From assembly GCF_000344615.1 (NCBI RefSeq), contig NZ_KB467826.1:1-64000 (forward strand): 64,000 nucleotides of DNA. Reading direction: 5' to 3'. Source of the stretch: Janthinobacterium sp. CG3 (lineage in GTDB: Bacteria > Pseudomonadota > Gammaproteobacteria > Burkholderiales > Burkholderiaceae_D). Shown here in pieces: positions 1-64,000 of this stretch (positions are counted from its first letter, which is position 1; each line of letters starts with the position of its first letter). The notes below the pieces were generated by a model. The model had not been told where the DNA came from and made no database searches. It worked only from the letters and a program-made list of their open reading frames with translations. The position numbers and the translations under genes are program-made.

Positions 1-791
1 AATCAGGTAAACTGCGGCGCCCGAACTCATGACGAATCGATATGATCAATTTCAAAGGGATGCGCTTTCCTATCGATGTGATCCTGGTCTGCATCCGTTG
101 GTATGCAGCCTACCCGCTGAGTTACCGGCACCTCGAGGGGATGATGGAAGAGCGCGGCGTGTCGGTCGACCATTCGTCGATCAACCGGTGGGCGATCCGT
201 TTTCTGCCGCTCATCGAGAGGATGGCCCGCAAACACAAGCGCTCGGTCGATCGCAGCTGGCGAATGGATGAGACCTACATCAAGGTCAAGGGCGTCTGGA
301 AATACCTCTACCGCGCCGTCGACAAGCAGGGCAAGACCGTTGACTTCCTGCTGACGGCCAAGCGCGATATGGCAGCGGCGAAGCGCTTCTTCGATAAGGC
401 AATGGGAAGTAACGGCGATCCCGACAAGGTCGCGATGGACAAGAGCGGCGCCAACAAAGCGGCGATCGACGCGATCAACGCCGGTCGCGACGTCCCGATC
501 GTGGTGCGCCAGGTTAAATACCTCAACAACATCGTCGAGCAGGATCATCGCGCAATCAAGCAGGTGACCAGGCCCATGCTCAACTTTAAATCGTTCCGGT
601 CTGCCGGCTCGGTACTCGCTGGAATCGAGTTGATGCACATGATCCGCAAGGGTCAATTCGAGATCGATGGCGCGGATGCGATGTCGTTGGCCGAACAGTT
701 TTTTACGTTGGCAGGACTGGTCCGTCCAGCTTGAGCGGCACAGTGCCGTTTCAGGAAAATTCCGTCGTTCGATCAACAACGCGACAGAACC
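1..791 (+). mobile_element. IS6-family insertion sequence, copy 1 (left end outside window)
   Basis: The right terminal inverted repeat, read inward, starts GGTTCTGTCGC and ends at 791. The left inverted repeat lies before base 1: the window opens inside the leader that precedes the transposase in the complete copy at 58160-58983. The single 230-codon DDE transposase is typical of IS6/IS26-type elements. This copy differs from the other two at more than ten residues, so it is an older or separate arrival. Confidence 0.9.
42..734 (+). CDS. IS6-family (IS26-like) DDE transposase
   Basis: 230 aa, full length for the IS6 family. The N-terminal helix-turn-helix region includes VDHSSINRW. The DDE triad is visible as D in RMDETYIKVKG, D in AMDKSGANKA and E in EQDHRAIK, with the downstream K. 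The start ATG at 42 is the one shared by the two complete copies in this window. IS6 elements move by replicative cointegration and often assemble adjacent cargo. It appears intact and could act on the other copies. Confidence 0.93.
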   Translation: MINFKGMRFPIDVILVCIRWYAAYPLSYRHLEGMMEERGVSVDHSSINRWAIRFLPLIERMARKHKRSVDRSWRMDETYIKVKGVWKYLYRAVDKQGKTVDFLLTAKRDMAAAKRFFDKAMGSNGDPDKVAMDKSGANKAAIDAINAGRDVPIVVRQVKYLNNIVEQDHRAIKQVTRPMLNFKSFRSAGSVLAGIELMHMIRKGQFEIDGADAMSLAEQFFTLAGLVRPA

Positions 792-799
792 TTCGTCCT

Positions 800-859
800 G
801 GGTTCGGGCGCCGCAGTTTACCTGATTACCCCGCCGATGTTCGCTAATGCGACAGAACC
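800..859 (-). mobile_element. Solo end remnant of a second IS6-family copy, inverted
   Basis: Right after the intact right end of copy 1 there is a short segment in opposite orientation. It matches the 5' leader of the same IS: GTTCGGGCGCCGCAGTTTAC (802-821), then a diverged stretch, then GTTCGCTAATGCGACAGAAC up to the terminal base at 859. Only about 60 bp of that copy survives. It marks a deletion or IS-mediated rearrangement between two inverted IS copies. Confidence 0.8.
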
Positions 860-1488
860 CGCCGCAACTGCCCTGGCCAGCCTGCTTCTGATTGAGCATA
901 TGCAAAAACGACGTCAGTTGTCAGAGCGATACAAATAATTCCACGCGGAACTTTTTCTTTGGCATATAATTTACTTGGGACTATTTTACAGATTGAGCAG
1001 TCAGGAAACGAGTGGCAAAGAGACAATGACCATCGCAAGCGTCAAGCCCAACAAACGCCTGACGAGGCCGGTTTCGCCGGCCAGCAATCGACAACTCCGG
1101 CTCGATCGATGCAAGTCCTTTATTGCCGTTGACGACCACCCACATCTCCGACCATAAGCGGGCTTCAAAAAAAGGGGTGGCACTACAGCCAGACGCTCGT
1201 GAATTCCCCTCGATGACCAGCATGTCCAAGAGTTGCGCGGTGATGAAAGCGTCACGCGTATCTCCAACATCCCCGCACTGTTGAACCGCTTCGCGCGGCG
1301 GGGAACGACTGTGTGTATGCCCTAAATTCGTCTGGGGGAAAGAGGTTCTACGGTCTCAGTTTATTTGTGCAACATCCATTTCGTCCGTTTAGCCGCATAA
1401 TAGTGAGGTGAGTCATTAACTTATGAGGTCCTGATGTGAAAATGTGTCGGACTACTGATTGCACAATAAGACTAGGAAGAGGTGAGTC
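860..1488. other. Gene-free stretch before the signalling operon
   Basis: No convincing coding region on either strand; the open frames here are short and lack ribosome sites. The segment GAGGTGAGTCAT occurs twice (about 1404 and 1479). The second copy is part of the ribosome-binding region of the kinase at 1489, where AGGAAGAGG is well placed. The promoter of the operon should lie here, but I cannot place it with confidence. Confidence 0.5.
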
Positions 1489-3549
1489 ATGACTAAGAAA
1501 AATCTCGCTTCCGCCGCAATCGATGAGGCCGCTGGCACGGTGGATGTCATTACCGAGGGAAGGCGATCAGAGGTCCTGCTTACATCGGGGGCTTTGCAGA
1601 GCGCGATTTTCAACAGCGCCAATTTTTCCAGTATCGCCACGGACGCGAAGGGTGTGATCCAGATTTTCAACGTCGGCGCCGAACGGATGCTGGGCTACAC
1701 AGCGGCCGACGTGATGAACAAGATCACGCCGGCCGAGATTTCCGATCCCCAGGAAGTGATCGCGCGCGCCAAGGCGCTGAGCGTCGAGCTTGCAACCCCG
1801 ATTGCGCCGGGCTTCGAGGCATTGGTATTCAAAGCCTCGCGCGGGATCGAAGACATTTACGAGTTGACCTATATCCGCAAGGACGGCAGCCGCTTCCCGG
1901 CGGTAGTGTCGGTCACGGCGTTGCGCGACGCTCAAGACGCCATCATCGGCTATCTGCTGATCGGCACCGACAACACCGCGCGCAAGCGTGCGGAAGAGGC
2001 GCTGCTCAAGGCGGGAGCCCTGCAGAGCGCGATTTTCAACAGCGCCAACTTCTCCAGCATCGCTACGGACGCGAATGGGGTGATTCAGATCTTCAACGTC
2101 GGCGCCGAGCGCATGCTGGGCTACATCGCCGCCGAGGTGATGAACAAGATTACGCCGGCCGATATTTCCGATCCGCAGGAAGTGATCGCGCGCGCCAAAG
2201 CGCTCAGCGTCGAACTCGGAACCCCGATTGAGCCCGGCTTTGAGGCGTTGGTGTTCAAAGCCTCGCGCGGGATCGAGGATATCTACGAGCTAACCTATAT
2301 CCGCAAGGATGGCAGCCGGTTCCCGGCGGTGGTGTCCGTCACGGCGCTGCGCGACGCTCAAGACGCCATCATTGGCTATCTGCTGATTGGCACCGAGATC
2401 AAGGCGGGGGCCTTGCAGAGCGCGATTTTCAATAGCGCCAACTTTTCCAGTATCGCCACCGACGCGAAGGGCGTCATTCAGATTTTCAACGTCGGTGCCG
2501 AGCGCATGCTGGGCTACACGGCCGCCGAAGTGATGAACAAGATCACGCCGGCCGATATTTCCGATCCGCAGGAAGTGATCGCGCGCGCCAAGACACTGAG
2601 CCTTGAGCTTGCAACCCCGATTGCGCCGGGGTTTGAGGCCTTGGTGTTCAAAGCCTCGCGCGGGATCGAAGACATCTACGAGCTGACCTACATCCGCAAG
2701 GACGGCAGCCGCTTCCCGGCGGTAGTCTCGGTCACGGCGTTGCGCGACGCTCAAGACGCCATCATCGGCTATCTGTTGATTGGCACCGACAACACCGCGC
2801 GCAAGCAGGCTGAAGCAGACAAGGACAAACTTCAAGAAGACAGCCGGATGAAGAGTAAGTTCCTCGCAAACATGTCGCACGAACTGCGCACGCCGCTCAA
2901 CGGCATCATCGGCTTCGCGGAGTTCCTCTCTGACGGCAAGCCGGGCGCGCTTAATGCTAAGCAAAAGGAATATCTGCTTGATATTCTGAACAGCGGCAAG
3001 CACCTCCTCCAGCTCATCAACGACGTGCTCGACCTCGCCAAGGTCGAGGCCGGCAAGATGGAGTTGAACCCGGAGAGCTTCACGCTCGCACACGCCATTG
3101 GCGAAGTTTGCGCCGTGGCCAGGCCGATGGCACAGAATAAACGCATTCAGGTCAACGTCAAGGTCGCGCCTGAACTCGGCAGCGTCACGCTCGACCAGCA
3201 GAAGTTCAAGCAGGTACTCTACAACCTGATCTCGAACGGCATCAAGTTCAATGACGACGGCGGTGGCGTGGAGATTTCCGCCACGCTGCTCGACGCGCGC
3301 CGTTTCAAACTCTCGGTCAGGGACACCGGCATCGGCATCAAGCCAGAGGACATGAAGCGGCTCTTCCGCGAGTTCGAGCAGCTCGAATCCGGCACGTCGC
3401 GCCGCTACGAAGGCACGGGCCTAGGGCTGACTCTGACGCGCAAGATCGTGGAGTTGCAGGGCGGCAGCATCGGTGTCGAGAGCAAATTCGGCCAAGGCAG
3501 CATGTTCAGCGTGGTCCTGCCGCTCATCACCCAGGAAGGGAAGCCATGA
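1489..3549 (+). CDS. Hybrid-type sensor histidine kinase with three tandem near-identical PAS domains
   Basis: 686 aa, no membrane segment, so probably cytoplasmic. Three PAS domains (about residues 34-165, 176-305 and 307-440) each begin GALQSAIFNSANFSSIATDA and are almost identical. HisKA follows with H-box SHELRTPLNGIIGF (His about 465), then HATPase_c with N-box NLISNGIKF, G1 DTGIGI and G2 GTGLGL. The kinase has no receiver of its own; the next gene overlaps by four bases (ATGA) and supplies two, so phosphotransfer to it is the obvious inference. The start has a good SD (AGGAAGAGG). The ligand is unknown. Confidence 0.93.
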   Translation: MTKKNLASAAIDEAAGTVDVITEGRRSEVLLTSGALQSAIFNSANFSSIATDAKGVIQIFNVGAERMLGYTAADVMNKITPAEISDPQEVIARAKALSVELATPIAPGFEALVFKASRGIEDIYELTYIRKDGSRFPAVVSVTALRDAQDAIIGYLLIGTDNTARKRAEEALLKAGALQSAIFNSANFSSIATDANGVIQIFNVGAERMLGYIAAEVMNKITPADISDPQEVIARAKALSVELGTPIEPGFEALVFKASRGIEDIYELTYIRKDGSRFPAVVSVTALRDAQDAIIGYLLIGTEIKAGALQSAIFNSANFSSIATDAKGVIQIFNVGAERMLGYTAAEVMNKITPADISDPQEVIARAKTLSLELATPIAPGFEALVFKASRGIEDIYELTYIRKDGSRFPAVVSVTALRDAQDAIIGYLLIGTDNTARKQAEADKDKLQEDSRMKSKFLANMSHELRTPLNGIIGFAEFLSDGKPGALNAKQKEYLLDILNSGKHLLQLINDVLDLAKVEAGKMELNPESFTLAHAIGEVCAVARPMAQNKRIQVNVKVAPELGSVTLDQQKFKQVLYNLISNGIKFNDDGGGVEISATLLDARRFKLSVRDTGIGIKPEDMKRLFREFEQLESGTSRRYEGTGLGLTLTRKIVELQGGSIGVESKFGQGSMFSVVLPLITQEGKP
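1587..2800 (+). repeat. Three tandem copies of a ~0.4-kb PAS-coding unit
   Basis: Units start near 1587, 2013 and 2406 and are nearly identical at DNA level, including long synonymous stretches such as the CAAGACGCCATCAT block near the end of each unit. The first spacing is about 426 bp and the second about 393 bp; the second unit lacks the linker DNTARKRAEEALLK found after unit 1. The similarity suggests recent duplication or gene conversion, and copy number may vary by recombination. Confidence 0.9.
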
Positions 3550-4343
3550 GCACCGCGCGCATTCTCGTGGTGGACGACAATCCTACCAATCTGAAGCTCG
3601 CCTCCGAATTGCTGGAGTTTGAGGGCTACCACATCCTCAGAGCGGTGGACGCCGAGGAAGCGCAGTTGGTCATTCAACGAGCGCCGCCCGACTTGATTCT
3701 CATGGACATCGCCCTGCCGGGCATGGATGGCCTGACGCTCACACGCAAGTTGAAGGCTGATGAGAAGACCCGCCACATCATCATCGTGGCGCTAACGGCG
3801 TTCGCGATGAAGGGCGACGACGTGAAAGCCCACGCGGCCGGATGTGACGGCTACGTCACCAAGCCGATTGACACGCGCAAGCTGCCCGAACTGGTCGCTG
3901 GTTTTTTGCTGCGCATCAGTGGCGCCATTGCGGATAACGAAAGGAAAATCCTGGTCATTGAAGACCATCCCCCCCAACTGAAACTGGCCAATCGCGTTCT
4001 GAGCGCCGCCGGCAATAATGTCATAGACGCTGAAACCGCCGAAGAGGCTTCCATGGCCATAAGGAAAGACCGACCCGAGGTTATCCTGCTGGATTTGGCC
4101 CTGCCCGGCATGGACGGCTTTGCGCTGGTGCGCAAGCTCAAGGCCAACGCCGAAACGCGCGACATACCGGTCATCGCCGTCACCGCGTTCCCGGAAATGT
4201 TTTCCAAGGCCGACGCGCTGGCCGCCGGGTGCGACGCCTACCTCTTGAAACCGCTCAACACGCGCACGCTACCGGATGAAATCAACGCGGTGGTGACTGG
4301 AAACGGGATGACCCACGGTAATATCGCACTGAACCAACCATGA
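3546..4343 (+). CDS. Double-receiver response regulator (REC-REC), no output domain
   Basis: 265 aa. Two CheY-like receivers: residues about 4-122 (acidic pair in VVDDN, phospho-Asp in LMDIALPG, Lys in VTKP) and about 134-255 (VIEDH, LLDLALPG, LLKP). No DNA-binding or enzymatic domain follows. The ATG overlaps the kinase stop (ATGA), and the next gene overlaps this one the same way, so the three are translationally coupled. It probably relays phosphate from the kinase; whether both receivers are used is not visible. Confidence 0.92.
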   Translation: MSTARILVVDDNPTNLKLASELLEFEGYHILRAVDAEEAQLVIQRAPPDLILMDIALPGMDGLTLTRKLKADEKTRHIIIVALTAFAMKGDDVKAHAAGCDGYVTKPIDTRKLPELVAGFLLRISGAIADNERKILVIEDHPPQLKLANRVLSAAGNNVIDAETAEEASMAIRKDRPEVILLDLALPGMDGFALVRKLKANAETRDIPVIAVTAFPEMFSKADALAAGCDAYLLKPLNTRTLPDEINAVVTGNGMTHGNIALNQP

Positions 4344-7300
4344 ACCTCCTCATCGTTGACGACAATCCGACCAATCTCAAGCTGCTCCGCGCGATCCAGG
4401 AGGCGGAGAGCATCACCGTCTTCGATGCCGCCGACGGCATGGAGGCGCTTCAGGTTCTGGAGCGGGAGAAGATTGACGCCGTCATCTCGGACATCCTCAT
4501 GCCGCGCATGGACGGCTACCGGCTGTGCTTCGAGGTGCGTCAGCACGAACGGCTGCAAAACCTGCCGTTCATTATGTACACCTCCAGCTACATCTCGCCC
4601 GACGACGAGAAATTGGCCCTTGATCTCGGCGCGGACAAGTTCTTCCGCAAACCAGCTTCGGCACAGGTCCTCGTGGAAGCGGTGCGCGAGGTGACGACCG
4701 AGGCGCGTTACCGGCAGCCCCGCCGCATTCATGCAACGCAGGAAATTGAAGTCCTCAAGGAATACAGCGAGCTGCTGGTGAGCAAGCTGGAGGAGAAGAA
4801 CACGGAACTGCACGCGCAAGCGGAGGCGTTGCACAAAAGTGAAGCCCACTTGCGCGCCATCATCCAAACTGGGCCGGACTGTGTGAAGATGGTTTCGCGC
4901 GAGGGACAGTTGCTGGAAATGAACCCGGCCGGGCTGGCCATGCTGCAAGCCGGTTCGCTGGAGGAGGCCCAAAAACAACCACTCTTGGAATTTTTCGCGT
5001 CGGAATACCGTAACGCTCACCGTGTACTCCATCAGCGAGTCATGCGTGGCGAGGATGGCATGCTTGAATTCGAGGCCATCGGCCTGAAGGGAGCGCGCCG
5101 CTGGCTGGAGACCCACGCCACACCGCTGCGCGACGCGTCGGGCCAAGTGAAATCGTTGCTCGGCATCACCCGCGACATCACCGAACGCAAGCTGGCAGAG
5201 CAGGCATTGCGTGCTAGCGAAGAGCGCTTCAAAACCATGTTTGTACAGGCACCGCTGGGCATCGCCTTGATCGATTCGCTCACGGGACATATCTACCAAG
5301 CCAACGCGCGCTATGCTGAGATTGCCCGCAGGCCAATGGAAGAGATGGCGAATATTGATTGGTTACAAACCATTCACCCCGATGATGTGCAGGCCTGCCT
5401 GGTGAATATGGCTCTTTTGAACGCTGGAAAGATCAACCGATTCCAGATGGAAAAACGTCTTGTTCGCCCCGATGGCACAGTCGTTTGGATCGACATGACG
5501 ATTAGCCCATTGAAGGTCGAAGATACAGCTCATCCACGCCACCTCTGCATGATTCAGGACATCACCGAGCGCAAGGCATCGGAATGCACGATCGTACGAC
5601 TCAACCGCGTATATGCCATGCTGAGCGGCATCAATTCGCTCATCGTGCGCGTGAGTAATCGCGAGGAGCTGTTCCAGGAGGCTTGTCGGATCGCTGTCGA
5701 GGAAGGCGGGTTCCGCATGTCCCTGCTATGTATCGTGGATCGGAGCGCGATGACGATTGTTCCGGTCGCCTCGATGGGCAAGAATGAGAAACTCCTGACC
5801 ACCATCAAGGGCGTGTTGTCATCGACTGAGCGTGTGTCGACTACGATGATTGCGAGGGCGATCGCGGAGAAAAAAGCCGTCGTGTCAAACGATTCGCAAA
5901 AGGACCCCAGGATTGTGTTTGGCAAAAAATACGCTGCATCCGGAGTCCGCTCGATGGCAATTTTGCCGCTGATTGTGTCGGATGAAGCGGTAGGCGTGCT
6001 CACGCTGTACGCCAGCGAGAGTGAATTCTTCCATGAAGAAGAGATGGAGCTGTTGACGCAACTCGCCAGCGACATCGCGTTCGCGATTGATCACATCGAC
6101 AAGCAGGAGCGGCTCAATTACCTCGCCTACTACGATGCGCTCACCGGACTCGCGAACCGCACCCTATTTCTCGAGCGGGTGGCGCAGTACATGCGCAGCG
6201 CGGTCAGCGGCGGGCACAAGCTTGTCGTGTTCATGGTCGATCTGGAGCGGTTCAAGAACATCAACGACAGTCTCGGCTGGCCGTGCGGCGACGCGCTGTT
6301 GAGGCAGGTGGCCGAATGGCTGAGGAGCAATGCGGGGGACGCCAACCTGTTGGCGCGAGTGGGTGCGGACCATTTTGCTCTGGTGCTGCCGGAAGTCAGG
6401 CAGGATGGCGACTTGGCGCGGCTTGTCGAGAAAATGAGGAAAGCTTTTGTGAACCATCCGTTCCTCCTGAACGACGCCGTGCTCCGGATCTCCGCCAAGG
6501 TCGGTGTAGCAGTATTTCCGGATGACGGCACCGACGCCGAAACGTTGTTCAAGAACGCCGAGGCCGCGCTCAAAAAGGCCAAGACGAGTGGCGCGCGATA
6601 CCTGTTTTACACGCAGAAAATGACGGACACGCTGGTCGGCAAACTCACTCTGGAAAATCAGTTGCGCCAGGCGATTGACAACGGAGAATTCGTGCTCCAT
6701 TACCAGCCCAAGGTAAACCTCGTGAGCGGCAAGGTCACCAGCGCAGAGGCGCTGATTCGCTGGAACGATCCGCACACCGGCCTGGTGCCGCCGGGCCGGT
6801 TCATCCCGATCCTGGAAGAAATCGGATTGATCCATGAAGTGGGGCGCTGGGCGCTGCACCAGGCCATCAAAGACTACCTGCGCTGGCGTAGCGCGGGCTT
6901 GCCTGTCGTGCGCATCGCAGTGAATGTGTCAGCGCTGCAACTGCACAATCGAGGCTTCATCAGCGAGATCGAACAGGCCATCGCTATCGACACGCATGCG
7001 GCGGAGGGGCTGGAACTGGAGATCACCGAAAGCCTGATCATGGAAGACGTCGAGTACAATATCGCCGTCCTGCAGGCGATCCGCGCCATGGGCGTGAGCA
7101 TAGCCATCGACGACTTCGGCACCGGCTTCTCCTCGCTCAGCTACCTCGCCAAACTACCGGTGGACACCCTGAAGATCGACCGCTCGTTCGTGATTGACAT
7201 GACTGCCCGGCAGGAGGGACTGGCGCTGGTGTCCACCATCATCAGCCTGGCGCATTCGCTGAAGCTCAAGGTAGTGGCGGAGGGCGTCGAAACCGAGGAG

Positions 7301-7417
7301 CAATCACACCTGCTCCGCTTGCTGAGCTGCGACGAAATGCAGGGCTTCTTGTTCAGCAAACCGGTGCCGGCGGAAATCTTCGAAACAAGATTCCTCTCAT
7401 CGTCTCCCGCCGGGTAA
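4340..7417 (+). CDS. REC-PAS-PAS-GAF-GGDEF-EAL c-di-GMP phosphodiesterase with degenerate GGDEF
   Basis: 1025 aa. Receiver about 1-120 (IVDDN, VISDILMPRMDG); two PAS domains about 165-415; GAF about 430-590 (EEGGFRMSLL to HEEEMELLTQLASD); GGDEF-like domain about 595-760; EAL domain about 765-1015. The diguanylate cyclase signature is GADHF (about 673) instead of GGDEF, so cyclase activity is unlikely. The EAL domain keeps AEALIRW, EITES, DDFGTG and VVAEGVE, so c-di-GMP hydrolysis is likely, possibly with the GGDEF part binding GTP as a regulator. As last full gene of the operon it would connect the kinase to c-di-GMP, hence biofilm or motility. Confidence 0.92.
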   Translation: MNLLIVDDNPTNLKLLRAIQEAESITVFDAADGMEALQVLEREKIDAVISDILMPRMDGYRLCFEVRQHERLQNLPFIMYTSSYISPDDEKLALDLGADKFFRKPASAQVLVEAVREVTTEARYRQPRRIHATQEIEVLKEYSELLVSKLEEKNTELHAQAEALHKSEAHLRAIIQTGPDCVKMVSREGQLLEMNPAGLAMLQAGSLEEAQKQPLLEFFASEYRNAHRVLHQRVMRGEDGMLEFEAIGLKGARRWLETHATPLRDASGQVKSLLGITRDITERKLAEQALRASEERFKTMFVQAPLGIALIDSLTGHIYQANARYAEIARRPMEEMANIDWLQTIHPDDVQACLVNMALLNAGKINRFQMEKRLVRPDGTVVWIDMTISPLKVEDTAHPRHLCMIQDITERKASECTIVRLNRVYAMLSGINSLIVRVSNREELFQEACRIAVEEGGFRMSLLCIVDRSAMTIVPVASMGKNEKLLTTIKGVLSSTERVSTTMIARAIAEKKAVVSNDSQKDPRIVFGKKYAASGVRSMAILPLIVSDEAVGVLTLYASESEFFHEEEMELLTQLASDIAFAIDHIDKQERLNYLAYYDALTGLANRTLFLERVAQYMRSAVSGGHKLVVFMVDLERFKNINDSLGWPCGDALLRQVAEWLRSNAGDANLLARVGADHFALVLPEVRQDGDLARLVEKMRKAFVNHPFLLNDAVLRISAKVGVAVFPDDGTDAETLFKNAEAALKKAKTSGARYLFYTQKMTDTLVGKLTLENQLRQAIDNGEFVLHYQPKVNLVSGKVTSAEALIRWNDPHTGLVPPGRFIPILEEIGLIHEVGRWALHQAIKDYLRWRSAGLPVVRIAVNVSALQLHNRGFISEIEQAIAIDTHAAEGLELEITESLIMEDVEYNIAVLQAIRAMGVSIAIDDFGTGFSSLSYLAKLPVDTLKIDRSFVIDMTARQEGLALVSTIISLAHSLKLKVVAEGVETEEQSHLLRLLSCDEMQGFLFSKPVPAEIFETRFLSSSPAG

Positions 7418-8038
7418 TGCATAAGGATGAGAGTGCCGATCGCGGTTCGCCCGCGCACCAACCGCGGTATGCTTACGATGGCGCGATCCGCGACACTATC
7501 GTGCGCTTCGAGGCAACCGGCTCGCCGGTGATCACCAACGGCGAGCAGCGCAAGTACCATAATTTTTGGACCTATTGCGTGCATGGCCTGGCCAACATGG
7601 ACGCCGCGGGATTTCAGATTCCTTTCTTGGCTGGCCATGTGCGGCGCATGCCACGCCTGACCGCCGGTCCGTTCCGCTACATGCGCTACTCCGGCAGCTA
7701 CCTCGATGTCGCCATGGCGTACGCGACCGTGCCGGTCAAGCGGGCTATTATCTCGCCGTCCGCGCTGAGCCTGATGTATCCGGCCGAGGGCATCGCCGGC
7801 TACCCGCGCGAGCAGTTCATCGCAGACCTGCTGCTCGAGCACGAAACGGAGATCCGGCGCAGTCTCGCGCGCGAACCCTACAAGGTGCAGATCGACTTCA
7901 CGGAAGGGCGCTGGCGGTCAAGATCGACCCATCCGGCATCCTGTTCAACAGTTTTATCGACCTCAACAACATGGCCTTGTCGCGCTTTTCGGCGCAGGAG
8001 CGCGCGCGCATCGATGCCGACGGACCCGGCAGCCATAG
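7417..8038 (+). pseudogene. Broken cobalamin-independent methionine synthase (MetE C-terminal family) gene
   Basis: The ATG overlaps the stop of the previous gene (TAATG). The protein starts MHKDESADRG and continues with family-like segments VITNGEQRKYHNFW, AGHVRRMPRL, SPSALSLMYPAEGI and VQIDFTEGR. Near 7912 the reading frame must shift by one base to continue as AVKIDPSGILFNSFIDLNN and LSRFSAQERARID. It then ends at the Tn402-like terminal repeat at 8039. The zinc-binding C-terminal part is missing, so the gene is frameshifted and truncated. Family assignment is from memory of these motifs. Confidence 0.75.
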
Positions 8039-8063
8039 TGTCACTTTCAGAAGGCGACTGCTC
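8039..8063 (+). repeat. Left 25-bp terminal inverted repeat of the Tn402-like element
   Basis: Begins TGTCACTTTCAGAAGGCGAC. A second related motif, GTCAGGAGTCGACTGCA, follows at about 8068, like the 19-bp subterminal repeats that TniA binds in Tn402-family ends. It marks the point where the MetE-like gene is cut. Confidence 0.75.
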
Positions 8064-8068
8064 GAATG

Positions 8069-8668
8069 TCAGGAGTCGACTGCATCGACTGAAGTGTGCC
8101 TTGCACGTACTCGCATGATGGACTGGCGAGTCGTACCGTAATCACGGGCGACCTTGGCCACTGACTCGCCAGCCCCGAGTCGTACCATCGCATCGGCTTG
8201 CTGAGCTATTGTCAACGCTGGCCGACGTCCTAACGTCTTTCCCTCAGCACGCGCACGTGCGAGTCCTGCCTGGGTCCGCTCTACTAGCAGATCACGCTCA
8301 AACTCAGCCACCGCACCGAGCACGCTCATGGTCATCTTGCCTGCAGCACTAGTTAGATCGACGCCGCCGAGCGCCAAGCAATGGACACGAACGGAATCGG
8401 CTGCAAGCTGCTCGACTGTGGCCCGAACATCCATGGCGTTGCGACCAAGCCGGTCTAATTTGGTCACGATTAGCACGTCGCTAGGCTCGAGACGGTCAAG
8501 CAAGCGAGCAAACTGCGGGCGCTTAGCGGCTGCGACGCTACCGCTAATGCTTTCGCGAACGATCCGACGTTTGTCTACGGCGAATCCAGCGGACTCGATT
8601 TCGAGGATCTGGTTGTCGGTGTTCTGATCGACGGTGCTCACTCGTGCATAAATGAAAGTTCGAGACAT
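8069..8668 (-). CDS. tniR: TniR-type serine resolvase
   Basis: 199 aa, full resolvase length. The N-terminal catalytic domain has YARVS with the nucleophilic Ser, then VTKLDRLGRN, VHCLALGG, GKMTMSVLGAVAEFERDL and ERTQAGLARARAEGKTLGR. A C-terminal helix-turn-helix follows (about 150-190, VAKVARDYGTTRQSIMRV). The close match to Tn402/Tn5053 TniR motifs and its position beside a Tn402-like end support this over a Tn3-type TnpR. It should resolve cointegrates at the res region just upstream (8685-8788). Confidence 0.85.
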   Translation of the reverse strand: MSRTFIYARVSTVDQNTDNQILEIESAGFAVDKRRIVRESISGSVAAAKRPQFARLLDRLEPSDVLIVTKLDRLGRNAMDVRATVEQLAADSVRVHCLALGGVDLTSAAGKMTMSVLGAVAEFERDLLVERTQAGLARARAEGKTLGRRPALTIAQQADAMVRLGAGESVAKVARDYGTTRQSIMRVRARHTSVDAVDS

Positions 8669-8684
8669 TTTGCTGACAAAATTA

Positions 8685-8788
8685 GTACGAAATGGGAGTA
8701 CTAATTATATGGCATGTCCGATATTAATAGTAGCTATATTTCGTACAGTGATTCCCCTTATGTACGAAAACGATCGTTTTCGTACATA
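8685..8788. promoter_or_regulatory. Candidate res site / operator: GTACGAAA repeats and a perfect 30-bp palindrome
   Basis: The octamer GTACGAAA occurs at 8685-8692, inverted at 8739-8746, and twice more as the arms of a perfect 30-bp palindrome at 8759-8788 (arm TATGTACGAAAACGA). The array lies between tniR and the divergent ImmA/IrrE gene. TniR acts at a res site upstream of its own gene, so these are candidate resolvase subsites. The palindrome could equally be an operator for the HTH-containing ImmA/IrrE protein. Confidence 0.6.
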
Positions 8789-8911
8789 GATAGGTTCCTA
8801 CGGTGATGGTGGTACTGCGGATTTTTGAGCAGAAACGATGCACGTATATTTGCGAATTTTGTTGCGATTTGGCAACCTTTAAGAGTTGGCGTTGTGCTAA
8901 AATTATCGTCT

Positions 8912-10054
8912 ATGGAACTTATCGAACTTTCCCCTGCTGTGCTTGACTGGGCTGCGTCTCAAGCAGGGTCGCATGTAGGTGAAGTTGCCCAGAAAGTGTC
9001 GAAGCGAGCAGCAGAAAAAATAATTAGTGGCCAATTAACTTACCCCCAAGTTATAAAATACGCGAAGCTGACTGGAGTGCCGCTAGGCTTCCTCTTCGTA
9101 GATGAGCCGCCGGTTCCTCGCGCACCGCCAATAGCGGATTTTCGGACCGTCCAAGACTCGCAGCCGCTGAGCCGTGATTTTTTTGAGGTGTTTGATGATA
9201 TCGAGTTCAAGCACGCATGGCTCAGGGAGCGCCTAATCAGCGAGGATGCTGATCCGCTGCCATTCGTCGGTAAATACATTGAGAAACTTCCCGCGCCCGA
9301 GGATCTTGCGGTAGAAATGCGTCAGACGATCGGGTTTAACGACGAAACTAGATTGCGCCTCAGAACACCAGATGAACTGTTTTCATTTCTCGCTGAGGCA
9401 TGCGAAAAAATCGGCATTTTCGTTTTCAAAAATGGCATAGTCGGAAACAATACCAGCCGACCATTATCTGTCGTTGAGTTCAGGGGATTCGCGATAGCGG
9501 ACCCGTACTGTCCTCTAGTGTTTATAAACGGTGCGGATGCGCAGGCAGCATGGGTCTTCACCCTTGCACATGAACTCGCCCACATCTGGCTTGGACACTC
9601 GGGCATTTCGGACGCAGGAGTTGCGGCAAAGAATGTGGAAGAGCGATACTGTAATGCTGTAGCAGGGGAATTTTTGGTACCAACCAAGCGTTTCAGGGAA
9701 GTGTGGAATGAGATCGAGGGTGCTTCAGACGATGTAAGGATGGATTTTGCGCGCCGGACTTTCAAGGTAAGCAAGGTGGTAATTGCACGACGGGCTTATG
9801 ACCTTAACCTGATTAGCAAGGAAGTTTATTTTGCAATCTATCGTTTGGCCCGGAATGCTTCGAAAGACAAGAAAAGCACAGGTGGCGATTTTTTCAGAAC
9901 ACTAGCAGTGCGTAACAGCAAGAACTTCTCAGCGCAAGTGTCGGACCTGGCCATTGCTGGATCGATCACCCTCAGTCACGCGGGCCGTCTGCTAAATACC
10001 ACTCCAAATAATGTAGTAAAACTGTACGAGAAGCGGAATGCGATATCTATTTGA
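8912..10054 (+). CDS. HTH-ImmA/IrrE-family metallopeptidase (DUF955)
   Basis: 380 aa from the ATG at 8912; an upstream in-frame start would add 29 unlikely residues. The N-terminal ~65 residues look like an XRE-type helical DNA-binding region (VSKRAAEKIISGQLTYPQVIKYAKLTG). The zinc peptidase signature HELAHIWLGH is at about 219-228, and EERYCNAVAGEFLVP supplies a third ligand. The next gene overlaps by 17 bases and encodes a PIN-like protein. Such pairs are found as toxin-antitoxin-like or stress modules in which the metallopeptidase partner acts as regulator/antitoxin; that role is inferred here. Confidence 0.85.
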   Translation: MELIELSPAVLDWAASQAGSHVGEVAQKVSKRAAEKIISGQLTYPQVIKYAKLTGVPLGFLFVDEPPVPRAPPIADFRTVQDSQPLSRDFFEVFDDIEFKHAWLRERLISEDADPLPFVGKYIEKLPAPEDLAVEMRQTIGFNDETRLRLRTPDELFSFLAEACEKIGIFVFKNGIVGNNTSRPLSVVEFRGFAIADPYCPLVFINGADAQAAWVFTLAHELAHIWLGHSGISDAGVAAKNVEERYCNAVAGEFLVPTKRFREVWNEIEGASDDVRMDFARRTFKVSKVVIARRAYDLNLISKEVYFAIYRLARNASKDKKSTGGDFFRTLAVRNSKNFSAQVSDLAIAGSITLSHAGRLLNTTPNNVVKLYEKRNAISI

Positions 10055-10550
10055 TTCGGACGTACTCATCGCCTCGGCACGGTTTCATTATCATCCAAAT
10101 TACTGCGGGGCATTTTGGAGTTGGCTCGCGGCTGGGCACCAAGCGGGAATTTTTTTCAGTATTGACAAGGTAAAGGGCGAGCTTCTTGATGGCCCGCAGG
10201 ATCCCTTGCACCACTGGGCGGGGTCACCAACCCTTTCAGGTTTTTTTCAACCTAGCCTATCCTCACTGCCAGTGTGGAAAAAACTAAGCATGGAAGCTAA
10301 TGACCCAGCCCGCAATTTTAAGATGGCAGCGAGAACAAAATTTTTAAATGCCGACAAGGCTGATGCATGGTTAATCGCCCACGCAGCGCACAATAAAAAT
10401 TTTACGATCATCACAAACGAAGTTTCCGCACCAAACTCAACAAAAGATATCAAGCTCCCGGATGCATCGGGGTGGGTTGCAGTTCCGACGACGAAAATCC
10501 ATACCGTGTTGCATAAGTTTGCAAAAGCGAACTTCGAGTTCAAGCCGTAA
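10038..10550 (+). CDS. DUF4411-type PIN-domain-like protein, probable toxin partner
   Basis: 170 aa. The N-terminus MRYLFDSDVLIASARFHY carries the first acidic residues of a PIN fold (DSDVLI). KADAWLIAHAAHNKN and TIITNEVSAP fit the later acidic positions. The gene starts inside the end of the ImmA/IrrE gene, so the two are co-translated. PIN proteins are RNases, and DUF4411 proteins often follow an HTH-ImmA/IrrE gene. The stop codon lies inside the 6-bp target duplication of the nested element at 10552. Confidence 0.75.
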   Translation: MRYLFDSDVLIASARFHYHPNYCGAFWSWLAAGHQAGIFFSIDKVKGELLDGPQDPLHHWAGSPTLSGFFQPSLSSLPVWKKLSMEANDPARNFKMAARTKFLNADKADAWLIAHAAHNKNFTIITNEVSAPNSTKDIKLPDASGWVAVPTTKIHTVLHKFAKANFEFKP

Positions 10551-10815
10551 CTGTAGCGGCTCGCGTTTGAAAACGGCCATGCTCGCATTCGACGCGTTTT
10601 CCGGCTCGAATTAACTGCGAGTGACGATATGGCCGTGCTCACGCTATCTGCAAACGTGCTTGCAATCGACCGCGCCAGCTCGCATTCGACGACGACGTGC
10701 TCGCGCTAACTGCAAGTGAAGCCGACGGGTTGAAAGGCTGCTTACGCCCCAGTGCGGACACTCAAGACCGAAACAGCGGTATGCCGATAGAGGTCGAAGC
10801 CTTGTCTGCGGTGAC

Positions 10816-11520
10816 TTAACTGTCGTGAATACAGGTGACGTAGGCCATGTGGTCGTCGGAAAGGGAGGCCGTTGCCGCGCTGGCAAGGTTGACCGAGAAG
10901 TGCGCATTCACGGCTTTGTCTGCAGTTGCGGCCCAGGTATCAGCTAGAGCCCAGAACTGGCCAGCGCGCTGCACGTCGAGCCGGGTGTCGGCTGCTAGGT
11001 CAAGAAGTTCCGACTGGCTCGGCAGCTTCCATCCCGACAGATCATTGATCTTGACGCTGCTGCAGAATTTGTCGGCATCTGCCCAGTTCAGCTGAAACGC
11101 CGTCGGCATCCAGGTGATCTTGTTCCGCAACAAAAACGAAGGAAATTTTGGAACCGCAATGCAGACGCCATGAATTGCTACTGCGCCAGACGGACATACC
11201 AATGCCGCCACCGTCAGCAACGCGCTGGTTGATGTCGGGTAATAGCTTTGGAATTTCCCCTGCTGGGCTGAAATCGTACTGGTGCCTGCGGCATGGACCG
11301 TCACCATATTGTCTTTGATTGTGGCAACGATCGGGTTGCTGCTGGTATAGAAAAAAGAGGCCGGGCTTTTCGAGGTAGGTTGCGTGATCGCGAATGGCGC
11401 ATCGCCTTCGGTCTTGTTCAACGCCGGAAATTCGCCCAACTGTACTCCTTGGCCGCCACACCCGGTCAACAGAACCGATGCGCTAAAAATGCTGCAGAAA
11501 AGATTGCGGGTCGAGGTCAT
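10816..11520 (-). CDS. Lipoprotein with Ig-like (BIG2-type) and DUF1566/Lcl-like regions
   Basis: 234 aa. Signal peptide with lipobox LLTGC (Cys about 21), so anchored in a membrane facing the periplasm or outside. Residues about 45-100 (PFAITQPTSKSP, SNPIVATIKDN, VTVHAAGTSTISAQQ) resemble a bacterial Ig-like 2 fold. The C-terminal part (LNWADADKFCSS, LSGWKLPSQSELLDL) resembles DUF1566 domains. It is the only gene between the two cassette ends and occupies the place of a transposase. Function unknown; a surface or envelope role is inferred. Confidence 0.75.
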   Translation of the reverse strand: MTSTRNLFCSIFSASVLLTGCGGQGVQLGEFPALNKTEGDAPFAITQPTSKSPASFFYTSSNPIVATIKDNMVTVHAAGTSTISAQQGKFQSYYPTSTSALLTVAALVCPSGAVAIHGVCIAVPKFPSFLLRNKITWMPTAFQLNWADADKFCSSVKINDLSGWKLPSQSELLDLAADTRLDVQRAGQFWALADTWAATADKAVNAHFSVNLASAATASLSDDHMAYVTCIHDS

Positions 11521-11803
11521 GGATTAATGATGGGCAATAATTTCCAGATTATAACTTCGTCCGTGGTGGCTATGGGAAATTTCGCGAAGGGTATGACGAA
11601 AGACGACGGGACGTTGTGTGAACGTCTGCTGCTGGCCGAAAGCCGCCTGTCGTGTCGTTCAATTGTACCGTACAGGTACACCCATGTGAGGCTCTACCAT
11701 CGAGACGGTTTTCGCGTCTCACATGGGTTGATCCAACATATTCGACACACCGTCGCCCGGTCGTCTAGACCTTAACGAGACGAATTCCTTGGCCTTCCGG
11801 TAA
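11521..11803. other. Cassette interior upstream of the lipoprotein gene, with a stem-loop
   Basis: No gene is supported. The arms ACCCATGTGAG (11680-11690) and CTCACATGGGT (11718-11728) form an 11-bp inverted repeat, with a nested GAGACG/CGTCTC pair. The lipoprotein promoter should lie nearer its start at 11520. The stem-loop could be a terminator or a recombination/structural signal. Confidence 0.45.
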
Positions 11804-11973
11804 TTGCAGTTAGCGCGAGCACGTCGCCATGAAACGCGAGCCAGCTCCGACAAATGCAAGCTCGTTTGCAGAAAGCGTGAGCACGGGCCCGTTTTCACTT
11901 GCAGTTAATTCGAGCCGAAAACTGTGTCAAATGCGAGCATGACCGGTTTCAAACGCGAGCCGCTACACGTAAC

Positions 11974-12322
11974 TGTAGTGGCTCGGATACCAGTGCAACT
12001 GGGCTTGCCGCTCATCGGCCAATCCTTTTCCACGTCCAGACGTTCCAAGCTCGGCGTTTGTCACAGGCGTCGTGGGCCAGAAAAAGGCCAGCGGCGACGA
12101 CGGACGGTGCTTCCAGCGTGACCACCATGCCTGGTCCAGTCCCAGGCGGCATCCGGCAGTGTCAAGACTCCTTGCTCGGCTATGCGCTGTATTTCTGTTG
12201 CCACGCCCGCACCTCAATTCTGTGCATAGGAGTATTCAGCATAGACGATGATGGTGAAGGCGGCTACTGACAAAAGGAAGTTAGGGCTCGTGTGCACAGT
12301 CGCCGTCTGGGCCAGCAAAATG
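11974..12322. other. Gene-poor remnant between nested cassette and Tn402-like right end
   Basis: About 350 bp without a convincing gene. Short open frames exist on both strands but none has a start signal or recognisable motif. It may be what remains of the deleted transposition genes or earlier cargo, but nothing specific is readable. Confidence 0.4.
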
Positions 12323-12347
12323 GTGCAGTCGCCTTCTGAAAAGGACA
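12323..12347 (-). repeat. Right 25-bp terminal inverted repeat of the Tn402-like element
   Basis: On the minus strand it begins TGTCCTTTTCAGAAGGCGAC and ends CTGCAC. A subterminal repeat (minus strand GACGGCGACTGTGCACA, near 12296-12312) follows inward. It differs from the left end at only a few positions. Confidence 0.75.
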
Positions 12348-12428
12348 AATCCGATCAACTGCCAGCACTCTCGAAAACGACCGTTTGTGAGAAGCGCGAC
12401 GTATGGACATCGAGCCTGCACGGCCGGC

Positions 12429-12450
12429 GAACTGGTCCCGTGACCAGTTC
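12429..12450. terminator. Stem-loop downstream of the 12480-12995 gene
   Basis: Arms GAACTGGTC (12429-12437) and GACCAGTTC (12442-12450) with loop CCGT. An overlapping alternative stem TCCCGTGA/TCACGGGA uses the same bases. There is no T-run, so a Rho-independent terminator is only possible, not shown. Confidence 0.35.
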
Positions 12451-12479
12451 ACGGGAGTCAGCTATCGCCAGTAGTGGCG

Positions 12480-12995
12480 TCAACCCCGAATGGTAATTTC
12501 GATGTCCGAGGGCTTTACGCCAAACGTAAGTGCAAGTCCCGCTTTCGCCTCAGGGATCGTGAGTCCATTCTTCGTTGTAGGCCCCTGTTGTCCGGTTTCC
12601 CCAGCGGACGGCATCGGGTGGAATTCAAGGTCGGCGATATCGAGACCGAAATGTTCCTTGAAATTCGTGTAGAAGACGGGATTTCGATATCCCGGCCAAG
12701 CGTCGGTGACATCCAATTCTGCATACTCGCTAAAGCCCAGGAACCAACGTTTCTCGTTGCCGGGGTCCTGTGAGCGTACCACCCGGTCCAGCTTGGCAAC
12801 CAGGAACGCCGTGTGGTGATCGGCAGTTGGCTTTCCTAGATTGGTCGCTGGCGTACGGTTCTGGATGCACACTACATATAGGCACTGACCTGCACGCTTG
12901 GCATCGAGCACCCAAGCCTGGGAGCCACCCTCTTCTAAAAGTGTTTCCAAGCCGTTCGCGGTCAACACACACACAGCATCTTCTTGATGTTCCAT
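12480..12995 (-). CDS. Hypothetical protein, 171 aa
   Basis: Soluble, mixed-composition protein with no signal peptide or membrane segment. It starts MEHQEDAVCVLTANGLETLL and ends EAKAGLALTFGVKPSDIEITIRG. I do not recognise a family. Its start is preceded by a dense set of TATAGTT-type repeats (12994-13075) that look like an operator region. A GAACTGGTC/GACCAGTTC stem-loop (12429-12450) downstream could be its terminator. Confidence 0.7.
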   Translation of the reverse strand: MEHQEDAVCVLTANGLETLLEEGGSQAWVLDAKRAGQCLYVVCIQNRTPATNLGKPTADHHTAFLVAKLDRVVRSQDPGNEKRWFLGFSEYAELDVTDAWPGYRNPVFYTNFKEHFGLDIADLEFHPMPSAGETGQQGPTTKNGLTIPEAKAGLALTFGVKPSDIEITIRG

Positions 12996-13075
12996 ATAGT
13001 TCCATTATAGTTTGTCCCTTCGGAGAACAAACTATAACATAGTTTCTCAATAGTTCTGAGATACTTTGCAATAAC
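12994..13075. promoter_or_regulatory. Operator-like array of TATAGTT repeats
   Basis: A perfect inverted repeat TATAGTTTGT (13006-13015) / ACAAACTATA (13027-13036) is accompanied by further partial copies: ATATAGTTCC just before it, and CATAGTTTC, AATAGTTCT and ATAACTATAC after it. It sits immediately upstream of the gene starting at 12995 and downstream of the gene ending at 13075. The cognate regulator is not identified; the motif is unlike the KorA, KorB and KorC operators. Confidence 0.6.
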
Positions 13076-13296
13076 TATACGCTGGGTATTTTGGGGGCGA
13101 GTGCGGTCCAATGCAGATAGGCGCTTACCTGTTTGTGGCTGAGCGATTCAAGCGGTCGTTCGATCTGCTTGAAGTACATCATCTCAGCAAAGACCGTCTC
13201 GAGCTGGCTTGCATCCTTTGAGAGCATGAAGTCAATGGTCGGCTCGGCGGTCATGCAGGTATTGAGAGCCAGCTTGATTTCATCGAACGTTGGCAT
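13075..13296 (-). CDS. Small hypothetical protein, 73 aa
   Basis: Starts MPTFDEIKLALNTCMT; the ATG at 13296 is chosen because AGGAGG lies seven bases before it. A TTG seven codons upstream would overlap the SD. No membrane segment or known motif. It lies third in a leftward cluster (14093 to 13075) behind a KorB operator, which suggests plasmid-specific regulation. Confidence 0.65.
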   Translation of the reverse strand: MPTFDEIKLALNTCMTAEPTIDFMLSKDASQLETVFAEMMYFKQIERPLESLSHKQVSAYLHWTALAPKIPSV

Positions 13297-13328
13297 AGCT
13301 TTGCCTCCTGTGGTCAATCGATTGCCGC

Positions 13329-13634
13329 CTACGACACCAGGTCGGCATGCTCATCCATGAAATCAATCTCGTTCCAGGCCGCGCACCAGGCGGCCGGTAG
13401 GCCAGACACCGCAACCATGAATTCCACGCAGCGGTCGTCGCTGAGGACCGGCATGCCGTCGTTGAATTTCAGAAGGTGCGGGAACGTGACTCGATCCGCA
13501 GCCAGCTCGCCGGCCAGCTCATCCATCGTGTAGATGCCCGAGAAGCGTTTGTAGCGCTCCAAGGCCGCATCGAGCGCGCCAACCTGGTCCCTGGGGACGC
13601 CCTCCATTATTCGCTTCGCTTCAACAATATTCAT
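13329..13634 (-). CDS. Hypothetical protein, 101 aa
   Basis: Acidic soluble protein starting MNIVEAKRIMEGVPRDQVG, with a clear upstream purine-rich ribosome site (GGGAGCAGGG). It contains FPHLLKFNDGMPVLSDDRC. No family recognised. Same orientation as, and close to, the membrane protein gene ending at 13665 and the small gene at 13296, so a three-gene operon is likely. Confidence 0.65.
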   Translation of the reverse strand: MNIVEAKRIMEGVPRDQVGALDAALERYKRFSGIYTMDELAGELAADRVTFPHLLKFNDGMPVLSDDRCVEFMVAVSGLPAAWCAAWNEIDFMDEHADLVS

Positions 13635-13664
13635 CGCCCTGCTCCCTGATTGATTGGCGCACGC

Positions 13665-14093
13665 CTACTTGCGGCCGTAGGCAAGGTAAATCGGCCAGAA
13701 CCACGCATAGAACATGCGCAGCCACACCCGCTGATGGAATTTCAAGGTGGCCGGTGCCGGCGTGATCTGGATGCGCATCGTAGTAATGAGTGTATGGCCG
13801 ATGCACTGATACCCTACTCCGCACCAGAACACCCAGGGAAAGCGCATGCTGAGGCCAGCCCAGGCACACACCAGGACGAGATTGACCAGGCCGACCACTT
13901 GGGTCTTGCGGATCGACCCGAAGGCCGTCGCCTCGCGCTCCATTTCTTCGCCCGGCGCCATGATCGCCCGCTCTACCATTTCGATAGCCGTCAAGTCCTT
14001 GCGCTGCTCGATGATCGGCCAGAGCCACTTGATCACCTTGTACGCGGCAAACAGGCAGGCCCCGAAAAGTAGCAGTCCACGGAGAATGTCCAC
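13665..14093 (-). CDS. Small integral membrane protein, ~142 aa
   Basis: The start chosen is the GTG at 14093 because AGGAGGG precedes it directly; the frame stays open upstream but without a ribosome site. It begins (V/M)DILRGLLLFGACLFAAYKV, a first membrane segment. A further hydrophobic pair lies at about 73-105 (VVGLVNLVLVCAWAGLSM, FPWVFWCGVGYQ), and a Trp/Phe-rich C-terminus (MFYAWFWPIYLAYG) may form another. A KorB operator (14103-14115) lies a few bases before the SD, so it is probably KorB-repressed. Function unknown. Confidence 0.7.
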   Translation of the reverse strand: MDILRGLLLFGACLFAAYKVIKWLWPIIEQRKDLTAIEMVERAIMAPGEEMEREATAFGSIRKTQVVGLVNLVLVCAWAGLSMRFPWVFWCGVGYQCIGHTLITTMRIQITPAPATLKFHQRVWLRMFYAWFWPIYLAYGRK

Positions 14094-14102
14094 GTTCCCT
14101 CC

Positions 14103-14115
14103 TTTAGCGGCTAAA
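14103..14115. promoter_or_regulatory. KorB operator (OB) TTTAGCGGCTAAA
   Basis: Exact 13-bp KorB-type palindrome. It overlaps the end of the gene at 14111-14479 and sits just before the ribosome site of the membrane protein gene starting at 14093. Confidence 0.85.
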
Positions 14116-14479
14116 GTCCACGACACGAGTGAGTCTGCACCACCCATCCGTATTTATTCGCGTCGGCGTTTTTCATGAGCGACAAGTCGCACTCACGCGC
14201 CGGCATCGTCGCTTTGACAGTGGCCGATTTTCCCTGCGACTGCACCACTTTGGCCGCTATCCTCTCCGCAGGCACGTCGTACAGCGTCTTGAGAAGTTCG
14301 GCCGACGCCAACGTTGCGGCGTATTCGGTTCCGCTGCCGAACGCCTTTTCATACATTGCCTGGGCCTGTTCGATGGTCTTGGCTAGATGGGTATCGCCAG
14401 TCACCGGTATTTGCGCATGAACGGCAGTGGCGACAAGCACGGCGCTGAGGGTTATCAATTTAATCGAAGTCGATTTCAT
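14111..14479 (-). CDS. Secreted hypothetical protein, 122 aa
   Basis: A typical Sec signal peptide (MKSTSIKLITLSAVLVATAV, then HA|Q) predicts periplasmic export. The mature part starts QIPVTGDTHLAKTIEQAQ and contains two cysteines near the end (ECDLSL, THSCRGL) that could form a disulfide. It is the last gene behind the trb operon direction of transcription. The GDTHLAKTIEQAQ start loosely resembles the N-terminus of the TrbM-like protein (GDTKLACEAI). Function unknown. Confidence 0.7.
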   Translation of the reverse strand: MKSTSIKLITLSAVLVATAVHAQIPVTGDTHLAKTIEQAQAMYEKAFGSGTEYAATLASAELLKTLYDVPAERIAAKVVQSQGKSATVKATMPARECDLSLMKNADANKYGWVVQTHSCRGL

Positions 14480-14497
14480 GGGTCGGTTCCTTCGTGG

Positions 14498-14929
14498 TTA
14501 TGGATTGGGAGGGACATGAACCAGGTCAATTTCGACGCGCTGGTTTTCCAGACGGCCGGCCGGCGTGTTGTTGTCGGCGATAAAGTCGGCCGCCGAAGCG
14601 TAGTTGACCATGATTTTCAAAGGCGACACACCCTGCCGGATCAGATAGGAGCGCGCGGCCGTAGCTCTGGCGAGCGCCAAGGCCTCATCCCGGCCGGTCG
14701 GTGTGTTTGTGCTGGTTCGGCCGCGAATCGTGACCATGGCCGCATCCCTGGCGCTCAACAAGGTTTCGACGCTGGCCGGCGTAGGGCGAAAGCTCGTGCT
14801 TCCGTTGGCGAAGGATACGAACACGGTCGTTGACACTGGCGTCCCCAGGTATTCGCCCGACTGAGCCGAGGCGACTTGGCCCGCTGCAAGCAGGAGGGAT
14901 ACGGCGGCCAAATGAATTGATTTGTGCAT
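14498..14929 (-). CDS. OmpA-family periplasmic/outer-membrane protein (RK2 upf30.5-like)
   Basis: 143 aa from the ATG at 14929. Signal peptide MHKSIHLAAVSLLLAAGQVA|SA. The rest is a small OmpA C-terminal-like domain: FVSFANGSTSFRPTP, IRGRTSTNTPTGRDEALA, RAYL-like ARSYLIRQGVSPLKI and GRLENQRVEIDLV. Such domains bind peptidoglycan. In RK2 an OmpA-like gene of similar size (upf30.5) follows trbP, so position and type both fit IncP-1 synteny. Probably co-transcribed with trb genes. Confidence 0.8.
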   Translation of the reverse strand: MHKSIHLAAVSLLLAAGQVASAQSGEYLGTPVSTTVFVSFANGSTSFRPTPASVETLLSARDAAMVTIRGRTSTNTPTGRDEALALARATAARSYLIRQGVSPLKIMVNYASAADFIADNNTPAGRLENQRVEIDLVHVPPNP

Positions 14930-14940
14930 GAAATTTCCAG

Positions 14941-15693
14941 TCAAAAGAATAGGTATCCCGCCTTGCTCATTGGGATTCGGATCAGCCAGAGCACGACCAG
15001 GTGCGCCGGGTAGTAGGAGTAGAAGACCCAGCGCAGCCTGGGAATGTTCAGACGGGTTCCAGAAGCGCCCAGAACGATCGGCACGGCCGCCAAGGCCCAC
15101 GCGTTGCCGTTGACGTACCAGAGGCCGGCAAGGGCCGCTGCAGCCAGTCCTATCGCCATCCAGGACGGGCGCCTGCAGTAGAGCCACACGGCCAGGCCCA
15201 GCGCCAATGCCGACCACCAGAATTCGACCATGGCGCCGGCAGCGAGGAACACGCCGGCAGCGCATATCTGGCCGGCCAGGGTGCGCCGTTCGATCAGCAT
15301 GACCATGCCGGCGATGGCCGCCAGCGTGAACATGATGTTCAGCGGCCACCAGCCGGCCACCAGGCCGCCGAGCGCGACGAAGACCGGCATCGTCACGCAG
15401 CCGACGACCAGGAGGCGCCAAACGGTCCGATGGTATGCACCGCGGACTACCGCGCCAGGTCTTGCGAGGTTGTACGCCAGGACGAAAACGAAGAGTGGCA
15501 TGGCGATACGGCCGCAATCGAACAACCAGTCCTTGGTCCCGTTGAACAGGTATTTGTTGACGTGATCGCCAGTCATCAGAATCAGGGCAAGCCACTTGAT
15601 GGCCTCCAGCGCGCCATCGGTTGCAGCTAGCACTGGCAGCGCCCTTTGGGCGCCAGCCGAATGCGTAGAAGTGCCTGGTATGTGCGCGGTCAT
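14941..15693 (-). CDS. trbP: TrbP/TraX-family pilin modification protein
   Basis: 250 aa from the ATG at 15693, which overlaps the trbN stop (ATGA). Polytopic membrane protein with about seven hydrophobic segments. LDxxRxxA-like TraX features include EAIKWLALILMTGDHVNKYL and FDCGRIAMPLFVFVLAYNL near the N-terminus and YYPAHLVVLWLI at the C-terminus. TraX N-acetylates F pilin; the IncP relative TrbP sits at this operon position. Start alternatives upstream lack ribosome sites. Confidence 0.85.
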   Translation of the reverse strand: MTAHIPGTSTHSAGAQRALPVLAATDGALEAIKWLALILMTGDHVNKYLFNGTKDWLFDCGRIAMPLFVFVLAYNLARPGAVVRGAYHRTVWRLLVVGCVTMPVFVALGGLVAGWWPLNIMFTLAAIAGMVMLIERRTLAGQICAAGVFLAAGAMVEFWWSALALGLAVWLYCRRPSWMAIGLAAAALAGLWYVNGNAWALAAVPIVLGASGTRLNIPRLRWVFYSYYPAHLVVLWLIRIPMSKAGYLFF

Positions 15694-16274
15694 CGCATAT
15701 CCCCGGCCGGCGCGGGGTTGGCGCTCACGACCAGACGGCGCGGGACGTATGTGGCGGAAGACCATGCCGGCGTGCTGGCCGGCCTGCTGGCCGGTGCCGA
15801 GCTGGCCACCGTCGCTTGCGCGCTTCCAGGCAAGGCCAGGTCGTGTGTCTGGTATCGCTTATCCAGCCAGTCCGCCCACCTGGCGGCGCGTACCATCAGG
15901 TCGGCCCTGTACACCTGGTTGAACTCTGGTGTGCGCGAATGGTAATTCGCCGCCCTTGTCCAAAGGTCGCCTTTGTCGTTCTTGATGTGCTTGCGCAGCC
16001 GCCAGGCGGCCAGGTCGAACGGATAGCAGCCGGCAGCGGCGACGTGACCAGGCGCGATGCCGTACTGCGCCAGCTCGCGCAGATAATTCGTGTTGAACTG
16101 CAACGGCCCCACGTCGTGGCTGCCGTTGCTGCTGTTGCGAACCCACTGCCCTACCTTGCCGTTCTCTTTCTCAGCAACAGCCAGTACGATGTTCGCGGGT
16201 ATCTCGTATTTGGCCGCTGCCGCGATGGAGCAGGCAATACGTTCTTGCATATGCGGTGGTAGGTCGATGGGCAT
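15690..16274 (-). CDS. trbN: TrbN, VirB1-like lytic transglycosylase
   Basis: 194 aa. SLT domain about 10-140: catalytic Glu in VLAVAEKENGKVG, then the DVGPLQFN motif and YGIAPGHVAAAGCYPFDLAAW. The C-terminal ~45 residues are Ser/Ala/Pro-rich. No clear signal peptide. It opens peptidoglycan locally for assembly of the conjugation channel. Order trbM-trbN-trbP matches RK2, with trbO not seen. Confidence 0.88.
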   Translation of the reverse strand: MPIDLPPHMQERIACSIAAAAKYEIPANIVLAVAEKENGKVGQWVRNSSNGSHDVGPLQFNTNYLRELAQYGIAPGHVAAAGCYPFDLAAWRLRKHIKNDKGDLWTRAANYHSRTPEFNQVYRADLMVRAARWADWLDKRYQTHDLALPGSAQATVASSAPASRPASTPAWSSATYVPRRLVVSANPAPAGDMR

Positions 16275-16301
16275 TTTTGCGGTCCGTCTGTGGATTAGCT
16301 G

Positions 16302-16670
16302 TTAGCGCTCTTGGCACCTGATGTTGGGATCACGCGGATTGCAGGGGACTGGTTCCGGTACTTCCGGAGGATCTGGCTCCGGAGGATTGTTATTTACGAC
16401 CTGGTCGACCGTGTTCGGATCGACCCGAGGGCAAAGCGACAGAAAATTCTTCCGTGCCCTGAGCGTGCTGCTGAAGCGGCGCAGGGAAATGCTGAAGTAT
16501 TTCGTTATCGCAGCCGTGCATTCAGCCGGCCTGGTGGGCGACATCAGGCACATGATCGCCTCGCAGGCCAGCTTCGTGTCACCGGTCAGCGCCTCCTGCG
16601 CGTTGGCAGTGAACGGCATCGAAGCGGTAGCGGCGAGTACAGATGCCGCGACGAGTGTTTTTAATTTCAT
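16302..16670 (-). CDS. trbM: TrbM-like exported conjugation protein
   Basis: 122 aa from the ATG at 16670. Signal peptide MKLKTLVAASVLAATASMPF ... ANA. The mature part has GDTKLACEAIMCL, PAECTAAITKYFSI and ARKNFLSLCP, the Cys-containing pattern of TrbM/KikA-type proteins. It is shorter than RK2 TrbM, and its C-terminus is Pro-rich with two more Cys (VPCNPRDPNIRCQ). It lies between trbL and trbN as in IncP-1. Confidence 0.85.
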   Translation of the reverse strand: MKLKTLVAASVLAATASMPFTANAQEALTGDTKLACEAIMCLMSPTRPAECTAAITKYFSISLRRFSSTLRARKNFLSLCPRVDPNTVDQVVNNNPPEPDPPEVPEPVPCNPRDPNIRCQER

Positions 16671-16680
16671 ATGTACTCCT

Positions 16681-18543
16681 TCAAGAGGTTTTTGATTTAC
16701 CGTCGCGGAATGCCGCGATTTCTTCTTCCGCCTCGGCCGACCTGGCTCCGGCAAGACTATTTCCTTCGAATGTGGCCGGAGCGGTGCCGGCCGTTTCAGC
16801 GGCCTGTCGGCGCGCATCAATGGCCGCCGCGATCTTGCCGCCAGTCGTGCCGGCAATACGCTCTTTTGCGGACTCCTTTATTTCCAATGCTCTTTCCTTG
16901 GCAACGTCATACGACCCTTGCGCCAAATTGGTAGCGGTGCCGGCAGCGATTCTGCCGGCCTTGGCCGCCATCGCCCCGGCCGCAGCAGCCAGCCTGCTTG
17001 CCTTGCCGCCAGCGGCTTTGTCTCCGGAACCGCTCCCCGCGCCCGAGCTTGATTTGGAGGACTCGGAATTGGCCGAGCTGCCCGTGTCGCTGCCACCCGA
17101 TGCGGAACCGCCTTCCGAGCTGGCCAGGCTGGCCGCCCCGCCGTTTGCGCCCGCCGAACCACCATCAGTACCGATATCGGCGCCGCCCGAGCTGGACGCC
17201 TGACTGCTCGCCCCGCCATCCGCGCTCGCCGAACCACCGCCAGTACCGCTATCGGCGCCGCCCGAGCTGGCCGCCTGACTGTCCGCACCGGCCGCGCTGG
17301 TTGATTCTCCGCCGCCCGATCCGCTCCCGGAGCTGCCACTGCTCGATCCGCTCTCGCTGCTGCCCGAGTCGCCAGAGCCGGTCGAACCACCACCGCCCCC
17401 CGTCGAATCGCCCATGGCGGCACCGAGGGCGCTACCCCCACCGCTTCCGCTGCCACCTGAGTCACCCCCGGTACCACCAGCAGCAGCCATGAGTGCGCTC
17501 GAACCGCCCCCGCCTCCCGCAGCTTCGGCGGCACTGGCTTTGGAAAACGCCGACATCAACGCCGAGGCACCGCCAGCGCCACTTGCTGCGCCAGCAGCGA
17601 CTGCCGCGCCGGCCGAGGCGACTGCTGCTGCCCCCATCGCGGCCGCAGCCACCGCTGCGCCGGCACCGAAGTTGGAACCGAGACTGCCAGTCGAGCCGCC
17701 TGCAAGTGCGCCGAGCTGAGGGGGAATTTTCGCAACCAAGAACAACATGCAGGCTGCGACAACTACCATCACACCCATTTCCTTCAACGACACACCTGAA
17801 CTCATGGCTGTGTAGTATTCGTCTATGAATGACCGGCCAATGCCGATGATGAGCACCATTGCCATCAGTTGAATTGCAATGTTGAGAATCGACTTGTAGT
17901 AGCCGATTGCCATTTCCGAGGTCCATTTCGAGCCGCCAAAGCCGAGGATGAATACACCGGCATAGGCAAACAGATACCCGCTCACAAGCAGCAAAAGCAT
18001 GTTGACGCCTATCAGCGCGAACATAAGCAAGATAGCGGCACCTAAGAGCATGCCGAACAAGCTGTCCATCGGCTTCCAGACAGTCGATTGATCTAGCACC
18101 TTGAAGAAGATGTCGAACCCCATATCGACAATGCCTGATGGCCCCAAATCGTTCGGCAATCCCGATGCCTGAGCGCCGATCATCCGTAACGATTTGATGA
18201 TGGAAATCGCAAAGTCCGGACCATTCAACAGCAGCCACCAGAAGAAACCTGTGAAAATCGTGAACCGGATGAACTCGGCGAAAAGCTCGCCTATGTCCGC
18301 TTTGCGCAAGGCCATGAACCCGAATGTCCAAACCATACTGATCACGACCAGGAGCCAGAACAGCCAGGTCGCCCTGGTTATCATGATCGTTTTCCAAGTG
18401 GCCGCTGCCGTCTCGAACTTGATGAGAACGTTGTTTAAAACCCCCGTGCTATCAACTGCTGCGAAGGCTTGAACTGAAAAAAACGCCAGCCATATGAACA
18501 ACAACCACGGAAGGGGTTTTATCGCGATGACTGGCTTATTCAT
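16681..18543 (-). CDS. trbL: TrbL, VirB6-like polytopic inner-membrane channel protein
   Basis: 620 aa. N-terminal signal/TM segment (PLPWLLFIWLAFFSVQAFA), then several membrane segments to about residue 275 (FWLLVVISMVWTFGFM, FTGFFWWLLL, AAILLMFALIGVNMLLLLVS, MGVMVVVAACMLFLV). The C-terminal half (about 285-540) is an extreme Gly/Ser/Ala-rich low-complexity region with repeats such as SSGGAD, followed by an Ala/Lys-rich tail. It forms part of the inner-membrane T4SS core. Low-complexity DNA here could vary in length. Confidence 0.92.
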   Translation of the reverse strand: MNKPVIAIKPLPWLLFIWLAFFSVQAFAAVDSTGVLNNVLIKFETAAATWKTIMITRATWLFWLLVVISMVWTFGFMALRKADIGELFAEFIRFTIFTGFFWWLLLNGPDFAISIIKSLRMIGAQASGLPNDLGPSGIVDMGFDIFFKVLDQSTVWKPMDSLFGMLLGAAILLMFALIGVNMLLLLVSGYLFAYAGVFILGFGGSKWTSEMAIGYYKSILNIAIQLMAMVLIIGIGRSFIDEYYTAMSSGVSLKEMGVMVVVAACMLFLVAKIPPQLGALAGGSTGSLGSNFGAGAAVAAAAMGAAAVASAGAAVAAGAASGAGGASALMSAFSKASAAEAAGGGGGSSALMAAAGGTGGDSGGSGSGGGSALGAAMGDSTGGGGGSTGSGDSGSSESGSSSGSSGSGSGGGESTSAAGADSQAASSGGADSGTGGGSASADGGASSQASSSGGADIGTDGGSAGANGGAASLASSEGGSASGGSDTGSSANSESSKSSSGAGSGSGDKAAGGKASRLAAAAGAMAAKAGRIAAGTATNLAQGSYDVAKERALEIKESAKERIAGTTGGKIAAAIDARRQAAETAGTAPATFEGNSLAGARSAEAEEEIAAFRDGKSKTS

Positions 18544-18552
18544 GTCAGCTCC

Positions 18553-18765
18553 TTAAAACTCTCTGGTTTTTGGCGTTGGTTTGAACTCCGGGCCACCATG
18601 TCCGCACTTTTCCTTTAACTCGGCTTCAAGTTTTGGATCGTTGGTTTTTCCCATTTGCTCGCACGAGGTGCTTGGAGTAGGTGCAACCTCCACGCGCTGA
18701 TTGCAGCCGCTAACGAGAGCCGCTGTCGTCACCACGACAAGTAGCGCTTTGCTTTTCAGATTCAT
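18553..18765 (-). CDS. trbK: TrbK-like entry-exclusion lipoprotein
   Basis: 70 aa, the size of RK2 TrbK (69 aa), and in its place between trbJ and trbL. Lipobox LVSGC with Cys about 21. The mature part is Lys/Glu/Pro-rich with two Cys (STSCEQMGK, EKCGHGGPE). RK2 TrbK blocks entry of a second related plasmid. The short mature sequence is variable in this family, so position and lipobox carry the call. Confidence 0.8.
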   Translation of the reverse strand: MNLKSKALLVVVTTAALVSGCNQRVEVAPTPSTSCEQMGKTNDPKLEAELKEKCGHGGPEFKPTPKTREF

Positions 18766-18777
18766 AAGTGACAGCCC

Positions 18778-19557
18778 TTAAAATGTGCGGGAAACGGGGG
18801 TGGGCGTAAAAGTGCCCTTGCGGATGGATTCGGAAGCCGCCGCTTCCTTGGCCTCACGATCAGCCAGAACCTGGTCGCGGGTGGCGACTGCGTTCTGCTG
18901 CGCGATCAGCAAGGCCCTGATCTGCAGGAGCTGGTTAGCCTGGTTGCTCGCGAGCTGGTTGGCGTAACCGATGGCCTCTACCTGGCCCTCGGCGCCGCGA
19001 GCGGCCGACTGCAGGCGCTGCAATTGCGACGCATCGTCTTCCATCGCGTCCTGCTGCTTTTCGAGTCCCTTGAACAGCGCGTCAGTGGACTTCTTCTGCG
19101 CTTCGGACCCGAGGCGTTCCTGCGCCTTCATCGCGTCCCACTGCGCGGGCGTGCAACCACTTGGCGAAAAACACGGATTGGACCGGTAGCCGGCCGTGTC
19201 CTTGAACTTGCCGAGGTAGGCGTCGATGCTGCCCAGGTTCTGCTTGTAGTAGCTCAGCGTATCGATTGAGCCGCGCAATTGCCGCATCGTTGACTGCGCC
19301 GCGTCCCAAATCTCCGTCGATGGCTGCAGCGTGTTTTGCAGCATGTTCTGGTACTGCTGCAGTTGGGTCTGGTACTGCTGGATTTGCTTGGCGGTGTGAC
19401 CGACGCTCTCGATCACATTCATGATGTTTTGACCCAGGTTGGCGCCGTCGATGACGGGCACGCCGGCATAGGCCGGTGTGATGACACCAGGGATCGAGGA
19501 CACGGCCATCATCAAGGCGACTTTAGCGGCTAAAACTTTGCGGGTGAACGGTTTCAT
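18778..19557 (-). CDS. trbJ: TrbJ, VirB5-like pilus-associated protein
   Basis: 259 aa. Signal peptide ending AYA|GVPVIDG. The mature protein is mostly helical and Gln-rich (IQQYQTQLQQYQNMLQN, TDALFKGLEKQQDAMEDD), with LGKFKDTAGYRSNPCFS in the middle, as in TrbJ. It would act in the periplasm or at the pilus tip. A perfect KorB operator lies inside its first codons (19522-19534). Confidence 0.9.
   Translation of the reverse strand: MKPFTRKVLAAKVALMMAVSSIPGVITPAYAGVPVIDGANLGQNIMNVIESVGHTAKQIQQYQTQLQQYQNMLQNTLQPSTEIWDAAQSTMRQLRGSIDTLSYYKQNLGSIDAYLGKFKDTAGYRSNPCFSPSGCTPAQWDAMKAQERLGSEAQKKSTDALFKGLEKQQDAMEDDASQLQRLQSAARGAEGQVEAIGYANQLASNQANQLLQIRALLIAQQNAVATRDQVLADREAKEAAASESIRKGTFTPTPVSRTF
19522..19534. 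promoter_or_regulatory. KorB operator (OB) TTTAGCGGCTAAA inside trbJ
   Basis: Exact 13-bp OB palindrome within codons 8-12 of trbJ, which read KVLAAKVA-like (TTTTAGCCGCTAAA on the coding strand gives LAAK). Intragenic OB sites are known on IncP plasmids and can serve partitioning or act at a distance. Confidence 0.85.
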
Positions 19558-19572
19558 AGTTTCTCCTTGGAG

Positions 19573-21039
19573 TTAATAATCAAAAGCCTTGTAAGGCTTC
19601 GAGAAAGTCATGTCCTTCGTGACGATGACGTTAAAACGATACCCCGGCCGAATTTCCAGGGTTGGCGCTACATTGAGATTCTTCGATATAAGCTGGGCTG
19701 TCACATTGCCCAACTGCTGCCCCAGGGCCTCGCTCACGGCGCTGCTCGCGGTCGGGCGGTTGTTGGTCGGTGCCTGGTCAGGCTGACTCATCGCCACGCC
19801 GGCCGTAACTGCGGACATGAGGAAGGCCGAGCCGAACAGTCGGAAGTAGTGATTGTTCACCTTGTCCTTGAGGCCGGCATAACCGGCGCTGTCGCTACCC
19901 GGCATCGAGCCGATATCCATAGCTTTGCCGTCCGGGAACACGATCCGCTGCCATCCGATTAGAATGCGCGATTGGCCGAAAGCTACGTCGCTGGTGTAGC
20001 TGCCCACCAGGCGGGAGCCTTGCGGGATCAGCTTGTACTTACCAAGCGGCGTGTCGTACACATCCTGGCTAACCTGCGCCATGATCTGGCCTGGCAGCTC
20101 CGAGTTGATGCCGGAAATAAGCAGTCCGGGAATCACGAAGCCGGCCCGCAGCTCGTACGGCGAGCGCGGCGCTTCCGGCTCCGACTCCAGGCGCCAGCGG
20201 TCGCCCTGGCCCGATCCGGCGAACTGGCCCACGTCGTTGCGGCCTGCAGAGGTCTGGACAAGCTTTGGCGGCCCGCCGCCGAGGCCGCCGCCGCCCTGCC
20301 CTGCGCTTGCGCCAGCCGGCACGATCCCGGCCGCCTGCAATTGCTGCAGGCGAGCCTTGTACGCCGCTGTAGGGTCGTCGCGGGCGGCGGCGTCAAGCTG
20401 CTGGCGCACGGCTGCGATCCGCTGCAGGGCTTCCTCGCGGGTGGCGGGAGCGCTGCCGAGGGAGCCGAGCGCGGACGATCCCACCGATCCGAGGCTTGAT
20501 CCCGCGCTGCGCGGCGGCGCGTACGCGACACCCGATTTCGCCCGGATCGCTTCCAGCAGCAATTGCTCTTTCATCTGGCGGATGCGCTCGGCTTGTTCAT
20601 CGACCGGACTGCGCTGTTGCTGGGTCATCTGCTGCTGCGACGACGGCGGCTGCATCGACGCTGCGCCTGGCGGCGGCGTCGGCGGCAGATCGAGGTTGGC
20701 CGGGCGAGCGACGGCCACCGATCCAGGAGGCGCGTTCAGATCGGATACGACCAACGGCTTTGCCTTGGCTTGCACGATCCCGTCCTTCTGGTTGCCGGCA
20801 ATCTCTTTGGCAAAATTGTTCGTGTCGCCCGCCTTCTTATGCTCGACGGCCTGCATCGGCTCATTCTGCTTCGCAGCCCGGTCCGAGGCGACGAGAATCA
20901 TAATCAGCAGGAACACGCCCAGGCCGGCGCCCAGGAGATAAAGCGGCACATTGTTGACGCGTCGAACACCGCTGCGCTTGTTCGAGTGCTCGCCCGGCGA
21001 AGCATCCGGGGACATTTCATCTTCGGTGGTGGTGGTCAT
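19573..21039 (-). CDS. trbI: TrbI, VirB10-like envelope-spanning protein
   Basis: 488 aa. Cytoplasmic N-terminus, a single TM about 31-51 (PLYLLGAGLGVFLLIMIL), a long Pro/Gln-rich periplasmic linker (LPPTPPPGAASMQPPSS), and a C-terminal beta-barrel domain from about 310 (YELRAGFVIPGLLISGINSE, GSRLVGSYTSDVAFGQSR, GWQRIVFPDGK). It links inner and outer membrane parts of the T4SS. Start ATG with SD; the next upstream gene trbH ends three bases before. Confidence 0.93.
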   Translation of the reverse strand: MTTTTEDEMSPDASPGEHSNKRSGVRRVNNVPLYLLGAGLGVFLLIMILVASDRAAKQNEPMQAVEHKKAGDTNNFAKEIAGNQKDGIVQAKAKPLVVSDLNAPPGSVAVARPANLDLPPTPPPGAASMQPPSSQQQMTQQQRSPVDEQAERIRQMKEQLLLEAIRAKSGVAYAPPRSAGSSLGSVGSSALGSLGSAPATREEALQRIAAVRQQLDAAARDDPTAAYKARLQQLQAAGIVPAGASAGQGGGGLGGGPPKLVQTSAGRNDVGQFAGSGQGDRWRLESEPEAPRSPYELRAGFVIPGLLISGINSELPGQIMAQVSQDVYDTPLGKYKLIPQGSRLVGSYTSDVAFGQSRILIGWQRIVFPDGKAMDIGSMPGSDSAGYAGLKDKVNNHYFRLFGSAFLMSAVTAGVAMSQPDQAPTNNRPTASSAVSEALGQQLGNVTAQLISKNLNVAPTLEIRPGYRFNVIVTKDMTFSKPYKAFDY

Positions 21040-21042
21040 TGA

Positions 21043-21492
21043 TTACTCCTTCCGTACCCAGGCGCCGGCAGGCGTCACCGCGCCGCCGGCCGACTGGTAG
21101 ACCCTTGACAGGGTTTGGCTGTTGATCCGTACCGTGACGCGGTACAGGCCGGGATCGAGCGGCTGGTCGATGACGTAGGCAAGCGCCTGCTCCCCGGCCG
21201 CCAGCGCCGGGGCCTGCGCCCCTGGCTTGACCTCGGCCAGTGCATAGCCTTTGGCCCGCATGGTCTCCACCATGGCGATGCCGAAGGTGTCAGGCGTGGC
21301 ATGCTGCAGGTTGAACCTGGTCTTCGCTGGCGGGTACAGCGCCGCAAGCTTCTTCACCACATCGTCGGCCATGGCCTTGTCGTCGGTCGCCACGGGCGCC
21401 TGGACGAAGTTGCCGTAAGGGGCCGGTGCCGGGGTGGATGCGCAGCCGGCCAGGCCGGCGATGAGCAGAACGAGTAGAGCGGACTTTTGCAT
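21043..21492 (-). CDS. trbH: TrbH, outer-membrane lipoprotein of the mating channel
   Basis: 149 aa. Lipobox LAGC (Cys about 17). The mature domain includes MADDVVKKLAALYPPAKTRF and AYVIDQPLDPGLYRVTVRIN, typical of TrbH. It occupies the VirB7-like lipoprotein role next to the VirB9 homologue TrbG. It is spaced by one base from trbG and three from trbI, so tightly co-translated. Confidence 0.88.
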   Translation of the reverse strand: MQKSALLVLLIAGLAGCASTPAPAPYGNFVQAPVATDDKAMADDVVKKLAALYPPAKTRFNLQHATPDTFGIAMVETMRAKGYALAEVKPGAQAPALAAGEQALAYVIDQPLDPGLYRVTVRINSQTLSRVYQSAGGAVTPAGAWVRKE

Positions 21493-21493
21493 G

Positions 21494-22396
21494 TCATTTC
21501 CCCTTCGTGATCGTCACGCGGTCCTGGCCGCGCCCGACGCCTGCAATCAGGATCGCCTTGTCGAACACGGTGTCCACGATGTAGCGGTCGCCATGCACGC
21601 GGTAGTTGATCTGTACTGTTTCGTCGTCGGTGAACAGGCCACCCTCCTTGCGCACCACCAGCAAGGTCGGCGCTTCGGTTTGGCTCATCGCGGCCGGCAT
21701 CTGGATCACGGTCCGCACGCCGTCGTTGTAGACCCGAACCGGCTTCCAGGCCACCGCGCCGTCGATGACGTATTTGAAGCTCAATTCGCTCAGAACTTCC
21801 TTCGTTTGCGGAATGGTCTGTTCGGCCTTTTCACGGACCTCGCGGGTGCGGATCGCGTCCCACTTGGCCGCCGAATCCTCCGGATAGGTGAAGCCGACAC
21901 GCGGCATGTACTGCGTCCGGTGCGAACGCAGTTTCATGTGGTAGGTGCGCCGATTGGTGGTGACGATCAGCGTCGTGTCCAGGGCCACGTCGAGCGGCTT
22001 GATGATGAGGTGCTGCACCTCGCCGGCACCGACGCCGCTGATGGCCGGTTCCACCGTGAAGCGCGGATCGCCCTGGTTCAGGTTGTTGACCTGTTCGCCC
22101 GGCTGCAGCTCCACATCGCACACCTGCAGGACAGCGCACACGATGTTGATCTGCTGGACGCCGAATACGAAGCGCACCACCCCGCCAGGGCCGGCAACCG
22201 GCTTCATGCCGGCAGCGTCGGCACCATTGGCCTGCCATTTTTGGGCGATGGCGATGGCGTTTTTTTCTTGGGCGGTCAGCGCCGGATTCTTCTTCGAGAA
22301 AAAGGCCTCGGCCGAGGTGTCGCCGGCCGGCTTGTCAGCGGCCAGCGCGAGAAGGGGCAGCGCGCCCAAGATCATTGCTACGAACTGTTTTTTCAT
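21494..22396 (-). CDS. trbG: TrbG, VirB9-like outer-membrane complex protein
   Basis: 300 aa. Signal peptide MKKQFVAMILGALPLLALA|A. The N-terminal part includes GGVVRFVFGVQQINIVCAVL and VCDVELQPGEQVNN; the middle has HLIIKPLDVALDTTLIVTTN and RRTYHMKLRS; the C-terminal CagX-like domain has FKYVIDGAVAWKPVRVYNDG and YIVDTVFDKAILIAGVG. It forms the outer-membrane ring with TrbH and the TrbI C-terminus. Confidence 0.93.
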   Translation of the reverse strand: MKKQFVAMILGALPLLALAADKPAGDTSAEAFFSKKNPALTAQEKNAIAIAQKWQANGADAAGMKPVAGPGGVVRFVFGVQQINIVCAVLQVCDVELQPGEQVNNLNQGDPRFTVEPAISGVGAGEVQHLIIKPLDVALDTTLIVTTNRRTYHMKLRSHRTQYMPRVGFTYPEDSAAKWDAIRTREVREKAEQTIPQTKEVLSELSFKYVIDGAVAWKPVRVYNDGVRTVIQMPAAMSQTEAPTLLVVRKEGGLFTDDETVQINYRVHGDRYIVDTVFDKAILIAGVGRGQDRVTITKGK

Positions 22397-22408
22397 GGAA
22401 GTGCCCCT

Positions 22409-23179
22409 TTAACGTTGTTTGGACCAGGAGAAGTCGCGGATATGGACCCCCAGCGGGTTGTCACGAATCTGCTGCTCCGTTGTTTCGGCTGTCGGTACGA
22501 TGGTGTAGACCGTCACGAGCGCTCGCCAGCGCTGCGGCGTGCCCTTCATCCCGCCCTGACGGTCGCGGGTCGTTTCGACCCAATCAACCTGCCAGGTCTC
22601 GCCGGCCTGGAACAGCACCGTGTCGATTTCAACGCTGACGGTCTCGGTCTCGGCGCGCTTGAACGGGTTGCTCGCCTCGTTGCCATTGAGGTATTCATTC
22701 GCTTTCGCGGTCGCCGCGTCGTTCGCCGACAACATCGAATACACATGGAAGACGCCCTTGCGCTGCAGCGCGATATCGGGCGTGACCATACGGATGTTGG
22801 AAATCCAGGCGGCCACCGACGAGTGGACGACGGCCGGATCGGCCGGCGCTGCGCGCTGCGCTGGCGCCACCGCCGCCTGCTGGCCCAGCTTGTCCACCTG
22901 GACGACGTACGGGACGAACTTGGACTGGCTGCCGATGTACACATTGCCCCCTACCGCAGCGAGAGCCACCAGGAGGGCAAGCACGCCCAGGATTTGGGCC
23001 ATCTGGCGGCTCGCCATGTTGGCGGCGCCGATGTGATTCCAGGTTCGTCGCGCATTCAGGTAAGGATTCGGATTTTCCCCCTGGCGTCGTCCTCCTTCAA
23101 TGTCTTCGTCGCCCCGGCGCTCATCGCCGCCGCTTGGCTTCTTGTAGATCAGCCCCTTAATCATGTTCCCGATATTCAT
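22409..23179 (-). CDS. trbF: TrbF, VirB8-like inner-membrane assembly factor
   Basis: 256 aa. N-terminal cytoplasmic part, TM about 62-82 (ILGVLALLVALAAVGGNVYI), then a periplasmic VirB8 fold (KFVPYVVQVDKLGQ, PDIALQRKGVFHVYSML, WQVDWVETTRDRQG). The start overlaps the trbE stop by four bases. It nucleates assembly of the T4SS core. Confidence 0.93.
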   Translation of the reverse strand: MNIGNMIKGLIYKKPSGGDERRGDEDIEGGRRQGENPNPYLNARRTWNHIGAANMASRQMAQILGVLALLVALAAVGGNVYIGSQSKFVPYVVQVDKLGQQAAVAPAQRAAPADPAVVHSSVAAWISNIRMVTPDIALQRKGVFHVYSMLSANDAATAKANEYLNGNEASNPFKRAETETVSVEIDTVLFQAGETWQVDWVETTRDRQGGMKGTPQRWRALVTVYTIVPTAETTEQQIRDNPLGVHIRDFSWSKQR

Positions 23180-25713
23180 GCTGTACCCCCGTAGTTATTG
23201 AGTTTGAGGCCCTTTACGGCGAGCCATTCATGTATCCAGTTATCGCCGTGGACCGCTTCCAGCTCCTTGATCTTGGCAATCGACTTCTTGTCGGTCGAGC
23301 CGGCGAACGCCAGGGCCAGCGGTCCAAGGGCGGCCTCGTAGAGCCGGCGCCCTGCCTCGGAAACGACGTAGTATTGGCGCTTCGGCAGCGCCGTTGCGAT
23401 GATGTCGATTTGCTTGGTATTGAGGCCGGTCTGCTTGTAGAGTGCGGTGGCGGCTTCGGCTTTGGCGTCTTTGTTTGGCAGGTAAATCCGTGTCGCGGTG
23501 GATTCGACAATGATGTCCATAATCCCGCTCTTGGCAGCTTCCGCCAGGCTTTGCGTGGACAGCAACACGACGCAGTTCAACTTTGCGAACGAGCGCAGCC
23601 ATTCCTCAATCTTGTCCTTGAACGCGGGATGCGCGAGCATCAGCCAGGCTTCGTCAATGAGGATCATCGCCGGCTGGCCGACCAGGCTAACTTCGATGCG
23701 GCGGAACAGGTACAGCAGGACCGGCAAGGCGAATTTTTCGCCGAGCTTCATCAGCTTCTCAATCTCGAAGGTCGTGAACTTCGACAGGCTTAGGCCGTCT
23801 TCCTCGGCATCGAGAAGGTGGCCCATCAAGCCGGCCACCGTGTATTGCTCCAGCGCCGCACGAATCGACTTGTCCTGAATCGTGAGGACAAAATCGGTCA
23901 AGGTCTTGCCGCCGCTCTCCTTCATGTTGAAGATGGCCTCGCCGATTCCATTGCGCTGCTCAGGCGTGGTGATGAGGCCATTGAGGGCGCAGCAAGTGTC
24001 GATCCACCCCATCGCCCAGGCACGGTCGCTCTTGGTCTCCAGGTACTGCAGCGGGCAGAATGCAAGCGTGCTGTCGTCGGACCCGACCTCGTAGTGATCG
24101 CCGCCGACACCCTTGGTTGTCGGGTACGCGGACATGCCCTTGTCGAACCAGTAGATCGACATGCCCTCGTAGCGCAGCGCCTGCAAGGCGATCAGCGCCA
24201 GTTTGGTGGACTTGCCCATGCGGGTCGGCCCAAGCATCAGGGTATGGCCAAGGTCGAGCCAATGCAGATTGAGCCGGAACGGGGTGGCGCCGTGGGTGAC
24301 GCAGCTCATCAAGGGCGGCGAGTTCGGCGGGTACATCGGGCATGGCGCGTAATTGAGCCCGGTCCAGATCGTGCTGGTTGGCAGGAGGTCGGCCAGGTTC
24401 ATCGTGTGCAGAAGTGGCCGACGAACGTTTTCCACACCGTGACCTGGCAGGCTGCCCAGGTAGGCGTCCAGCGTGTTGATCGTTTCAACCCTCGCGCTGA
24501 ATCCAATCCTGTTGATGGACTTCTCGATCATCGAGGCCGATGCCGCCAGTTTGTCGCGGTCCTCGTCCATGAGGACGACGACGCTGGTGTAGTAGCCTTG
24601 CGTAATCAGGCCGCTATTGGTCTCGGCGATGGCCGAGCCGGCGTCAGCCACCATCGACACGGCATCCTCATCGACCGCCCCGGAATTGGTATTGAAAACC
24701 TGGTCGAAGAAGCCCCGGATTTTCTGCTTCCACTTCTTGCGGTATTTCTCCAAATGGGCGACGGCCTCATGGTGGTCCATGAAGATGAAGCGGGACGACC
24801 AGCGGTACTCGCATGGCTGCTCGCCGAGCGCCGTCAGGATGCCGGGCGTCGATTCCAGCGGGAAGCCGTCGATGGCCACCACCTGGACGAACTTGCGGCC
24901 GATCTTCGGCACGACCCCGGACCACATTTCCTGCGCTCCTATGAGCGTGTCGAGGTACATCGGGTTGTTGGGCAGCTGGATCGGATGGTTCAGGCCGGTG
25001 ACGCAGAACTGCAGCCAGCGCAGGAAGTCGTCATGCGTGACGGTCGTGCCGTCCTCCTGGACGATCTTCTGGCCGCGCAAGCGGGTGGTCTTGACGGCCT
25101 CCGACAAGCGCGCCTCGATGTTGGCGCAATCGCGCTTGAAGGCGTCGATCAGGCCCTGGGTGCGCGAGCGGTGGTTCTGCACGTCCGTTTCGTCATCGAA
25201 CATCATTTCGATGAACTTCTTCTCGGCCAGCAGCGGCGGGAAGTACGTTACGGTCAGGACGAAAAAGCCCTCGTACATAGTGCCAAGCCCCTCGAACAGC
25301 CGGCGCCGCTCTTCGTCAATCGCCTTCGAGAGCGGATCGGGAAAGCTCGACGCCGATGCCGGCGAGTAGTTCGGTGCCGGCCGGCGCACGGCGTCAACAT
25401 GGATCATCCAGCCGTTGCCCAACCCGGCCAGCGCCTTGTTGAGGCGAAACGAGATCATTTCGCGCTGGTCGTCGGTGCTGCTGGCGTTGTCCTCGCCCAT
25501 GTACAGCCAGGAGGCCATGAACGAGCCATTTTTTCCGACGATAATGCCGTCATCGACCATGGCGGCGTAGTTCAGGAGGTCGGCAAAGCCGGCCTCCTTG
25601 GAGCGGTGCTTTTTCAGCTCCAACTGGTTGTTCGCGGCCTGGATGCGCTGGAAGAGCAGCAGCAGCATCACGGCCCCGAGGACCGCGATGGTGATGGTTA
25701 TGGTGGTAATCAT
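23176..25713 (-). CDS. trbE: TrbE, VirB4-like ATPase
   Basis: 845 aa from the ATG at 25713, which overlaps the trbD stop (ATGA). Upstream in-frame starts lie inside trbD and are rejected; RK2 TrbE is 852 aa. N-terminal hydrophobic helix (ITIAVLGAVMLLLLFQRI), CagE/TrbE domain, Walker A GPTRMGKST, Walker B MILIDEAWLML. It energises pilus assembly and channel function at the inner membrane. Confidence 0.95.
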   Translation of the reverse strand: MITTITITIAVLGAVMLLLLFQRIQAANNQLELKKHRSKEAGFADLLNYAAMVDDGIIVGKNGSFMASWLYMGEDNASSTDDQREMISFRLNKALAGLGNGWMIHVDAVRRPAPNYSPASASSFPDPLSKAIDEERRRLFEGLGTMYEGFFVLTVTYFPPLLAEKKFIEMMFDDETDVQNHRSRTQGLIDAFKRDCANIEARLSEAVKTTRLRGQKIVQEDGTTVTHDDFLRWLQFCVTGLNHPIQLPNNPMYLDTLIGAQEMWSGVVPKIGRKFVQVVAIDGFPLESTPGILTALGEQPCEYRWSSRFIFMDHHEAVAHLEKYRKKWKQKIRGFFDQVFNTNSGAVDEDAVSMVADAGSAIAETNSGLITQGYYTSVVVLMDEDRDKLAASASMIEKSINRIGFSARVETINTLDAYLGSLPGHGVENVRRPLLHTMNLADLLPTSTIWTGLNYAPCPMYPPNSPPLMSCVTHGATPFRLNLHWLDLGHTLMLGPTRMGKSTKLALIALQALRYEGMSIYWFDKGMSAYPTTKGVGGDHYEVGSDDSTLAFCPLQYLETKSDRAWAMGWIDTCCALNGLITTPEQRNGIGEAIFNMKESGGKTLTDFVLTIQDKSIRAALEQYTVAGLMGHLLDAEEDGLSLSKFTTFEIEKLMKLGEKFALPVLLYLFRRIEVSLVGQPAMILIDEAWLMLAHPAFKDKIEEWLRSFAKLNCVVLLSTQSLAEAAKSGIMDIIVESTATRIYLPNKDAKAEAATALYKQTGLNTKQIDIIATALPKRQYYVVSEAGRRLYEAALGPLALAFAGSTDKKSIAKIKELEAVHGDNWIHEWLAVKGLKLNNYGGTA

Positions 25714-26021
25714 TTGTATTGTTTCCCTTGACTGGTGGGATTGATACGGAAGGGCGTGCTGCGGGCCGGGTAATACGACTTGTACTTGCGATGCCGTATG
25801 TAAACCTGGCGCATACGCGGGTCGGACTTGGCCATTTTCCGGAACATGTACAACGCCCCAAACCACAGCCCAAGTCCGACTACCGTCGCCCTGACCTCTT
25901 GTGCGCTAAATATCAGCGCAAATGCCATCAGCCCGGTAAACATCACCAGTTCACGATCCCCACCCATGAACAGGTTGTGTCGATTGCCGGCCCGACGAAT
26001 GGGAATCGTGCGGAGTGCCAT
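25710..26021 (-). CDS. trbD: TrbD, VirB3-like inner-membrane protein
   Basis: 103 aa, same size as IncP TrbD. Two adjacent hydrophobic stretches at about 26-58 (VMFTGLMAFALIFSAQEV, ATVVGLGLWFGALYM) and a basic C-terminus (YIRHRKYKSYYPA). It works with TrbE and TrbC in pilus biogenesis. Overlaps trbE by four bases. Confidence 0.9.
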   Translation of the reverse strand: MALRTIPIRRAGNRHNLFMGGDRELVMFTGLMAFALIFSAQEVRATVVGLGLWFGALYMFRKMAKSDPRMRQVYIRHRKYKSYYPARSTPFRINPTSQGKQYK

Positions 26022-26023
26022 AA

Positions 26024-26449
26024 CTATGCAACCCGGCCCGTTGCGGCCATTGCCAGGAACTGCACTTGTGTAGCCGCCGCATCGCCCAAGGCTGCAATTT
26101 CAGCGCCACGACCGAAGAAGGTGCTCATCATGTTTTGCGCGCCAACCAGGAAGGCCATGACCAGCACCAGGAACATCAAGGTACGGAAGAAGCCGTTCAG
26201 GTCGCCACCGAAGATCAGGACGCCGCCCGCGATCACGATGCCGATAATCGACAGCGAGAAAGCCACGGGGCCTGTCACCGAGTTACGCAGACTGGTGAGC
26301 CAGTCCTCGTACGGCAGCGCGCCGCCCGTGCCGGTAGAAGCCATGGCCTGCGGGAGCAGGAAGATGTAAGCGACGACAAGCGCGAAGGCGATGTAGAACA
26401 TCGTGGAGCGGTTGAGGGTGCCTGGTTGCGGGTAGAGAGTAGCGGTCAT
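26024..26449 (-). CDS. trbC: TrbC, cyclic conjugative pilin precursor
   Basis: 141 aa. A long leader ends [16 protein letters not shown]. The mature pilin core reads [38 protein letters not shown] and [17 protein letters not shown], very like RP4 TrbC. RP4 pilin is trimmed by signal peptidase, a host protease and TraF, then cyclised head to tail. The same Ser start and the conserved C-terminal GRGAEIA segment suggest the same processing by TraF at 45436. Confidence 0.95.
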
Positions 26450-26460
26450 GTGAAAAGCTC

Positions 26461-27426
26461 CTAGATGGTTTTGGTGATGTATTTGCCGTCGGCGTAGCCG
26501 GAAATCTCAAGGACTTCCTGTATTACGCGATGGCCGTCAGGGGTGCGGGCGATATGAACAACAACATGAACCGCATCGCCTATCAGCGGTTCAATCTTCG
26601 ACGGCGCCGCTTCGTTACGACTGATAAGCGACGCCAAGCGATCAAGGCCAGAGCTGGCCGTATTGGAGTGCAGCGTTGCTGCGCCACCCTCGTGCCCGGT
26701 GTTCCAGGCATCGAGCAGGTCCAGGGCTTCGGCCCCGCGCACTTCGCCGACCAGGATGCGGTCCGGGCGCATGCGCAGAACGAGTTTCAGCAGTGCCGAC
26801 ATGGGCACGTCAATGGTGGTGTGGTACTGCAGATAGTTTTCGGCGGCGCACTGGATCTCGCCCGTGTCCTCGATGATGCAAATGCGCTCCATCGGATCGC
26901 ACAGCACCATTTGATTGATGATCGAATTGACGAGAGTGGTCTTGCCCGAGCCGGTGCCACCGATGACCAGGATATTGCGGTGGTTCTTGACGGCCGCCTT
27001 GATGGCTTCATAGTGGCGCTGCGTCATGATGCCCGCCTCGACGTACTGCTCTAATGTGAAGATGAAGAGCGCCTTCTTACGAATCGCGAAAGTCGGCGCC
27101 GTCACAATCGGAGGAAGCTGGCCAGCGAAGCGGGAACCGTCGAGCGGCAATTCGCCTTCAATCTTGGGATCGTTCGCATTGATGGTCTTGTTGAGGCAAC
27201 TCGCCACGGTCTTGATGATGGCGGCGCCCCTTGCTGGTGGAAGCGTGCCGATGCACTTCATCTTTTCGCCAAGCTTCTCCTGCCACAGCTTGCCATCGGC
27301 ATTGAGCATCAGTTCGACCGTTTTGGGATCGTGCAGGGCCGCCAGCAGGAGTGGCCCCATGTCACGCTCAAGCTTGCGCTTGGCTCGATCCAGGCTGATA
27401 TCTGACCCGTCTTCTGATTCGTTCAT
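26461..27426 (-). CDS. trbB: TrbB, VirB11-like secretion ATPase
   Basis: 321 aa from the ATG at 27426 (RK2 TrbB: 320 aa), preceded by GGAGG. Walker [13 protein letters not shown], Asp box [14 protein letters not shown], Walker B-like [16 protein letters not shown], His box [14 protein letters not shown]. It forms a hexameric cytoplasmic motor at the base of the channel. First gene of the trb operon; expression should be under TrbA and KorB control. Confidence 0.95.
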
Positions 27427-27682
27427 GGTGTTCCTCCGGTCAATGTCGTCAATTCTACACGACGAAGGATATACCGAAACCATGTTTCGAACAATATTAT
27501 TAAAAATTTATCGTATTTTCCGAAGGAGAGTTGTTGTGTATCAAATCACAATTTCGCTGTACTTCATAGGGGAATTTGCTTACCATAGCCGCCTCGACGG
27601 CGGACTGCAGACACGTTGCGTGCCTGCTACTTGCATGAACTAATTTAGCTGCTAAAGATTTCCTGCCGTCACTCGAAATTAC
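27427..27682. promoter_or_regulatory. trbB promoter region with variant KorB operator
   Basis: About 255 bp, AT-rich (27480-27550), between trbA and trbB. It contains TTTAGCTGCTAAA at 27644-27656, a KorB operator with a changed central base, next to the 3' end of trbA. In RK2 the trbB promoter lies in the same place and is repressed by TrbA and KorB. Exact -35/-10 boxes are not assigned. Confidence 0.7.
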
Positions 27683-28054
27683 CTATCGAACTCTTCGGTT
27701 TAGCAGCTTCTTGCGGTTCTGCTCATCCCATTGCCTTACGGAAAACGCCTGGAACTCGGTAAGGATGGCCGTATATCGGACATATCCCTCGGGAAGACTG
27801 TGGATCACCTGGCCGCCAGCCAATGCTGCAAGCGTTTCCCGGTCCAAGTCGGTCATTTCCAGCAGCTCGGGCAGCGAGGTTTGCAACGCCTCCGCGATCT
27901 GCTCCATAACTTTCAAGGAGGGATTCGCCTTTCCATTGGTCAGGTCCGAGAGAAACGAGACCGAAATGCCGGCCCTGTCTGCAAGCTCGCTTTTTGTCAT
28001 GTGCCGTTCATCGAGCAGGCGCAAGATATTGGTGAATAGAATCTGGTTGTACAC
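27683..28054 (-). CDS. trbA: TrbA, transfer-gene repressor with KorA-type C-terminus
   Basis: 123 aa (RK2 TrbA about 120). N-terminus MYNQILFTNILRLLDERHMT is nearly that of RK2 TrbA, followed by an XRE helix-turn-helix (KSELADRAGISVSFLSDLTN). The C-terminal domain (VRYTAILTEFQAFSVRQWDE) is the dimerisation module shared with KorA and KlcB. It coordinates tra and trb expression. Upstream lie an OB site and a KorA-like half site. Confidence 0.93.
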   Translation of the reverse strand: MYNQILFTNILRLLDERHMTKSELADRAGISVSFLSDLTNGKANPSLKVMEQIAEALQTSLPELLEMTDLDRETLAALAGGQVIHSLPEGYVRYTAILTEFQAFSVRQWDEQNRKKLLNRRVR

Positions 28055-28088
28055 GGGAGGCCATTTAGTTTTTATAGTCAGCCGGAAT

Positions 28089-28131
28089 TTTAGCCGCTAA
28101 AGTTCCGGTCAAGGAAATTGTTTAGCTAGAT
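28089..28131. promoter_or_regulatory. trbA control region: KorB operator and KorA-like site
   Basis: TTTAGCCGCTAAA at 28089-28101 is a perfect OB. GTTTAGCTAGAT at 28120-28131 matches the KorA operator GTTTAGCTAAAC at 9 of 12 positions. Both lie within 80 bp upstream of the trbA start. Confidence 0.75.
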
Positions 28132-28451
28132 TAGATGCACGAAGCCAATATATCCGCGTAGCAACCGTTCTCTAGCTTCAATTTCTTGACAATATTACCT
28201 GTGATACCACGATTCGGGATACCCCTGTCTGTCGAGTAAATAGGGGGGGCATGATTGCTCAATGTCAAACGGGGAGCGTTTGGTGATGCAGTAGCGCAAG
28301 CTGGGGAATTTTCTGGGGTTTGGGCTTACACCCCCAAAACCGGCTATGGTGTGCTGCGCATCGAGCCTCCAAGAGCGGAGTCTCGCCCCTTCGGGCTGTC
28401 AGCGCCTTTCCAACGGCAAAGGCCACTTCTCACCCACCGGGCATAAAACAG
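28132..28451. other. Gene-free stretch between trbA promoter and first iteron cluster
   Basis: About 320 bp with no supported gene. It is AT-rich near 28140-28250 and contains a G-run (AGGGGGGGC near 28245). It adjoins the iterons and so may be part of the origin, but no DnaA box is visible. Confidence 0.4.
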
Positions 28452-28653
28452 CCCGAAGAATGTCCGAATACCCCGGCCGCGTCAGCGGCCAGGGAACCCG
28501 AAAAATGTCCGAATACCCTGGAAACACGTTCTCCTATGAAGGCATGCGGCTTTTTGGAGCTAAAAAAGGTAGCAAATAAACAATGTTTGCCCGAAAAATG
28601 TCCGAATGCACGCGTTTCGACGACCATAGCTCCAACCCGAAAAATGTCCGAAT
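28452..28653. repeat. Iteron cluster A (4 copies of an 18-bp repeat), downstream of rep
   Basis: CCCGAAAAATGTCCGAAT-type repeats at 28452-28469 (one mismatch, GAAGAATG), 28497-28514, 28590-28607 and 28636-28653, all in the same orientation with irregular spacing (45, 93, 46 bp). They lie directly after the 3' end of rep. These are presumed Rep binding sites forming part of oriV or a copy-control locus. Confidence 0.9.
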
Positions 28654-28663
28654 AGCCCCCCCG

Positions 28664-29419
28664 TCAGAGCAAACTCTGCTGTGGATTGACGCCGAACTTG
28701 AAATCGAGGCCGATCACCTTCCGGCCGGCCCGCTGAGCTTCCCACTCGATGAACATGTTGTTTTTCCCAACCAGCTCAATGACTGCAGGTTCGATCACCC
28801 GCGTCCGGATCGACTTGAAGTCCTTCTTGTAGCTATCGGGTACATCCATCGCGACACAGAAATCCTCTATCGAGGGCTGGTAGCGCCCGGTGTCCTGCCA
28901 GGACTGCAGGACCTCGAACAGGCGCCACGAATATGCCGACCGGAGGGCCGAGGCCTGGGTGAGCTTGTAGCTTGTGAACTCCTTGCGCAACCCGATCAGG
29001 TGCGGGACCACTTCATGCCACCAGTCCAGCTCGACCCAACCTTCGCCCTTGTGGTAGCGGACGGCGCCGCACCAGCGGAATTTGTACTCTTCCACACCCT
29101 TGCGCGTTTTGCGAAGCGTCCGTATGTAGCGGCCGAACAGAGTCTCGGAGGCCGACTGTAGCTGATCGTAAGCCGTGTTCATGTCAACGTTGAACGTCTC
29201 CGCATAATCGGCGGCCGACAACCGTACCTGCCAGGCCCCCCGCTGCTGCACTTGCGTCATGTTCGGGAGCTGGTCGGTCTTGGCGATGCACGCAGCAATG
29301 ATGCGCTTCTCGGCCAGGGACAGCCCGTGAGCGCTGCGCGTCAGGGCATTGCTCATGTTGACCTGTAAAACGCCTAACGGCTGTTCGGCATCGAGCTTGT
29401 GGACGTGTTGAAGTTTCAT
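28664..29419 (-). CDS. repA: Rep_3-family plasmid replication initiator
   Basis: 251 aa from the ATG at 29419; a TTG five codons upstream is also possible. Rep_3 (RepB/RepE-like) pattern with two winged-helix domains: LSLAEKRIIAACIAK, YDQLQSASETLFGR, FTSYKLTQASALRSAYSWRL, DFKSIRTRVIEPAVIELV. It has none of the motifs I know from IncP TrfA. Iterons flank the gene on both sides, as expected for its binding sites. It sits where IncP-1 plasmids would carry ssb-trfA and oriV, so the replicon appears to have been exchanged. Confidence 0.92.
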   Translation of the reverse strand: MKLQHVHKLDAEQPLGVLQVNMSNALTRSAHGLSLAEKRIIAACIAKTDQLPNMTQVQQRGAWQVRLSAADYAETFNVDMNTAYDQLQSASETLFGRYIRTLRKTRKGVEEYKFRWCGAVRYHKGEGWVELDWWHEVVPHLIGLRKEFTSYKLTQASALRSAYSWRLFEVLQSWQDTGRYQPSIEDFCVAMDVPDSYKKDFKSIRTRVIEPAVIELVGKNNMFIEWEAQRAGRKVIGLDFKFGVNPQQSLL

Positions 29420-29493
29420 GGTTCTCACTGGCAAGGGTTACTGGATTTCGGACACACACCGTGGTATTCGCACTTGAAACTATGACTGCCCTG

Positions 29494-29523
29494 ATTGTAG
29501 GCATCAGGACTTTTAAAAGTCAA
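29494..29523 (-). promoter_or_regulatory. Probable rep promoter
   Basis: Reading the minus strand, TTGACT (complement of 29518-29523) and TACAAT (complement of 29494-29499) are separated by 18 bp. They lie about 75 bp before the rep start and directly next to iteron cluster B, which suggests Rep autoregulation. Confidence 0.6.
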
Positions 29524-29541
29524 GTGTCCGATTAGCCACAA

Positions 29542-29693
29542 CCCGAAAAATGTCCGAATAGCGCCGATGCATACAACCCGAAAAATGTCCGAATGCCGGC
29601 GTCTTGCCAGCCCGAAAAATGTCCGAGTGGAACACCCGAAAAATGTCCGACTCGCCCGAGAAAAGTCCGATGAAACCCGAAAAATGTCCGATT
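29542..29693. repeat. Iteron cluster B (5 good + 1 degenerate copies), upstream of rep
   Basis: CCCGAAAAATGTCCGAAT-type repeats at 29542-29559, 29577-29594, 29611-29628, 29635-29652 and 29676-29693, plus a degenerate copy at 29655-29671 (CCCGAGAAAAGTCCGAT). A half copy (AAGTGTCCGATT) is near 29522. All share one orientation with cluster A. This is the best candidate for the core replication origin. Confidence 0.9.
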
Positions 29694-30324
29694 CTCTCTA
29701 AATAGAGAAACAGTTGAAACAAAAAACAGGAAACACAAATCTCCTACCCCGCAGAAACACTCATAGCGCTACGCGCGTGATTCGACTCCAGGCCCCCAAG
29801 GGGGCAATGAACTAACCCCCCCGACGAATGCGACGGCCAACAAGAGAATTGCGCAATGGGATTGCCAGCACCAAGGCCGCCTACCCTTCGGGCTTCGCCC
29901 TACGCCCCGCCGCTGCGCGACGGCCTGCGGGGCAAGCCCCGCGATCCTGCGGCCTGGAGCGGCCCGCTATGCCTTTGCAGAATAACAGGCCAAAAGTATG
30001 ACTCGATTATCGTACAGAAAAGCAATCGACGCTGCGGGCGGACGACGCCCGTTTGAAAGCCGGCGGCGTGCACTGGTCAGTAGGGTTTACGCCAAGGGAG
30101 GGCCTGGTTTTGACGCCGGCCCTGTAAGCGTCGATACCAGGGCATTCCAGCAGGTGCTGGCGCCATCGGGAGGGGTTTAGGGGTCGGATTTATCCGGCAT
30201 CAACCTTAACGCAGCCGGATCGACCCCTGCGCAAGCAGGGGCTTGATTTTGCGAAGCAAAATTCGACCGGAGACAAGCGGGGACGCCCGCGCTGTCAAGG
30301 CAACCAGTTGGCCTCTTTTTGGTG
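29694..30324. other. Gene-free origin-proximal region
   Basis: About 630 bp. After the iterons comes an A-rich stretch (about 29700-29745), a plausible melting region, then GC-rich DNA. A stem CCCCTGC(30224-30230)-GCAA-GCAGGGG(30235-30241) is present. No gene is supported on either strand. This may be part of oriV; no DnaA box was found by eye. Confidence 0.5.
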
Positions 30325-30419
30325 TTGACTGGTCAGAAAATTTAGCTAAACATTAACGAATTCTCTTTCCGATTAGGGCAATTTGCCCTATACTGTTGTT
30401 GAAGGCCGGGCAATTGCCC
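30325..30419 (+). promoter_or_regulatory. klcA promoter with KorA and KorC operators
   Basis: A -35 TTGACT (30325-30330) and -10 TAAACA (about 30347-30352) are spaced 16 bp. The KorA-type site ATTTAGCTAAAC (30340-30351) overlaps the -10. The 17-bp KorC-type palindrome TAGGGCAATTTGCCCTA is at 30374-30390, and a second related palindrome GGGCAATTGCCC at 30408-30419. RK2 klc/kle promoters are likewise repressed by KorA and KorC. Confidence 0.8.
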
Positions 30420-30874
30420 AGGTCAATAACCGGAGAACTCCGAAGGTCAATACGCAACAAAACCTTACCGTAACCGCTTCCCGTGTGCTGGATAATCAGC
30501 GCGAAAATTTCCTTCCCATGTACTTCGGCAGGTCGTTCATGTTGGGTGAGCCGTTCGTGTACGCCTGGCTTGATCGCCTTTCGGTGGACTACGACGGCGG
30601 CATGTGGGATTTCTTTGAACTGAGCAACGGCGGCTTCTACATGGCCCCGGTCGTGCCTGGCCCGTTGCGCATCGAGGTCCACGGCAATTACTACAGCGGT
30701 AGTGTGTCCGCCGACGCGGCCGGCATCATCGCCACGCTGTTCGCCATCAGCCAGCTTGCGGCCCAGGTAACGGACCCGGACGAATGCGGCCCTTTGATCG
30801 ACCGCTACCATCACCTACTTGAGTTTGCTGATTCACATGTCGAGGGCGGCGCCATCCTCCAGGCCATCGACTGA
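30383..30874 (+). CDS. klcA: KlcA (ArdB-type) antirestriction protein, start uncertain
   Basis: The conserved part begins TASRVLDNQRENFLPMYFGR and contains YAWLDRLSVDYDGG, LSNGGFYMAP, SADAAGIIATLFAIS and DECGPLIDRYHHLL, the ArdB/KlcA pattern; the family is about 140 aa. It inhibits type I restriction during plasmid establishment. No ATG or GTG lies just before the conserved part: the in-frame TTG at 30383, inside the KorC operator, is the longest choice (163 aa), and a GTG at 30482 would cut into the conserved start. A mutated start codon is possible. First gene of the kilC-like block. Confidence 0.85.
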   Translation: MPYTVVEGRAIAQVNNRRTPKVNTQQNLTVTASRVLDNQRENFLPMYFGRSFMLGEPFVYAWLDRLSVDYDGGMWDFFELSNGGFYMAPVVPGPLRIEVHGNYYSGSVSADAAGIIATLFAISQLAAQVTDPDECGPLIDRYHHLLEFADSHVEGGAILQAID

Positions 30875-30915
30875 TGAGGTTGGCCCTGGCCGCTAGGCCG
30901 GGGCCAATTACGACG

Positions 30916-31359
30916 ATGACAGACAACGAAAAAATCAATCTGCGAAACGAGGCGACCTACTCGCGGCGCTTGATGGGCACCAGCGTGACAGACCCGGCAA
31001 CCGAAAAGTGCCACCAGTGCGGGGAGCTGCTGCACCCTTACCCCAAGCCCGAATACTGGATGCAGTACCCACTGCCCGAGTGTTGCATCATCGACGGCTT
31101 GAAGATGTGCGAACCTTTTCGAAAGCCTGAGTGCGCCGACACCTACCTGGCCGGGCATCCGGCGCCGGCCGGCGAGCAGAAAATGGCGAAAATGCCGGCC
31201 AAGAAGGCGAAGACGGCCGTTGAACGGGATACGGAGCGCGGCGCGAAGCGGGACGCGGAGGCGGCAGCCGTGGCCGCCTCGATGCCGGTCGACCAGGACG
31301 GATTGCTTGCTGTGGCGAAGGAGTGTGTCGAGCTGTACAACAATGCTGGGGTAGGGTAA
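30916..31359 (+). CDS. Hypothetical Cys-containing protein between klcA and klcB
   Basis: 147 aa from ATG at 30916 (MTDNEKINLRNEATYSRRLM). Cysteines at KCHQCGELLHPYP, PECCIIDGLKMCE and KPECADTYL suggest a zinc-binding fold in the first 90 residues. The C-terminus is basic/Ala-rich and helical. It is inserted between klcA and klcB relative to RK2. Function unknown. Confidence 0.65.
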   Translation: MTDNEKINLRNEATYSRRLMGTSVTDPATEKCHQCGELLHPYPKPEYWMQYPLPECCIIDGLKMCEPFRKPECADTYLAGHPAPAGEQKMAKMPAKKAKTAVERDTERGAKRDAEAAAVAASMPVDQDGLLAVAKECVELYNNAGVG

Positions 31360-31373
31360 GGATTCGTGCGTAA

Positions 31374-32303
31374 ATGAGTAACATCTTGGAAAACCCTGTG
31401 GTTGAAGGCTCCGCCGTAAGTGCAAGAAAAACGAGCGTTTATCTTGTGGTCAAAAATCCGGCTACTTTGCCTGGGAAAAGTGCAAGAAAACTCATTGAGG
31501 AAATCAAAGCAATGTTCAAGACCTCGATTTCGCTTTTCTGGCACTGCCTCTTACTCATTTGCGAAGGAATCCTTACCGTCCCCCATGCTGTGTTGTCCCG
31601 AGCCGACTTTGCCGCCCTGGTCATCAGCGAGCGCTACGATGCCGCGATCTGGAAGCTCAACGGCGGATCGTTCTTCGGCTCCAATGCCGGCGATGAATCG
31701 GCCGGCACGATTGTCAGCCGGCACTGCCAGGCTGTACCTGGTGCGGTGCCGATGTGGGGGCAACAGGGGCAATTCATCATCGATGTGAAGGGTATCCGGT
31801 GTTGGGTGAAGTATGGCGGCAGTCTCGGTTCGGTCTTGAACTGTCATTTCGAGTTCAAAGCCCTGGACCTGGACGGGCCGTTCATTTCCGAAACCGGCTA
31901 CCGTTCGCATTTTTGCGGCGTGGTGCGTGGCCAGGCGGTGGATGCGGCGGCGGCGGCGATCTTCACCGGCTTCCTGGGCAAGCACAGGCGATATTTGGAG
32001 CCTTCTTACCAGGACAGCCTGGCGACCGACCAGCTGCCGGGCTGGATCAAGGCGCTCCCGGTCCAGCCAAGGCGCTCGCTGGCCGTCAGAGAGGCCCCGT
32101 GCGACGCACAGGCGCTGCCGGATGGCTTCGTCCTGGTGGACGTGGTGTTGACTGCCCGCCAGGCCTTCATCGTCCGCAAATGGGCCGAGGCGGCCCGTCC
32201 CAGGGTCATAGCGGCAATGCGTGAGGCGCAGAAGTCGCCGGCATCGGCGCCCGTGGAGCCAGCTCTTGCCGCCGCTGCGGCAGACGAAGGCGGCGGCGAC
32301 TAA
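31374..32303 (+). CDS. klcB: KlcB-like protein with KorA-type C-terminal domain
   Basis: 309 aa. The body includes IISERYDA-like VISERYDAAIWKLNGGSF, SRHCQAVPGAV, FIIDVKGIRCWVKYGGS and FEFKALDLDGPFISETGYRS. Near the C-terminus FVLVDVVLTARQAFIVRKWA matches the dimerisation module of KorA and TrbA, a known feature of RK2 KlcB. Position between klcA and korC also fits. It is shorter than RK2 KlcB (about 400 aa). An internal ATG at 31512 is an alternative start. Confidence 0.8.
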   Translation: MSNILENPVVEGSAVSARKTSVYLVVKNPATLPGKSARKLIEEIKAMFKTSISLFWHCLLLICEGILTVPHAVLSRADFAALVISERYDAAIWKLNGGSFFGSNAGDESAGTIVSRHCQAVPGAVPMWGQQGQFIIDVKGIRCWVKYGGSLGSVLNCHFEFKALDLDGPFISETGYRSHFCGVVRGQAVDAAAAAIFTGFLGKHRRYLEPSYQDSLATDQLPGWIKALPVQPRRSLAVREAPCDAQALPDGFVLVDVVLTARQAFIVRKWAEAARPRVIAAMREAQKSPASAPVEPALAAAAADEGGGD

Positions 32304-32564
32304 GCCGGGGCCGACGACCCCGAGCCTGGCCAGCGGTACAGGATCGTCAAAGTTCACCATCCCTGCTTTGATAAATCGCTTGGGAAAATTGTCGTTATAG
32401 CGAAAGTTTTCCCCGGAAAATGTAGCGTTTTCGCGCATGACGATAGGCCTCTTACCTACCGGAAGAATCGAAACGGGCGTATGGTTATTGACTATGATCC
32501 GAGGTGCGATCAAACCGTGTACAGCATGGATTCCCTCGAACGTATTTGACCATTGGAGACTGGA
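32304..32564. other. Intergenic, 260 bp, no gene
   Basis: Contains short palindromic A/T-rich segments (GAAAATTGTC ... GCGAAAGTTTTC, about 32383-32413) but no match to the KorA, KorB or KorC operators. It may hold the promoter for the 32565 gene. Nothing else readable. Confidence 0.4.
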
Positions 32565-32852
32565 ATGGATGAACAGACAGCGGTTGCGTTGTTGACGGAA
32601 AAGGTGCGTGAGTATGCCCAGGGACGGCAGCAGGACGTGGCACGAGGGGCCGAAAGGCCCCGCCTGGCCGCCTTGCTGGTGCAAAAGTATGGTTTGGGCA
32701 TTGTGGATACCGTCGCGCTCCTATTCGACTCGCCCAGGGCGGCCGACCCCATCAGCAAGGTTGTTGACGAGGAAACAGCTATCATTGATCCTGACTGGCA
32801 AGAGAACGACCGCCAGCGCTGGGCGGCCAGGCCGGCCGACCTGGCGCTGTGA
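32565..32852 (+). CDS. Hypothetical protein, 95 aa, between klcB and korC
   Basis: Starts MDEQTAVALLTEKVREYAQG at the ATG preceded by GGAGACTGGA. Helical, soluble, with ALLVQKYGLGIVDTVALLFD. No family recognised. Same operon direction as klcB and korC, ending 34 bp before korC. Confidence 0.65.
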   Translation: MDEQTAVALLTEKVREYAQGRQQDVARGAERPRLAALLVQKYGLGIVDTVALLFDSPRAADPISKVVDEETAIIDPDWQENDRQRWAARPADLAL

Positions 32853-32886
32853 CGAATACGAACAGGATCACCGAAAAGGACAGGGA

Positions 32887-33147
32887 ATGACTGAGGCATT
32901 TATCAGGGAAGGCTGCTTGCAGCCGGCCGCATCGTGGGAACAGCCGACCGGCGAAGAAGTGCGCGAGGTGTTACGCCTGGCGAGCTTTAAGGGCGGCCAG
33001 GCGGCAAAAGCGCTGGGCCTCGGCGCTAAAGGGGATCGCACCGTGCGGCGCTGGATCGGGGGCGATTCCTCGATCCCCTATGCCGCGTGGGCGCTGCTTT
33101 GCGACTTCGCCGGATTGGGTTCCATCTGGAAGCGCAAAGACGGCTAA
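32887..33147 (+). CDS. korC: KorC transcriptional repressor
   Basis: 86 aa (RK2 KorC 85). MTEAFIREGCLQPAASWEQP, then GEEVREVLRLASFKGGQAA with a helix-turn-helix and RTVRRWIGGDSSIPYAAWAL, the pattern of KorC-type regulators. KorC-type palindromes stand upstream of klcA (30374) and kleA (33227), so it should autoregulate its own operon and repress kleA. Operon order klcA-klcB-korC is that of RK2. Confidence 0.85.
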   Translation: MTEAFIREGCLQPAASWEQPTGEEVREVLRLASFKGGQAAKALGLGAKGDRTVRRWIGGDSSIPYAAWALLCDFAGLGSIWKRKDG

Positions 33148-33177
33148 AGCGAGAGCGGTTTTACTCCATAGGGAAAT

Positions 33178-33272
33178 TTTAGCAGCTAAATTTATATCAA
33201 TGTTTAGCTATATTCCGGTTGCATACTAGGGTAATTTGCCCTAGTATGCAAGTGAGGCCGGGCATATTGCCC
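33178..33272 (+). promoter_or_regulatory. kleA promoter region: KorB-like, KorA-like and KorC operators
   Basis: TTTAGCAGCTAAA (33178-33190) is an OB with altered centre. GTTTAGCTATAT (33202-33213) is a KorA-like half-conserved site. TAGGGTAATTTGCCCTA (33227-33243) is a KorC operator with one mismatch, followed by GGGCATATTGCCC (33260-33272). The layout repeats that of the klcA promoter, including the AGGTCAAT...ACCGGAG leader. Confidence 0.8.
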
Positions 33273-33294
33273 AGGTCAATTACCGGAGTTCCCG

Positions 33295-33522
33295 ATGAAA
33301 AAAATCATGCCATGGCTTGACCTGTTGAATGACGTCACCGCCACCGATTTCCCAGCTCGACGTGATCGTATCGCGGCCTTGATGGAGCAGGCGACAGAAC
33401 CAACGAACAACGCAGCTCACCTGTTGGCCGAGGCCTACGTGGAGGGTTGCAAACTGGAAGGCGATGCGAATGCGCATTGGTCAATCAAGGAAATAGAGCA
33501 GGCACAACTGTGTTCTGGATGA
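33295..33522 (+). CDS. kleA: KleA-like stable-inheritance locus protein
   Basis: 75 aa, starts MKKIMPWLDLLNDVTATDFP after CCGGAG. ARRDRIAALMEQA and AAHLLAEAYVEGCKLEGDA match the small KleA/KleC-type helical proteins. RK2 KleA is of similar size and follows korC with KorA/KorC operators, as here. Biochemical role not established. Confidence 0.75.
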   Translation: MKKIMPWLDLLNDVTATDFPARRDRIAALMEQATEPTNNAAHLLAEAYVEGCKLEGDANAHWSIKEIEQAQLCSG

Positions 33523-33637
33523 GTGGGAAGCTCCCCGGATCACTCCGGGGAACCTGGCCTAAGTACTGACATACTCAAGCCCAGGCGCGGACACCTGCAG
33601 CCAGTATTTGAACTGGAATGCGACAAGGGGTCAAGCT

Positions 33638-33943
33638 ATGACGAACATTGTGAAGTTCCCAGGTGCGAAACAAGAGCCACCGGAACAGCCGACTGAGGCA
33701 CCACGCGAGGCTCCAGCGCCTACGAGCGACCCTGCCCTGCTCAAGGGGATATGGGTCGTCACGGTGCTGCTGTGGCCCTTCCTGAAATGGATAGTAGCGC
33801 TTGATTGCGTCTACCAGATGGTGCGGATGATGTACCACTGGAACACGCCTGGGAGTTTTGCCGGTTTCAGATTCCTGCTGCACTTTGGTGGCTTCGTCGC
33901 ACTGACCTACTTCGTGTCGCTGTACAAACCGAAGGGTCTCTGA
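33638..33943 (+). CDS. kleE: KleE-like membrane protein
   Basis: 101 aa, starts MTNIVKFPGAKQEPPEQP, the KleE-type N-terminal VxFPG motif and Pro-rich stretch. Hydrophobic segments lie at about 36-58 (GIWVVTVLLWPFLKWIVAL) and 78-96 (FLLHFGGFVALTYFVSLY). RK2 KleE (about 109 aa) is a small membrane protein in the same place before korA. Other kle genes (kleB-D, kleF) are not seen. Confidence 0.75.
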   Translation: MTNIVKFPGAKQEPPEQPTEAPREAPAPTSDPALLKGIWVVTVLLWPFLKWIVALDCVYQMVRMMYHWNTPGSFAGFRFLLHFGGFVALTYFVSLYKPKGL

Positions 33944-33961
33944 CCCTGCAGGACCAAAATA

Positions 33962-34028
33962 GTTTAGCTAAATTATTTTCGTTTAGCTACCGAAAACGCT
34001 TGACCGCTTCGCAAAGTTTAGCTAAACT
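33962..34028 (+). promoter_or_regulatory. korA-incC-korB operon promoter with KorA operators
   Basis: The -35 TTGACC (34000-34005) and -10 TAAACT (34023-34028) have 17-bp spacing. A perfect KorA operator GTTTAGCTAAAC (34016-34027) overlaps the -10, as in RK2 where KorA autorepresses. Two further KorA-like sites stand upstream: GTTTAGCTAAAT (33962-33973) and GTTTAGCTACCG (33981-33992). Confidence 0.9.
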
Positions 34029-34079
34029 TTTACTTGTCGCTGGCTGACACCGGCATTTCAAAAACTAGGCGCGGAGCAA

Positions 34080-35171
34080 ATGACTATGGGTGAGATTGAT
34101 GAAAAAGAGGCTAACCGAGGCACAGTTTCAAGCGTGCATCAAAGACTTGGAAGTCGGGAAGCAAACCATCGAGATAGCACGGGCCGTGCTGGTGGACGGC
34201 AAGCCGCAAGCGGGATTCGTCAGCGCACTCGGCTTGACCAGGGGCGCAGTGTCCCAGGCAGTGCAGCGCGTGTGGACGGCATTCGAGAATTCAAATCTGC
34301 CTCAAGGGTACGAACGGGTAACGGCAATTCTGCCGGAACACCAGGCGTTCACGGTCAAGAAGTGGGCAGAGGAAGCAGCCAAAAAAAGGGGTTTCAAGGC
34401 ATGAGTCATACCATGGCAGTCGCGCAGCAAAAGGGCGGGGATGGGAAAACGGCGAGCGTTGTGCATTTCGCGTTCGACTTCTTCGAGCGTGGCCATCGTG
34501 TCGCGGTCGTTGACCTGGACACCCAAGGTAACGCCTCCCATACGCTCGAACAGTTTGCAAGCGGCTACGCGGCTAGCGCCATGTTCAGTGAGAGCGCCGA
34601 CAAGTTGAGCGCCCACTTCGGTGAATTGTCGGAAGGCCCTTTGCTTAGCCTGATCGCGGCCGACAAGGACCTGGCCAACATGGAAGAGCTGGATTTCGAT
34701 GAGGCCAAGGAATGCTTTAAGTCGAACATCGAGGCGCTGGCCAAGAGCGGCTACGACATTATTCTGATCGACAATGCCCCTTCCCTCGGCACCACCCTTG
34801 CGGCATCGCTCTATGCGGCCGACAGCGTGATTTCACCGATCAAGCCCGAGTATTACAGCATCATGGGCATCAAGAAGATGCTTACCGTGATCGCGAACGT
34901 ACGCAAGACAAACACCAAGCTGCAATTCATGGGCATGGTGCCAAGCATGGTGGATATGCGAAACCCCAGCCACGTCCAGAACCTGGCCGAGCTGCAGGAG
35001 GCGTATCCCAAGCTGATGATTCCCTTGACGATAGGGCTGCGCAGCAGCATCGCGGATGCGCTGGCCGACCAGATGCCGGTATGGCAGATCAAGAAAACTT
35101 CCGCCCGCAAGGCCGCCCAAGAGATGCGCGCCCTGGCCGCCTACGCAATCGAGAAAATGGAGATCAAATAA
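34080..35171 (+). CDS. incC: IncC, ParA-type partition ATPase (long form IncC1; IncC2 starts at 34401)
   Basis: 363 aa, RK2 IncC1 is 364. The first ~107 residues are read in a different frame from korA, which lies wholly within this part. An internal ATG at 34401, overlapping the korA stop (ATGA), gives a 256-aa IncC2-like form. Deviant Walker A AQQKGGDGKTASVV, switch regions DLDTQGNAS and ILIDNAPSLGTT. It drives plasmid positioning together with KorB bound to OB sites. Confidence 0.93.
   Translation: MTMGEIDEKEANRGTVSSVHQRLGSREANHRDSTGRAGGRQAASGIRQRTRLDQGRSVPGSAARVDGIREFKSASRVRTGNGNSAGTPGVHGQEVGRGSSQKKGFQGMSHTMAVAQQKGGDGKTASVVHFAFDFFERGHRVAVVDLDTQGNASHTLEQFASGYAASAMFSESADKLSAHFGELSEGPLLSLIAADKDLANMEELDFDEAKECFKSNIEALAKSGYDIILIDNAPSLGTTLAASLYAADSVISPIKPEYYSIMGIKKMLTVIANVRKTNTKLQFMGMVPSMVDMRNPSHVQNLAELQEAYPKLMIPLTIGLRSSIADALADQMPVWQIKKTSARKAAQEMRALAAYAIEKMEIK
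34099..34404 (+). CDS. korA: KorA (TrfB), global repressor, nested in incC1
   Basis: 101 aa from the ATG at 34099, exactly the RK2 length; a GTG at 34090 is also in frame. MKKRLTEAQFQACIKDLEVG, an HTH ALGLTRGAVSQAVQRVW, and C-terminal YERVTAILPEHQAFTVKKWA. It binds GTTTAGCTAAAC operators, which are present at korA, klcA and others, and acts cooperatively with KorB and KorC. The overlap of two reading frames here is conserved in IncP-1. Confidence 0.95.
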   Translation: MKKRLTEAQFQACIKDLEVGKQTIEIARAVLVDGKPQAGFVSALGLTRGAVSQAVQRVWTAFENSNLPQGYERVTAILPEHQAFTVKKWAEEAAKKRGFKA

Positions 35172-36202
35172 TGAACGCACCACAAACCATCGTGAAAAAG
35201 AAGAGCCGCCTGTCCGGTCTGTTGAACGACGACGCGGCCGATGGCGCAATATCTTCGCCCGCCGAATCGAACCAGCCGGCGGCGCCAGTGCAGACAGGCG
35301 AAATAATGCTGTTCGATATGGACCGGATTCATCCTGACCCGGACCAGCCGAGGTCCAAGGAAAACCCAGGGTTTTCGCCAGAGAGCATCGCCGAACTGGC
35401 GGCCTCGTTCGGCCCGACCGGCCCCAAGTCGCCTATCTCGCTGCGGGACCATCCGGAGATTCCCGGCGAGTTCATGATTAACCATGGTGAACGCCGTTAC
35501 CTGGCAGCGAAGTTCAAGGGCCTGTCGAAGGTCGGGGGCTTCCTCGACAACAACCATAACGAGGACGACCAGGTTATCGAGAACGTCCAGCGCGAAGACA
35601 TGACGCCGCGTGAAATCGCCGCCTACATCGACCGCAAGATGAAGAAGGGTTTCAAAAAGAAGCAGATCGCGGACCTGATCGGCAAGTCGCCATCCTTCAT
35701 CACCCAGCACGCCGCGTTGCTGGACTTGCCAGAGCCAATCGCCAAGGTGTTCAACTCCGGCCGCGCCAACGATGTGACGGTCGTTAGCGAGCTGGTGACG
35801 GCCTACAAGAAGAACCCGAAGGAAGTCGGGGCATGGCTTGAAGATGAGAACCAGGAAGTGACGCGGGGCGAGGTTAAGCTGCTGCGCGAGTTCCTGGACG
35901 ACAAGCGGGCAAGCGAACAGGGCGACCGTGACGGCGATACCGTTGACCTGGTGAGCGGCAAGACCGAAAACGAAGTCAGCAACGAAGAACAGGGCAAAGA
36001 GGCGAAGAAGGAAAAGGAAGCTGATCCCGAGAAGCTGAAAAAGGCGATCATTCAGGTCGAACACGACGGCCGCCCTGCCCGCCTGATTCTCACCCGCCGC
36101 CCACCGGCCGAGGGCTACGCTTGGATGAAGTATGACGATGATGGCGCAGAGTTCGAGGCAAGCTTGAGCGACGTAACGCTTGTCGCACTGCTCGAAGGCT
36201 AA
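35171..36202 (+). CDS. korB: KorB, ParB-family partition and repressor protein
   Basis: 343 aa; the ATG overlaps the incC stop (TAATGA). ParB N-terminal domain with MDRIHPDPDQPR and MINHGERRYLAAK, conserved ENVQREDMTPREIAAYI, HTH KKKQIADLIGKSPSFITQHA, a Lys/Glu-rich linker, and a C-terminal dimerisation domain (RPARLILTRRPPAEGYAWMK). It binds the TTTAGC(S)GCTAAA sites listed here, silences transcription over distance and works with IncC. Confidence 0.95.
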   Translation: MNAPQTIVKKKSRLSGLLNDDAADGAISSPAESNQPAAPVQTGEIMLFDMDRIHPDPDQPRSKENPGFSPESIAELAASFGPTGPKSPISLRDHPEIPGEFMINHGERRYLAAKFKGLSKVGGFLDNNHNEDDQVIENVQREDMTPREIAAYIDRKMKKGFKKKQIADLIGKSPSFITQHAALLDLPEPIAKVFNSGRANDVTVVSELVTAYKKNPKEVGAWLEDENQEVTRGEVKLLREFLDDKRASEQGDRDGDTVDLVSGKTENEVSNEEQGKEAKKEKEADPEKLKKAIIQVEHDGRPARLILTRRPPAEGYAWMKYDDDGAEFEASLSDVTLVALLEG

Positions 36203-36236
36203 AGCGCCGCCGACCTTCCCGCCCTACCAGCTCAGA

Positions 36237-36260
36237 AGCCCGCAATAGCGGGCTTTTTTT
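36237..36260 (+). terminator. Rho-independent terminator after korB
   Basis: Stem AGCCCGC (36237-36243), loop AATA, stem GCGGGCT (36248-36254), followed by a T-run to 36260. It closes the korA-incC-korB operon before the kfrA promoter. Confidence 0.9.
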
Positions 36261-36270
36261 CCGCCTGAAA

Positions 36271-36365
36271 TTTAGCCGCTAAATTTAATGCTGCACGAAT
36301 TCGATAATAATAATATTATTCTTACTAATATTCTTACTATTTTTATTCTTATTCTGTTACCATAT
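36271..36365 (+). promoter_or_regulatory. kfrA control region: KorB operator and KfrA-type direct repeats
   Basis: A perfect OB TTTAGCCGCTAAA at 36271-36283. It is followed by a very AT-rich stretch with repeated TTATTCTTACTA / ATATTCTTACTAT / TTATTCTTATTCTG units (about 36313-36357). KfrA proteins bind repeated sites at their own promoter, so this is the likely autorepression operator. The SD TTGGAGG is at about 36375-36381. Confidence 0.8.
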
Positions 36366-36388
36366 CTTCTTACTATTGGAGGTTCATC

Positions 36389-37381
36389 ATGGGAATTGCC
36401 AAAGAAGCCCGCGACCGCATTTTTGCTGCAGCAAATTCGCTCTATGAGCAGGCCGGCTGTGCCGGCAATTTCCCGACCGTGGACGCGGTGCGCAAGCTCG
36501 CCAAGGTCAACATGAACGATGCGAGCGTTGGCATGAAGGAGTGGCGCCGAACTCAGGCGACGCAGGCAGCGCCCGTGGCCGTGCAGGTGCCGGAGGCCGT
36601 ACAGCACGCTAATGCCGTCGCATTGGCGAACCTGTGGCACGAGGCCCAGGAGCTGGCGAACGAGTCGCTGAGGGCCGTGCAGGCCGGCTGGGACGCCGAG
36701 CGCATCGAGGCCGAGACCCTGAACAAGCAGATCGGCGATGCCTACGAGGCCCTTTCCCTCACCTTCGATGCGGCCCAGCAGGATGCCGCGCTGGTCAAGA
36801 TGAGTATTGACCAGTCCGAAGCGATGGTCCAGGACCTGCAGGCCGAACTCGAAGCGGCCACCGTCGCGCTGACGGCCGCCAAGGCGGCCACCGTCACGGC
36901 CGACGCCCGCACCGTGGAAATCAAGCGCCGCGCCGACGAGCTGCGTTCAGAACTCGATCACGCCCATCAGGAAGCCTCCCAGGTGCGCGAAGAGCTGGCC
37001 GCCTTGCGCCAGGCCCGTCACGCCGAGGTCGAGGCACTGAGGGCTGCTACGGCGGCCCAGCAGGCACGTTCAGATGAAGCGGTTGCGAAGGCAGATGCGT
37101 TGCGCACTGACTTGGCGACGGCCCGCGCCAAGGCCGACGCCGCCCAGGACGCACTGCAGCAGGAGCGCGCCCAGGCCGCAGCCGAGCTGCAGCGCCTCGT
37201 CCAGCAGCTCGACCAGGCGAAGACCGACCGCGACCAGGCTGTACAGACCGCGACCCAGGCCCGCGAGGAAGCGGCCAACCTGCGCGGCAAAATGGATGCG
37301 ATCACCGATCAAAACTCGCAACTCCTGCAAACGCTCAAATCGGCGCAGGCAAAAGGCGCGTCCAATAGCAAAAAGGAATGA
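36389..37381 (+). CDS. kfrA: KfrA, long coiled-coil DNA-binding plasmid protein
   Basis: 330 aa (RK2 KfrA about 308). The N-terminal domain (MGIAKEARDRIFAAANSLYE, PTVDAVRKLAKVNMNDASVG) is the KfrA DNA-binding region; the rest (about 110-315) is a long Ala/Gln/Glu-rich coiled coil. It autoregulates and contributes to plasmid stability, working with KfrB/KfrC and the KorB-IncC system. Confidence 0.93.
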   Translation: MGIAKEARDRIFAAANSLYEQAGCAGNFPTVDAVRKLAKVNMNDASVGMKEWRRTQATQAAPVAVQVPEAVQHANAVALANLWHEAQELANESLRAVQAGWDAERIEAETLNKQIGDAYEALSLTFDAAQQDAALVKMSIDQSEAMVQDLQAELEAATVALTAAKAATVTADARTVEIKRRADELRSELDHAHQEASQVREELAALRQARHAEVEALRAATAAQQARSDEAVAKADALRTDLATARAKADAAQDALQQERAQAAAELQRLVQQLDQAKTDRDQAVQTATQAREEAANLRGKMDAITDQNSQLLQTLKSAQAKGASNSKKE

Positions 37382-37593
37382 TTCCATAACAATAGTTTGT
37401 GCCGCACCATGGCAATGTTGTAGAAAACTCACCAATTCTCACGGCATATGCACAGTTAGATCGAAATCAGAGTAATTAAACTGATAAATCGAAAATGAAT
37501 CGGCTAAAATGAGTGTTGTTTTCATGCCACTGCCCCTATGGCAGCCATGTTTACGGCAATGCGATTTTGACCATCTACCAACAGGAGTATTCT
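37382..37593. other. kfrA-kfrB intergenic region
   Basis: About 210 bp, moderately AT-rich near 37400-37510. No gene or known operator was read here. It may hold a kfrB promoter. Confidence 0.4.
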
Positions 37594-37935
37594 ATGAAGC
37601 AGCGCCTTCTTGTCATGAACGGTCAGCGGTTAGTTCAGAGCGAAAAAGGCGGCGACTGGAATACCGACAAGGTAGAGAAAGCCGGCGCGGTGAAGCCGGG
37701 AATCTATAACATTCACCTGTCGTCCCAAGCGGACAAATCCAAGGCGCATGATGGTCCCGTCATCCATGCCGACAAGGAACATGTGTACCAGCAAGTTGGC
37801 AAGAGCTTTGTCAAGCATGACCGCGCCGATTTCGATAAACTCCCTGAAATCGGTAGCAATTCCACCATAAAGTACGATAATGGGAAGGCGACCGTAGCCT
37901 CATCTTCAATGAAATTGGGGCGCGGAATTTCCTAA
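37594..37935 (+). CDS. kfrB: KfrB-like protein
   Basis: 113 aa from ATG at 37594 (SD ACAGGAG). MKQRLLVMNGQRLVQSEKGG, KAGAVKPGIYNIHLSSQADK, HADKEHVYQQVGKSFVKHDR and KLGRGIS are the KfrB signature. In IncP-1 plasmids kfrB follows kfrA and its product interacts with KfrA/KfrC for stable maintenance. A related domain occurs at the C-terminus of TraI here. Confidence 0.88.
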   Translation: MKQRLLVMNGQRLVQSEKGGDWNTDKVEKAGAVKPGIYNIHLSSQADKSKAHDGPVIHADKEHVYQQVGKSFVKHDRADFDKLPEIGSNSTIKYDNGKATVASSSMKLGRGIS

Positions 37936-37940
37936 AGAAC

Positions 37941-37953
37941 TTTAGCGGCTAAA
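37941..37953. promoter_or_regulatory. KorB operator (OB) TTTAGCGGCTAAA before kfrC
   Basis: A perfect OB placed between the kfrB stop and the kfrC ribosome site (TTTGGAGTC). Confidence 0.85.
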
Positions 37954-37968
37954 ATTTGGAGTCATGTG

Positions 37969-38595
37969 ATGAACCAACAGCGCGAGCAGCTACAACAGCA
38001 GGCCCGAGCAGCCCAGCAATCCATCAGCACCTCTTTCGACGCCGAATCCCAGGCCGACAGCCTGGTCGAGCGGGCCAACGCCGAACAGGCCGAGCAAGCT
38101 ACCTTGCTCGACACCCCATCCATTGAAAGCCAATACGCGACCGCCCTCGCCGCCCAGGTCGAAAGCAAGCACGACCAGGTAGAGCGCATCGAGGACCGGC
38201 TCGAAAGCCTCATCGAGCAGCAGTCGTCCCGCCTGCAGCAAGCGCGTTCGCAGCAGCCAGGCCTGATCGCGTTGCCGAGTACGAAATCTAAATGGCAGCA
38301 GCAGATTCATCAGCAGCAGAGCACAATGCAGCGCCTGCAGGGCCGCCTGGAGATTGTCCGAGAAATCAAGGATGGCATGGGTGTCCACGGGCCGCGCATC
38401 GAGGAAATGGCGGCGCGGCGGCTGCGCCACCAGGAGCCGGGCCTAACAAGCGAATGGGACGAACACCAGGAAGAGCTGCGCCGTACCGTGGCCCTGCAGC
38501 GCAAAAAAGAAATGGAGCAGCGACAGTCGGCCACGAATGGCAAGACACTCGGGACATCACAAACCCTCGTTCTCGCCATCGGCACCAGGTCGTAA
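37969..38595 (+). CDS. kfrC: KfrC-like coiled-coil protein
   Basis: 208 aa from ATG 37969 (a GTG/ATG just upstream is also in frame). MNQQREQLQQQARAAQQSIS, a Gln/Glu-rich helical protein to about residue 190 (QVESKHDQVERIEDRLESLI, LQGRLEIVREIKDGMG). Shorter than IncP-1 KfrC (about 355), so it may be a reduced form. Order kfrA-kfrB-kfrC is that of IncP-1. Confidence 0.75.
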   Translation: MNQQREQLQQQARAAQQSISTSFDAESQADSLVERANAEQAEQATLLDTPSIESQYATALAAQVESKHDQVERIEDRLESLIEQQSSRLQQARSQQPGLIALPSTKSKWQQQIHQQQSTMQRLQGRLEIVREIKDGMGVHGPRIEEMAARRLRHQEPGLTSEWDEHQEELRRTVALQRKKEMEQRQSATNGKTLGTSQTLVLAIGTRS

Positions 38596-38616
38596 AAAAA
38601 ACCCGGCTCTGCCGGG
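38594..38616 (-). terminator. Terminator for the traK-traL-traM operon
   Basis: CCCGGC (38602-38607), TCT, GCCGGG (38611-38616), with an eight-base A-run on the plus strand (38594-38601), i.e. a T-run after the hairpin on the minus strand. It lies between the converging kfrC and traM genes. Confidence 0.85.
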
Positions 38617-38659
38617 CTTGTCCTATCTGGCGCCAGTGTCATCGACGGGCGCCTTGGTT

Positions 38660-39097
38660 TCAGTGCAGGACTGCCCACAGCGCGACGGCCGCCGCTGCCA
38701 TCGTCACGCAAGCGGCAAACACATTCAGCCTGGCGATCCTATGGGCATCGCGAACAGGGCCGGAAAACTTCGCTACGGCCGCTTCAATCTCCGTTGCAAC
38801 GCCCGCAGCAGTAGAGCGTGCGCCCTCCTGCATGAGCTGGTCGATGGCATCCTTGGCGGCCGACAGGGATGCGTTGAGGATGCGTTCGGCTTTTTCCCTG
38901 GCGTCATTCCCCCATCTGAGTGCCAGCGCCTCCAATTCCTCCTTGTACTGGTCGAGCTGGGCCTGCTGCGCCTTCGAGCTGTCCTGCAGCAGCCGATTGT
39001 TGATCGTCTGCAAAACAAGGATCGGATCGTCGCGAGACACGGCGATCCCGTGCTTGCTCGCGATTTCCTTGATGAGTTCTTCCAATTGATCGCTCAT
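38660..39097 (-). CDS. traM: TraM, IncP conjugation accessory protein
   Basis: 145 aa, same as RK2 TraM. MSDQLEELIKEIASKHGIAV and DDPILVLQTINNRLLQDSS are close to RK2 TraM. Helical middle, C-terminal membrane helix (IARLNVFAACVTMAAAAVAL). Its start overlaps the traL stop. The precise role in transfer is not known. Confidence 0.88.
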   Translation of the reverse strand: MSDQLEELIKEIASKHGIAVSRDDPILVLQTINNRLLQDSSKAQQAQLDQYKEELEALALRWGNDAREKAERILNASLSAAKDAIDQLMQEGARSTAAGVATEIEAAVAKFSGPVRDAHRIARLNVFAACVTMAAAAVALWAVLH

Positions 39098-39822
39098 CAC
39101 AGCACCGTCGCGTTATCCATCTGAGTGTAGACCTGGCCCTTGATGATTTTGAGGCGCTGGCGGGTCATGATCGTCAGCGATTCCTGCGCAATGGCCTGGT
39201 CGAAGGTCAGCCGGTCCTGGAGCATTTCCCCCAAGTCCCGGCCGTACGTTTCCTTTTTGAGCGACGGAAGCTGGATGATCGCGGATACACGGGCCTTGTT
39301 GGTCGTGTAGGCCTTCATCTGCTCGAATCCCTTGCCCTCATGTTCGATCGGTCCCCAAAATGGATTGAGCCACACCACGAACAGCGCCTCGGCCGGAAAC
39401 TGGCTCACGAGCTGGTTGAAGCCGCTGATCGTGTCCAGTAGAGCCTGGCCACCCGTGACAACCGTATGGACCACCAGTTCGTGCCCCATTTCGGCCAGCA
39501 GTGCCGGCACCTGGTTGCTGATGAGGAAATGGGACAGCGGGACGAAGGAGCTTGCCCCATTGTCGATGATGACATCGCCATTGGCCGCCGCGATCATTTC
39601 AACCAGGGTGTCGAAGCTGCGCGGATTGATTTCCTCGTTTTCCATTATTTCAAGGCGTTTTACGTTCAGCGACTTGTAGCCGCAGAACGTGGAGTTGACG
39701 GGATCGGTGTCGATATTGGTCGGTGGAGCGCCCTTATCGCTGATGAATTGGGCAAGAAACGCGGCGACAACCGACTTCCCAACGCCGCCCTTCCCTTGCA
39801 GAATAAAGTGTATTTTTGCCAT
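39097..39822 (-). CDS. traL: TraL, ParA/MinD-like P-loop transfer protein
   Basis: 241 aa, equal to RK2 TraL. Deviant Walker A LQGKGGVGKSVVAAFLAQ, Walker B-like GDVIIDNGASSFVPLS. Part of the leftward traK-traL-traM operon from oriT. RK2 TraL is dispensable in some hosts; biochemical role unknown. Confidence 0.9.
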   Translation of the reverse strand: MAKIHFILQGKGGVGKSVVAAFLAQFISDKGAPPTNIDTDPVNSTFCGYKSLNVKRLEIMENEEINPRSFDTLVEMIAAANGDVIIDNGASSFVPLSHFLISNQVPALLAEMGHELVVHTVVTGGQALLDTISGFNQLVSQFPAEALFVVWLNPFWGPIEHEGKGFEQMKAYTTNKARVSAIIQLPSLKKETYGRDLGEMLQDRLTFDQAIAQESLTIMTRQRLKIIKGQVYTQMDNATVL

Positions 39823-40223
39823 TATATTAAGTCCTTAACGTTAGGTTCGGGGTTGTATGAAAAGCCGGTCGTACGGTCCGGCGCCTTTACCTTCGGTGCC
39901 GGACTTTTGGGAGCGATCTTCTGATCTTGCCGGCCTCGCTCGATGGCCGGTTGCGGATCGGTTTTGGCCGGCACTGAATCGGCCGGCCTGGATGACTTCA
40001 AGCGGATATAGCGGTTCACGTAGTTGAGAAACGTGTCATATCCGAAAGCCACGCGTTTCTCTTCATGCATGTTGGCCCATATCGTTTTGACCGCATATCC
40101 CGCGTCCACGGCCAGCTTTATGTCATCGCGCACGGCCAGAAACGCGACCAGGTTCTTGTCGCGTTTTGTCGATTCACGCCGCTTCACCCACTCGGCAAGC
40201 TGCTCGGGATAAGACTTCGCCAT
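39822..40223 (-). CDS. traK: TraK, oriT-binding relaxosome protein
   Basis: 133 aa, RK2 TraK 134. MAKSYPEQLAEWVKRRESTK, FLAVRDDIKLAVDAGYAVKT, FGYDTFLNYVNRYI (putative DNA-binding helix), and a basic Pro/Lys-rich tail. It bends DNA at oriT and helps nicking. First gene left of oriT. Confidence 0.9.
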   Translation of the reverse strand: MAKSYPEQLAEWVKRRESTKRDKNLVAFLAVRDDIKLAVDAGYAVKTIWANMHEEKRVAFGYDTFLNYVNRYIRLKSSRPADSVPAKTDPQPAIERGRQDQKIAPKSPAPKVKAPDRTTGFSYNPEPNVKDLI

Positions 40224-40389
40224 ATCAATTTTTCATCTGCTGGAAGTTCCATTTCTTGTCAATTTTTAGCCGTTTTTTACCCGGCTACGCACGATTATAT
40301 GGCGTATACGGTGGCTTTCGTCATATCCGTTGCAAAAAAGACGGGTTTTATTGATATAAAAGAGGATAAATCGAAAATGGAGTGGTATC

Positions 40390-40510
40390 ATTTCTTGGCG
40401 TAATCGACTCGTTGAGTCGGGCAGGATAGGTGAAGATAGCTATCCGGCAGGCCGGATATCTCTCTTCACGCTCCCTTATTCGCGCCTGCGGCGCTCAACG
40501 GGACTCCTGC
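40390..40510 (-). other. oriT: Origin of transfer (oriT), IncP type
   Basis: The minus strand reads CTTCACCTATCCTG/CCCG at 40435-40418, identical to the RP4 nick region; the expected nick is between 40422 and 40421 on the minus strand. To its right a 17-bp imperfect inverted repeat TGAAGATAGCTATCCGG (40431-40447) / CCGGATATCTCTCTTCA (40452-40468) and CTCCCTTATTCG, the inverse of the RP4 GAATAAGGGA segment, fit the TraJ binding site. It lies between divergent traK and traJ, as in RP4. Confidence 0.93.
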
Positions 40511-40573
40511 TCTGCGAGGCCAGGCGGCTACCGCCGCCAACCCCATCGCCTGCCGGCGAACAAGGACAACAGC

Positions 40574-40945
40574 ATGACGGACAAGGCAACAAAAGTGACT
40601 CGGAAGCACAAGCACCTTCGGGTGCCGGTGCTTCCAGATGAGGAAGTCTTAATCGCGCAGAACGCACGGGCCGCCAACCTCCCGGTGGCGGTCTTCCTGC
40701 GCAAAATCGGACAAGGCTACGAAGCACGCAGCATCCTGGACAATCGCCGCGTGGAGGAACTGGCGCGCATCAATGGCGACCTCGGGCGCTTGGGCGGTCT
40801 GTTGAAACTCTGGCTGACGAACGATGCCCGTACGGCCGAGTTTGGCGAGGCGACCATACGCGCCCTACTCTCCAAGATCGAAGCCACCCAGGACCAAATG
40901 CACGGGGTCATGCGCGAAGTGCTGATTCCGAGGGCGCAGCGGTGA
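40574..40945 (+). CDS. traJ: TraJ, oriT-recognition protein of the relaxosome
   Basis: 123 aa, exactly RP4 TraJ length, from the ATG at 40574. Ribbon-helix-helix-like N-terminal region (RVPVLPDEEVLIAQNARAAN) and the very conserved ARINGDLGRLGGLLKLWLT. It binds the inverted repeat next to nic and recruits TraI. An OB site separates it from traI. Confidence 0.94.
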   Translation: MTDKATKVTRKHKHLRVPVLPDEEVLIAQNARAANLPVAVFLRKIGQGYEARSILDNRRVEELARINGDLGRLGGLLKLWLTNDARTAEFGEATIRALLSKIEATQDQMHGVMREVLIPRAQR

Positions 40946-40949
40946 AAAC

Positions 40950-40962
40950 TTTAGCCGCTAAA
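40950..40962. promoter_or_regulatory. KorB operator (OB) TTTAGCCGCTAAA between traJ and traI
   Basis: A perfect OB five bases after the traJ stop and 17 bp before the traI ATG. It may silence the relaxase operon internally. Confidence 0.85.
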
Positions 40963-40979
40963 GTTTTTGGGCGGGCGGC

Positions 40980-43463
40980 ATGATCGTCAAGCACATCCCC
41001 ATGGAGACCGTTCAGAAGAGCGACTTCGGGGAGCTGGTCGAGTACATGACCGATCCGCAGAACAAGAACGAGCGCGTCGGCACCGTCACCGTGACGAACT
41101 GCAAATCCGAGCAGGCCGAAATCGCCATGCTCGAAGTGCTGAACACCCAAATCCAAAACAAGCGCTCGGAAGCGGACAAGACCTACCACCTGATGGTCAG
41201 CTTTCGCCACGGCGAGCTGCCCGACGATGCCACGCTGAAAGCTATCGAGGAACGCATTTGCGCGACGCTGGGATTCGCCGAGCATCAACGCATCAGCGCG
41301 GTCCACCACGACACAGACAATGTGCATATCCACATTGCCATCAACAAGATTCACCCTACCCGCTACACCATCAATGAGCCGTACAACGCCTATCACACGC
41401 TCGCGAAGCTTTGCGAAAAACTGGAGAGCGACTGCGGCCTGGAAAAAGACAATCACACGCCGACGAAAGGACGCGGCGAGAATCGCGCCGCCGACATGGA
41501 GAGGCATTCGGACGTGGAGAGCCTGCTTGGCTGGATCAAACGTGAATGCCAGGACCAGATACGCAGCGCGCAGTCCTGGTCGTCGCTGCATGAGGTCATG
41601 CGCGACCACGGACTCGAAATCCGGGAGCATGCCAACGGGCTGATTATCAGCGCCGAAAACGGCATCAGCGTGAAGGCCAGCTCGGTGCATCGCGAGTTTT
41701 CCAAGAAAGGCCTGGAAGGGCGCTTGGGCAGCTTCACGAAGTCGCAGGCGGCGGCCATGGGCACCCCCAAGAAGCGCTACGAGAAGAAGCCGATGCGCTC
41801 GAAGGCCAATACCGTCGAACTGCACGCCAGGTACAAACAGGCACAACAAACGGCCACGGCCAGCAGGGCGACCGAGTGGTCCAAGGCCATCGCACGCAAG
41901 AACCGGCTGATCGAGGATGCGAAGCGGACCGGCCGATTGAAGCGGGCGGCAATCAAGATCAGCGGATCGCCGGGGATCGGCAAGAAGGTCATGTACGCGG
42001 CCACCAGAAAGACATTGCGCGACGACATTGCCGCCATCAACAAGGAGTACATGAAGGAGCGGCAGGCGATATACGAGAAATACCAGCGTCTGGCCTGGGC
42101 CGACTGGCTGCGTAAAGAGGCCACGGTGGGCGACCAGGAAGCCCTGGAAGCGCTGCGTTCCCGCGAAGCGTCAACGGGACTGCGAGGCAATACCGTGGCA
42201 GGGAAGGGCGCTCAAAAAGCCGGAGCGGCCCCTTCCCAGCATGACAGCATCACCAAGCGCGGCACGATCATCTACAAGGTCGGCGCCAGTGCCGTGCGCG
42301 ACGACGGCGACAAGCTCAACGTGTCGCGGGGCGCCGACGACGCGGCCCTGCTTGCGGCACTGCGCATGGCGGCCGAGCGGTACGGCAACACCATCACCGT
42401 CAACGGCGCCGCCGCGTTCAAGGAACAAATCGCACGGGTGGCAGCCGCCGCCAACCTTCCCATCAACTTTGCCGACGCTGCCCTTGAAGCGCGCCGCCAG
42501 CAGTTGACCCAACCCCACACCACGAAGGAGAACACCCATGGAAGCTATAGCAGAAACGACAAGCGGCAAGTCCGAGGACGAGCTGATCGCGGACGCGATG
42601 GACGCGCTGGACAGGCCGCCGTCCGCGCAGCCGCCAGCCGCGCCGCAAGCGGCGCAGCGGGAGCCGCAGCCGCCCCAAGCCCAGGACGACGCGGATATGC
42701 CGACAGCGTTAAGCCCGACACTGGAAAAGCTGGACAGTCTCCGTCGCCCCAAGCCCGGAACGCTGTGCGAGGTTTGCCCGAACTCGGTGTGGTTCACGTC
42801 GCCGAAAGAGGTGAAATGCTATTGCCGCGTCATGTACCTGGTGGTGTGGAGCAGCAAGGAGCAAAACCAAATAACTGGGTGCGACGGGATATACGTGGGC
42901 CAGGAAGAGTAAAGCCGGTCGGTGCCTTCCAGCCGGTCCCGGCCGCAAAGGCGCACGTTGGCAAACCCAAGATCGGCAAGCTCGGCACCGCGCCACCGCC
43001 AGCGAGCAAGGACCGCCTTCGGCCCTTGTCGCAGCTCGGCGCCATCAGCATCGGCGACCACGGCGGCGCGGCAACGCCGATCCCGGCACCGGCACTGCTG
43101 CCGGCGCAACCGCAAGCGCCACGCCCCGAGGCGGGAATTCGCCGCGACATATTCGAATTGGATAAAAAATCGCCTGGCGATACCGCCGCTGACAAATATA
43201 TCGCTGAGCGAGAACAAAAGCGGGCGAAAGTATTCGATATACCGAAGCATATAAGATACAATTTTACTAATGATGCAACCGTGCTATTTGGCGGATTGCG
43301 TCAAATCGACGGGCAGGCCCTGGCCCTGCTCAAGCAGGGCGAAGAGGTCATTGTCTTGCCGGTAGACGACGCGACCGCCCGCCGTCTCAAGCGGGTGACA
43401 GTCGGGGAGCAGATCGGCGTGACGGCCAAGGGTGCCATCAAAACGAAAGGACGAAGCAGATGA
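40980..43463 (+). CDS. traI: TraI relaxase (MOBP) with LPD7-like and KfrB-like C-terminal regions
   Basis: 827 aa (RP4 TraI 732). The catalytic residues align exactly in position with RP4: Tyr22 (GELVEYMTDP), Ser74 (LMVSFRHGE), His116 (NVHIHIAINKIHPTRY). Middle region about 420-505 (GTIIYKVGASAVRDDGDK, AAERYGNTITVNGAAAF) looks like an LPD7 domain. The C-terminal ~70 residues (HIRYNFTNDATVLFGGLRQI, VLPVDDATARRLKRV) resemble KfrB. It nicks oriT and leads the transferred strand. traH is encoded within it. Confidence 0.95.
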   Translation: MIVKHIPMETVQKSDFGELVEYMTDPQNKNERVGTVTVTNCKSEQAEIAMLEVLNTQIQNKRSEADKTYHLMVSFRHGELPDDATLKAIEERICATLGFAEHQRISAVHHDTDNVHIHIAINKIHPTRYTINEPYNAYHTLAKLCEKLESDCGLEKDNHTPTKGRGENRAADMERHSDVESLLGWIKRECQDQIRSAQSWSSLHEVMRDHGLEIREHANGLIISAENGISVKASSVHREFSKKGLEGRLGSFTKSQAAAMGTPKKRYEKKPMRSKANTVELHARYKQAQQTATASRATEWSKAIARKNRLIEDAKRTGRLKRAAIKISGSPGIGKKVMYAATRKTLRDDIAAINKEYMKERQAIYEKYQRLAWADWLRKEATVGDQEALEALRSREASTGLRGNTVAGKGAQKAGAAPSQHDSITKRGTIIYKVGASAVRDDGDKLNVSRGADDAALLAALRMAAERYGNTITVNGAAAFKEQIARVAAAANLPINFADAALEARRQQLTQPHTTKENTHGSYSRNDKRQVRGRADRGRDGRAGQAAVRAAASRAASGAAGAAAAPSPGRRGYADSVKPDTGKAGQSPSPQARNAVRGLPELGVVHVAERGEMLLPRHVPGGVEQQGAKPNNWVRRDIRGPGRVKPVGAFQPVPAAKAHVGKPKIGKLGTAPPPASKDRLRPLSQLGAISIGDHGGAATPIPAPALLPAQPQAPRPEAGIRRDIFELDKKSPGDTAADKYIAEREQKRAKVFDIPKHIRYNFTNDATVLFGGLRQIDGQALALLKQGEEVIVLPVDDATARRLKRVTVGEQIGVTAKGAIKTKGRSR
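42538..42912 (+). CDS. traH: TraH, relaxosome-stabilising protein encoded inside traI
   Basis: 124 aa in the alternative frame of traI (ATG at 42538 after AAGGAGAACACCC). MEAIAETTSGKSEDELIADA, TALSPTLEKLDSLRRPKPGT and LCEVCPNSVWFTSPKEVKCY match the IncP TraH pattern; it is acidic in its first half. In RP4 traH also lies wholly within traI, and TraH stabilises TraI-TraJ at oriT. The strong SD supports expression. Confidence 0.9.
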   Translation: MEAIAETTSGKSEDELIADAMDALDRPPSAQPPAAPQAAQREPQPPQAQDDADMPTALSPTLEKLDSLRRPKPGTLCEVCPNSVWFTSPKEVKCYCRVMYLVVWSSKEQNQITGCDGIYVGQEE

Positions 43464-45439
43464 ACGACCGGTTCAACAATGCGGTAGGACCGCAGGTACG
43501 CGCCAAGAAGCAAGGACCGGGGAAAGTCATCCCGGCCCTGGCCGCCTTGTCGCTGGGGGGAGGGCTGCAGGCAGCAACGCAGTTCTTCGCAAACGACATG
43601 CGCTATCAGGAAGCACTCGGCGCGAACGTCAACCACTTCTACGCACCGTGGGGAATCATCCAGTGGGCGGCCAAGTGGTACGGGCAGTACCCGGACGCAT
43701 TCATGCGCGCCGGCAGCGTCGGTGTATCCGTGGCCGGCGTCGGCCTCATCAGCCTGGTCGTCGTCAAGATGGTCATGGCGAACACCTCGAAGGTCAATGA
43801 ATACCTGCACGGTTCGGCCCGCTGGGCGAACAAGAAGGACATTCAGGATGCGGGGCTGCTGCCGCGTCCGCGCAAATGGCACGAGATACTGCGCGGCGCC
43901 CAACCGGCCGCCAGCAACGGCGTCTACGTGGGAGCCTGGGTGGACAGCAAGGGCAAGCTGCAATACCTGCGCCACAACGGCCCGGAGCACGTCCTGACAT
44001 ACGCGCCGACCCGTTCGGGCAAAGGCGTCGGCCTGGTGGTGCCGACACTGCTGTCCTGGCCCGACAGTTGCGTGATCACCGATCTCAAGGGCGAGCTGTG
44101 GGCCATGACGGCGGGCTGGCGGCAGAAGTACGCGAAAAACAAGGTGCTGCGCTTCGAACCGGCCGATCCGAATTGCGAGGTGTTCCACAATGCGATGGAT
44201 GAAATCCGCATCGGTACCGGCAACGAAGTCGGCGACGTGCAAAGCCTGGCCACCCTGATTGTCGATCCGGACGGCAAGGGCCTGGAATCGCACTGGCAGA
44301 AGACCAGCCAGGCGCTCCTGGTCGGCGTCATTCTGCACGCGCTTTACAAGAAGAAGAACGAAGGCACGCCGGCATCGCTGCCTTACGTTGACCATATGCT
44401 GGCCGATCCGAACCGCAGCACGGCCGAACTGTGGATGGAAATGGCAACCTACAGCCACGTCAACGGCAAGAACCACCCAGCGGTCGGCGCCGCCGCCCGC
44501 GACATGATGGACCGCCCGGAGGAAGAAGCCGGTTCCGTCCTGTCAACCGCCAAGTCCTACCTGGCCCTGTACCGCGATCCCATCGTGGCGCGCAATGTGA
44601 GTTCGTCCAGCTTCCGCATCAAGGACCTGATGAACCATGACAGCCCGGTAAGCCTGTACATCGTGACGCAGCCGAACGACAAGGCCCGCCTGCGCCCGCT
44701 GGTGCGGATCATGATGAACCAGATCGTGCGCCTGCTGGCCGACAAAATGGAATTCGAGCGCATCCAGGCAAGCATGCCCTGGTGGCGCCGGCTGCTCGCT
44801 AAGGCGGGCATCGCCCAGGCCGCCGAAACCTACATCCGTTCCAAGAAGGGCTACAAGCATCGGCTGCTGGGCATGATCGACGAGTTCCCGAGCCTCGGCA
44901 AGCTGGAAATCCTGCAGGAGTCGCTGGCATTCGTTGCCGGTTACGGTATCAAGTTCTACCTGATCTGCCAGGACATCAACCAGCTCAAGAGCCGGGAGAC
45001 CGGGTACGGCCCCGACGAGACCATCACATCGAACTGCCACGTCCAGAACGCGTATCCGCCCAACAGGGTCGAGACCGCCGACCACCTGTCGAAACTGACG
45101 GGAACGACGACGGTGGCGAAGGAGCAGATCACGACCAGCGGCCGGCGCACCAGCGGCATGCTGGGCCAGGTCTCGCGGACCATTCAGGAAGTCCAGCGCC
45201 CGCTGCTGACGACCGACGAATGTCTGCGGATGCCAGGCCCGAAGAAGGACGGCGAACTGATCGTGGAAGCCGGCGACATGGTGGTCTACGTCGCAGGGTT
45301 CCCGGCCATCTACGGCCGCCAGCCGCTGTACTTCCAGGACAAGACCTTTACGGCGCGCGCCGCCGTCGAGGAACCCAAACACAGCGACAAGGTACGCAAC
45401 GTCCCGGCCGCGACAGAAGAAAAGGCGATCACGATATGA
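43460..45439 (+). CDS. traG: TraG, VirD4-like coupling ATPase
   Basis: 659 aa (RP4 TraG 635). N-terminal membrane segments about 20-40 and 80-105, then Walker A YAPTRSGKGVGLVVPTLL, SCVITDLKGELWAMTAGWR, Walker B LLGMIDEFPSLGKLE, and FYLICQDINQLKSRE. Its start overlaps the traI stop (ATGA). It connects the relaxosome with the Trb channel. Confidence 0.95.
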   Translation: MNDRFNNAVGPQVRAKKQGPGKVIPALAALSLGGGLQAATQFFANDMRYQEALGANVNHFYAPWGIIQWAAKWYGQYPDAFMRAGSVGVSVAGVGLISLVVVKMVMANTSKVNEYLHGSARWANKKDIQDAGLLPRPRKWHEILRGAQPAASNGVYVGAWVDSKGKLQYLRHNGPEHVLTYAPTRSGKGVGLVVPTLLSWPDSCVITDLKGELWAMTAGWRQKYAKNKVLRFEPADPNCEVFHNAMDEIRIGTGNEVGDVQSLATLIVDPDGKGLESHWQKTSQALLVGVILHALYKKKNEGTPASLPYVDHMLADPNRSTAELWMEMATYSHVNGKNHPAVGAAARDMMDRPEEEAGSVLSTAKSYLALYRDPIVARNVSSSSFRIKDLMNHDSPVSLYIVTQPNDKARLRPLVRIMMNQIVRLLADKMEFERIQASMPWWRRLLAKAGIAQAAETYIRSKKGYKHRLLGMIDEFPSLGKLEILQESLAFVAGYGIKFYLICQDINQLKSRETGYGPDETITSNCHVQNAYPPNRVETADHLSKLTGTTTVAKEQITTSGRRTSGMLGQVSRTIQEVQRPLLTTDECLRMPGPKKDGELIVEAGDMVVYVAGFPAIYGRQPLYFQDKTFTARAAVEEPKHSDKVRNVPAATEEKAITI

Positions 45440-45978
45440 AACTGAAACCCATCCTGCGCAGGATCACCGTCGTGACCGCCATTACGGGCCTGTCCATCAC
45501 CGCGCTCGGCCTGCTGTTCTACGTAGCAGGCGGCCGGGTCAACACCACCAGGAGCATTCCGGTCGGGCTGTACTGGACCAGCAGCCAGCCGGTGGAGAAG
45601 GGCGCCTACGTGCTGCTTTGCCCGCCACCGGGCGAAGTGATCGCGGAAGCCAAGCGGCGCGGCTACCTCGCCACCGGTTTTTGCCCCGGCAAGCTCGGTT
45701 ACATGATGAAGAAAATTTTAGCGGCTAAAGACGACGCCGTTGCGATCACCGATGCCGGCGTGACGGTCAATGGCGCGATGCTGCCGCTCAGCGCGCCCAT
45801 GGTGATGGACAAATTCGACCGGCCGCTGCCGCGCTACCAGCACGCCAAATTCACCATCAGCGACAACGAAGTCCTGGTCATGTCCGACGTTAACGGCAAG
45901 TCTTTCGACGGCCGCTACTTCGGCCCGATCCTGCGTTCCCAAATCCAGACCGTCATCGTGCCGGTCTTCACCTGGTAG
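45436..45978 (+). CDS. traF: TraF, pilin-maturating serine peptidase
   Basis: 180 aa (RP4 178). TM about 10-32, then a signal-peptidase-I-like fold: TTRSIPVGLYW with the catalytic Ser region, GYMMKKILAAKDD with the Lys, and FDGRYFGPILRSQI. It cleaves and cyclises TrbC pilin. Start overlaps the traG stop. A perfect OB lies within it, coding for LAAK beside the putative catalytic Lys. Confidence 0.93.
   Translation: MKLKPILRRITVVTAITGLSITALGLLFYVAGGRVNTTRSIPVGLYWTSSQPVEKGAYVLLCPPPGEVIAEAKRRGYLATGFCPGKLGYMMKKILAAKDDAVAITDAGVTVNGAMLPLSAPMVMDKFDRPLPRYQHAKFTISDNEVLVMSDVNGKSFDGRYFGPILRSQIQTVIVPVFTW
45717..45729. promoter_or_regulatory. KorB operator (OB) TTTAGCGGCTAAA inside traF
   Basis: A perfect OB within the coding sequence. 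The coding strand TTT TAG CGG is read out of phase, as ATT TTA GCG GCT AAA GAC (ILAAKD). Confidence 0.85.
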
Positions 45979-45986
45979 GAGGCGAT

Positions 45987-48191
45987 ATGAAACTGTTCAT
46001 TGCGGAGAAGCCGGAGCTGGCGAAAGCCATCGTTGAAGGCTTGGGAGGTGGGAGTCGGAAGGACGGCTACTACGAGTGCGGCGACAGCAAGGTGGCCTGG
46101 TGCTTCGGCCACATGCTGCAACTGCTCGATCCGGAGGACTACGACGAGCGGTACAAGGTCTGGTCGATGGACGACCTGCCCATGTCGCATATCCCCTGGC
46201 GCAAGAAGCCGAGCGGCGACGCCAGCAGCCAGAAGCAGCTCCAGGTCATCACCGGCCTGCTCAAGCAGGCCAGCAGCGTCGTCAATGCAGGCGACCCGGA
46301 CGAAGAAGGACAGCTCCTGGTCGATGAAATCCTGGAATACGCGAATTGCCGCCTGCCAGTGCAGCGCGTCCTCATCAACAGCAACACGCCTATCGCCGTA
46401 AAAAAGGCGCTCGGCGCGATGCGGGACAACAAGGAGTTCGCCGGCATGTCGGCCGCCGCCGAAGCCCGCAGCGTGGGCGACCAGCTCTACGGCTACAACC
46501 TGACCAGGGCGTACACCCTGGCCGCCCGCGCCAAGGGCTACCAGGGCGTCATGAGTGTCGGCCGCGTGCAGACCCCCATCGTCGGCATGGTGGTGCGCCG
46601 CACCCGTGCCTTCAAGGCCCATGCGAAAGCCTTCTACTACAACGTCACGGGGCAGTTCGACGTGGCCGGCGTGGCCTTCCCGGCCCGGTACCAGGTCGTT
46701 GACGGCGACCCCGTGGACGAGAAGCGCCGCCTCACCAATGAGGCCCACGCCCAGGGCATCGCCGCCGCTGTCAAGGGACAGCCGGCCCGAATTGTCAGTG
46801 CCAAGACCACGAGCGAGGAAAAACACCCGCCGCTGCCCTACAACCTGCTCAAGCTGCAGACGGACGCATCGCGCAAGTACGGGTACAAACCGGATCAGAC
46901 CAAAGACATTACCCAAGCGCTGCGCGAGAAGCACAAGCTGATTACGTACAACCGCAGCGACTGCGAATACCTTCCGGACGAAATGCACGCCGAAGGACCG
47001 ACTGTATTGGCAGCCATCGCGAAAACCGCGCCGATCCTGGCCGCCGCCGCGCAGCGCGGCGACCCGACCATCAAGAGCCGGGCATTCAATTCGGCCAAGG
47101 TATCAGCCCACCACGGGATCATCCCGACCGAGACTGTCGCCGACCTGGCCAACCTGAGCGAAAGCGAGCAGAAAATCTACCTGCTGATCGCTCGCGCCTA
47201 CATCGCCCAATTCTGGCCGAAACAGCAGTTCGACCGCACCGATGTGCTGGTCGAGGTGGCCGGCCACCGTTTCGGGGTCCGTGCCGACGTGACAACGCGG
47301 GCCGGCTGGCTCGCCCTGTACAAGAACGACGCCGGCAATGAGGACCTGGAGGGCGACGAGAGCGCCGTCGCGGTTGACATTCGGGCGCTGCGCGACGGCC
47401 AGGCCGGCACCTGCACCGACACCGAGGCGGCCCAGCAGGAAACGAAGCCGCTGCCGCTGTACACGATGGCGACCCTGCTGACGGACCTGACCCGCGTAGC
47501 GAAGTACATACGCGACGACCGGCTGCGCAAGCTGCTGCTCGACAAGGACAAGGGCAAGGAAGGCGAACATGGCGGCATCGGCACGCCAGCGACCAGGGAC
47601 AGCATCATCAAGACGCTGTTCGACCGATCGTACCTGGTCGAGCAAGGCAAGAACATTGTCCCGACCAAAACGGCGGAAGAGTTCTACGACGCCTTGCCCG
47701 ACCAGGCCAAGTTCCCGGACATGACCGCCCTATGGCACGAGCAGCAAAAATCCATCAAGGCCGGCGAGCGCGACACGGTGTCGTTCGTCACCGAACTGAT
47801 GGAGTACATCGCCGGCGAAGTGGCCGGCGTCAAGGATCACGGGCTGGACATCAAGGTCGATATCCACCCGTGCCCGACATGCGCGAAGCCACTGGCGCGC
47901 ATCAAGAAGAAGGACAAGAACGAATTCTTTTGGGGCTGCAGCGGCTACAGCGATGGCTGCAAATACTCGTGCGAAGACAAGGCGGGCAAGCCGGTACCGA
48001 AGGAAGTGCCGAAGGTCTCGGAGCTGCACAAGTGCATGTCGTGCGGAAAAGGCCTGTCCCGTCGCCCGAGTCCCAAGAAGAAGGGCGCGTTCTGGTGGAG
48101 CTGCAGCGATTACCCTACCTGCAAGCAGTCGTACAACGATGTCAAGGGCAAACCCGACTACAGCAAGCCGAAGTCTGCAGCCGCCGCGTAA
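45987..48191 (+). CDS. traE: TraE, topoisomerase III-like type IA DNA topoisomerase
   Basis: 734 aa (RP4 TraE 737). N-terminal Toprim MKLFIAEKPELAKAIVEGLG with DPDEEGQLLVDE; active-site Tyr in HKLITYNRSDCEYLPDE; GVMSVGRVQTPIVGMVV; two C-terminal zinc ribbons (HPCPTCAKPLARIKKKD ... GCSGYSDGC and HKCMSCGKGLSRRP ... SCSDYPTC). It decatenates or relaxes plasmid DNA during transfer. Confidence 0.95.
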   Translation: MKLFIAEKPELAKAIVEGLGGGSRKDGYYECGDSKVAWCFGHMLQLLDPEDYDERYKVWSMDDLPMSHIPWRKKPSGDASSQKQLQVITGLLKQASSVVNAGDPDEEGQLLVDEILEYANCRLPVQRVLINSNTPIAVKKALGAMRDNKEFAGMSAAAEARSVGDQLYGYNLTRAYTLAARAKGYQGVMSVGRVQTPIVGMVVRRTRAFKAHAKAFYYNVTGQFDVAGVAFPARYQVVDGDPVDEKRRLTNEAHAQGIAAAVKGQPARIVSAKTTSEEKHPPLPYNLLKLQTDASRKYGYKPDQTKDITQALREKHKLITYNRSDCEYLPDEMHAEGPTVLAAIAKTAPILAAAAQRGDPTIKSRAFNSAKVSAHHGIIPTETVADLANLSESEQKIYLLIARAYIAQFWPKQQFDRTDVLVEVAGHRFGVRADVTTRAGWLALYKNDAGNEDLEGDESAVAVDIRALRDGQAGTCTDTEAAQQETKPLPLYTMATLLTDLTRVAKYIRDDRLRKLLLDKDKGKEGEHGGIGTPATRDSIIKTLFDRSYLVEQGKNIVPTKTAEEFYDALPDQAKFPDMTALWHEQQKSIKAGERDTVSFVTELMEYIAGEVAGVKDHGLDIKVDIHPCPTCAKPLARIKKKDKNEFFWGCSGYSDGCKYSCEDKAGKPVPKEVPKVSELHKCMSCGKGLSRRPSPKKKGAFWWSCSDYPTCKQSYNDVKGKPDYSKPKSAAAA

Positions 48192-48212
48192 TCAACTTTC
48201 AAGGAGTACATC

Positions 48213-48563
48213 ATGACCGTTCATATCGGAACCATCACTTTCCCCCTCGGGACCGACGCCACCCAAAACAAGGCGCTGCTTGAGCCGCCAGCGCCCGACG
48301 GCGCCGGCAGCGGCCCCGTCATCGAGAAGCTGCAGGATGCCCTCACGCCTGGCTACCAGGCCGAATTCGACCCGACCGAGGCCGAGGCGGCTGGCGCGTT
48401 CCAGGAGGACGCGCTGAGCGAGGCCGACGCGCTCGCCAGCACCCACGACACGGCGCACTTCGCCAGCGAGCCGGAAATCATCCCCCTGTTTGCACCGGCC
48501 CGCACCGGCAAGGGCGTCGGCCTGGTCATTCCTGGCGCGCTCGACACGCCAGTGAAGGAGTAA
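48213..48563 (+). CDS. traD: TraD-like small transfer protein with a P-loop-like motif
   Basis: 116 aa in the RP4 traD position (between traE and traC; RP4 TraD 129 aa). Starts [20 protein letters not shown]; acidic middle ([20 protein letters not shown]). The C-terminal [20 protein letters not shown] resembles the Walker A segment of TraG (APTRSGKGVGLVVPTLL) without the rest of an ATPase. Role unknown. Confidence 0.75.
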
Positions 48564-48567
48564 GCGG

Positions 48568-51500
48568 GTGGCCTTGTCAATCGAGCAGTGCAAGGAAATG
48601 GTCCTTGAATTCTGCTCGATCTACCCCGTCGCGGCACATGTCGCATTCAAGATTCGTAATACCCAAGAGGAATTGTATGGACCAGAAGCCACCAAAGAAA
48701 AAGCCGGCACCATCCTCGGTGCGTTTTGTCCCGAACGACGACAAGCGGACTTCGCCGCTTCCAACTTTCGTGACGCGGACGAGTTTAAAGGAACTCTTAG
48801 ACACGAAGTCCTCGGGCACTTCGGAATCAACACCTTTACCGCCGACGAAAAAGCCGGAGTCTTAACGGCCATTGTCGAGGCCCGCGACCAGCCTGTCTTG
48901 CGTGGTCTCTGGCGAAAGATTGACAAGCTGTACGAGGATCGGCCCGAGCGCATCCGGGCCGAAGAGGTCTTTGCCTTCACATGCGAGGCGATCCGACCGG
49001 ACAGACCAGTCGATCCGATTCAAGCAGAAAAGTCGTACAGGGAGGTCTGCGTGGAACGCACCAGGCCAATGACCGAACGGGACCTGACCAATATCACGTC
49101 CATGGTTGCCCAGGGAATGCGCGAACAGACGCGAGAGCCGCAGGAACACCCTTGGGCCGATTACGAAATGCGAAGAGGTGACAACATGGAAAACGAAAAA
49201 AAGCCGTTCCACGAGACCGTCGCGGAAAAGCTGATCGAGCAATTGAAACAAGGCACCGCCCCGTGGCAGAAGCCGTGGGAACCCGGCGAGGCCGGCGCCA
49301 ACATGCCCGTCAACCCCACGACGGGCAAGCGCTACAAAGGCATCAATGCCCTGCAGCTCATGAGCGAGGGCCGCGAGGACCAGCGCTGGATGACGTACAA
49401 GCAGGCGGCGGCGGTCGATGCCCAGGTCCGCAAGGGCGAGAAAGGCACGCCGATCCAATACTGGAAATTCAGCGAAGACCAGAACAAGACGGACGCGGCC
49501 GGCAAGCCGATCCTCGACAACAAGGGCGATCCGGTCAAAGAGACCGTCCAACTTGAGCGGCCAAGGGTGTTCTTCGCCACCGTATTTAACGCCGAGCAGA
49601 TCGACGGACTGCCGCCGCAGCAGCCACGCCCGCAGCAGGCCTGGAACGCCGTCGAGCGGGCCGAGCAAATACTGCAGGCCTCGGGCGCGACGATCCGCCA
49701 TGGCGAACACGACCGCGCTTTCTACCGTCCATCGAGCGACAGCATCCACTTGCCGGAAAAGGACCAGTTCCCGACAGCGGACAATTACTACGCGACGGCC
49801 CTGCACGAGCTGGGCCATTGGACCGGCCACGGCACCCGGCTCGACCGCGACCTGGTGCATCCCTTCGGCAGCGAAGGCTATGCAAAGGAAGAGCTGCGCG
49901 CTGAAATTGCCAGTATGATCCTGGGCGACGAGCTGGGCATCGGCCACGATCCCGAGCAGCATGCCGCGTATGTCGGGTCTTGGATCAAGGCCCTCGAAGA
50001 TGATCCGCTCGAGATTTTCCGCGCAGCGGCCGACGCCGAAAAAATTCAGGAGTACGTCATGGGCCTGGAACAGAAGCACGAACAGGAGCTGGCCACCTCG
50101 GAGGCCCTTAACGTCGCAGTCGAACAGGTGCTGCGCTACACCGACACGTCCAACATCGAGGACGAACAGCTTGCCATGGTCGAAGCCCGGATTTATCAGG
50201 TGAAGAGCTTGGGTTTCGCCACGCTGCAGGATGTCACTGGCAGCGATCCGACGCTGTTCCACGAAACCGCCCTTACGCGCCTCGCCCCGGCATTTGACCT
50301 CGACAACCCGGCACCAGCCACCGCCTATTTTGAAGGCCTCGACCACCAGGCACTGGCCCGCGAGTTCGCCGACAAGGCCCAGGAGCTTGTACAGACCGAG
50401 CGCCATCAGGAAACCGTTGCGCGGACAGCAGTTCCAGACCAAACGGCCGCGCAGCAAGCCAGCGAGGATCGGGCCGAGGCCTGGACGCTGACCCGCATCG
50501 AGAAGGACAGCCTGGCGCGCGCCCTGGACGGCGCCAGCGAGGCGCAGCTCAAGCGCGTCGATAAAGTCCTGGCCGACATGGAACCGCTGTCGGCCGACAA
50601 TCCGTTCTGGCAGCGCAACGAGCTGCCGCAGGACGTAGCTGCGCTGGCCGACAAGATCGAGAGCGCGAAGGAGCTGGTGACGGTGCGCCAGGCCGACGCC
50701 ATCGTTGCCGCCGCACGGCTTGACCTGGTGACCGGCCAGGCCTTCGGCCGGGAGCGTGCCGGCGACGGCGAAGCCATGGACCGCGATGCCGAGCAAAACC
50801 TTGGCTTCACGCTCCCGCACGACTGGACCGGCGGGGTCCAGGTGCAAGGCAATATCAAGCGGTACATTGACGACTCCGAATGGGTTGTCATGCCGGCAGC
50901 GAACAGGGGCGAGAAGCCGGAATTTTGGGGCGTCTACGCCCAGCTCGGCGACGGCACCCATCAGCACCTGGCCGACAGGCCGACCGAGCTGCAGGCCGAC
51001 GAGCTGGCCGAGCGCCTGGCCGTGATCGACGCCCGGTCCACCGTCAGCGAACACGAAAAGGCGGCCAAACTCGCCCGCGTCAACGAGGAACGGGTTCGCC
51101 GCAACCCCGACAGCACCGACGAGGACATTTCAGCGGCTAAAGACGCTCGCAAGAATGCCGAGTTCGCCGCGACCACCAACGACGCCGACCTGCAGCGCAG
51201 GATCGAATTTGAAGAGCGTCAGCGCGCCCAGCCGGCAGCGCCGGCCGAAGCGCGCCAGGATGCCCCTAAAAACCTGATCGCCGTTCCGTACAAGGAAAAG
51301 GAGGAAGCCAAGGCGCTCGGGGCGAAATGGGACCGCAAGGAACAGTCCTGGTACGTTCCGCAAAACGTCGACCCGGCCCCATTCGCAAAATGGACGCAGC
51401 AACCGGCCCAAACGGCCGCAGGCGAGGCGCAAGCGCGTGTGACGGCCGCTGACACGCCGGCAGTCCCCAAGGCCGCAGAAGGCCGCGTGTACCTCGCCGT

Positions 51501-52851
51501 GCCCTATAGCGAACGCACCGCGGCCAAGGCGGCCGGCGCCGAATGGGACAAGATGGCCAAGTCCTGGTACGCGGGTCCAAAGGCCGACCTTGCAAAGCTG
51601 GACAAGTGGAAGCCGGAAAATGTGCCGGCCGAGCAGGGACCGGCGATGACGCCAAGGGAAGAATTTGCCGATGCGCTGCGCTCGATTGGGTGCGTGGTCC
51701 CTGCCGGCAGCGAGCATCCCATCATGGACGGCACGAAGCGCCGCATCACTGTCGAGGGCGAGAAGTTCAGCGAAAAATCCGGGTCAGGCTTCTACGTCGG
51801 CCACATGGACGGCCATCCGGCCGGCTATATGAAGAACAACCGGACGGGCAACGACCTCACCTGGAAGGCCAAGGGCTACACGCTCGATCCGGAACAAAAG
51901 GCTTTGCTGGCCGCCCAGGCGGCCGAGAAGCTGCAGCAGCGCGAAGCCGAGCTGTCCAAGCAGCAGGAGCAGGCCGCCAAGCGGGTCGGCAAGGAGCTGG
52001 GCAAGCTGGTGCCGGTGACGGTGGCCACGCCGTACATGCAGGCCAAGGGCATCGAGCCGCATGCCGGCGCCCTGACCGACAAGGACGGCAAGAAGACGTA
52101 CCTGCCGGCCACCGATGTCGATGGCAAACAATGGACGACGCAGTACATCAAGGAGGACGGCACCAAGCGCTTCGCCAAGGACAGCAAGAAGGAAGGATGC
52201 TTCCACGTCGTCGGCGGCATGGACGAGCTGGCGAAGGCGCCGGCCATCGTCATCGGCGAAGGCTACGCCACCGCCGCCAGCCTGAAACAATCGCTCGGCT
52301 TTGCCACTGTATCGGCGTTCGACTCGGGCAACCTGGCCGCCGTGGCCCAGGCGTTGCACCAGAAGTTTCCGGACAAGCCGGTCGTGATTGCCGGCGACGA
52401 CGACCGGCACCTGGAAGTGACCCAGGGCGCCAATCCCGGCCGCAGCAAGGCCGAGGAAGCGGCCAAGCTGGTCGGCGGCAAGCTGATGATGCCGATCTTT
52501 GCGCCTGGCGAGAACAGCTATCCGGTCAACCTGGAACCAGTGACCCCAGACAAATACCGAGAACACCAGCGCACCGGCAAAGCCCTGAGCGACGAGCAGA
52601 CGGCGGCGCTGGCGCAGATGAAGCAGTTCACGGATTTCAACGACCTGGCGAACAAGAGCGCGCTCGGCATCGAAGGGATCGACCGCCAGGTGCGGTCTCT
52701 GGTCGATTCCGTCATCGAGAAGCACCAGGCGGCGCAGGCGCAGTCCGAGCAGCAGGAGCAGGATCACGGCGCCACCGTCGAGCCAGAGAAGGAGAAAAAG
52801 GCGCAGCAGGTCGAGGCGCCGAAGCGCCGCAGGGCCGCGAAGGTCGCGTAA
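48568..52851 (+). CDS. traC: TraC-type DNA primase with two zincin-like N-terminal domains (ArdC fusion)
   Basis: 1427 aa from a GTG at 48568 (RP4 TraC1 1061). Residues 1-205 contain a zinc-metallopeptidase motif HEVLGHFG (about 79-86). An ArdC-type region starts at an internal ATG (residue 207, nt 49186, SD GAGGTGAC) with LIEQLKQGTAPWQKPW and a second HELGHWTGH. Two DUF5710-like repeats (LIAVPYKEKEEAKALGAKW about 902; YLAVPYSERTAAKAAGAEW about 972) precede a Toprim primase with the EGYATA motif (about 1230). It primes the transferred strand; the shorter internal form would be TraC2-like. A near-OB (TTCAGCGGCTAAA) lies at 51129-51141. Confidence 0.88.
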   Translation: MALSIEQCKEMVLEFCSIYPVAAHVAFKIRNTQEELYGPEATKEKAGTILGAFCPERRQADFAASNFRDADEFKGTLRHEVLGHFGINTFTADEKAGVLTAIVEARDQPVLRGLWRKIDKLYEDRPERIRAEEVFAFTCEAIRPDRPVDPIQAEKSYREVCVERTRPMTERDLTNITSMVAQGMREQTREPQEHPWADYEMRRGDNMENEKKPFHETVAEKLIEQLKQGTAPWQKPWEPGEAGANMPVNPTTGKRYKGINALQLMSEGREDQRWMTYKQAAAVDAQVRKGEKGTPIQYWKFSEDQNKTDAAGKPILDNKGDPVKETVQLERPRVFFATVFNAEQIDGLPPQQPRPQQAWNAVERAEQILQASGATIRHGEHDRAFYRPSSDSIHLPEKDQFPTADNYYATALHELGHWTGHGTRLDRDLVHPFGSEGYAKEELRAEIASMILGDELGIGHDPEQHAAYVGSWIKALEDDPLEIFRAAADAEKIQEYVMGLEQKHEQELATSEALNVAVEQVLRYTDTSNIEDEQLAMVEARIYQVKSLGFATLQDVTGSDPTLFHETALTRLAPAFDLDNPAPATAYFEGLDHQALAREFADKAQELVQTERHQETVARTAVPDQTAAQQASEDRAEAWTLTRIEKDSLARALDGASEAQLKRVDKVLADMEPLSADNPFWQRNELPQDVAALADKIESAKELVTVRQADAIVAAARLDLVTGQAFGRERAGDGEAMDRDAEQNLGFTLPHDWTGGVQVQGNIKRYIDDSEWVVMPAANRGEKPEFWGVYAQLGDGTHQHLADRPTELQADELAERLAVIDARSTVSEHEKAAKLARVNEERVRRNPDSTDEDISAAKDARKNAEFAATTNDADLQRRIEFEERQRAQPAAPAEARQDAPKNLIAVPYKEKEEAKALGAKWDRKEQSWYVPQNVDPAPFAKWTQQPAQTAAGEAQARVTAADTPAVPKAAEGRVYLAVPYSERTAAKAAGAEWDKMAKSWYAGPKADLAKLDKWKPENVPAEQGPAMTPREEFADALRSIGCVVPAGSEHPIMDGTKRRITVEGEKFSEKSGSGFYVGHMDGHPAGYMKNNRTGNDLTWKAKGYTLDPEQKALLAAQAAEKLQQREAELSKQQEQAAKRVGKELGKLVPVTVATPYMQAKGIEPHAGALTDKDGKKTYLPATDVDGKQWTTQYIKEDGTKRFAKDSKKEGCFHVVGGMDELAKAPAIVIGEGYATAASLKQSLGFATVSAFDSGNLAAVAQALHQKFPDKPVVIAGDDDRHLEVTQGANPGRSKAEEAAKLVGGKLMMPIFAPGENSYPVNLEPVTPDKYREHQRTGKALSDEQTAALAQMKQFTDFNDLANKSALGIEGIDRQVRSLVDSVIEKHQAAQAQSEQQEQDHGATVEPEKEKKAQQVEAPKRRRAAKVA

Positions 52852-52857
52852 TCAATC

Positions 52858-52885
52858 GCCGGGCGGCCGCTACGACCCGCCCGGC
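52858..52885. terminator. Hairpin between traC and the ssb remnant
   Basis: GCCGGGCGG (52858-52866) and CCGCCCGGC (52877-52885) form a strong GC stem with a 10-base loop, just after the traC stop. No T-run follows, so termination is possible but not certain. Confidence 0.4.
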
Positions 52886-52905
52886 TCACCCACATGGAGA
52901 ACATC

Positions 52906-52971
52906 ATGGCATCCGTCAACAAAGTCGTCATCGTCGGCAACCTCAGCCGCGACCACGAAATCCGCTATCAT
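52906..52971 (+). pseudogene. ssb: Truncated single-stranded DNA-binding protein gene
   Basis: The first 22 codons read MASVNKVVIVGNLSRDHEIR then YH, the standard Ssb N-terminus. The gene is then cut by an IS21-like end and runs into a stop at 52986. The rest of the OB-fold is absent from the window. The plasmid therefore lacks a functional Ssb here unless another copy exists elsewhere. Confidence 0.9.
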
Positions 52972-53065
52972 TTGCAGATAGCGTGAGCACACCTATCGTC
53001 ATTTGCAGTTATCGTGAGCCGGAATTGGCGTCGAATGCGAGCACGGCCACTTTCAAACGCGAGCC
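52972..53065 (+). mobile_element. Orphan IS21-like terminal segment that interrupts ssb
   Basis: TTTGCAGATAGCGTGAGCAC, then ATTTGCAGTTATCGTGAGCC, TCGAATGCGAGCACGGCCAC and TTTCAAACGCGAGCC occur in the same order as in the ends of the 10552-11967 cassette. The outermost GCTACA is missing. It is one end of a related element whose other parts are gone. Confidence 0.75.
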
Positions 53066-53108
53066 CGGCGAGACCGGGCGATTTTTATAACCAAGAAAAA
53101 CCGAACAC

Positions 53109-53229
53109 ATGCCATTTTTAGACTGGGTGAACAAGAATCAAGCGAAGGAGACCACTCGGGAGGTTCCCTATCACTTGCTCAAACAGGAGTCCGTCCACGG
53201 GGACGTATCTGGTGCCAGTGCCGACAACC
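53109..53229 (+). pseudogene. 5' fragment of an unidentified gene (possibly a DNA methyltransferase)
   Basis: About 40 codons, MPFLDWVNKNQAKETTREVP followed by YHLLKQESVHGD, cut by the IS6 copy at 53230. The (M)PFLDWVNKxQA start and YHLLK pattern recall the N-terminus of some site-specific adenine methyltransferases of type III systems. That identification is from memory and weak. Only the beginning is present. Confidence 0.4.
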
Positions 53230-54053
53230 GGTTCTGTCGCGTTGTTGATCAAACGGCGGAAATTGGCCGAAAACGGAGCTGCTCCCCTCAAACTGGACGG
53301 ACCACTCCTGCCATCGCAGAAAATTGGTCGGCGAACGACATCGCCTCAGCGCCGTCGATCTCGAACTGACCTTTGCGGATCATGTGCATCAGCTCTATTC
53401 CAGCCAGCACCGAACTGGCGGACCGGAACGATTTGAAGTTGAGCATGGGCCTGGTCATCCGCTTGATGGCGCGATGGTCCTGCTCGACGATGTTGTTGAG
53501 GTATTTGACTTGGCGCACCATAATCTGGACGTCGCGACCAGCGTTGACCTCGTCGATCGCCGCCTTGTTGGCACCGCTCTTGTCCATCGCGATCTTGTCG
53601 GGATCGCCGTTCGCCCCCATCGCCTTTTCGAAGAAGCGCTTCGCTGCAGCCATGTCGCGCTTGGCTGTCAACAGGAAGTCGACGGTCTTACCCTGCTTGT
53701 CGACAGCGCGGTAGAGGTATTTCCAGACCCCTTTGACCTTGATATAGGTCTCATCCATTCGCCAGCTGCCACCGACCGGGCGCTTGTGTTTCCGGGCCAT
53801 CTTTTCGATGAGCGGCAGGAAACGAACCGCCCACCGGTTGATCGACGAATGGTCGACCGACACGCCGCGCTCTTCCATCATCTCCTCGAGGTGCCGGTAA
53901 CTCAGCGGGTAGGCTGCATACCAACGGATGCAGACCAGGATCACATCGATAGGAAAGCGTATCCCTTTGAAATTGATCATATCGATTCGTCATGAGTTCG
54001 GGCGCCGCAGTTTACCTGATTGGTCAGTTGACGTTCGCTAATGCGACAGAACC
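53230..54053 (-). mobile_element. IS6-family insertion sequence, copy 2 (complete)
   Basis: 824 bp with terminal inverted repeats GGTTCTGTCGC at both ends. It interrupts an IS4-type transposase gene on its right and a gene fragment on its left. The 8-bp flanks (CGACAACC and CTTGAAGG) do not match, so no target duplication survives, as often with IS6 rearrangements. Confidence 0.93.
53288..53980 (-). CDS. IS6-family transposase (copy 2)
   Basis: 230 aa, differing from the copy at 58233 by one residue (Ile for Met at position 7) as far as I can see. DDE residues in RMDETYIKVKG, AMDKSGANKA and EQDHRAIK are intact, so it is expected to be active. Confidence 0.94.
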   Translation of the reverse strand: MINFKGIRFPIDVILVCIRWYAAYPLSYRHLEEMMEERGVSVDHSSINRWAVRFLPLIEKMARKHKRPVGGSWRMDETYIKVKGVWKYLYRAVDKQGKTVDFLLTAKRDMAAAKRFFEKAMGANGDPDKIAMDKSGANKAAIDEVNAGRDVQIMVRQVKYLNNIVEQDHRAIKRMTRPMLNFKSFRSASSVLAGIELMHMIRKGQFEIDGAEAMSFADQFSAMAGVVRPV

Positions 54054-54959
54054 CTTGAAGGCCTCCTCGATGCGCCAGCGTTGGTGGTACAGGTCGCCGA
54101 ACACGCTGGCCGGAAAGCGTATGACGTCGAACAGATTGGTCATCAGCACGCGCACCTTGCCGGTCGAGGCGACGTGGCGGACCAGGCGCACAGTTTGCCG
54201 CGCTGGTGGGCACTCGTAGTCGGTGCAGTCGCGTCGGTCTGGCGCTTTTAGCGTGACCACGGCTTCGGCCAAGCCACTGCGCAGGAACTCGCGCACGCAG
54301 GCGAAGCCGGCGTTGCCGGCGCGCTCGACACGCATGCAGAAACCGACGCCGCGCTGGCTCAGCGCGGCAGGCAACCAGCGGCACGGGTAGCCGCGGTCCA
54401 TGAGCAGCAGGTCGCCGGGACCGAGCCGGTCGAGATGCTGGAAGAGCATCTGGCGCTCATTCTCGTGGACGCTATGAAGCGAAGCGGCCAGCATCATTTC
54501 GGCGCCGGGCAGAAACAGGCCGAAGGCGATTTGGTCGGCGCTGGCCGGGTTGGCCACGGTGCTGGCGCGCAGTCCGAAGCGTAAGGTCGAGGCGTCGGCC
54601 GCGACCAGGCGCAGGCCATGCCAGCGCGGCACGAAGCCGGCGCCGTCGGCGCGCGCGACCAGCCAGTCGTTGAGAGACGGAATGGCGGTGGCGGCGAGCT
54701 TGGCGCGGGCGCGCGAGAACGCGCGTTCGGAAACGTGGTGCACCAGTTGCGCCTGCTGTTCGAGGTGGCCGAAGAACTCGCCAAGCTCAGCGCGCACACT
54801 CTTACGCATACCGCCGAGCATGGCGGCCAGCAGGCAGGGCAAAGGTAGCTTGCGTTCTCGGCAAAATGCGTTTGGATGGTCGGCATGGCGGGCCTGGGCA
54901 TGGAATTGGGGCGATTGCAGGTGTTGCGCAAATGCGGCATACAGGGAAGACAAAGACAT
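54054..54959 (-). pseudogene. IS4-type transposase, 3' end removed by IS6 copy 2
   Basis: Starts MSLSSLYAAFAQHLQSPQFH (ATG 54959; a longer frame runs upstream without signal). Keeps DDE features of the IS4 group: VAADASTLRFG, LLLMDRGYPCRW and the YHQRWRIEEAFK signature with the catalytic Glu. The coding sequence ends at the IS6 right end (54053) just after EEAFKG, so the C-terminus is missing. Likely inactive. Confidence 0.8.
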
Positions 54960-55256
54960 GGCGGCCAATGAGGTCAAAAAGACCCTATTGGCCGCCGCCC
55001 TGCCGCCGCGAAAAGACCCGCATCCGCAGGGCGGCGGCCGCGCGAAGCGGCTCATTTGTCAACAATTATTTGAAGGTGGCGCTTTGTTTTGAGTTCGGGT
55101 TGCGCTTAAGTCCGGTAGATTGGGCCGCTTGGGGGTGTAAGCCGGAACCGCCGAAAATTCCGCCAGAGCAGGCTGTATGAGCACATAAGGAAGGCGAGGG
55201 AAACGGAAAAAATAGTACGCTAAGCTTTCAACACTCGTTTTCTGTGGGCTCCAAGG
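54960..55256. other. IS4-type left-end region and MCP downstream sequence
   Basis: About 300 bp without a supported gene. The outer end of the IS4-type element should lie in the TTTGTCAACAATTATTTGAA area (about 55056-55090), but its inverted-repeat partner is lost, so the boundary cannot be fixed. Confidence 0.4.
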
Positions 55257-57002
55257 TTAGAACTGCTCCCATTCCTCGTTCGTACCTGACGGCGCGTTCC
55301 CGATCTTTCTGAGGGGCGCACTACTGTCTGCTGCGATTCTGACCGGACTCGGTTTCTTGCGGAGCGGCTTGATAATGCCGTGCGCGGCTGCTGCACGTTG
55401 CGGTTTGGCGGTCGGCGCCGCTGCTGTCATCTGCAAGCCATCCAACTTGAATACGCTAACCACTTCCGCTAGATTGCAGGCCTGTTCCTGCAACGATTCG
55501 GCCGCTGCTGCTGCTTCCTCCACCAGTGCCGCATTCTGTTGCGTCACGGTGTCCATCTCGGTAATGGCTTGATTGATCTGATTGATGCCCGCTTCCTGCT
55601 CGCGGCTGGCAGCAGTGATCTCACCCATTATGTCGGTCACCCGCTTGACGCTGGCGACGATCTCGTCCATCGTCGTGCCAGCCTGACTGACCAATTTGCT
55701 GCCGGCATCGACTTTTTCGACCGAATCGCCGATCAGCGTCTTGATTTCCTTGGCGGCGGCGGCCGAGCGTTGCGCCAAGTTGCGCACTTCGGATGCCACC
55801 ACCGCAAAGCCGCGTCCCTGTTCGCCGGCGCGCGCCGCTTCGACCGCCGCGTTCAGCGCCAGAATATTGGTCTGGAACGCGATGCCGTCGATCACGCCGA
55901 TGATGTCGACGATCTTCTTGGACGATTCGTTGATCGAGCTCATGGTGTCGACCACTTGCGATACGACTGTACCGCCTTTGACCGCCACGTCCGACGCGGA
56001 GATGGCCAACTGATTGGCCTGGCGCGCGTTGTCGCTGTTTTGCTTGACGGTGGAAGTCAGTTCTTCCATCGAGGAGGCGGTTTCCTCCAGTGAACTGGCT
56101 TGCTGTTCGGTGCGCGATGACAGGTCCAGGTTGCCGGACGCGATCTGACTGGACGCCGTAGCGATGGCGTCGGTGCCACTGCGCACTTGGCCGACAATAT
56201 TGGCGATGCTGTCGCGCATGGTCTTAATCCCATGCAGCAAGCTCGAGTTGTCACTCCCCTTGAGCTCAATCGACACCGTCAGATCGCCTTCGGCGATGCG
56301 GCGGGTGATACCGGCTGCATAATCCGGTTCGCCGCCGAGCTGTTTTAACAGGCCGCGTCCAATCACGACGCCGACCGCCAGCAAGATGCCACCCAGGATT
56401 AGCGAAGCGAGCGAAAAATTTAGCACCCTGTTCCAGATCGTCGCATCAACCGTATCGATATACACACCCGAGCCAATGATCCAGCCCCAAGGCGCGAACC
56501 CCTTCACGTATGACACCTTCTGTACCGGTTTGTCACTGCCTTGCTTGGGCCACATGTAGAACACGAAGCCGGCGTTGGAAGCCTTAACAATCTTCACAAA
56601 TTCGACAAACAGATGCTTGCCGGTCGGATCCTTGTTGTCGCTCAAGTCCTTGCCTTCCAGATCCGGCTTGATTGGATGCATCAGCATGGTTGGATGCATG
56701 TCGTTGATCCAGAAATATTCGGTGTCGCTGTAACGTAGGCCCTTGATGCTGTCCATCGCCTTCTGCTGCGCTTCCTGCTGCGGCAGCACGCCTTTGGCGG
56801 CCTGTGTGTTGTAATACTCGAGAATGCCGTATGCGGTTTCCACCGCTTGGCGCACATTGCTTTGTCTTTCGTTCAGAATCAGTGTCCGTTCCGAATACAG
56901 GAACAGCGCGGTCAGGACCACGATGCCGATGATCGCGTTCATGGTGAGCAGGCCGAGTTTTTTGGCAATGCTTATGGATTGGATGCGTGATGAGTTCAAC
57001 AT
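55257..57002 (-). CDS. Methyl-accepting chemotaxis protein with sCache-type sensor
   Basis: 581 aa. TM1 about 17-37 ([20 protein letters not shown]); periplasmic single-Cache_2-like domain about 40-190 ([40 protein letters not shown]); TM2 about 195-215; HAMP about 215-270; cytoplasmic signalling domain with the hairpin tip [20 protein letters not shown] and [20 protein letters not shown]. The C-terminus ends EEWEQF, similar to the pentapeptide that tethers CheR/CheB. It pairs with the CheW gene upstream on the same strand. Ligand unknown; Cache_2 receptors often sense small carboxylates. Confidence 0.94.
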
Positions 57003-57126
57003 AATGGCCTGTCTATGGTTCGTGTAGGTGGTTACTTGTCCATCGTCTTACTAGTGTTGCTATAAGCTGCCGGCCCGATTTGTCTTACAGCCAGCGCAAG
57101 CAGCGCGAGCCTTCAACGAACCTAGC

Positions 57127-57627
57127 TCAGGCAGCCAGCTTGTCGATTAGTCCGATTTCCGAACTCGACATCAGTTTGCCGATATCGACCAAGATCAGCA
57201 TGCGTTGGTCCAGCGTACCCAAGCCGATCAGGTAGTCGGTATCGAGTGCGCCGCCCATCTCCGGCGCCGGTTTGATTTGCTCGGCGGTGAGCGTAATCAC
57301 ATCTGATACGCTGTCGACCACCATACCCATCACGCGTCCCGCGATGTTGAGAATGATGACCACCGTGAATTGGTCGTAGGTTGGGTCGCCAAGATTGAAC
57401 TTGATGCGCATGTCGATGATCGGCGCGATGACGCCGCGCAGGTTGACCACGCCTTTGATAAAGGCGGGCGCATTGGCGATGCGGGTGACGGCATCATAGC
57501 CGCGCAGCTCCTGCACTTTTTGAATGTCGATGCCGTACTCTTCGTCGCCCAGAGTAAAGGCGAGGAATTCCAGTGCGGCGAGTGCCGTACCGGCAGTCTT
57601 GATTTCGGGCGCTGTGGCAAACATCAT
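57127..57627 (-). CDS. cheW: CheW chemotaxis adaptor
   Basis: 166 aa from the ATG at 57627 (SD AGGAAC); starts [13 protein letters not shown]. The CheW fold has [40 protein letters not shown] and [20 protein letters not shown]. It couples MCPs to CheA kinase. It lies upstream of the MCP gene in the same orientation. No cheA is present, so the pair must plug into a chromosomal pathway. Confidence 0.94.
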
Positions 57628-58159
57628 TGTTCCTATCATTGAGGGTGATTGGTTTGAAAAATTTCGTGCTGGTGATCGCTACGCACCTGCGGGCGGGTCA
57701 TGTATTGATATAGCAAGAGCAGTTCGAGTTCGAGTCTGCAAATCAATCGTTTACATCGATTCAGGCTCGGCGCTGACGGTGTCGTGGCGGGGCCGCGCGT
57801 CGAAGCCCAACCCGGCTCTGTGGGAATTCGAATTCGTATGAGACTGCCCATCCACCGCATGGCAGTTCTCCTGTGCTGCATTTGCATTGAACACTCGATG
57901 GCACGCGCCCATAGTCGAGGCAAGCGAAAGTTCAACGGGTGCTATAACGTGATAAATGCCGCCGGTTTGGGCCGAAGGATTAAGTGCTGATCGCGGGGGG
58001 GGGCAACATCATTTGCAATGTCCCTAACAAATCGATTTGTTAAGCTTTGAGCGACATGCTGGTTTAGGCGCGACGCTTTGCGCGTAAAGTTCATTGAATA
58101 TACACTAGAAGTTACCCATGGAACACATTCTTTACGGAATCATGAGGGTGATGCTGAGG
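57628..58159. other. Gene-free stretch between cheW and IS6 copy 3
   Basis: About 530 bp without a supported gene. It should contain the cheW-MCP promoter on the minus strand. A run of nine Gs lies near 57998. Nothing else readable. Confidence 0.45.
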
Positions 58160-58983
58160 GGTTCTGTCGCATTAGCGAACGTCAACTGACCAATCAGGTA
58201 AACTGCGGCGCCCGAACTCATGACGAATCGATATGATCAATTTCAAAGGGATGCGCTTTCCTATCGATGTGATCCTGGTCTGCATCCGTTGGTATGCAGC
58301 CTACCCGCTGAGTTACCGGCACCTCGAGGAGATGATGGAAGAGCGCGGCGTGTCGGTCGACCATTCGTCGATCAACCGGTGGGCGGTTCGTTTCCTGCCG
58401 CTCATCGAAAAGATGGCCCGGAAACACAAGCGCCCGGTCGGTGGCAGCTGGCGAATGGATGAGACCTATATCAAGGTCAAAGGGGTCTGGAAATACCTCT
58501 ACCGCGCTGTCGACAAGCAGGGTAAGACCGTCGACTTCCTGTTGACAGCCAAGCGCGACATGGCTGCAGCGAAGCGCTTCTTCGAAAAGGCGATGGGGGC
58601 GAACGGCGATCCCGACAAGATCGCGATGGACAAGAGCGGTGCCAACAAGGCGGCGATCGACGAGGTCAACGCTGGTCGCGACGTCCAGATTATGGTGCGC
58701 CAAGTCAAATACCTCAACAACATCGTCGAGCAGGACCATCGCGCCATCAAGCGGATGACCAGGCCCATGCTCAACTTCAAATCGTTCCGGTCCGCCAGTT
58801 CGGTGCTGGCTGGAATAGAGCTGATGCACATGATCCGCAAAGGTCAGTTCGAGATCGACGGCGCTGAGGCGATGTCGTTCGCCGACCAATTTTCTGCGAT
58901 GGCAGGAGTGGTCCGTCCAGTTTGAGGGGAGCAGCTCCGTTTTCGGCCAATTTCCGCCGTTTGATCAACAACGCGACAGAACC
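58160..58983 (+). mobile_element. IS6-family insertion sequence, copy 3 (complete)
   Basis: 824 bp, left end GGTTCTGTCGCATTAGCGAA, right end inverted GGTTCTGTCGCGTTGTTGAT. Opposite orientation to copy 2, bracketing 54054-58159. Flanks TGCTGAGG and AGGCATCG do not match. It truncates the phage-type gene on its right. Confidence 0.94.
58233..58925 (+). CDS. IS6-family transposase (copy 3)
   Basis: 230 aa, full length, DDE residues intact, essentially the same protein as copy 2. The two near-identical inverted copies can recombine to invert the segment between them, or form cointegrates. Confidence 0.94.
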   Translation: MINFKGMRFPIDVILVCIRWYAAYPLSYRHLEEMMEERGVSVDHSSINRWAVRFLPLIEKMARKHKRPVGGSWRMDETYIKVKGVWKYLYRAVDKQGKTVDFLLTAKRDMAAAKRFFEKAMGANGDPDKIAMDKSGANKAAIDEVNAGRDVQIMVRQVKYLNNIVEQDHRAIKRMTRPMLNFKSFRSASSVLAGIELMHMIRKGQFEIDGAEAMSFADQFSAMAGVVRPV

Positions 58984-60265
58984 AGGCATCGTCGCGCCCC
59001 AAGAGGTGCACTATCTGCAAGCGCAGGCGGCCGGTACCGGCGCGCTGCAATCGGGCGACGGCACGAAGGTGGGCGACACGCGCGCCGCGTTGAACAACAC
59101 GATGTCGAAAGTGATGGTCGGCTGGGGCAAGCTCTTTGCGATGGCCGAGCTGGCCAACCGCCGCGTGACGTTCATCGCGGCGTACCGCACCGCCGTCGAG
59201 CAAGGCATGGCCGACCCGGCGCGCTTTGCACAGGAATCGGTATCGCAAACCCAGGGCACCTACAACCCCGGCAACAAGCCGGTCTGGGCGCGCGGTGCGC
59301 TAGGCGGGCTGGCCCTGACGTTCAAGCAATATTCGATTGCCTACGTCGAGCTGCTGTCGCGGATGGCGTTTGCTGGACTGCCTGGATCGCCGGAGCGCGC
59401 GGCCGGCCGGCGCGGCGCTCTGTACATGCTGGCGGTCCTGTTCCTGATGTCGGGGGCCGATGGCCTGCCCTTCGAACAAGACCTGGAGGACGTCATTGAC
59501 GGCATCTTGCAGCGGATGGGATTCAACTTTTCCAGCAAGCGTGCCAAGCAAGCCTTCCTTACCGACGTGTTGGGCGAAGGCGGCGCAGACTTCGCGCTCA
59601 AGGGAATCTCCAGTTTGCCGGGTATGCCGATCGACGTCGCCGGACGCTTCGGCATGGGCAACCTGATCCCCGCCACCGGGTTGTTCACGAAAAAAGAATC
59701 CTACGCAAACGATATCGGCGAGCTGGCTGGCCCCGCCGCCGACCTGGCCAAGCGCACGTTCAACGGCGCCGGCAAGGCGCTCGGCGGCGACCTGGCCGGC
59801 GCGGCGCTGGAGCTGTCGCCAGTATCGGTTCGCAATCTGACCAAGGGCGTCGACATGCTGGCCAGCGGCGCGTACAAGGACAGCCGCGGCTACAAGGTCA
59901 ACGACGTAACGGCGATCGAGGGCGCCATGAAGATCGTGGGCTTCCAGCCGAACAGCACGGCAGCGATTCAGGACGCCAAGGGCCAGGCGCTCAACATGAT
60001 TACCCAGAACCGGATGCGCTCGGCACAGATCCAAGAGCATTGGGCGCAGGGGCTGGCCGTCGGCGACAAAAACACGGTGCAGCAGGCCCGGGAAATGCGC
60101 GACGACTGGAACGCCAAAAATCCGGAGGCGCCCATCAAGGTCAGTATGCCGGCGGTGATCAAGCGTGTTCGGGCGATGCACCAGGACGTGCTGATGCGCA
60201 CGCTGAAAACGGCGCCGAAAGCCATGAAGGCGGCCGTGCGGGAGGAATTGGCCCAAACGCGTTAA
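58984..60265 (+). pseudogene. 3' part of a phage-type polyvalent protein gene (PLxRFG-domain-like)
   Basis: About 426 codons open from the IS6 end to a TAA at 60263-60265. Contains LTFKQYSIAYVELLSRMAFA, YMLAVLFLMSGADGLPFEQD, PGMPIDVAGRFGMGNLIPAT and a basic helical C-terminus. The PIDVAGRFGMGN segment fits the PLxRFG-type C-terminal domain of giant phage and element polyvalent proteins. The N-terminal majority is missing, so it is a truncated remnant. Confidence 0.7.
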
Positions 60266-60273
60266 GGCAATGC

Positions 60274-60302
60274 GGCCCCATTCTGTTCGGGGTCGTTTTG
60301 TT
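60274..60302 (+). terminator. Possible terminator after the polyvalent-protein remnant
   Basis: GGCCCC (60274-60279) and GGGGTC (60289-60294) pair with a nine-base loop, followed by GTTTTGTT. Plausible Rho-independent terminator. Confidence 0.55.
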
Positions 60303-60344
60303 AAAAGGTTTGCACGGATCGGTTGGCTTGACATCCTCCCCGCC

Positions 60345-60626
60345 CTAAAGGACGGGGATTCCTACGGCGCTGCGCGATGATTTGCGAGTCGCTTCGGTGG
60401 GTTCCTGCTTCATCGAGCGGCCTGACTGCGCCGACTCTCCACAGGCTAACAAGCGATATCCTCGCTCTAAAACATTGATCGCGCCGACGACATCGGCATT
60501 ATTTTCGTAGCCACAATCGACGCACAAAAACGTTGCCTGCGTAAGCCGATTGTCTTTCGATATATGGCCGCAGCACGGGCAAGTGCGACTGGTGTTGTGC
60601 GGCGGTACAGCAAGCAACATGCCGCC
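60345..60626 (-). pseudogene. TnpB C-terminal fragment, left copy
   Basis: About 90 codons: LLAVPPHNTSRTCPCCGHIS with the four-Cys zinc finger (CPCC ... CVDC) and NADVVGAINVLERGYR containing the last RuvC aspartate. The two copies differ at a few residues (e.g. RLTQAT versus RQTQAK). Too short to be active. Confidence 0.8.
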
Positions 60627-60631
60627 GCAAG

Positions 60632-60982
60632 ATGGTGAAACAGAAATCCGGCCTGAACCGCGCTATTCTCGATCAGGGCTGGGGCGAGTTCAGGAGACAA
60701 CTGGACTACAAGGTGGCATGGAACGGCGGCATGTTGCTTGCTGTACCGCCGCATAACACCAGTCGCACTTGCCCTTGCTGCGGTCATATATCGAAGGACA
60801 ATCGGCAAACACAAGCGAAATTCTTATGTGTCGATTGTGGCTATGAAAATAACGCCGATGTCGTCGGCGCTATCAATGTTTTAGAGCGGGGATACCGCTT
60901 GTTAGCCTGTGGAGAATCGGTGCAGTCAGGCCGCTCTGTGAAGCAGGAACCCACCAAAGCGACTCAAGCAGTTTTTGTTTGA
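60632..60982 (+). pseudogene. TnpB C-terminal fragment, right copy
   Basis: 116 codons: QKSGLNRAILDQGWGEFRRQ, YKVAWNGGMLLAVPPHNTSR, zinc finger CPCCGHISKDNR ... CVDCGYENNADVVGAIN. It includes more RuvC/linker sequence than the left copy but lacks the first catalytic parts. The region beyond the stop resembles the 3' end from which IS605 guide (omega) RNAs are made. Confidence 0.8.
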
Positions 60983-61027
60983 GCGCCGTAGGAATCCCCG
61001 TCCTTTAGGGCGGGGAGGATGTCAACA

Positions 61028-61120
61028 ATGACCACCAACGAATTCTGGACCCTTGGTATTGCTGCATACGCTGCCGTTATTGCCACATTCGTCCTTGGAA
61101 AATCGAACACTTGGGTGTAG
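61028..61120 (+). CDS. Possible 30-aa membrane microprotein
   Basis: MTTNEFWTLGIAAYAAVIAT then FVLGKSNTWV and stop. A single hydrophobic helix (about 8-24). It starts three bases after the IS605 right end. No clear SD apart from GGGGAGGA about 12 bases upstream. Weak candidate. Confidence 0.35.
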   Translation: MTTNEFWTLGIAAYAAVIATFVLGKSNTWV

Positions 61121-61291
61121 GCGGCTTTGTATATTATCCGCCGCAGCCGGTGCCGCGCCCTGCTCTTCCGCTCATTCAGCCTGTGATTGCCAGATAACTT
61201 TCAGTTCACATATTGTCGCGCGATGAGCTATATCAATCAGTGGCCGGAAGCGGCCCACTACTATCAACCTGACTGATAACTCGAGGGCGAC

Positions 61292-61387
61292 ATGGACAAT
61301 TCCATACCAAATATTCCAGATGAAATATGCGATATCTTCCGGGCGTGGGCGCGGGCGGGCACCGCCTGGCTGGCCGCGCGCCGCTAA
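61292..61387 (+). CDS. Possible 31-aa small protein
   Basis: MDNSIPNIPDEICDIFRAWA then RAGTAWLAARR and stop, preceded by GAGGGCGAC. It could be real because the ribosome site is reasonable, but it is short and of unknown function. Confidence 0.35.
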   Translation: MDNSIPNIPDEICDIFRAWARAGTAWLAARR

Positions 61388-61420
61388 CGGCGGCGGCGCG
61401 CCCCGCCCTTGCGCGCGCTC

Positions 61421-61450
61421 AACTCGTGATTAGTTAAGTAATCACGAGTT
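61421..61450. repeat. Perfect 12-bp-arm inverted repeat (operator or recombination site)
   Basis: AACTCGTGATTA (61421-61432), spacer GTTAAG, TAATCACGAGTT (61439-61450). AT-rich island inside GC-rich DNA, 78 bp upstream of the gene at 61528 and about 600 bp upstream of the tyrosine recombinase gene. The arm-spacer-arm layout (12-6-12) is that of many tyrosine-recombinase core sites; an operator is the alternative. Confidence 0.6.
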
Positions 61451-61527
61451 CATTGTTGAGCGGAGAAACGTTGGTAGAATTGACGGGCGTGCTGGCCGGC
61501 ACGCGCGGCCAACATGAGTAGGGATGC

Positions 61528-61969
61528 ATGGACAACGGGAACGCCGGCGACGGCAAGGTGCTGTACCACTACCAATGCGGCGCCTGCCAGGCCCACGGCA
61601 ACGTGCGCCTGGAGGGCGACGGCCACGACGGCGAAAAGGCCGTCTGCCGCGATTGCGGCGCGCAGGTCGGAGCTGGAGTGGGACGGCGGCGTCGTCCTGG
61701 AGCTCGTGGAGAAAAAGAACATCGTCGAGGTGAAGGACAACCCGCGCACCGCCGAACGGGAGAGCATGGAAATCGTCCACCAGGCAATCGAGCTGCAAGT
61801 GACCTTTCTCGCTTACCGGGAGGCCACCGCCCCGCAGGACAAGGCCCGCGTCCGGGCCGCGCTCGACGGCTTCCGCCTGATCGGCCAGACGGCCGCTTTT
61901 TTCGGGCACTACAAGGGGATGCTGGCCCTGAACAACGCGATCGTCGCCGCCGGCGGCGACAGCTATTGA
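61528..61969 (+). pseudogene. Frameshifted gene: zinc-ribbon N-terminus and helical C-terminus
   Basis: Frame 1 starts MDNGNAGDGKVLYHYQCGAC and has a two-CxxC zinc ribbon (CGAC ... CRDC). It runs into an unlikely Arg-rich sequence after about residue 47. Frame 2 continues sensibly as LEWDGGVVLELVEKKNIVEV and ends FFGHYKGMLALNNAIVAAGG. One extra base near 61668 in CAGGTCGGAGCTGGAG explains the break. Either a pseudogene, a sequencing error or programmed frameshifting. Function unknown. Confidence 0.6.
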
Positions 61970-62041
61970 ACCAACCACATGTGGGACGGCATCGCCGGCT
62001 GGTTCCCCTGACTCCCGCCCAATCCCCTCCTGAGTGACGCC

Positions 62042-63199
62042 ATGCCCAAGCAATACCCCCTCACAGGTGGGCGGCGCGCAACCGCGCCGCTTGACCCTGG
62101 GGCCGCCGCCGGCGCGCCGCGCGTTAGCCCCCCTGCCCTCCCCCGCCGCCTCGCTGCCGTCGACGACGACGCGCTCGTGCACGCCTGGCTGGCCCGGCCC
62201 GGATTGTCCCCGCGGACGGTGCGCAACGGCGGCAAGGAGGCGCGCCGCTTCCTGAGCTGGTGCCGCGCCGGCGGCAAGGACTTGCGCGGCCTGCGCTTCG
62301 AGGACCTGGCCGCCTACTCGGCGTTCCTCGTCGACCCGCAGCCGGCGCCGCAGTGGATCAGCGTCACGAAATGGCCGCGCACCGACCCGCGCTGGCGCCC
62401 CTTCGCCGGCCCCCTCGCCGCCAACTCGCACCGGCAAGCGATCGTGCTGGTGCGCAGCCTGCTCAGCTGGGCCTGCAAAGCGCGCTACCTGGACGACAAC
62501 CCGGGCACGCTGCTCGGGCGGATGCAGGTCACGGTACAGGGAACCGTGAAGCGCCACTTGTCGCGCGCGGCGATATCGATCCTCGCCGAGGCCGCCGAGC
62601 GGATGCCGCTGGCGCGCCCTTCAGACGCCCTGCGCCGCGCGCGCGCGCGCTTCCTGGTCGCGCTCTACTATTTGACCGGCATCCGGCTGCAAGAGGGCGT
62701 CGGCGCCGACATGGGCGCGATCAGCCAGGCCGACGATGGAGCGTGGTGGCTGCACGTCACCGGCAAGGGCGGCAACAGCCGCGACGTGCCCGTGCCGGCG
62801 GCGCTGCTGGCCGAGTTCCAGCGCTACCGGCTCGCCTTCGGTCTGGCCGCCCTGCCGGCGCCGCGCGAGGCGCTGCCGCTGCTGCTAACGACCCGCGGCG
62901 CGCCGGCGCGCGCCACGTCCGACACGATCTACCAGGCGCTCAAGCGGCTCTTCGCCGGCGCCAGCGCCATCGCGCACGAGTTGGACAACGCCACCGCCGC
63001 CGACCGCCTGCAACAGGCGTCACCGCACTGGCTGCGCCATTCCGCCTTCACGCACCAGGTGCAGGGCAAGACGCCATTGAAAACCGTGCAGCTCAACGCC
63101 GGCCACGAGAACATCAGCACCACGTCGCGCTACCTGCACGAGGACGACGCGGCGCGCCACGCCCAAACCATTGACGCCGCCGGCATCAAGCCGCTGTAG
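62042..63199 (+). CDS. Tyrosine recombinase / integrase
   Basis: 385 aa. N-terminal SAM-like core-binding region about 40-130 (VHAWLARPGLSPRTVRNGGK, EARRFLSWCRAGGKDL). Catalytic domain: Arg in YLTGIRLQEGVGADMG, Lys region GKGGNSRDVPVP, HxxR in HWLRHSAFTH, His and Tyr in LNAGHENISTTSRYLH. A complete R-K-HxxR-H-Y set suggests activity. Possible target is the inverted repeat at 61421-61450. It is not obviously an integron integrase or XerC/D. Confidence 0.9.
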   Translation: MPKQYPLTGGRRATAPLDPGAAAGAPRVSPPALPRRLAAVDDDALVHAWLARPGLSPRTVRNGGKEARRFLSWCRAGGKDLRGLRFEDLAAYSAFLVDPQPAPQWISVTKWPRTDPRWRPFAGPLAANSHRQAIVLVRSLLSWACKARYLDDNPGTLLGRMQVTVQGTVKRHLSRAAISILAEAAERMPLARPSDALRRARARFLVALYYLTGIRLQEGVGADMGAISQADDGAWWLHVTGKGGNSRDVPVPAALLAEFQRYRLAFGLAALPAPREALPLLLTTRGAPARATSDTIYQALKRLFAGASAIAHELDNATAADRLQQASPHWLRHSAFTHQVQGKTPLKTVQLNAGHENISTTSRYLHEDDAARHAQTIDAAGIKPL

Positions 63200-63220
63200 C
63201 CCTATTGCGCGCGCCGGGCC

Positions 63221-63670
63221 TCACATGCCCAGCGTGTGTTTCATCAGGGTCAGGTTCTCGTCCCTGCCGGCCGGTAGCGCCTTGGTGGCCAGCTCCCGCC
63301 GCAACCGTCCTTCGGCCGACCTGGCCGCCCGGTCCTGCGCCGCCTTCAGCTCGGCCTCGACGCCGGCGCGCCGCGCCGCGATGAACGCCCGCTCTAGCGC
63401 CAAAACTTCCGGCGCCACGCCCGGGTCTGTCCCGCGCGTGCTGTCGCACCAGCGGTGCAGCTCCCACAGCGAGCCGAAGGGGGCTTGCCTGTGCCGGGCT
63501 TCCATCATCATCGACGCCAGCGCCTGGCGCGGGCCGAAGCCGCGCCGCCAGGCCGTCAGCAACACCCGGTCGACCTTCGCCAGCGGCAGCTCGCGCAGGA
63601 ACCCGGGCACTGGGATGCCGGCCGGGGTAAAGCCCCAGTAGCCCGATTCGAGGCGCTCCAGCTCGGTCAC
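63221..63670 (-). CDS. Hypothetical protein, 149 aa
   Basis: Starts MTELERLESGYWGFTPAGIP; overlaps the upstream gene by four bases (ATGA). Basic, helical second half (ALERAFIAARRAGVEAELKA). No membrane segment. Convergent with the recombinase gene. Family not recognised. Confidence 0.65.
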   Translation of the reverse strand: MTELERLESGYWGFTPAGIPVPGFLRELPLAKVDRVLLTAWRRGFGPRQALASMMMEARHRQAPFGSLWELHRWCDSTRGTDPGVAPEVLALERAFIAARRAGVEAELKAAQDRAARSAEGRLRRELATKALPAGRDENLTLMKHTLGM

Positions 63671-64000
63671 GCGCGGCGCCGCGCCAGCACGGCCCGTTCG
63701 GCTGTTTCCGTGGCGAGCACCAGCCGTCCCGTCTCGACGGCGGCGATCCAGGTGCGCAAGTCGTTCAGCGGCGCGAACGACTCGCCGGCGTCATCCGCCA
63801 CCGAGACGTAGCGGACGTTCTCGTCGAACCGGTACAGGCACGTGAAGTTGCGGTCGACCAGCGCGGCGCGCCCGAAGCGGGCGCGGAAGAGGCGGGCGCG
63901 ATGCTCGTAGTGCTCGCGCTCTTCCGTGCTGGCGGCGACGGCGCGCGCTTCCACGGCGGCCATGGTGAAGTCGGTCGGGCCGGCGATGAGCTTGGCGAGA
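63667..64000 (-). CDS. Hypothetical protein, 5' end beyond window
   Basis: An ATG at 63963 gives 98 aa (MAAVEARAVAASTEEREHYE), but the frame stays open to the window edge (LAKLIAGPTDFT precedes it), so the gene may be longer. Contains FDENVRYVSVADDAGESFAP and LNDLRTWIAAVETGRLVLAT. Translationally coupled to the next gene. Family unknown. Confidence 0.55.
   Translation of the reverse strand, partial: LAKLIAGPTDFTMAAVEARAVAASTEEREHYEHRARLFRARFGRAALVDRNFTCLYRFDENVRYVSVADDAGESFAPLNDLRTWIAAVETGRLVLATETAERAVLARRRA

Follow-up and report, generated by a model that had tools for sequence, protein, structure and literature searches.

The closest described relatives of the plasmid analyzed here are pAKD4 and the X. 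hyacinthi and Acidovorax plasmids of the same PLSDB replicon cluster, which we take to be the delta group of IncP-1. Their genes are arranged in the order trbA-slot-klcA-klcB-korC-kle-korA-incC-korB-kfr-tra; the slot is occupied by trfA, and TrfA iterons are found in the X. hyacinthi and Acidovorax plasmids. The trfA gene is also the marker by which IncP-1 plasmids are widely tracked; primers for trfA appear, for example, in PMC9499019. The DNA analyzed here (the window, 64,000 nucleotides of the 123,449-bp contig C3 of Janthinobacterium sp. CG3) has an IncP-1-type backbone at 14.9-52.9 kb with the delta gene order, a TraE protein 81% identical to that of the delta plasmids, and a KorB site at trbA. 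Unlike those plasmids, it carries a Rep_3 initiator and an 83-bp remnant of oriV in place of trfA. We propose that, in an IncP-1-type plasmid, trfA and all but a small part of oriV were very probably lost, and a Rep_3/iteron cassette was gained between trbA and klcA. Plasmids built in this way would be missed by trfA-based screens.

IncP-1 backbone and its operators

A first-pass annotation had described the window as an IncP-1 backbone joined to a Rep_3 initiator with 18-bp iterons, and this was confirmed by Pfam domains, iteron searches and the gene order obtained by tblastn. Using 43 pAKD4 proteins as queries, most trb and tra genes, klcA, klcB, korC, kleA, kleE, korA, incC, korB and kfrA-C were located in IncP-1 order. 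The accompanying statement that all trb and tra genes are present was too strong. Although most of them could be placed, the TrbK and TrbO queries, as well as KleF, had no match at 1e-3, and the matches to TrbM and TrbL were limited to residues 1-83 of 197 and 475-533 of 580, respectively. The trb mating-pair block, from trbB to trbP with trbK and trbO undetected, is on the minus strand at 14944-27483. The left anchor of the replicon slot is trbA (27683-28054, minus strand; 62% identity to pAKD4 TrbA; HTH_3, 1.1e-14), presumably, by its name, the repressor of the trb operon.

On the other side of the slot, sequence of the IncP backbone is found again from 30.34-30.37 kb onward. DNA matches to IncP-1 klcA upstream regions begin at about 30370, and the klcA promoter region (30340-30390) includes a KorA-like site (30340-30351) and a KorC-like site (30374-30390). 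The genes that follow on the plus strand, with identities to their pAKD4 counterparts, are klcA (30449-30874, from a putative start codon; 58%; Antirestrict, 1.2e-29), klcB (30916-32537), which is broken into two pieces by an insert at 31355-31577 (223 bp, inverted ends), korC (32887-33147; 79%), kleA and kleE (33304-33943; 53% and 52%), korA (34090-34404; 77%; KORA, 9.4e-33), and incC, which overlaps korA, with korB (34086-36202; 57% and 62%). Another KorC-like site is located at 33227. The region 38717-52851 contains traM/L/K, oriT and traJ/I/G/F/E/D/C, with an RP4-like nick sequence at 40422, between traK and traJ, that we take to be the motif of an RP4-type oriT. Nine exact matches to the KorB operator consensus were found on C3, all of them within 14-46 kb. 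The plasmid then possesses IncP-type tra/trb genes with an oriT, and KorA, KorB and KorC together with their operators.

The Rep_3 cassette, its control and its relatives

The cassette extends over about 28.42-30.30 kb. Its rep gene (28664-29419, minus strand, with an ATG start at 29419 and a TTG-started open reading frame extending to 29434) codes for a Rep_3 initiator with both WH1 and WH2, as judged by Rep3_N (PF01051, 2.7e-35) and Rep3_C (PF21205, 1.3e-14), and matches the PDB sequences 1hkq (2e-18) and 1rep (3e-11). As in Rep_3 iteron replicons, direct repeats adjoin rep: the 18-mer CCCGAAAAATGTCCGAAT is present in nine copies with at most one mismatch and one copy with four, and 50 mononucleotide shuffles of the 1.35-kb segment gave no match at up to three mismatches. 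The pattern search placed four iterons at the 3′ side of rep (28452-28653, plus strand) and six, including the most divergent one, at its 5′ side (29542-29693, plus strand), and an A-rich tract was recognized by eye after the latter (about 29694-29745). The predicted rep promoter, TTGACT-N18-TACAAT (29523-29494, minus strand; 10/12 consensus), was the best of three matches within 27600-30500, where shuffles led to an expectation of 1.6. The rep gene, the promoter and the iterons all look intact. Two inverted TGTCCGA half-iterons (29448-29454 and 29525-29531) bracket the promoter; judged from the sequence only, they are likely to be sites of Rep autorepression.

With this arrangement, Rep would start replication near the A-rich tract by binding the 18-bp iterons, and would act at the two half-iterons to repress transcription of rep. 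Iterons usually limit copy number in Rep_3 plasmids, and those of the cassette would do the same. Initiator synthesis would have passed out of the direct control of KorA and KorB, whose operators remain at trbA, klcA, kle and the kor genes. As observed in the first-pass annotation, the rep promoter is free of KorA and KorB sites: the nearest KorB site (28089-28101) is 1.4 kb away and the nearest KorA-like site with up to two mismatches (30340) is at 0.8 kb. The uncoupling of replication from the Kor circuit that had been deduced is, however, only partly supported; a Kor operator is absent from the rep promoter, but KorB can act over more than 1 kb. Repression by KorB together with KorA over such distances is described in PMC11790492. 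In RA3, a promoter controlled by KorB and KorC beside the replicon activates oriV, according to PMC9455977; a search for a counterpart in the window, a reverse promoter at the KorC site, gave no minus-strand promoter match near 30.34-30.40 kb. The locus raises a directly testable question, i.e., whether a plasmid can still be run by the Kor network once its initiator has escaped Kor repression.

Relatives of the cassette were found on two small, plasmid-like contigs. L010 from Massilia sp. IC2-477 (9.9 kb) codes for a Rep with 83% amino acid identity and has matching iterons at both sides of rep, and its DNA is 78% identical to the 5′ iterons of the window over 122 columns. In L054 from G359 (9.1 kb), the Rep protein is 70% identical, and a block upstream of its rep matches 30214-30297 (84.5% over 84 columns, E 2e-14); we place the right end of the cassette at this block. 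While the Rep proteins are alike, L010 and L054 differ from the window in that no match to an IncP transfer or kor protein was found in them at 1e-4, except for ParA-type matches to IncC and TraL. The source of the cassette would be the kind of replicon found on small contigs of the plasmid's own bacterial family. The whole cassette was not found on one known molecule; its two ends match these two different contigs, and the stretch at about 29.74-30.21 kb had short matches only. Among 40 genomes of the genus, the only Rep match was the protein itself. Pattern scans, which detect close relatives only, produced no match in IMG/VR and one in genome_contigs. Two chimeric Rep+TrbA queries of PLSDB had at least three and at least one records at 80% coverage outside the matches listed, which may include a Rep-TrbA neighbor; the 30 and 15 matches listed were to Rep only or TrbA only, with the exception of a low-identity 71% alignment in Pandoraea apista. 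No IncP kor or klc annotation was present in the stretches examined of larger or transfer-bearing plasmids with a related Rep (P. fungorum, Pandoraea commovens, X. taiwanensis, P. aromaticivorans).

In its present form C3 is a cointegrate that includes a phage-like circle of 49.3 kb. This circle carries parA/parB and codes for a 367-amino acid protein with 54% identity to a Cupriavidus plasmid HTH protein, about 30% to proteins annotated as "Replication protein O", and HTH_36 and RP-C matches below the cut-off. This segment possibly holds a second, weakly RepO/RepC-like replication gene, and Rep_3 may not be the sole initiator on C3 today. If this candidate replication protein together with parA/parB now maintained the contig, the Rep_3 cassette would have become a passenger. 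We consider this unlikely. An IS6-type event brought the segment in and left 8 bp duplicated immediately within the junctions; the IncP part therefore probably existed without it before and needed an initiator of its own. The intact appearance of the cassette also speaks against a passenger role.

Remnants of the probable former replicon beside trbA

The pAKD4 TrfA query had no tblastn match on C3 at 1e-3, and the sole TrfA-family match in the genome was on C4, a separate contig of 6,640 bp. No cluster of TrfA iterons was detected on C3, which had two unclustered matches at up to two mismatches compared to 0-9 in five shuffles. Neither a TrfA initiator nor an oriV with TrfA iterons was found on this contig, where a trfA gene with an RK2-like oriV had been named by the first-pass annotation as evidence that would speak against it.

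The DNA next to trbA retains traces of the initiator promoter region and of oriV. The KorB operator TTTAGCCGCTAAA (28089-28101), an exact match to the consensus upstream of trbA, has the same place in pAKD4 and in the G003 contig. The adjacent 28102-28296 was identified as a remnant of the divergent trbA/initiator promoter by local alignment to the corresponding region of the G003 contig, which bears a TrfA-family gene (score 70, reached by none of 500 shuffles, whose maximum was 36); pAKD4 alone aligned weakly, with a score reached by 4 of 500 shuffles. The TrfA of the G003 contig is unlike IncP-1 TrfA. Within the remnant, a degenerate KorA operator, GTTTAGCTAGAT (28120-28131, two mismatches), is found where pAKD4 has GTTTAGCTAAAC; it probably belonged to the former trfA promoter. 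Degeneracy at this position is also seen in the G003 contig. The trfA deletion junction holds a copy of a short dispersed sequence (28301-28337), whose 26-base pattern occurs at four places in the genome at up to two mismatches, and at none when written backward. Its assignment as the end of the neighboring IS was rejected because the ten long genome matches of this IS stop short of it.

An 83-bp block (28336-28418, plus strand) corresponds to DNA found close to the TrfA iterons in the IncP-1 oriV of other plasmids, and trfA is absent between the promoter remnant and this block. Identities were 81% to the X. hyacinthi and Acidovorax plasmids (6e-14), 76% to R751, 74% to pBP136, 77% to the family contig L059 and 84% to G011, and 31-32 bp were matched in pYKBR041 and pKJK5. 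Two of the eight plasmids in which the region downstream of trfA/oriV was compared, p7ME01 and pDS1, had no match at 0.01. TrfA iterons are near the block in seven of the eight other places where it was found (six plasmids and L059), G011 being the exception. A swap of the replication module, as suggested in the first-pass annotation, has good support from the promoter remnant, the oriV remnant and the cassette relatives on small family contigs. These features, like the absence of trfA and the location of the Kor genes and operators outside the cassette, are read directly from the DNA, and the relatives are partial ones.

A variant of this explanation, rather than its opposite, is that an integrated relative first lost trfA and oriV, and only later regained replication with the capture of the Rep_3 cassette. 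In G011, whose locus is part of a contig of 643 kb, trbA and a KorB site are followed by the oriV block at a distance of 247 bp from trbA; neither a TrfA match nor window-type iterons were found there. Moreover, a TrfA-family gene was present at one of 13 other TrbA loci of the family (13 of the 14 others were compared, G244 being left out). Nonetheless, G011 could equally have lost its replicon after a putative integration, and its leader alone aligns non-significantly, with 18 of 500 shuffles reaching the score. We regard such a two-step history as a tentative possibility.

The backbone is deeply divergent. Among the matches listed from 72,556 plasmid records, the best TrbE was 70.9% identical and the best KorB at full coverage 57%, with at least two further KorB records at 60-80% identity. 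Such divergence would fit a separate lineage that never had TrfA and has its Kor circuit and transfer genes in common with IncP-1 through shared ancestry or exchange; parts of the circuit are likewise present in RA3/IncU and PromA plasmids. The trbE and korB trees, rooted with pDS1, also put the window and G003 outside the delta and other IncP-1 plasmids (supports of 69 and 70), and RA3 is a case of Kor genes living with another replicon. In both pDS1-rooted concatenations, however, the backbone was beside the delta plasmids; two relevant nodes of the concatenation had UFBoot values of 59 and 61. The trbB+E+I tree grouped the window with G125 (100/100) and both with G003 (99.4/99), and the traG+I+korB+korA tree grouped it with G003 (100/100), with the delta plasmids on the same side of the pDS1 root as these two (92.7/83). 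In agreement with a place beside delta, TraE was 81% identical to three delta-group plasmids, 79% to G003 and 34-43% to seven others. The contig of G125, the closest backbone, ends about 2.4 kb past trbA without a TrfA or Rep match up to there. A separate lineage leaves unexplained an oriV block that is near TrfA iterons in nearly all its other locations, by which it is largely contradicted, and a promoter remnant with a KorB site and a degenerate KorA site; the transfer genes are also of IncP-1 type, unlike the RA3 annotation. We judge it highly improbable. Our confidence that the replicon was replaced in an IncP-1-type plasmid was lowered slightly because the single-gene trees conflict.

The trbA-proximal slot in other plasmids

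The slot beside trbA in IncP-type plasmids is probably a recurrent socket for the exchange of whole replicons, the Kor circuit and the transfer genes staying in place. Its occupants include TrfA/oriV, an RPA initiator (MEALZ_p and genome G641), a small-plasmid-like atypical TrfA (G003) and the Rep_3/iteron cassette of the window. If so, replicon exchange would change the incompatibility and copy control of an IncP-type plasmid in one step, and the window would have caught the replaced origin as a fossil. The plasmid pMBUI2 was considered as a precedent and dropped: according to PMC6232296 it has transfer genes similar to the pSN1216-29 ones, so its backbone is not clearly IncP-1. MEALZ_p from Methylotuvimicrobium alcaliphilum 20Z (NC_016108) has, like the window, an IncP-type trbB-trbA-[initiator]-kleE-korA-incC-korB arrangement with a non-TrfA initiator. 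It differs in that this initiator is of the RPA type (PF10134 in the 97.3% identical G641 relative) and two further RepB-type genes are annotated. RA3 (IncU) resembles the window in that its non-TrfA replicon is accompanied by control genes of the KorA/IncC/KorB/KorC type. While the transfer genes of RA3 are not, by annotation, the IncP-1 trb/tra set, those of the window match pAKD4 and follow the IncP order.

Organization of the contig and its initiator genes

The genome assembly of Janthinobacterium sp. CG3 consists of 7 contigs, and the window is bases 1-64000 of one of them, C3 (123,449 bp). Comparison of C3 with 43 proteins of the IncP-1 delta plasmid pAKD4 by tblastn recovered the IncP-1 gene order trbB-trbP (14.9-27.5 kb), trbA, klcA, klcB, korC, kleA, kleE, korA, incC, korB, kfrA-C, traM-traC (38.7-52.8 kb). 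The first-pass annotation considered that all trb and tra genes were present; most were found, and in the IncP-1 order, but TrbK and TrbO, as well as KleF, had no matches on C3 at 1e-3, and TrbL and TrbM were only partially matched. The klcB gene is broken by a 223-bp insert (31355-31577) that looks like a miniature transposable element, its inverted ends matching at 17/20 positions. The plasmid also has genes for chemotaxis (receptors, CheW, CheB, CheA-like kinase) and signalling (a PAS/GGDEF/EAL cluster), at window positions 1489-7417 and 55257-57639 and at 7310-18371 of L009, a piece of C3 beyond base 64000.

The interval between trbA and klcA, which normally includes trfA and oriV, was found to contain a Rep_3 gene, in agreement with the first-pass annotation. 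Sequence relatives of this initiator with solved structures are 1hkq and 1rep, and ten copies of an 18-bp iteron surround the gene, four at its 3′ side and six at its 5′ side. The assertion that the initiator is not TrfA was also borne out, as neither trfA nor a TrfA iteron cluster was found on C3. The sole TrfA-family match in the genome is located on the small contig C4 (6,640 bp), and a second, distant Rep_3 gene is located on C7 (6,041 bp). A Pfam scan covered 30 larger ORFs of C3 outside the IncP core, of which 20 lie past base 64000 and the other 10 close to the window ends; an additional initiator may be encoded among the small ORFs.

An IS6-type element (DDE_Tnp_IS240, 825 bp aligned) is present on C3 in three copies that are nearly identical, and a 90% copy lies at the window start. 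The copy with its end at 58983 and that with its start at ~108268 are identical and have the same orientation, and the 8-bp duplication AGGCATCG is found just inside each of them. This pattern is as expected for a cointegrate, and we infer that the 49.3-kb inner segment was originally a circle that served as the target and was captured via the IS6-type element. The sequence CCTTCAAG adjoins the copy whose end is at 109092 and occurs in inverted form next to that ending at ~54054, which suggests that 53230-58983, between two inverted copies, is an inverted segment. The 49.3-kb segment (C3 58984-108268; window 58984-64000, followed by the pieces L007, L008 and L009 to 4268) is phage-like. It includes genes for portal, major head, tail-type and internal virion proteins, an integrase, ParA/ParB and a RepO-like protein, and a 4300-aa ORF with DarB-like and ADP-ribosyltransferase-type matches. 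The head protein shares 43% identity with the top named phage among the matches listed and up to 84% with IMG/VR contigs, apart from one identical 49,424-bp record. This record, identical to the segment over the 37 kb compared, seems to be the same C3 segment. Two TnpB-like genes (OrfB_IS605/Cas12f1-like) are located early in the phage-like segment (L007 4046-5287 and 7716-9152). Since the segment carries ParA/ParB and a RepO-like gene, the present C3 molecule may have two replicons.

Probable remnants of the trbA/initiator promoter and oriV, and boundaries of the cassette

The region 28102-28296 aligned, with a score of 70 (maximum in 500 shuffles, 36), with the divergent promoters of trbA and the initiator gene in G003:C27, a 58.9-kb contig of a compared genome. 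The corresponding place in pAKD4 has a perfect KorA site plus a KorB site; the window remnant has an intact KorB site and a KorA site that deviates at two positions. Past the KorB site the match to pAKD4 was weak alone, with 4/500 shuffles reaching its score. A second block, 28336-28418, taken as a remnant of oriV, matched DNA of the X. hyacinthi, Acidovorax, R751, pBP136, pYKBR041 and pKJK5 plasmids and of the family contig L059. TrfA iterons are found near this block in 7/7 of them, R751 having one at the cut-off used within the stretch examined; in the window they are missing, as is trfA, expected between both remnants. The match spans only 31-32 bp in pYKBR041 and pKJK5, and the pKJK5 piece sits in an accessory region. 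There was no match at 0.01 in p7ME01 and pDS1; the pAKD4 and pAKD16 stretches analysed end outside the region. A short dispersed sequence, GGAATTTTCTGGGGTT..GGCTTACA, lies at 28301-28337, on the trfA deletion junction; four copies with ≤2 mismatches are present in the genome and one in G003:C27.

The rep gene and 5′ iterons share 76% and 78% DNA identity, respectively, with a 9.9-kb contig of Massilia sp. IC2-477, where iterons also flank rep at both sides. The block 30214-30297 is 84.5% identical to DNA upstream of rep in a 9.1-kb contig of genome G359, and ~29.74-30.21 kb had short matches only. A KorA-like site is located at 30340, and matches to IncP-1 klcA-upstream DNA begin at ~30370. 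The extents of the oriV block, iterons, G359-like block and klcA-upstream matches place the left cassette junction within 28418-28452 and the right one within 30297-30370.

Relatives of the cassette and of the backbone

TrbA was detected at 1e-15 in 14 of 392 family genomes including CG3, giving 14 other loci, of which 13 were compared. A TrfA-family gene was found at one of the 13 and a window-type Rep at none, two of the contigs ending 0.6 and 2.4 kb past trbA. The initiator gene in the slot of G003:C27 is of the TrfA family (55% identity to TrfA of C4, 26.6% to that of pAKD4). The 643-kb contig C22 of genome G011 has an IncP-type trbA locus with the same oriV block near trbA (2980-3340 of its piece L050), and neither a TrfA match nor window-type iterons were found there. 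In the class survey, 5/369 genomes including CG3 had TrbA loci, and the 5 further loci showed neither TrfA nor window-type Rep at 1e-5 within the stretch compared. In the family DNA search (392 genomes), the rep part was present in two other genomes among the matches listed, G359 and G149, the latter match being the Massilia contig by coordinates. TrbA was present at 1e-15 in 384 of 72,556 PLSDB records; the top-ranked Rep in this collection was 53% identical, with none at 60% or above among the best 5000 records.

TrbE of the window shares 87% identity with that of G125 and 75% with that of G003; the values are 70-73% for eleven further IncP-type molecules, 65% for G715a and 61% for pDS1. The trbB+E+I tree (16 taxa, 1621 columns) grouped the window with G125 (100/100) and both with G003 (99.4/99), and joined delta to these three against the rest plus pDS1 (100/59). 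The traG+I+korB+korA tree (12 taxa, 1798 columns) grouped the window with G003 (100/100) and separated delta and the window group from the rest plus pDS1 (92.7/83). However, in the trees of trbE alone and korB alone, rooted with pDS1, the window group branched outside both delta and the remaining plasmids (supports of 69 and 70). The lineage may be either a sister of delta or deeper. TraE is 79-81% identical to delta and G003, and 34-43% to seven others.

Probable control of the Rep_3 replicon and comparison with known plasmids

The rep promoter (29523-29494) had the top consensus score of the region in the promoter scan. This promoter is bracketed by inverted TGTCCGA half-sites, one next to the -35 and the other downstream of the -10, an arrangement as expected if Rep dimers bound to them repress rep. 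A DnaA-box-like site with one mismatch precedes the 5′ iterons (29532), and an A-rich tract, identified by eye, follows them. Iteron-based copy control would take the place of KorA/KorB repression of trfA. In RK2, KorB together with KorA brings about silencing across >1 kb (PMC11790492). The KorB site at 28089 is 1.4 kb from the rep promoter and the KorA-like site at 30340 is 0.8 kb away, and by analogy long-range action of KorB on this promoter is possible in principle. In the IncU plasmid RA3, a KorB/KorC-controlled promoter drives transcription into oriV (PMC9455977); the promoter scan of 27600-30500 found no promoter of this kind.

Our search of the literature, by title and abstract opening and including few subscription papers, found no description of a Rep_3 replicon occupying the trfA slot of an IncP-1 backbone. 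Two IncP-1 plasmids are alike at 97% save trfA2, at 64%, according to PMC9499019, a divergence that we read as a milder form of replicon replacement. The Methylotuvimicrobium alcaliphilum 20Z plasmid MEALZ_p and contig C2 of genome G641 have an RPA-type initiator (97.3% identical to each other) between trbA and kleE/korA, while that of the window is of the Rep_3 type.
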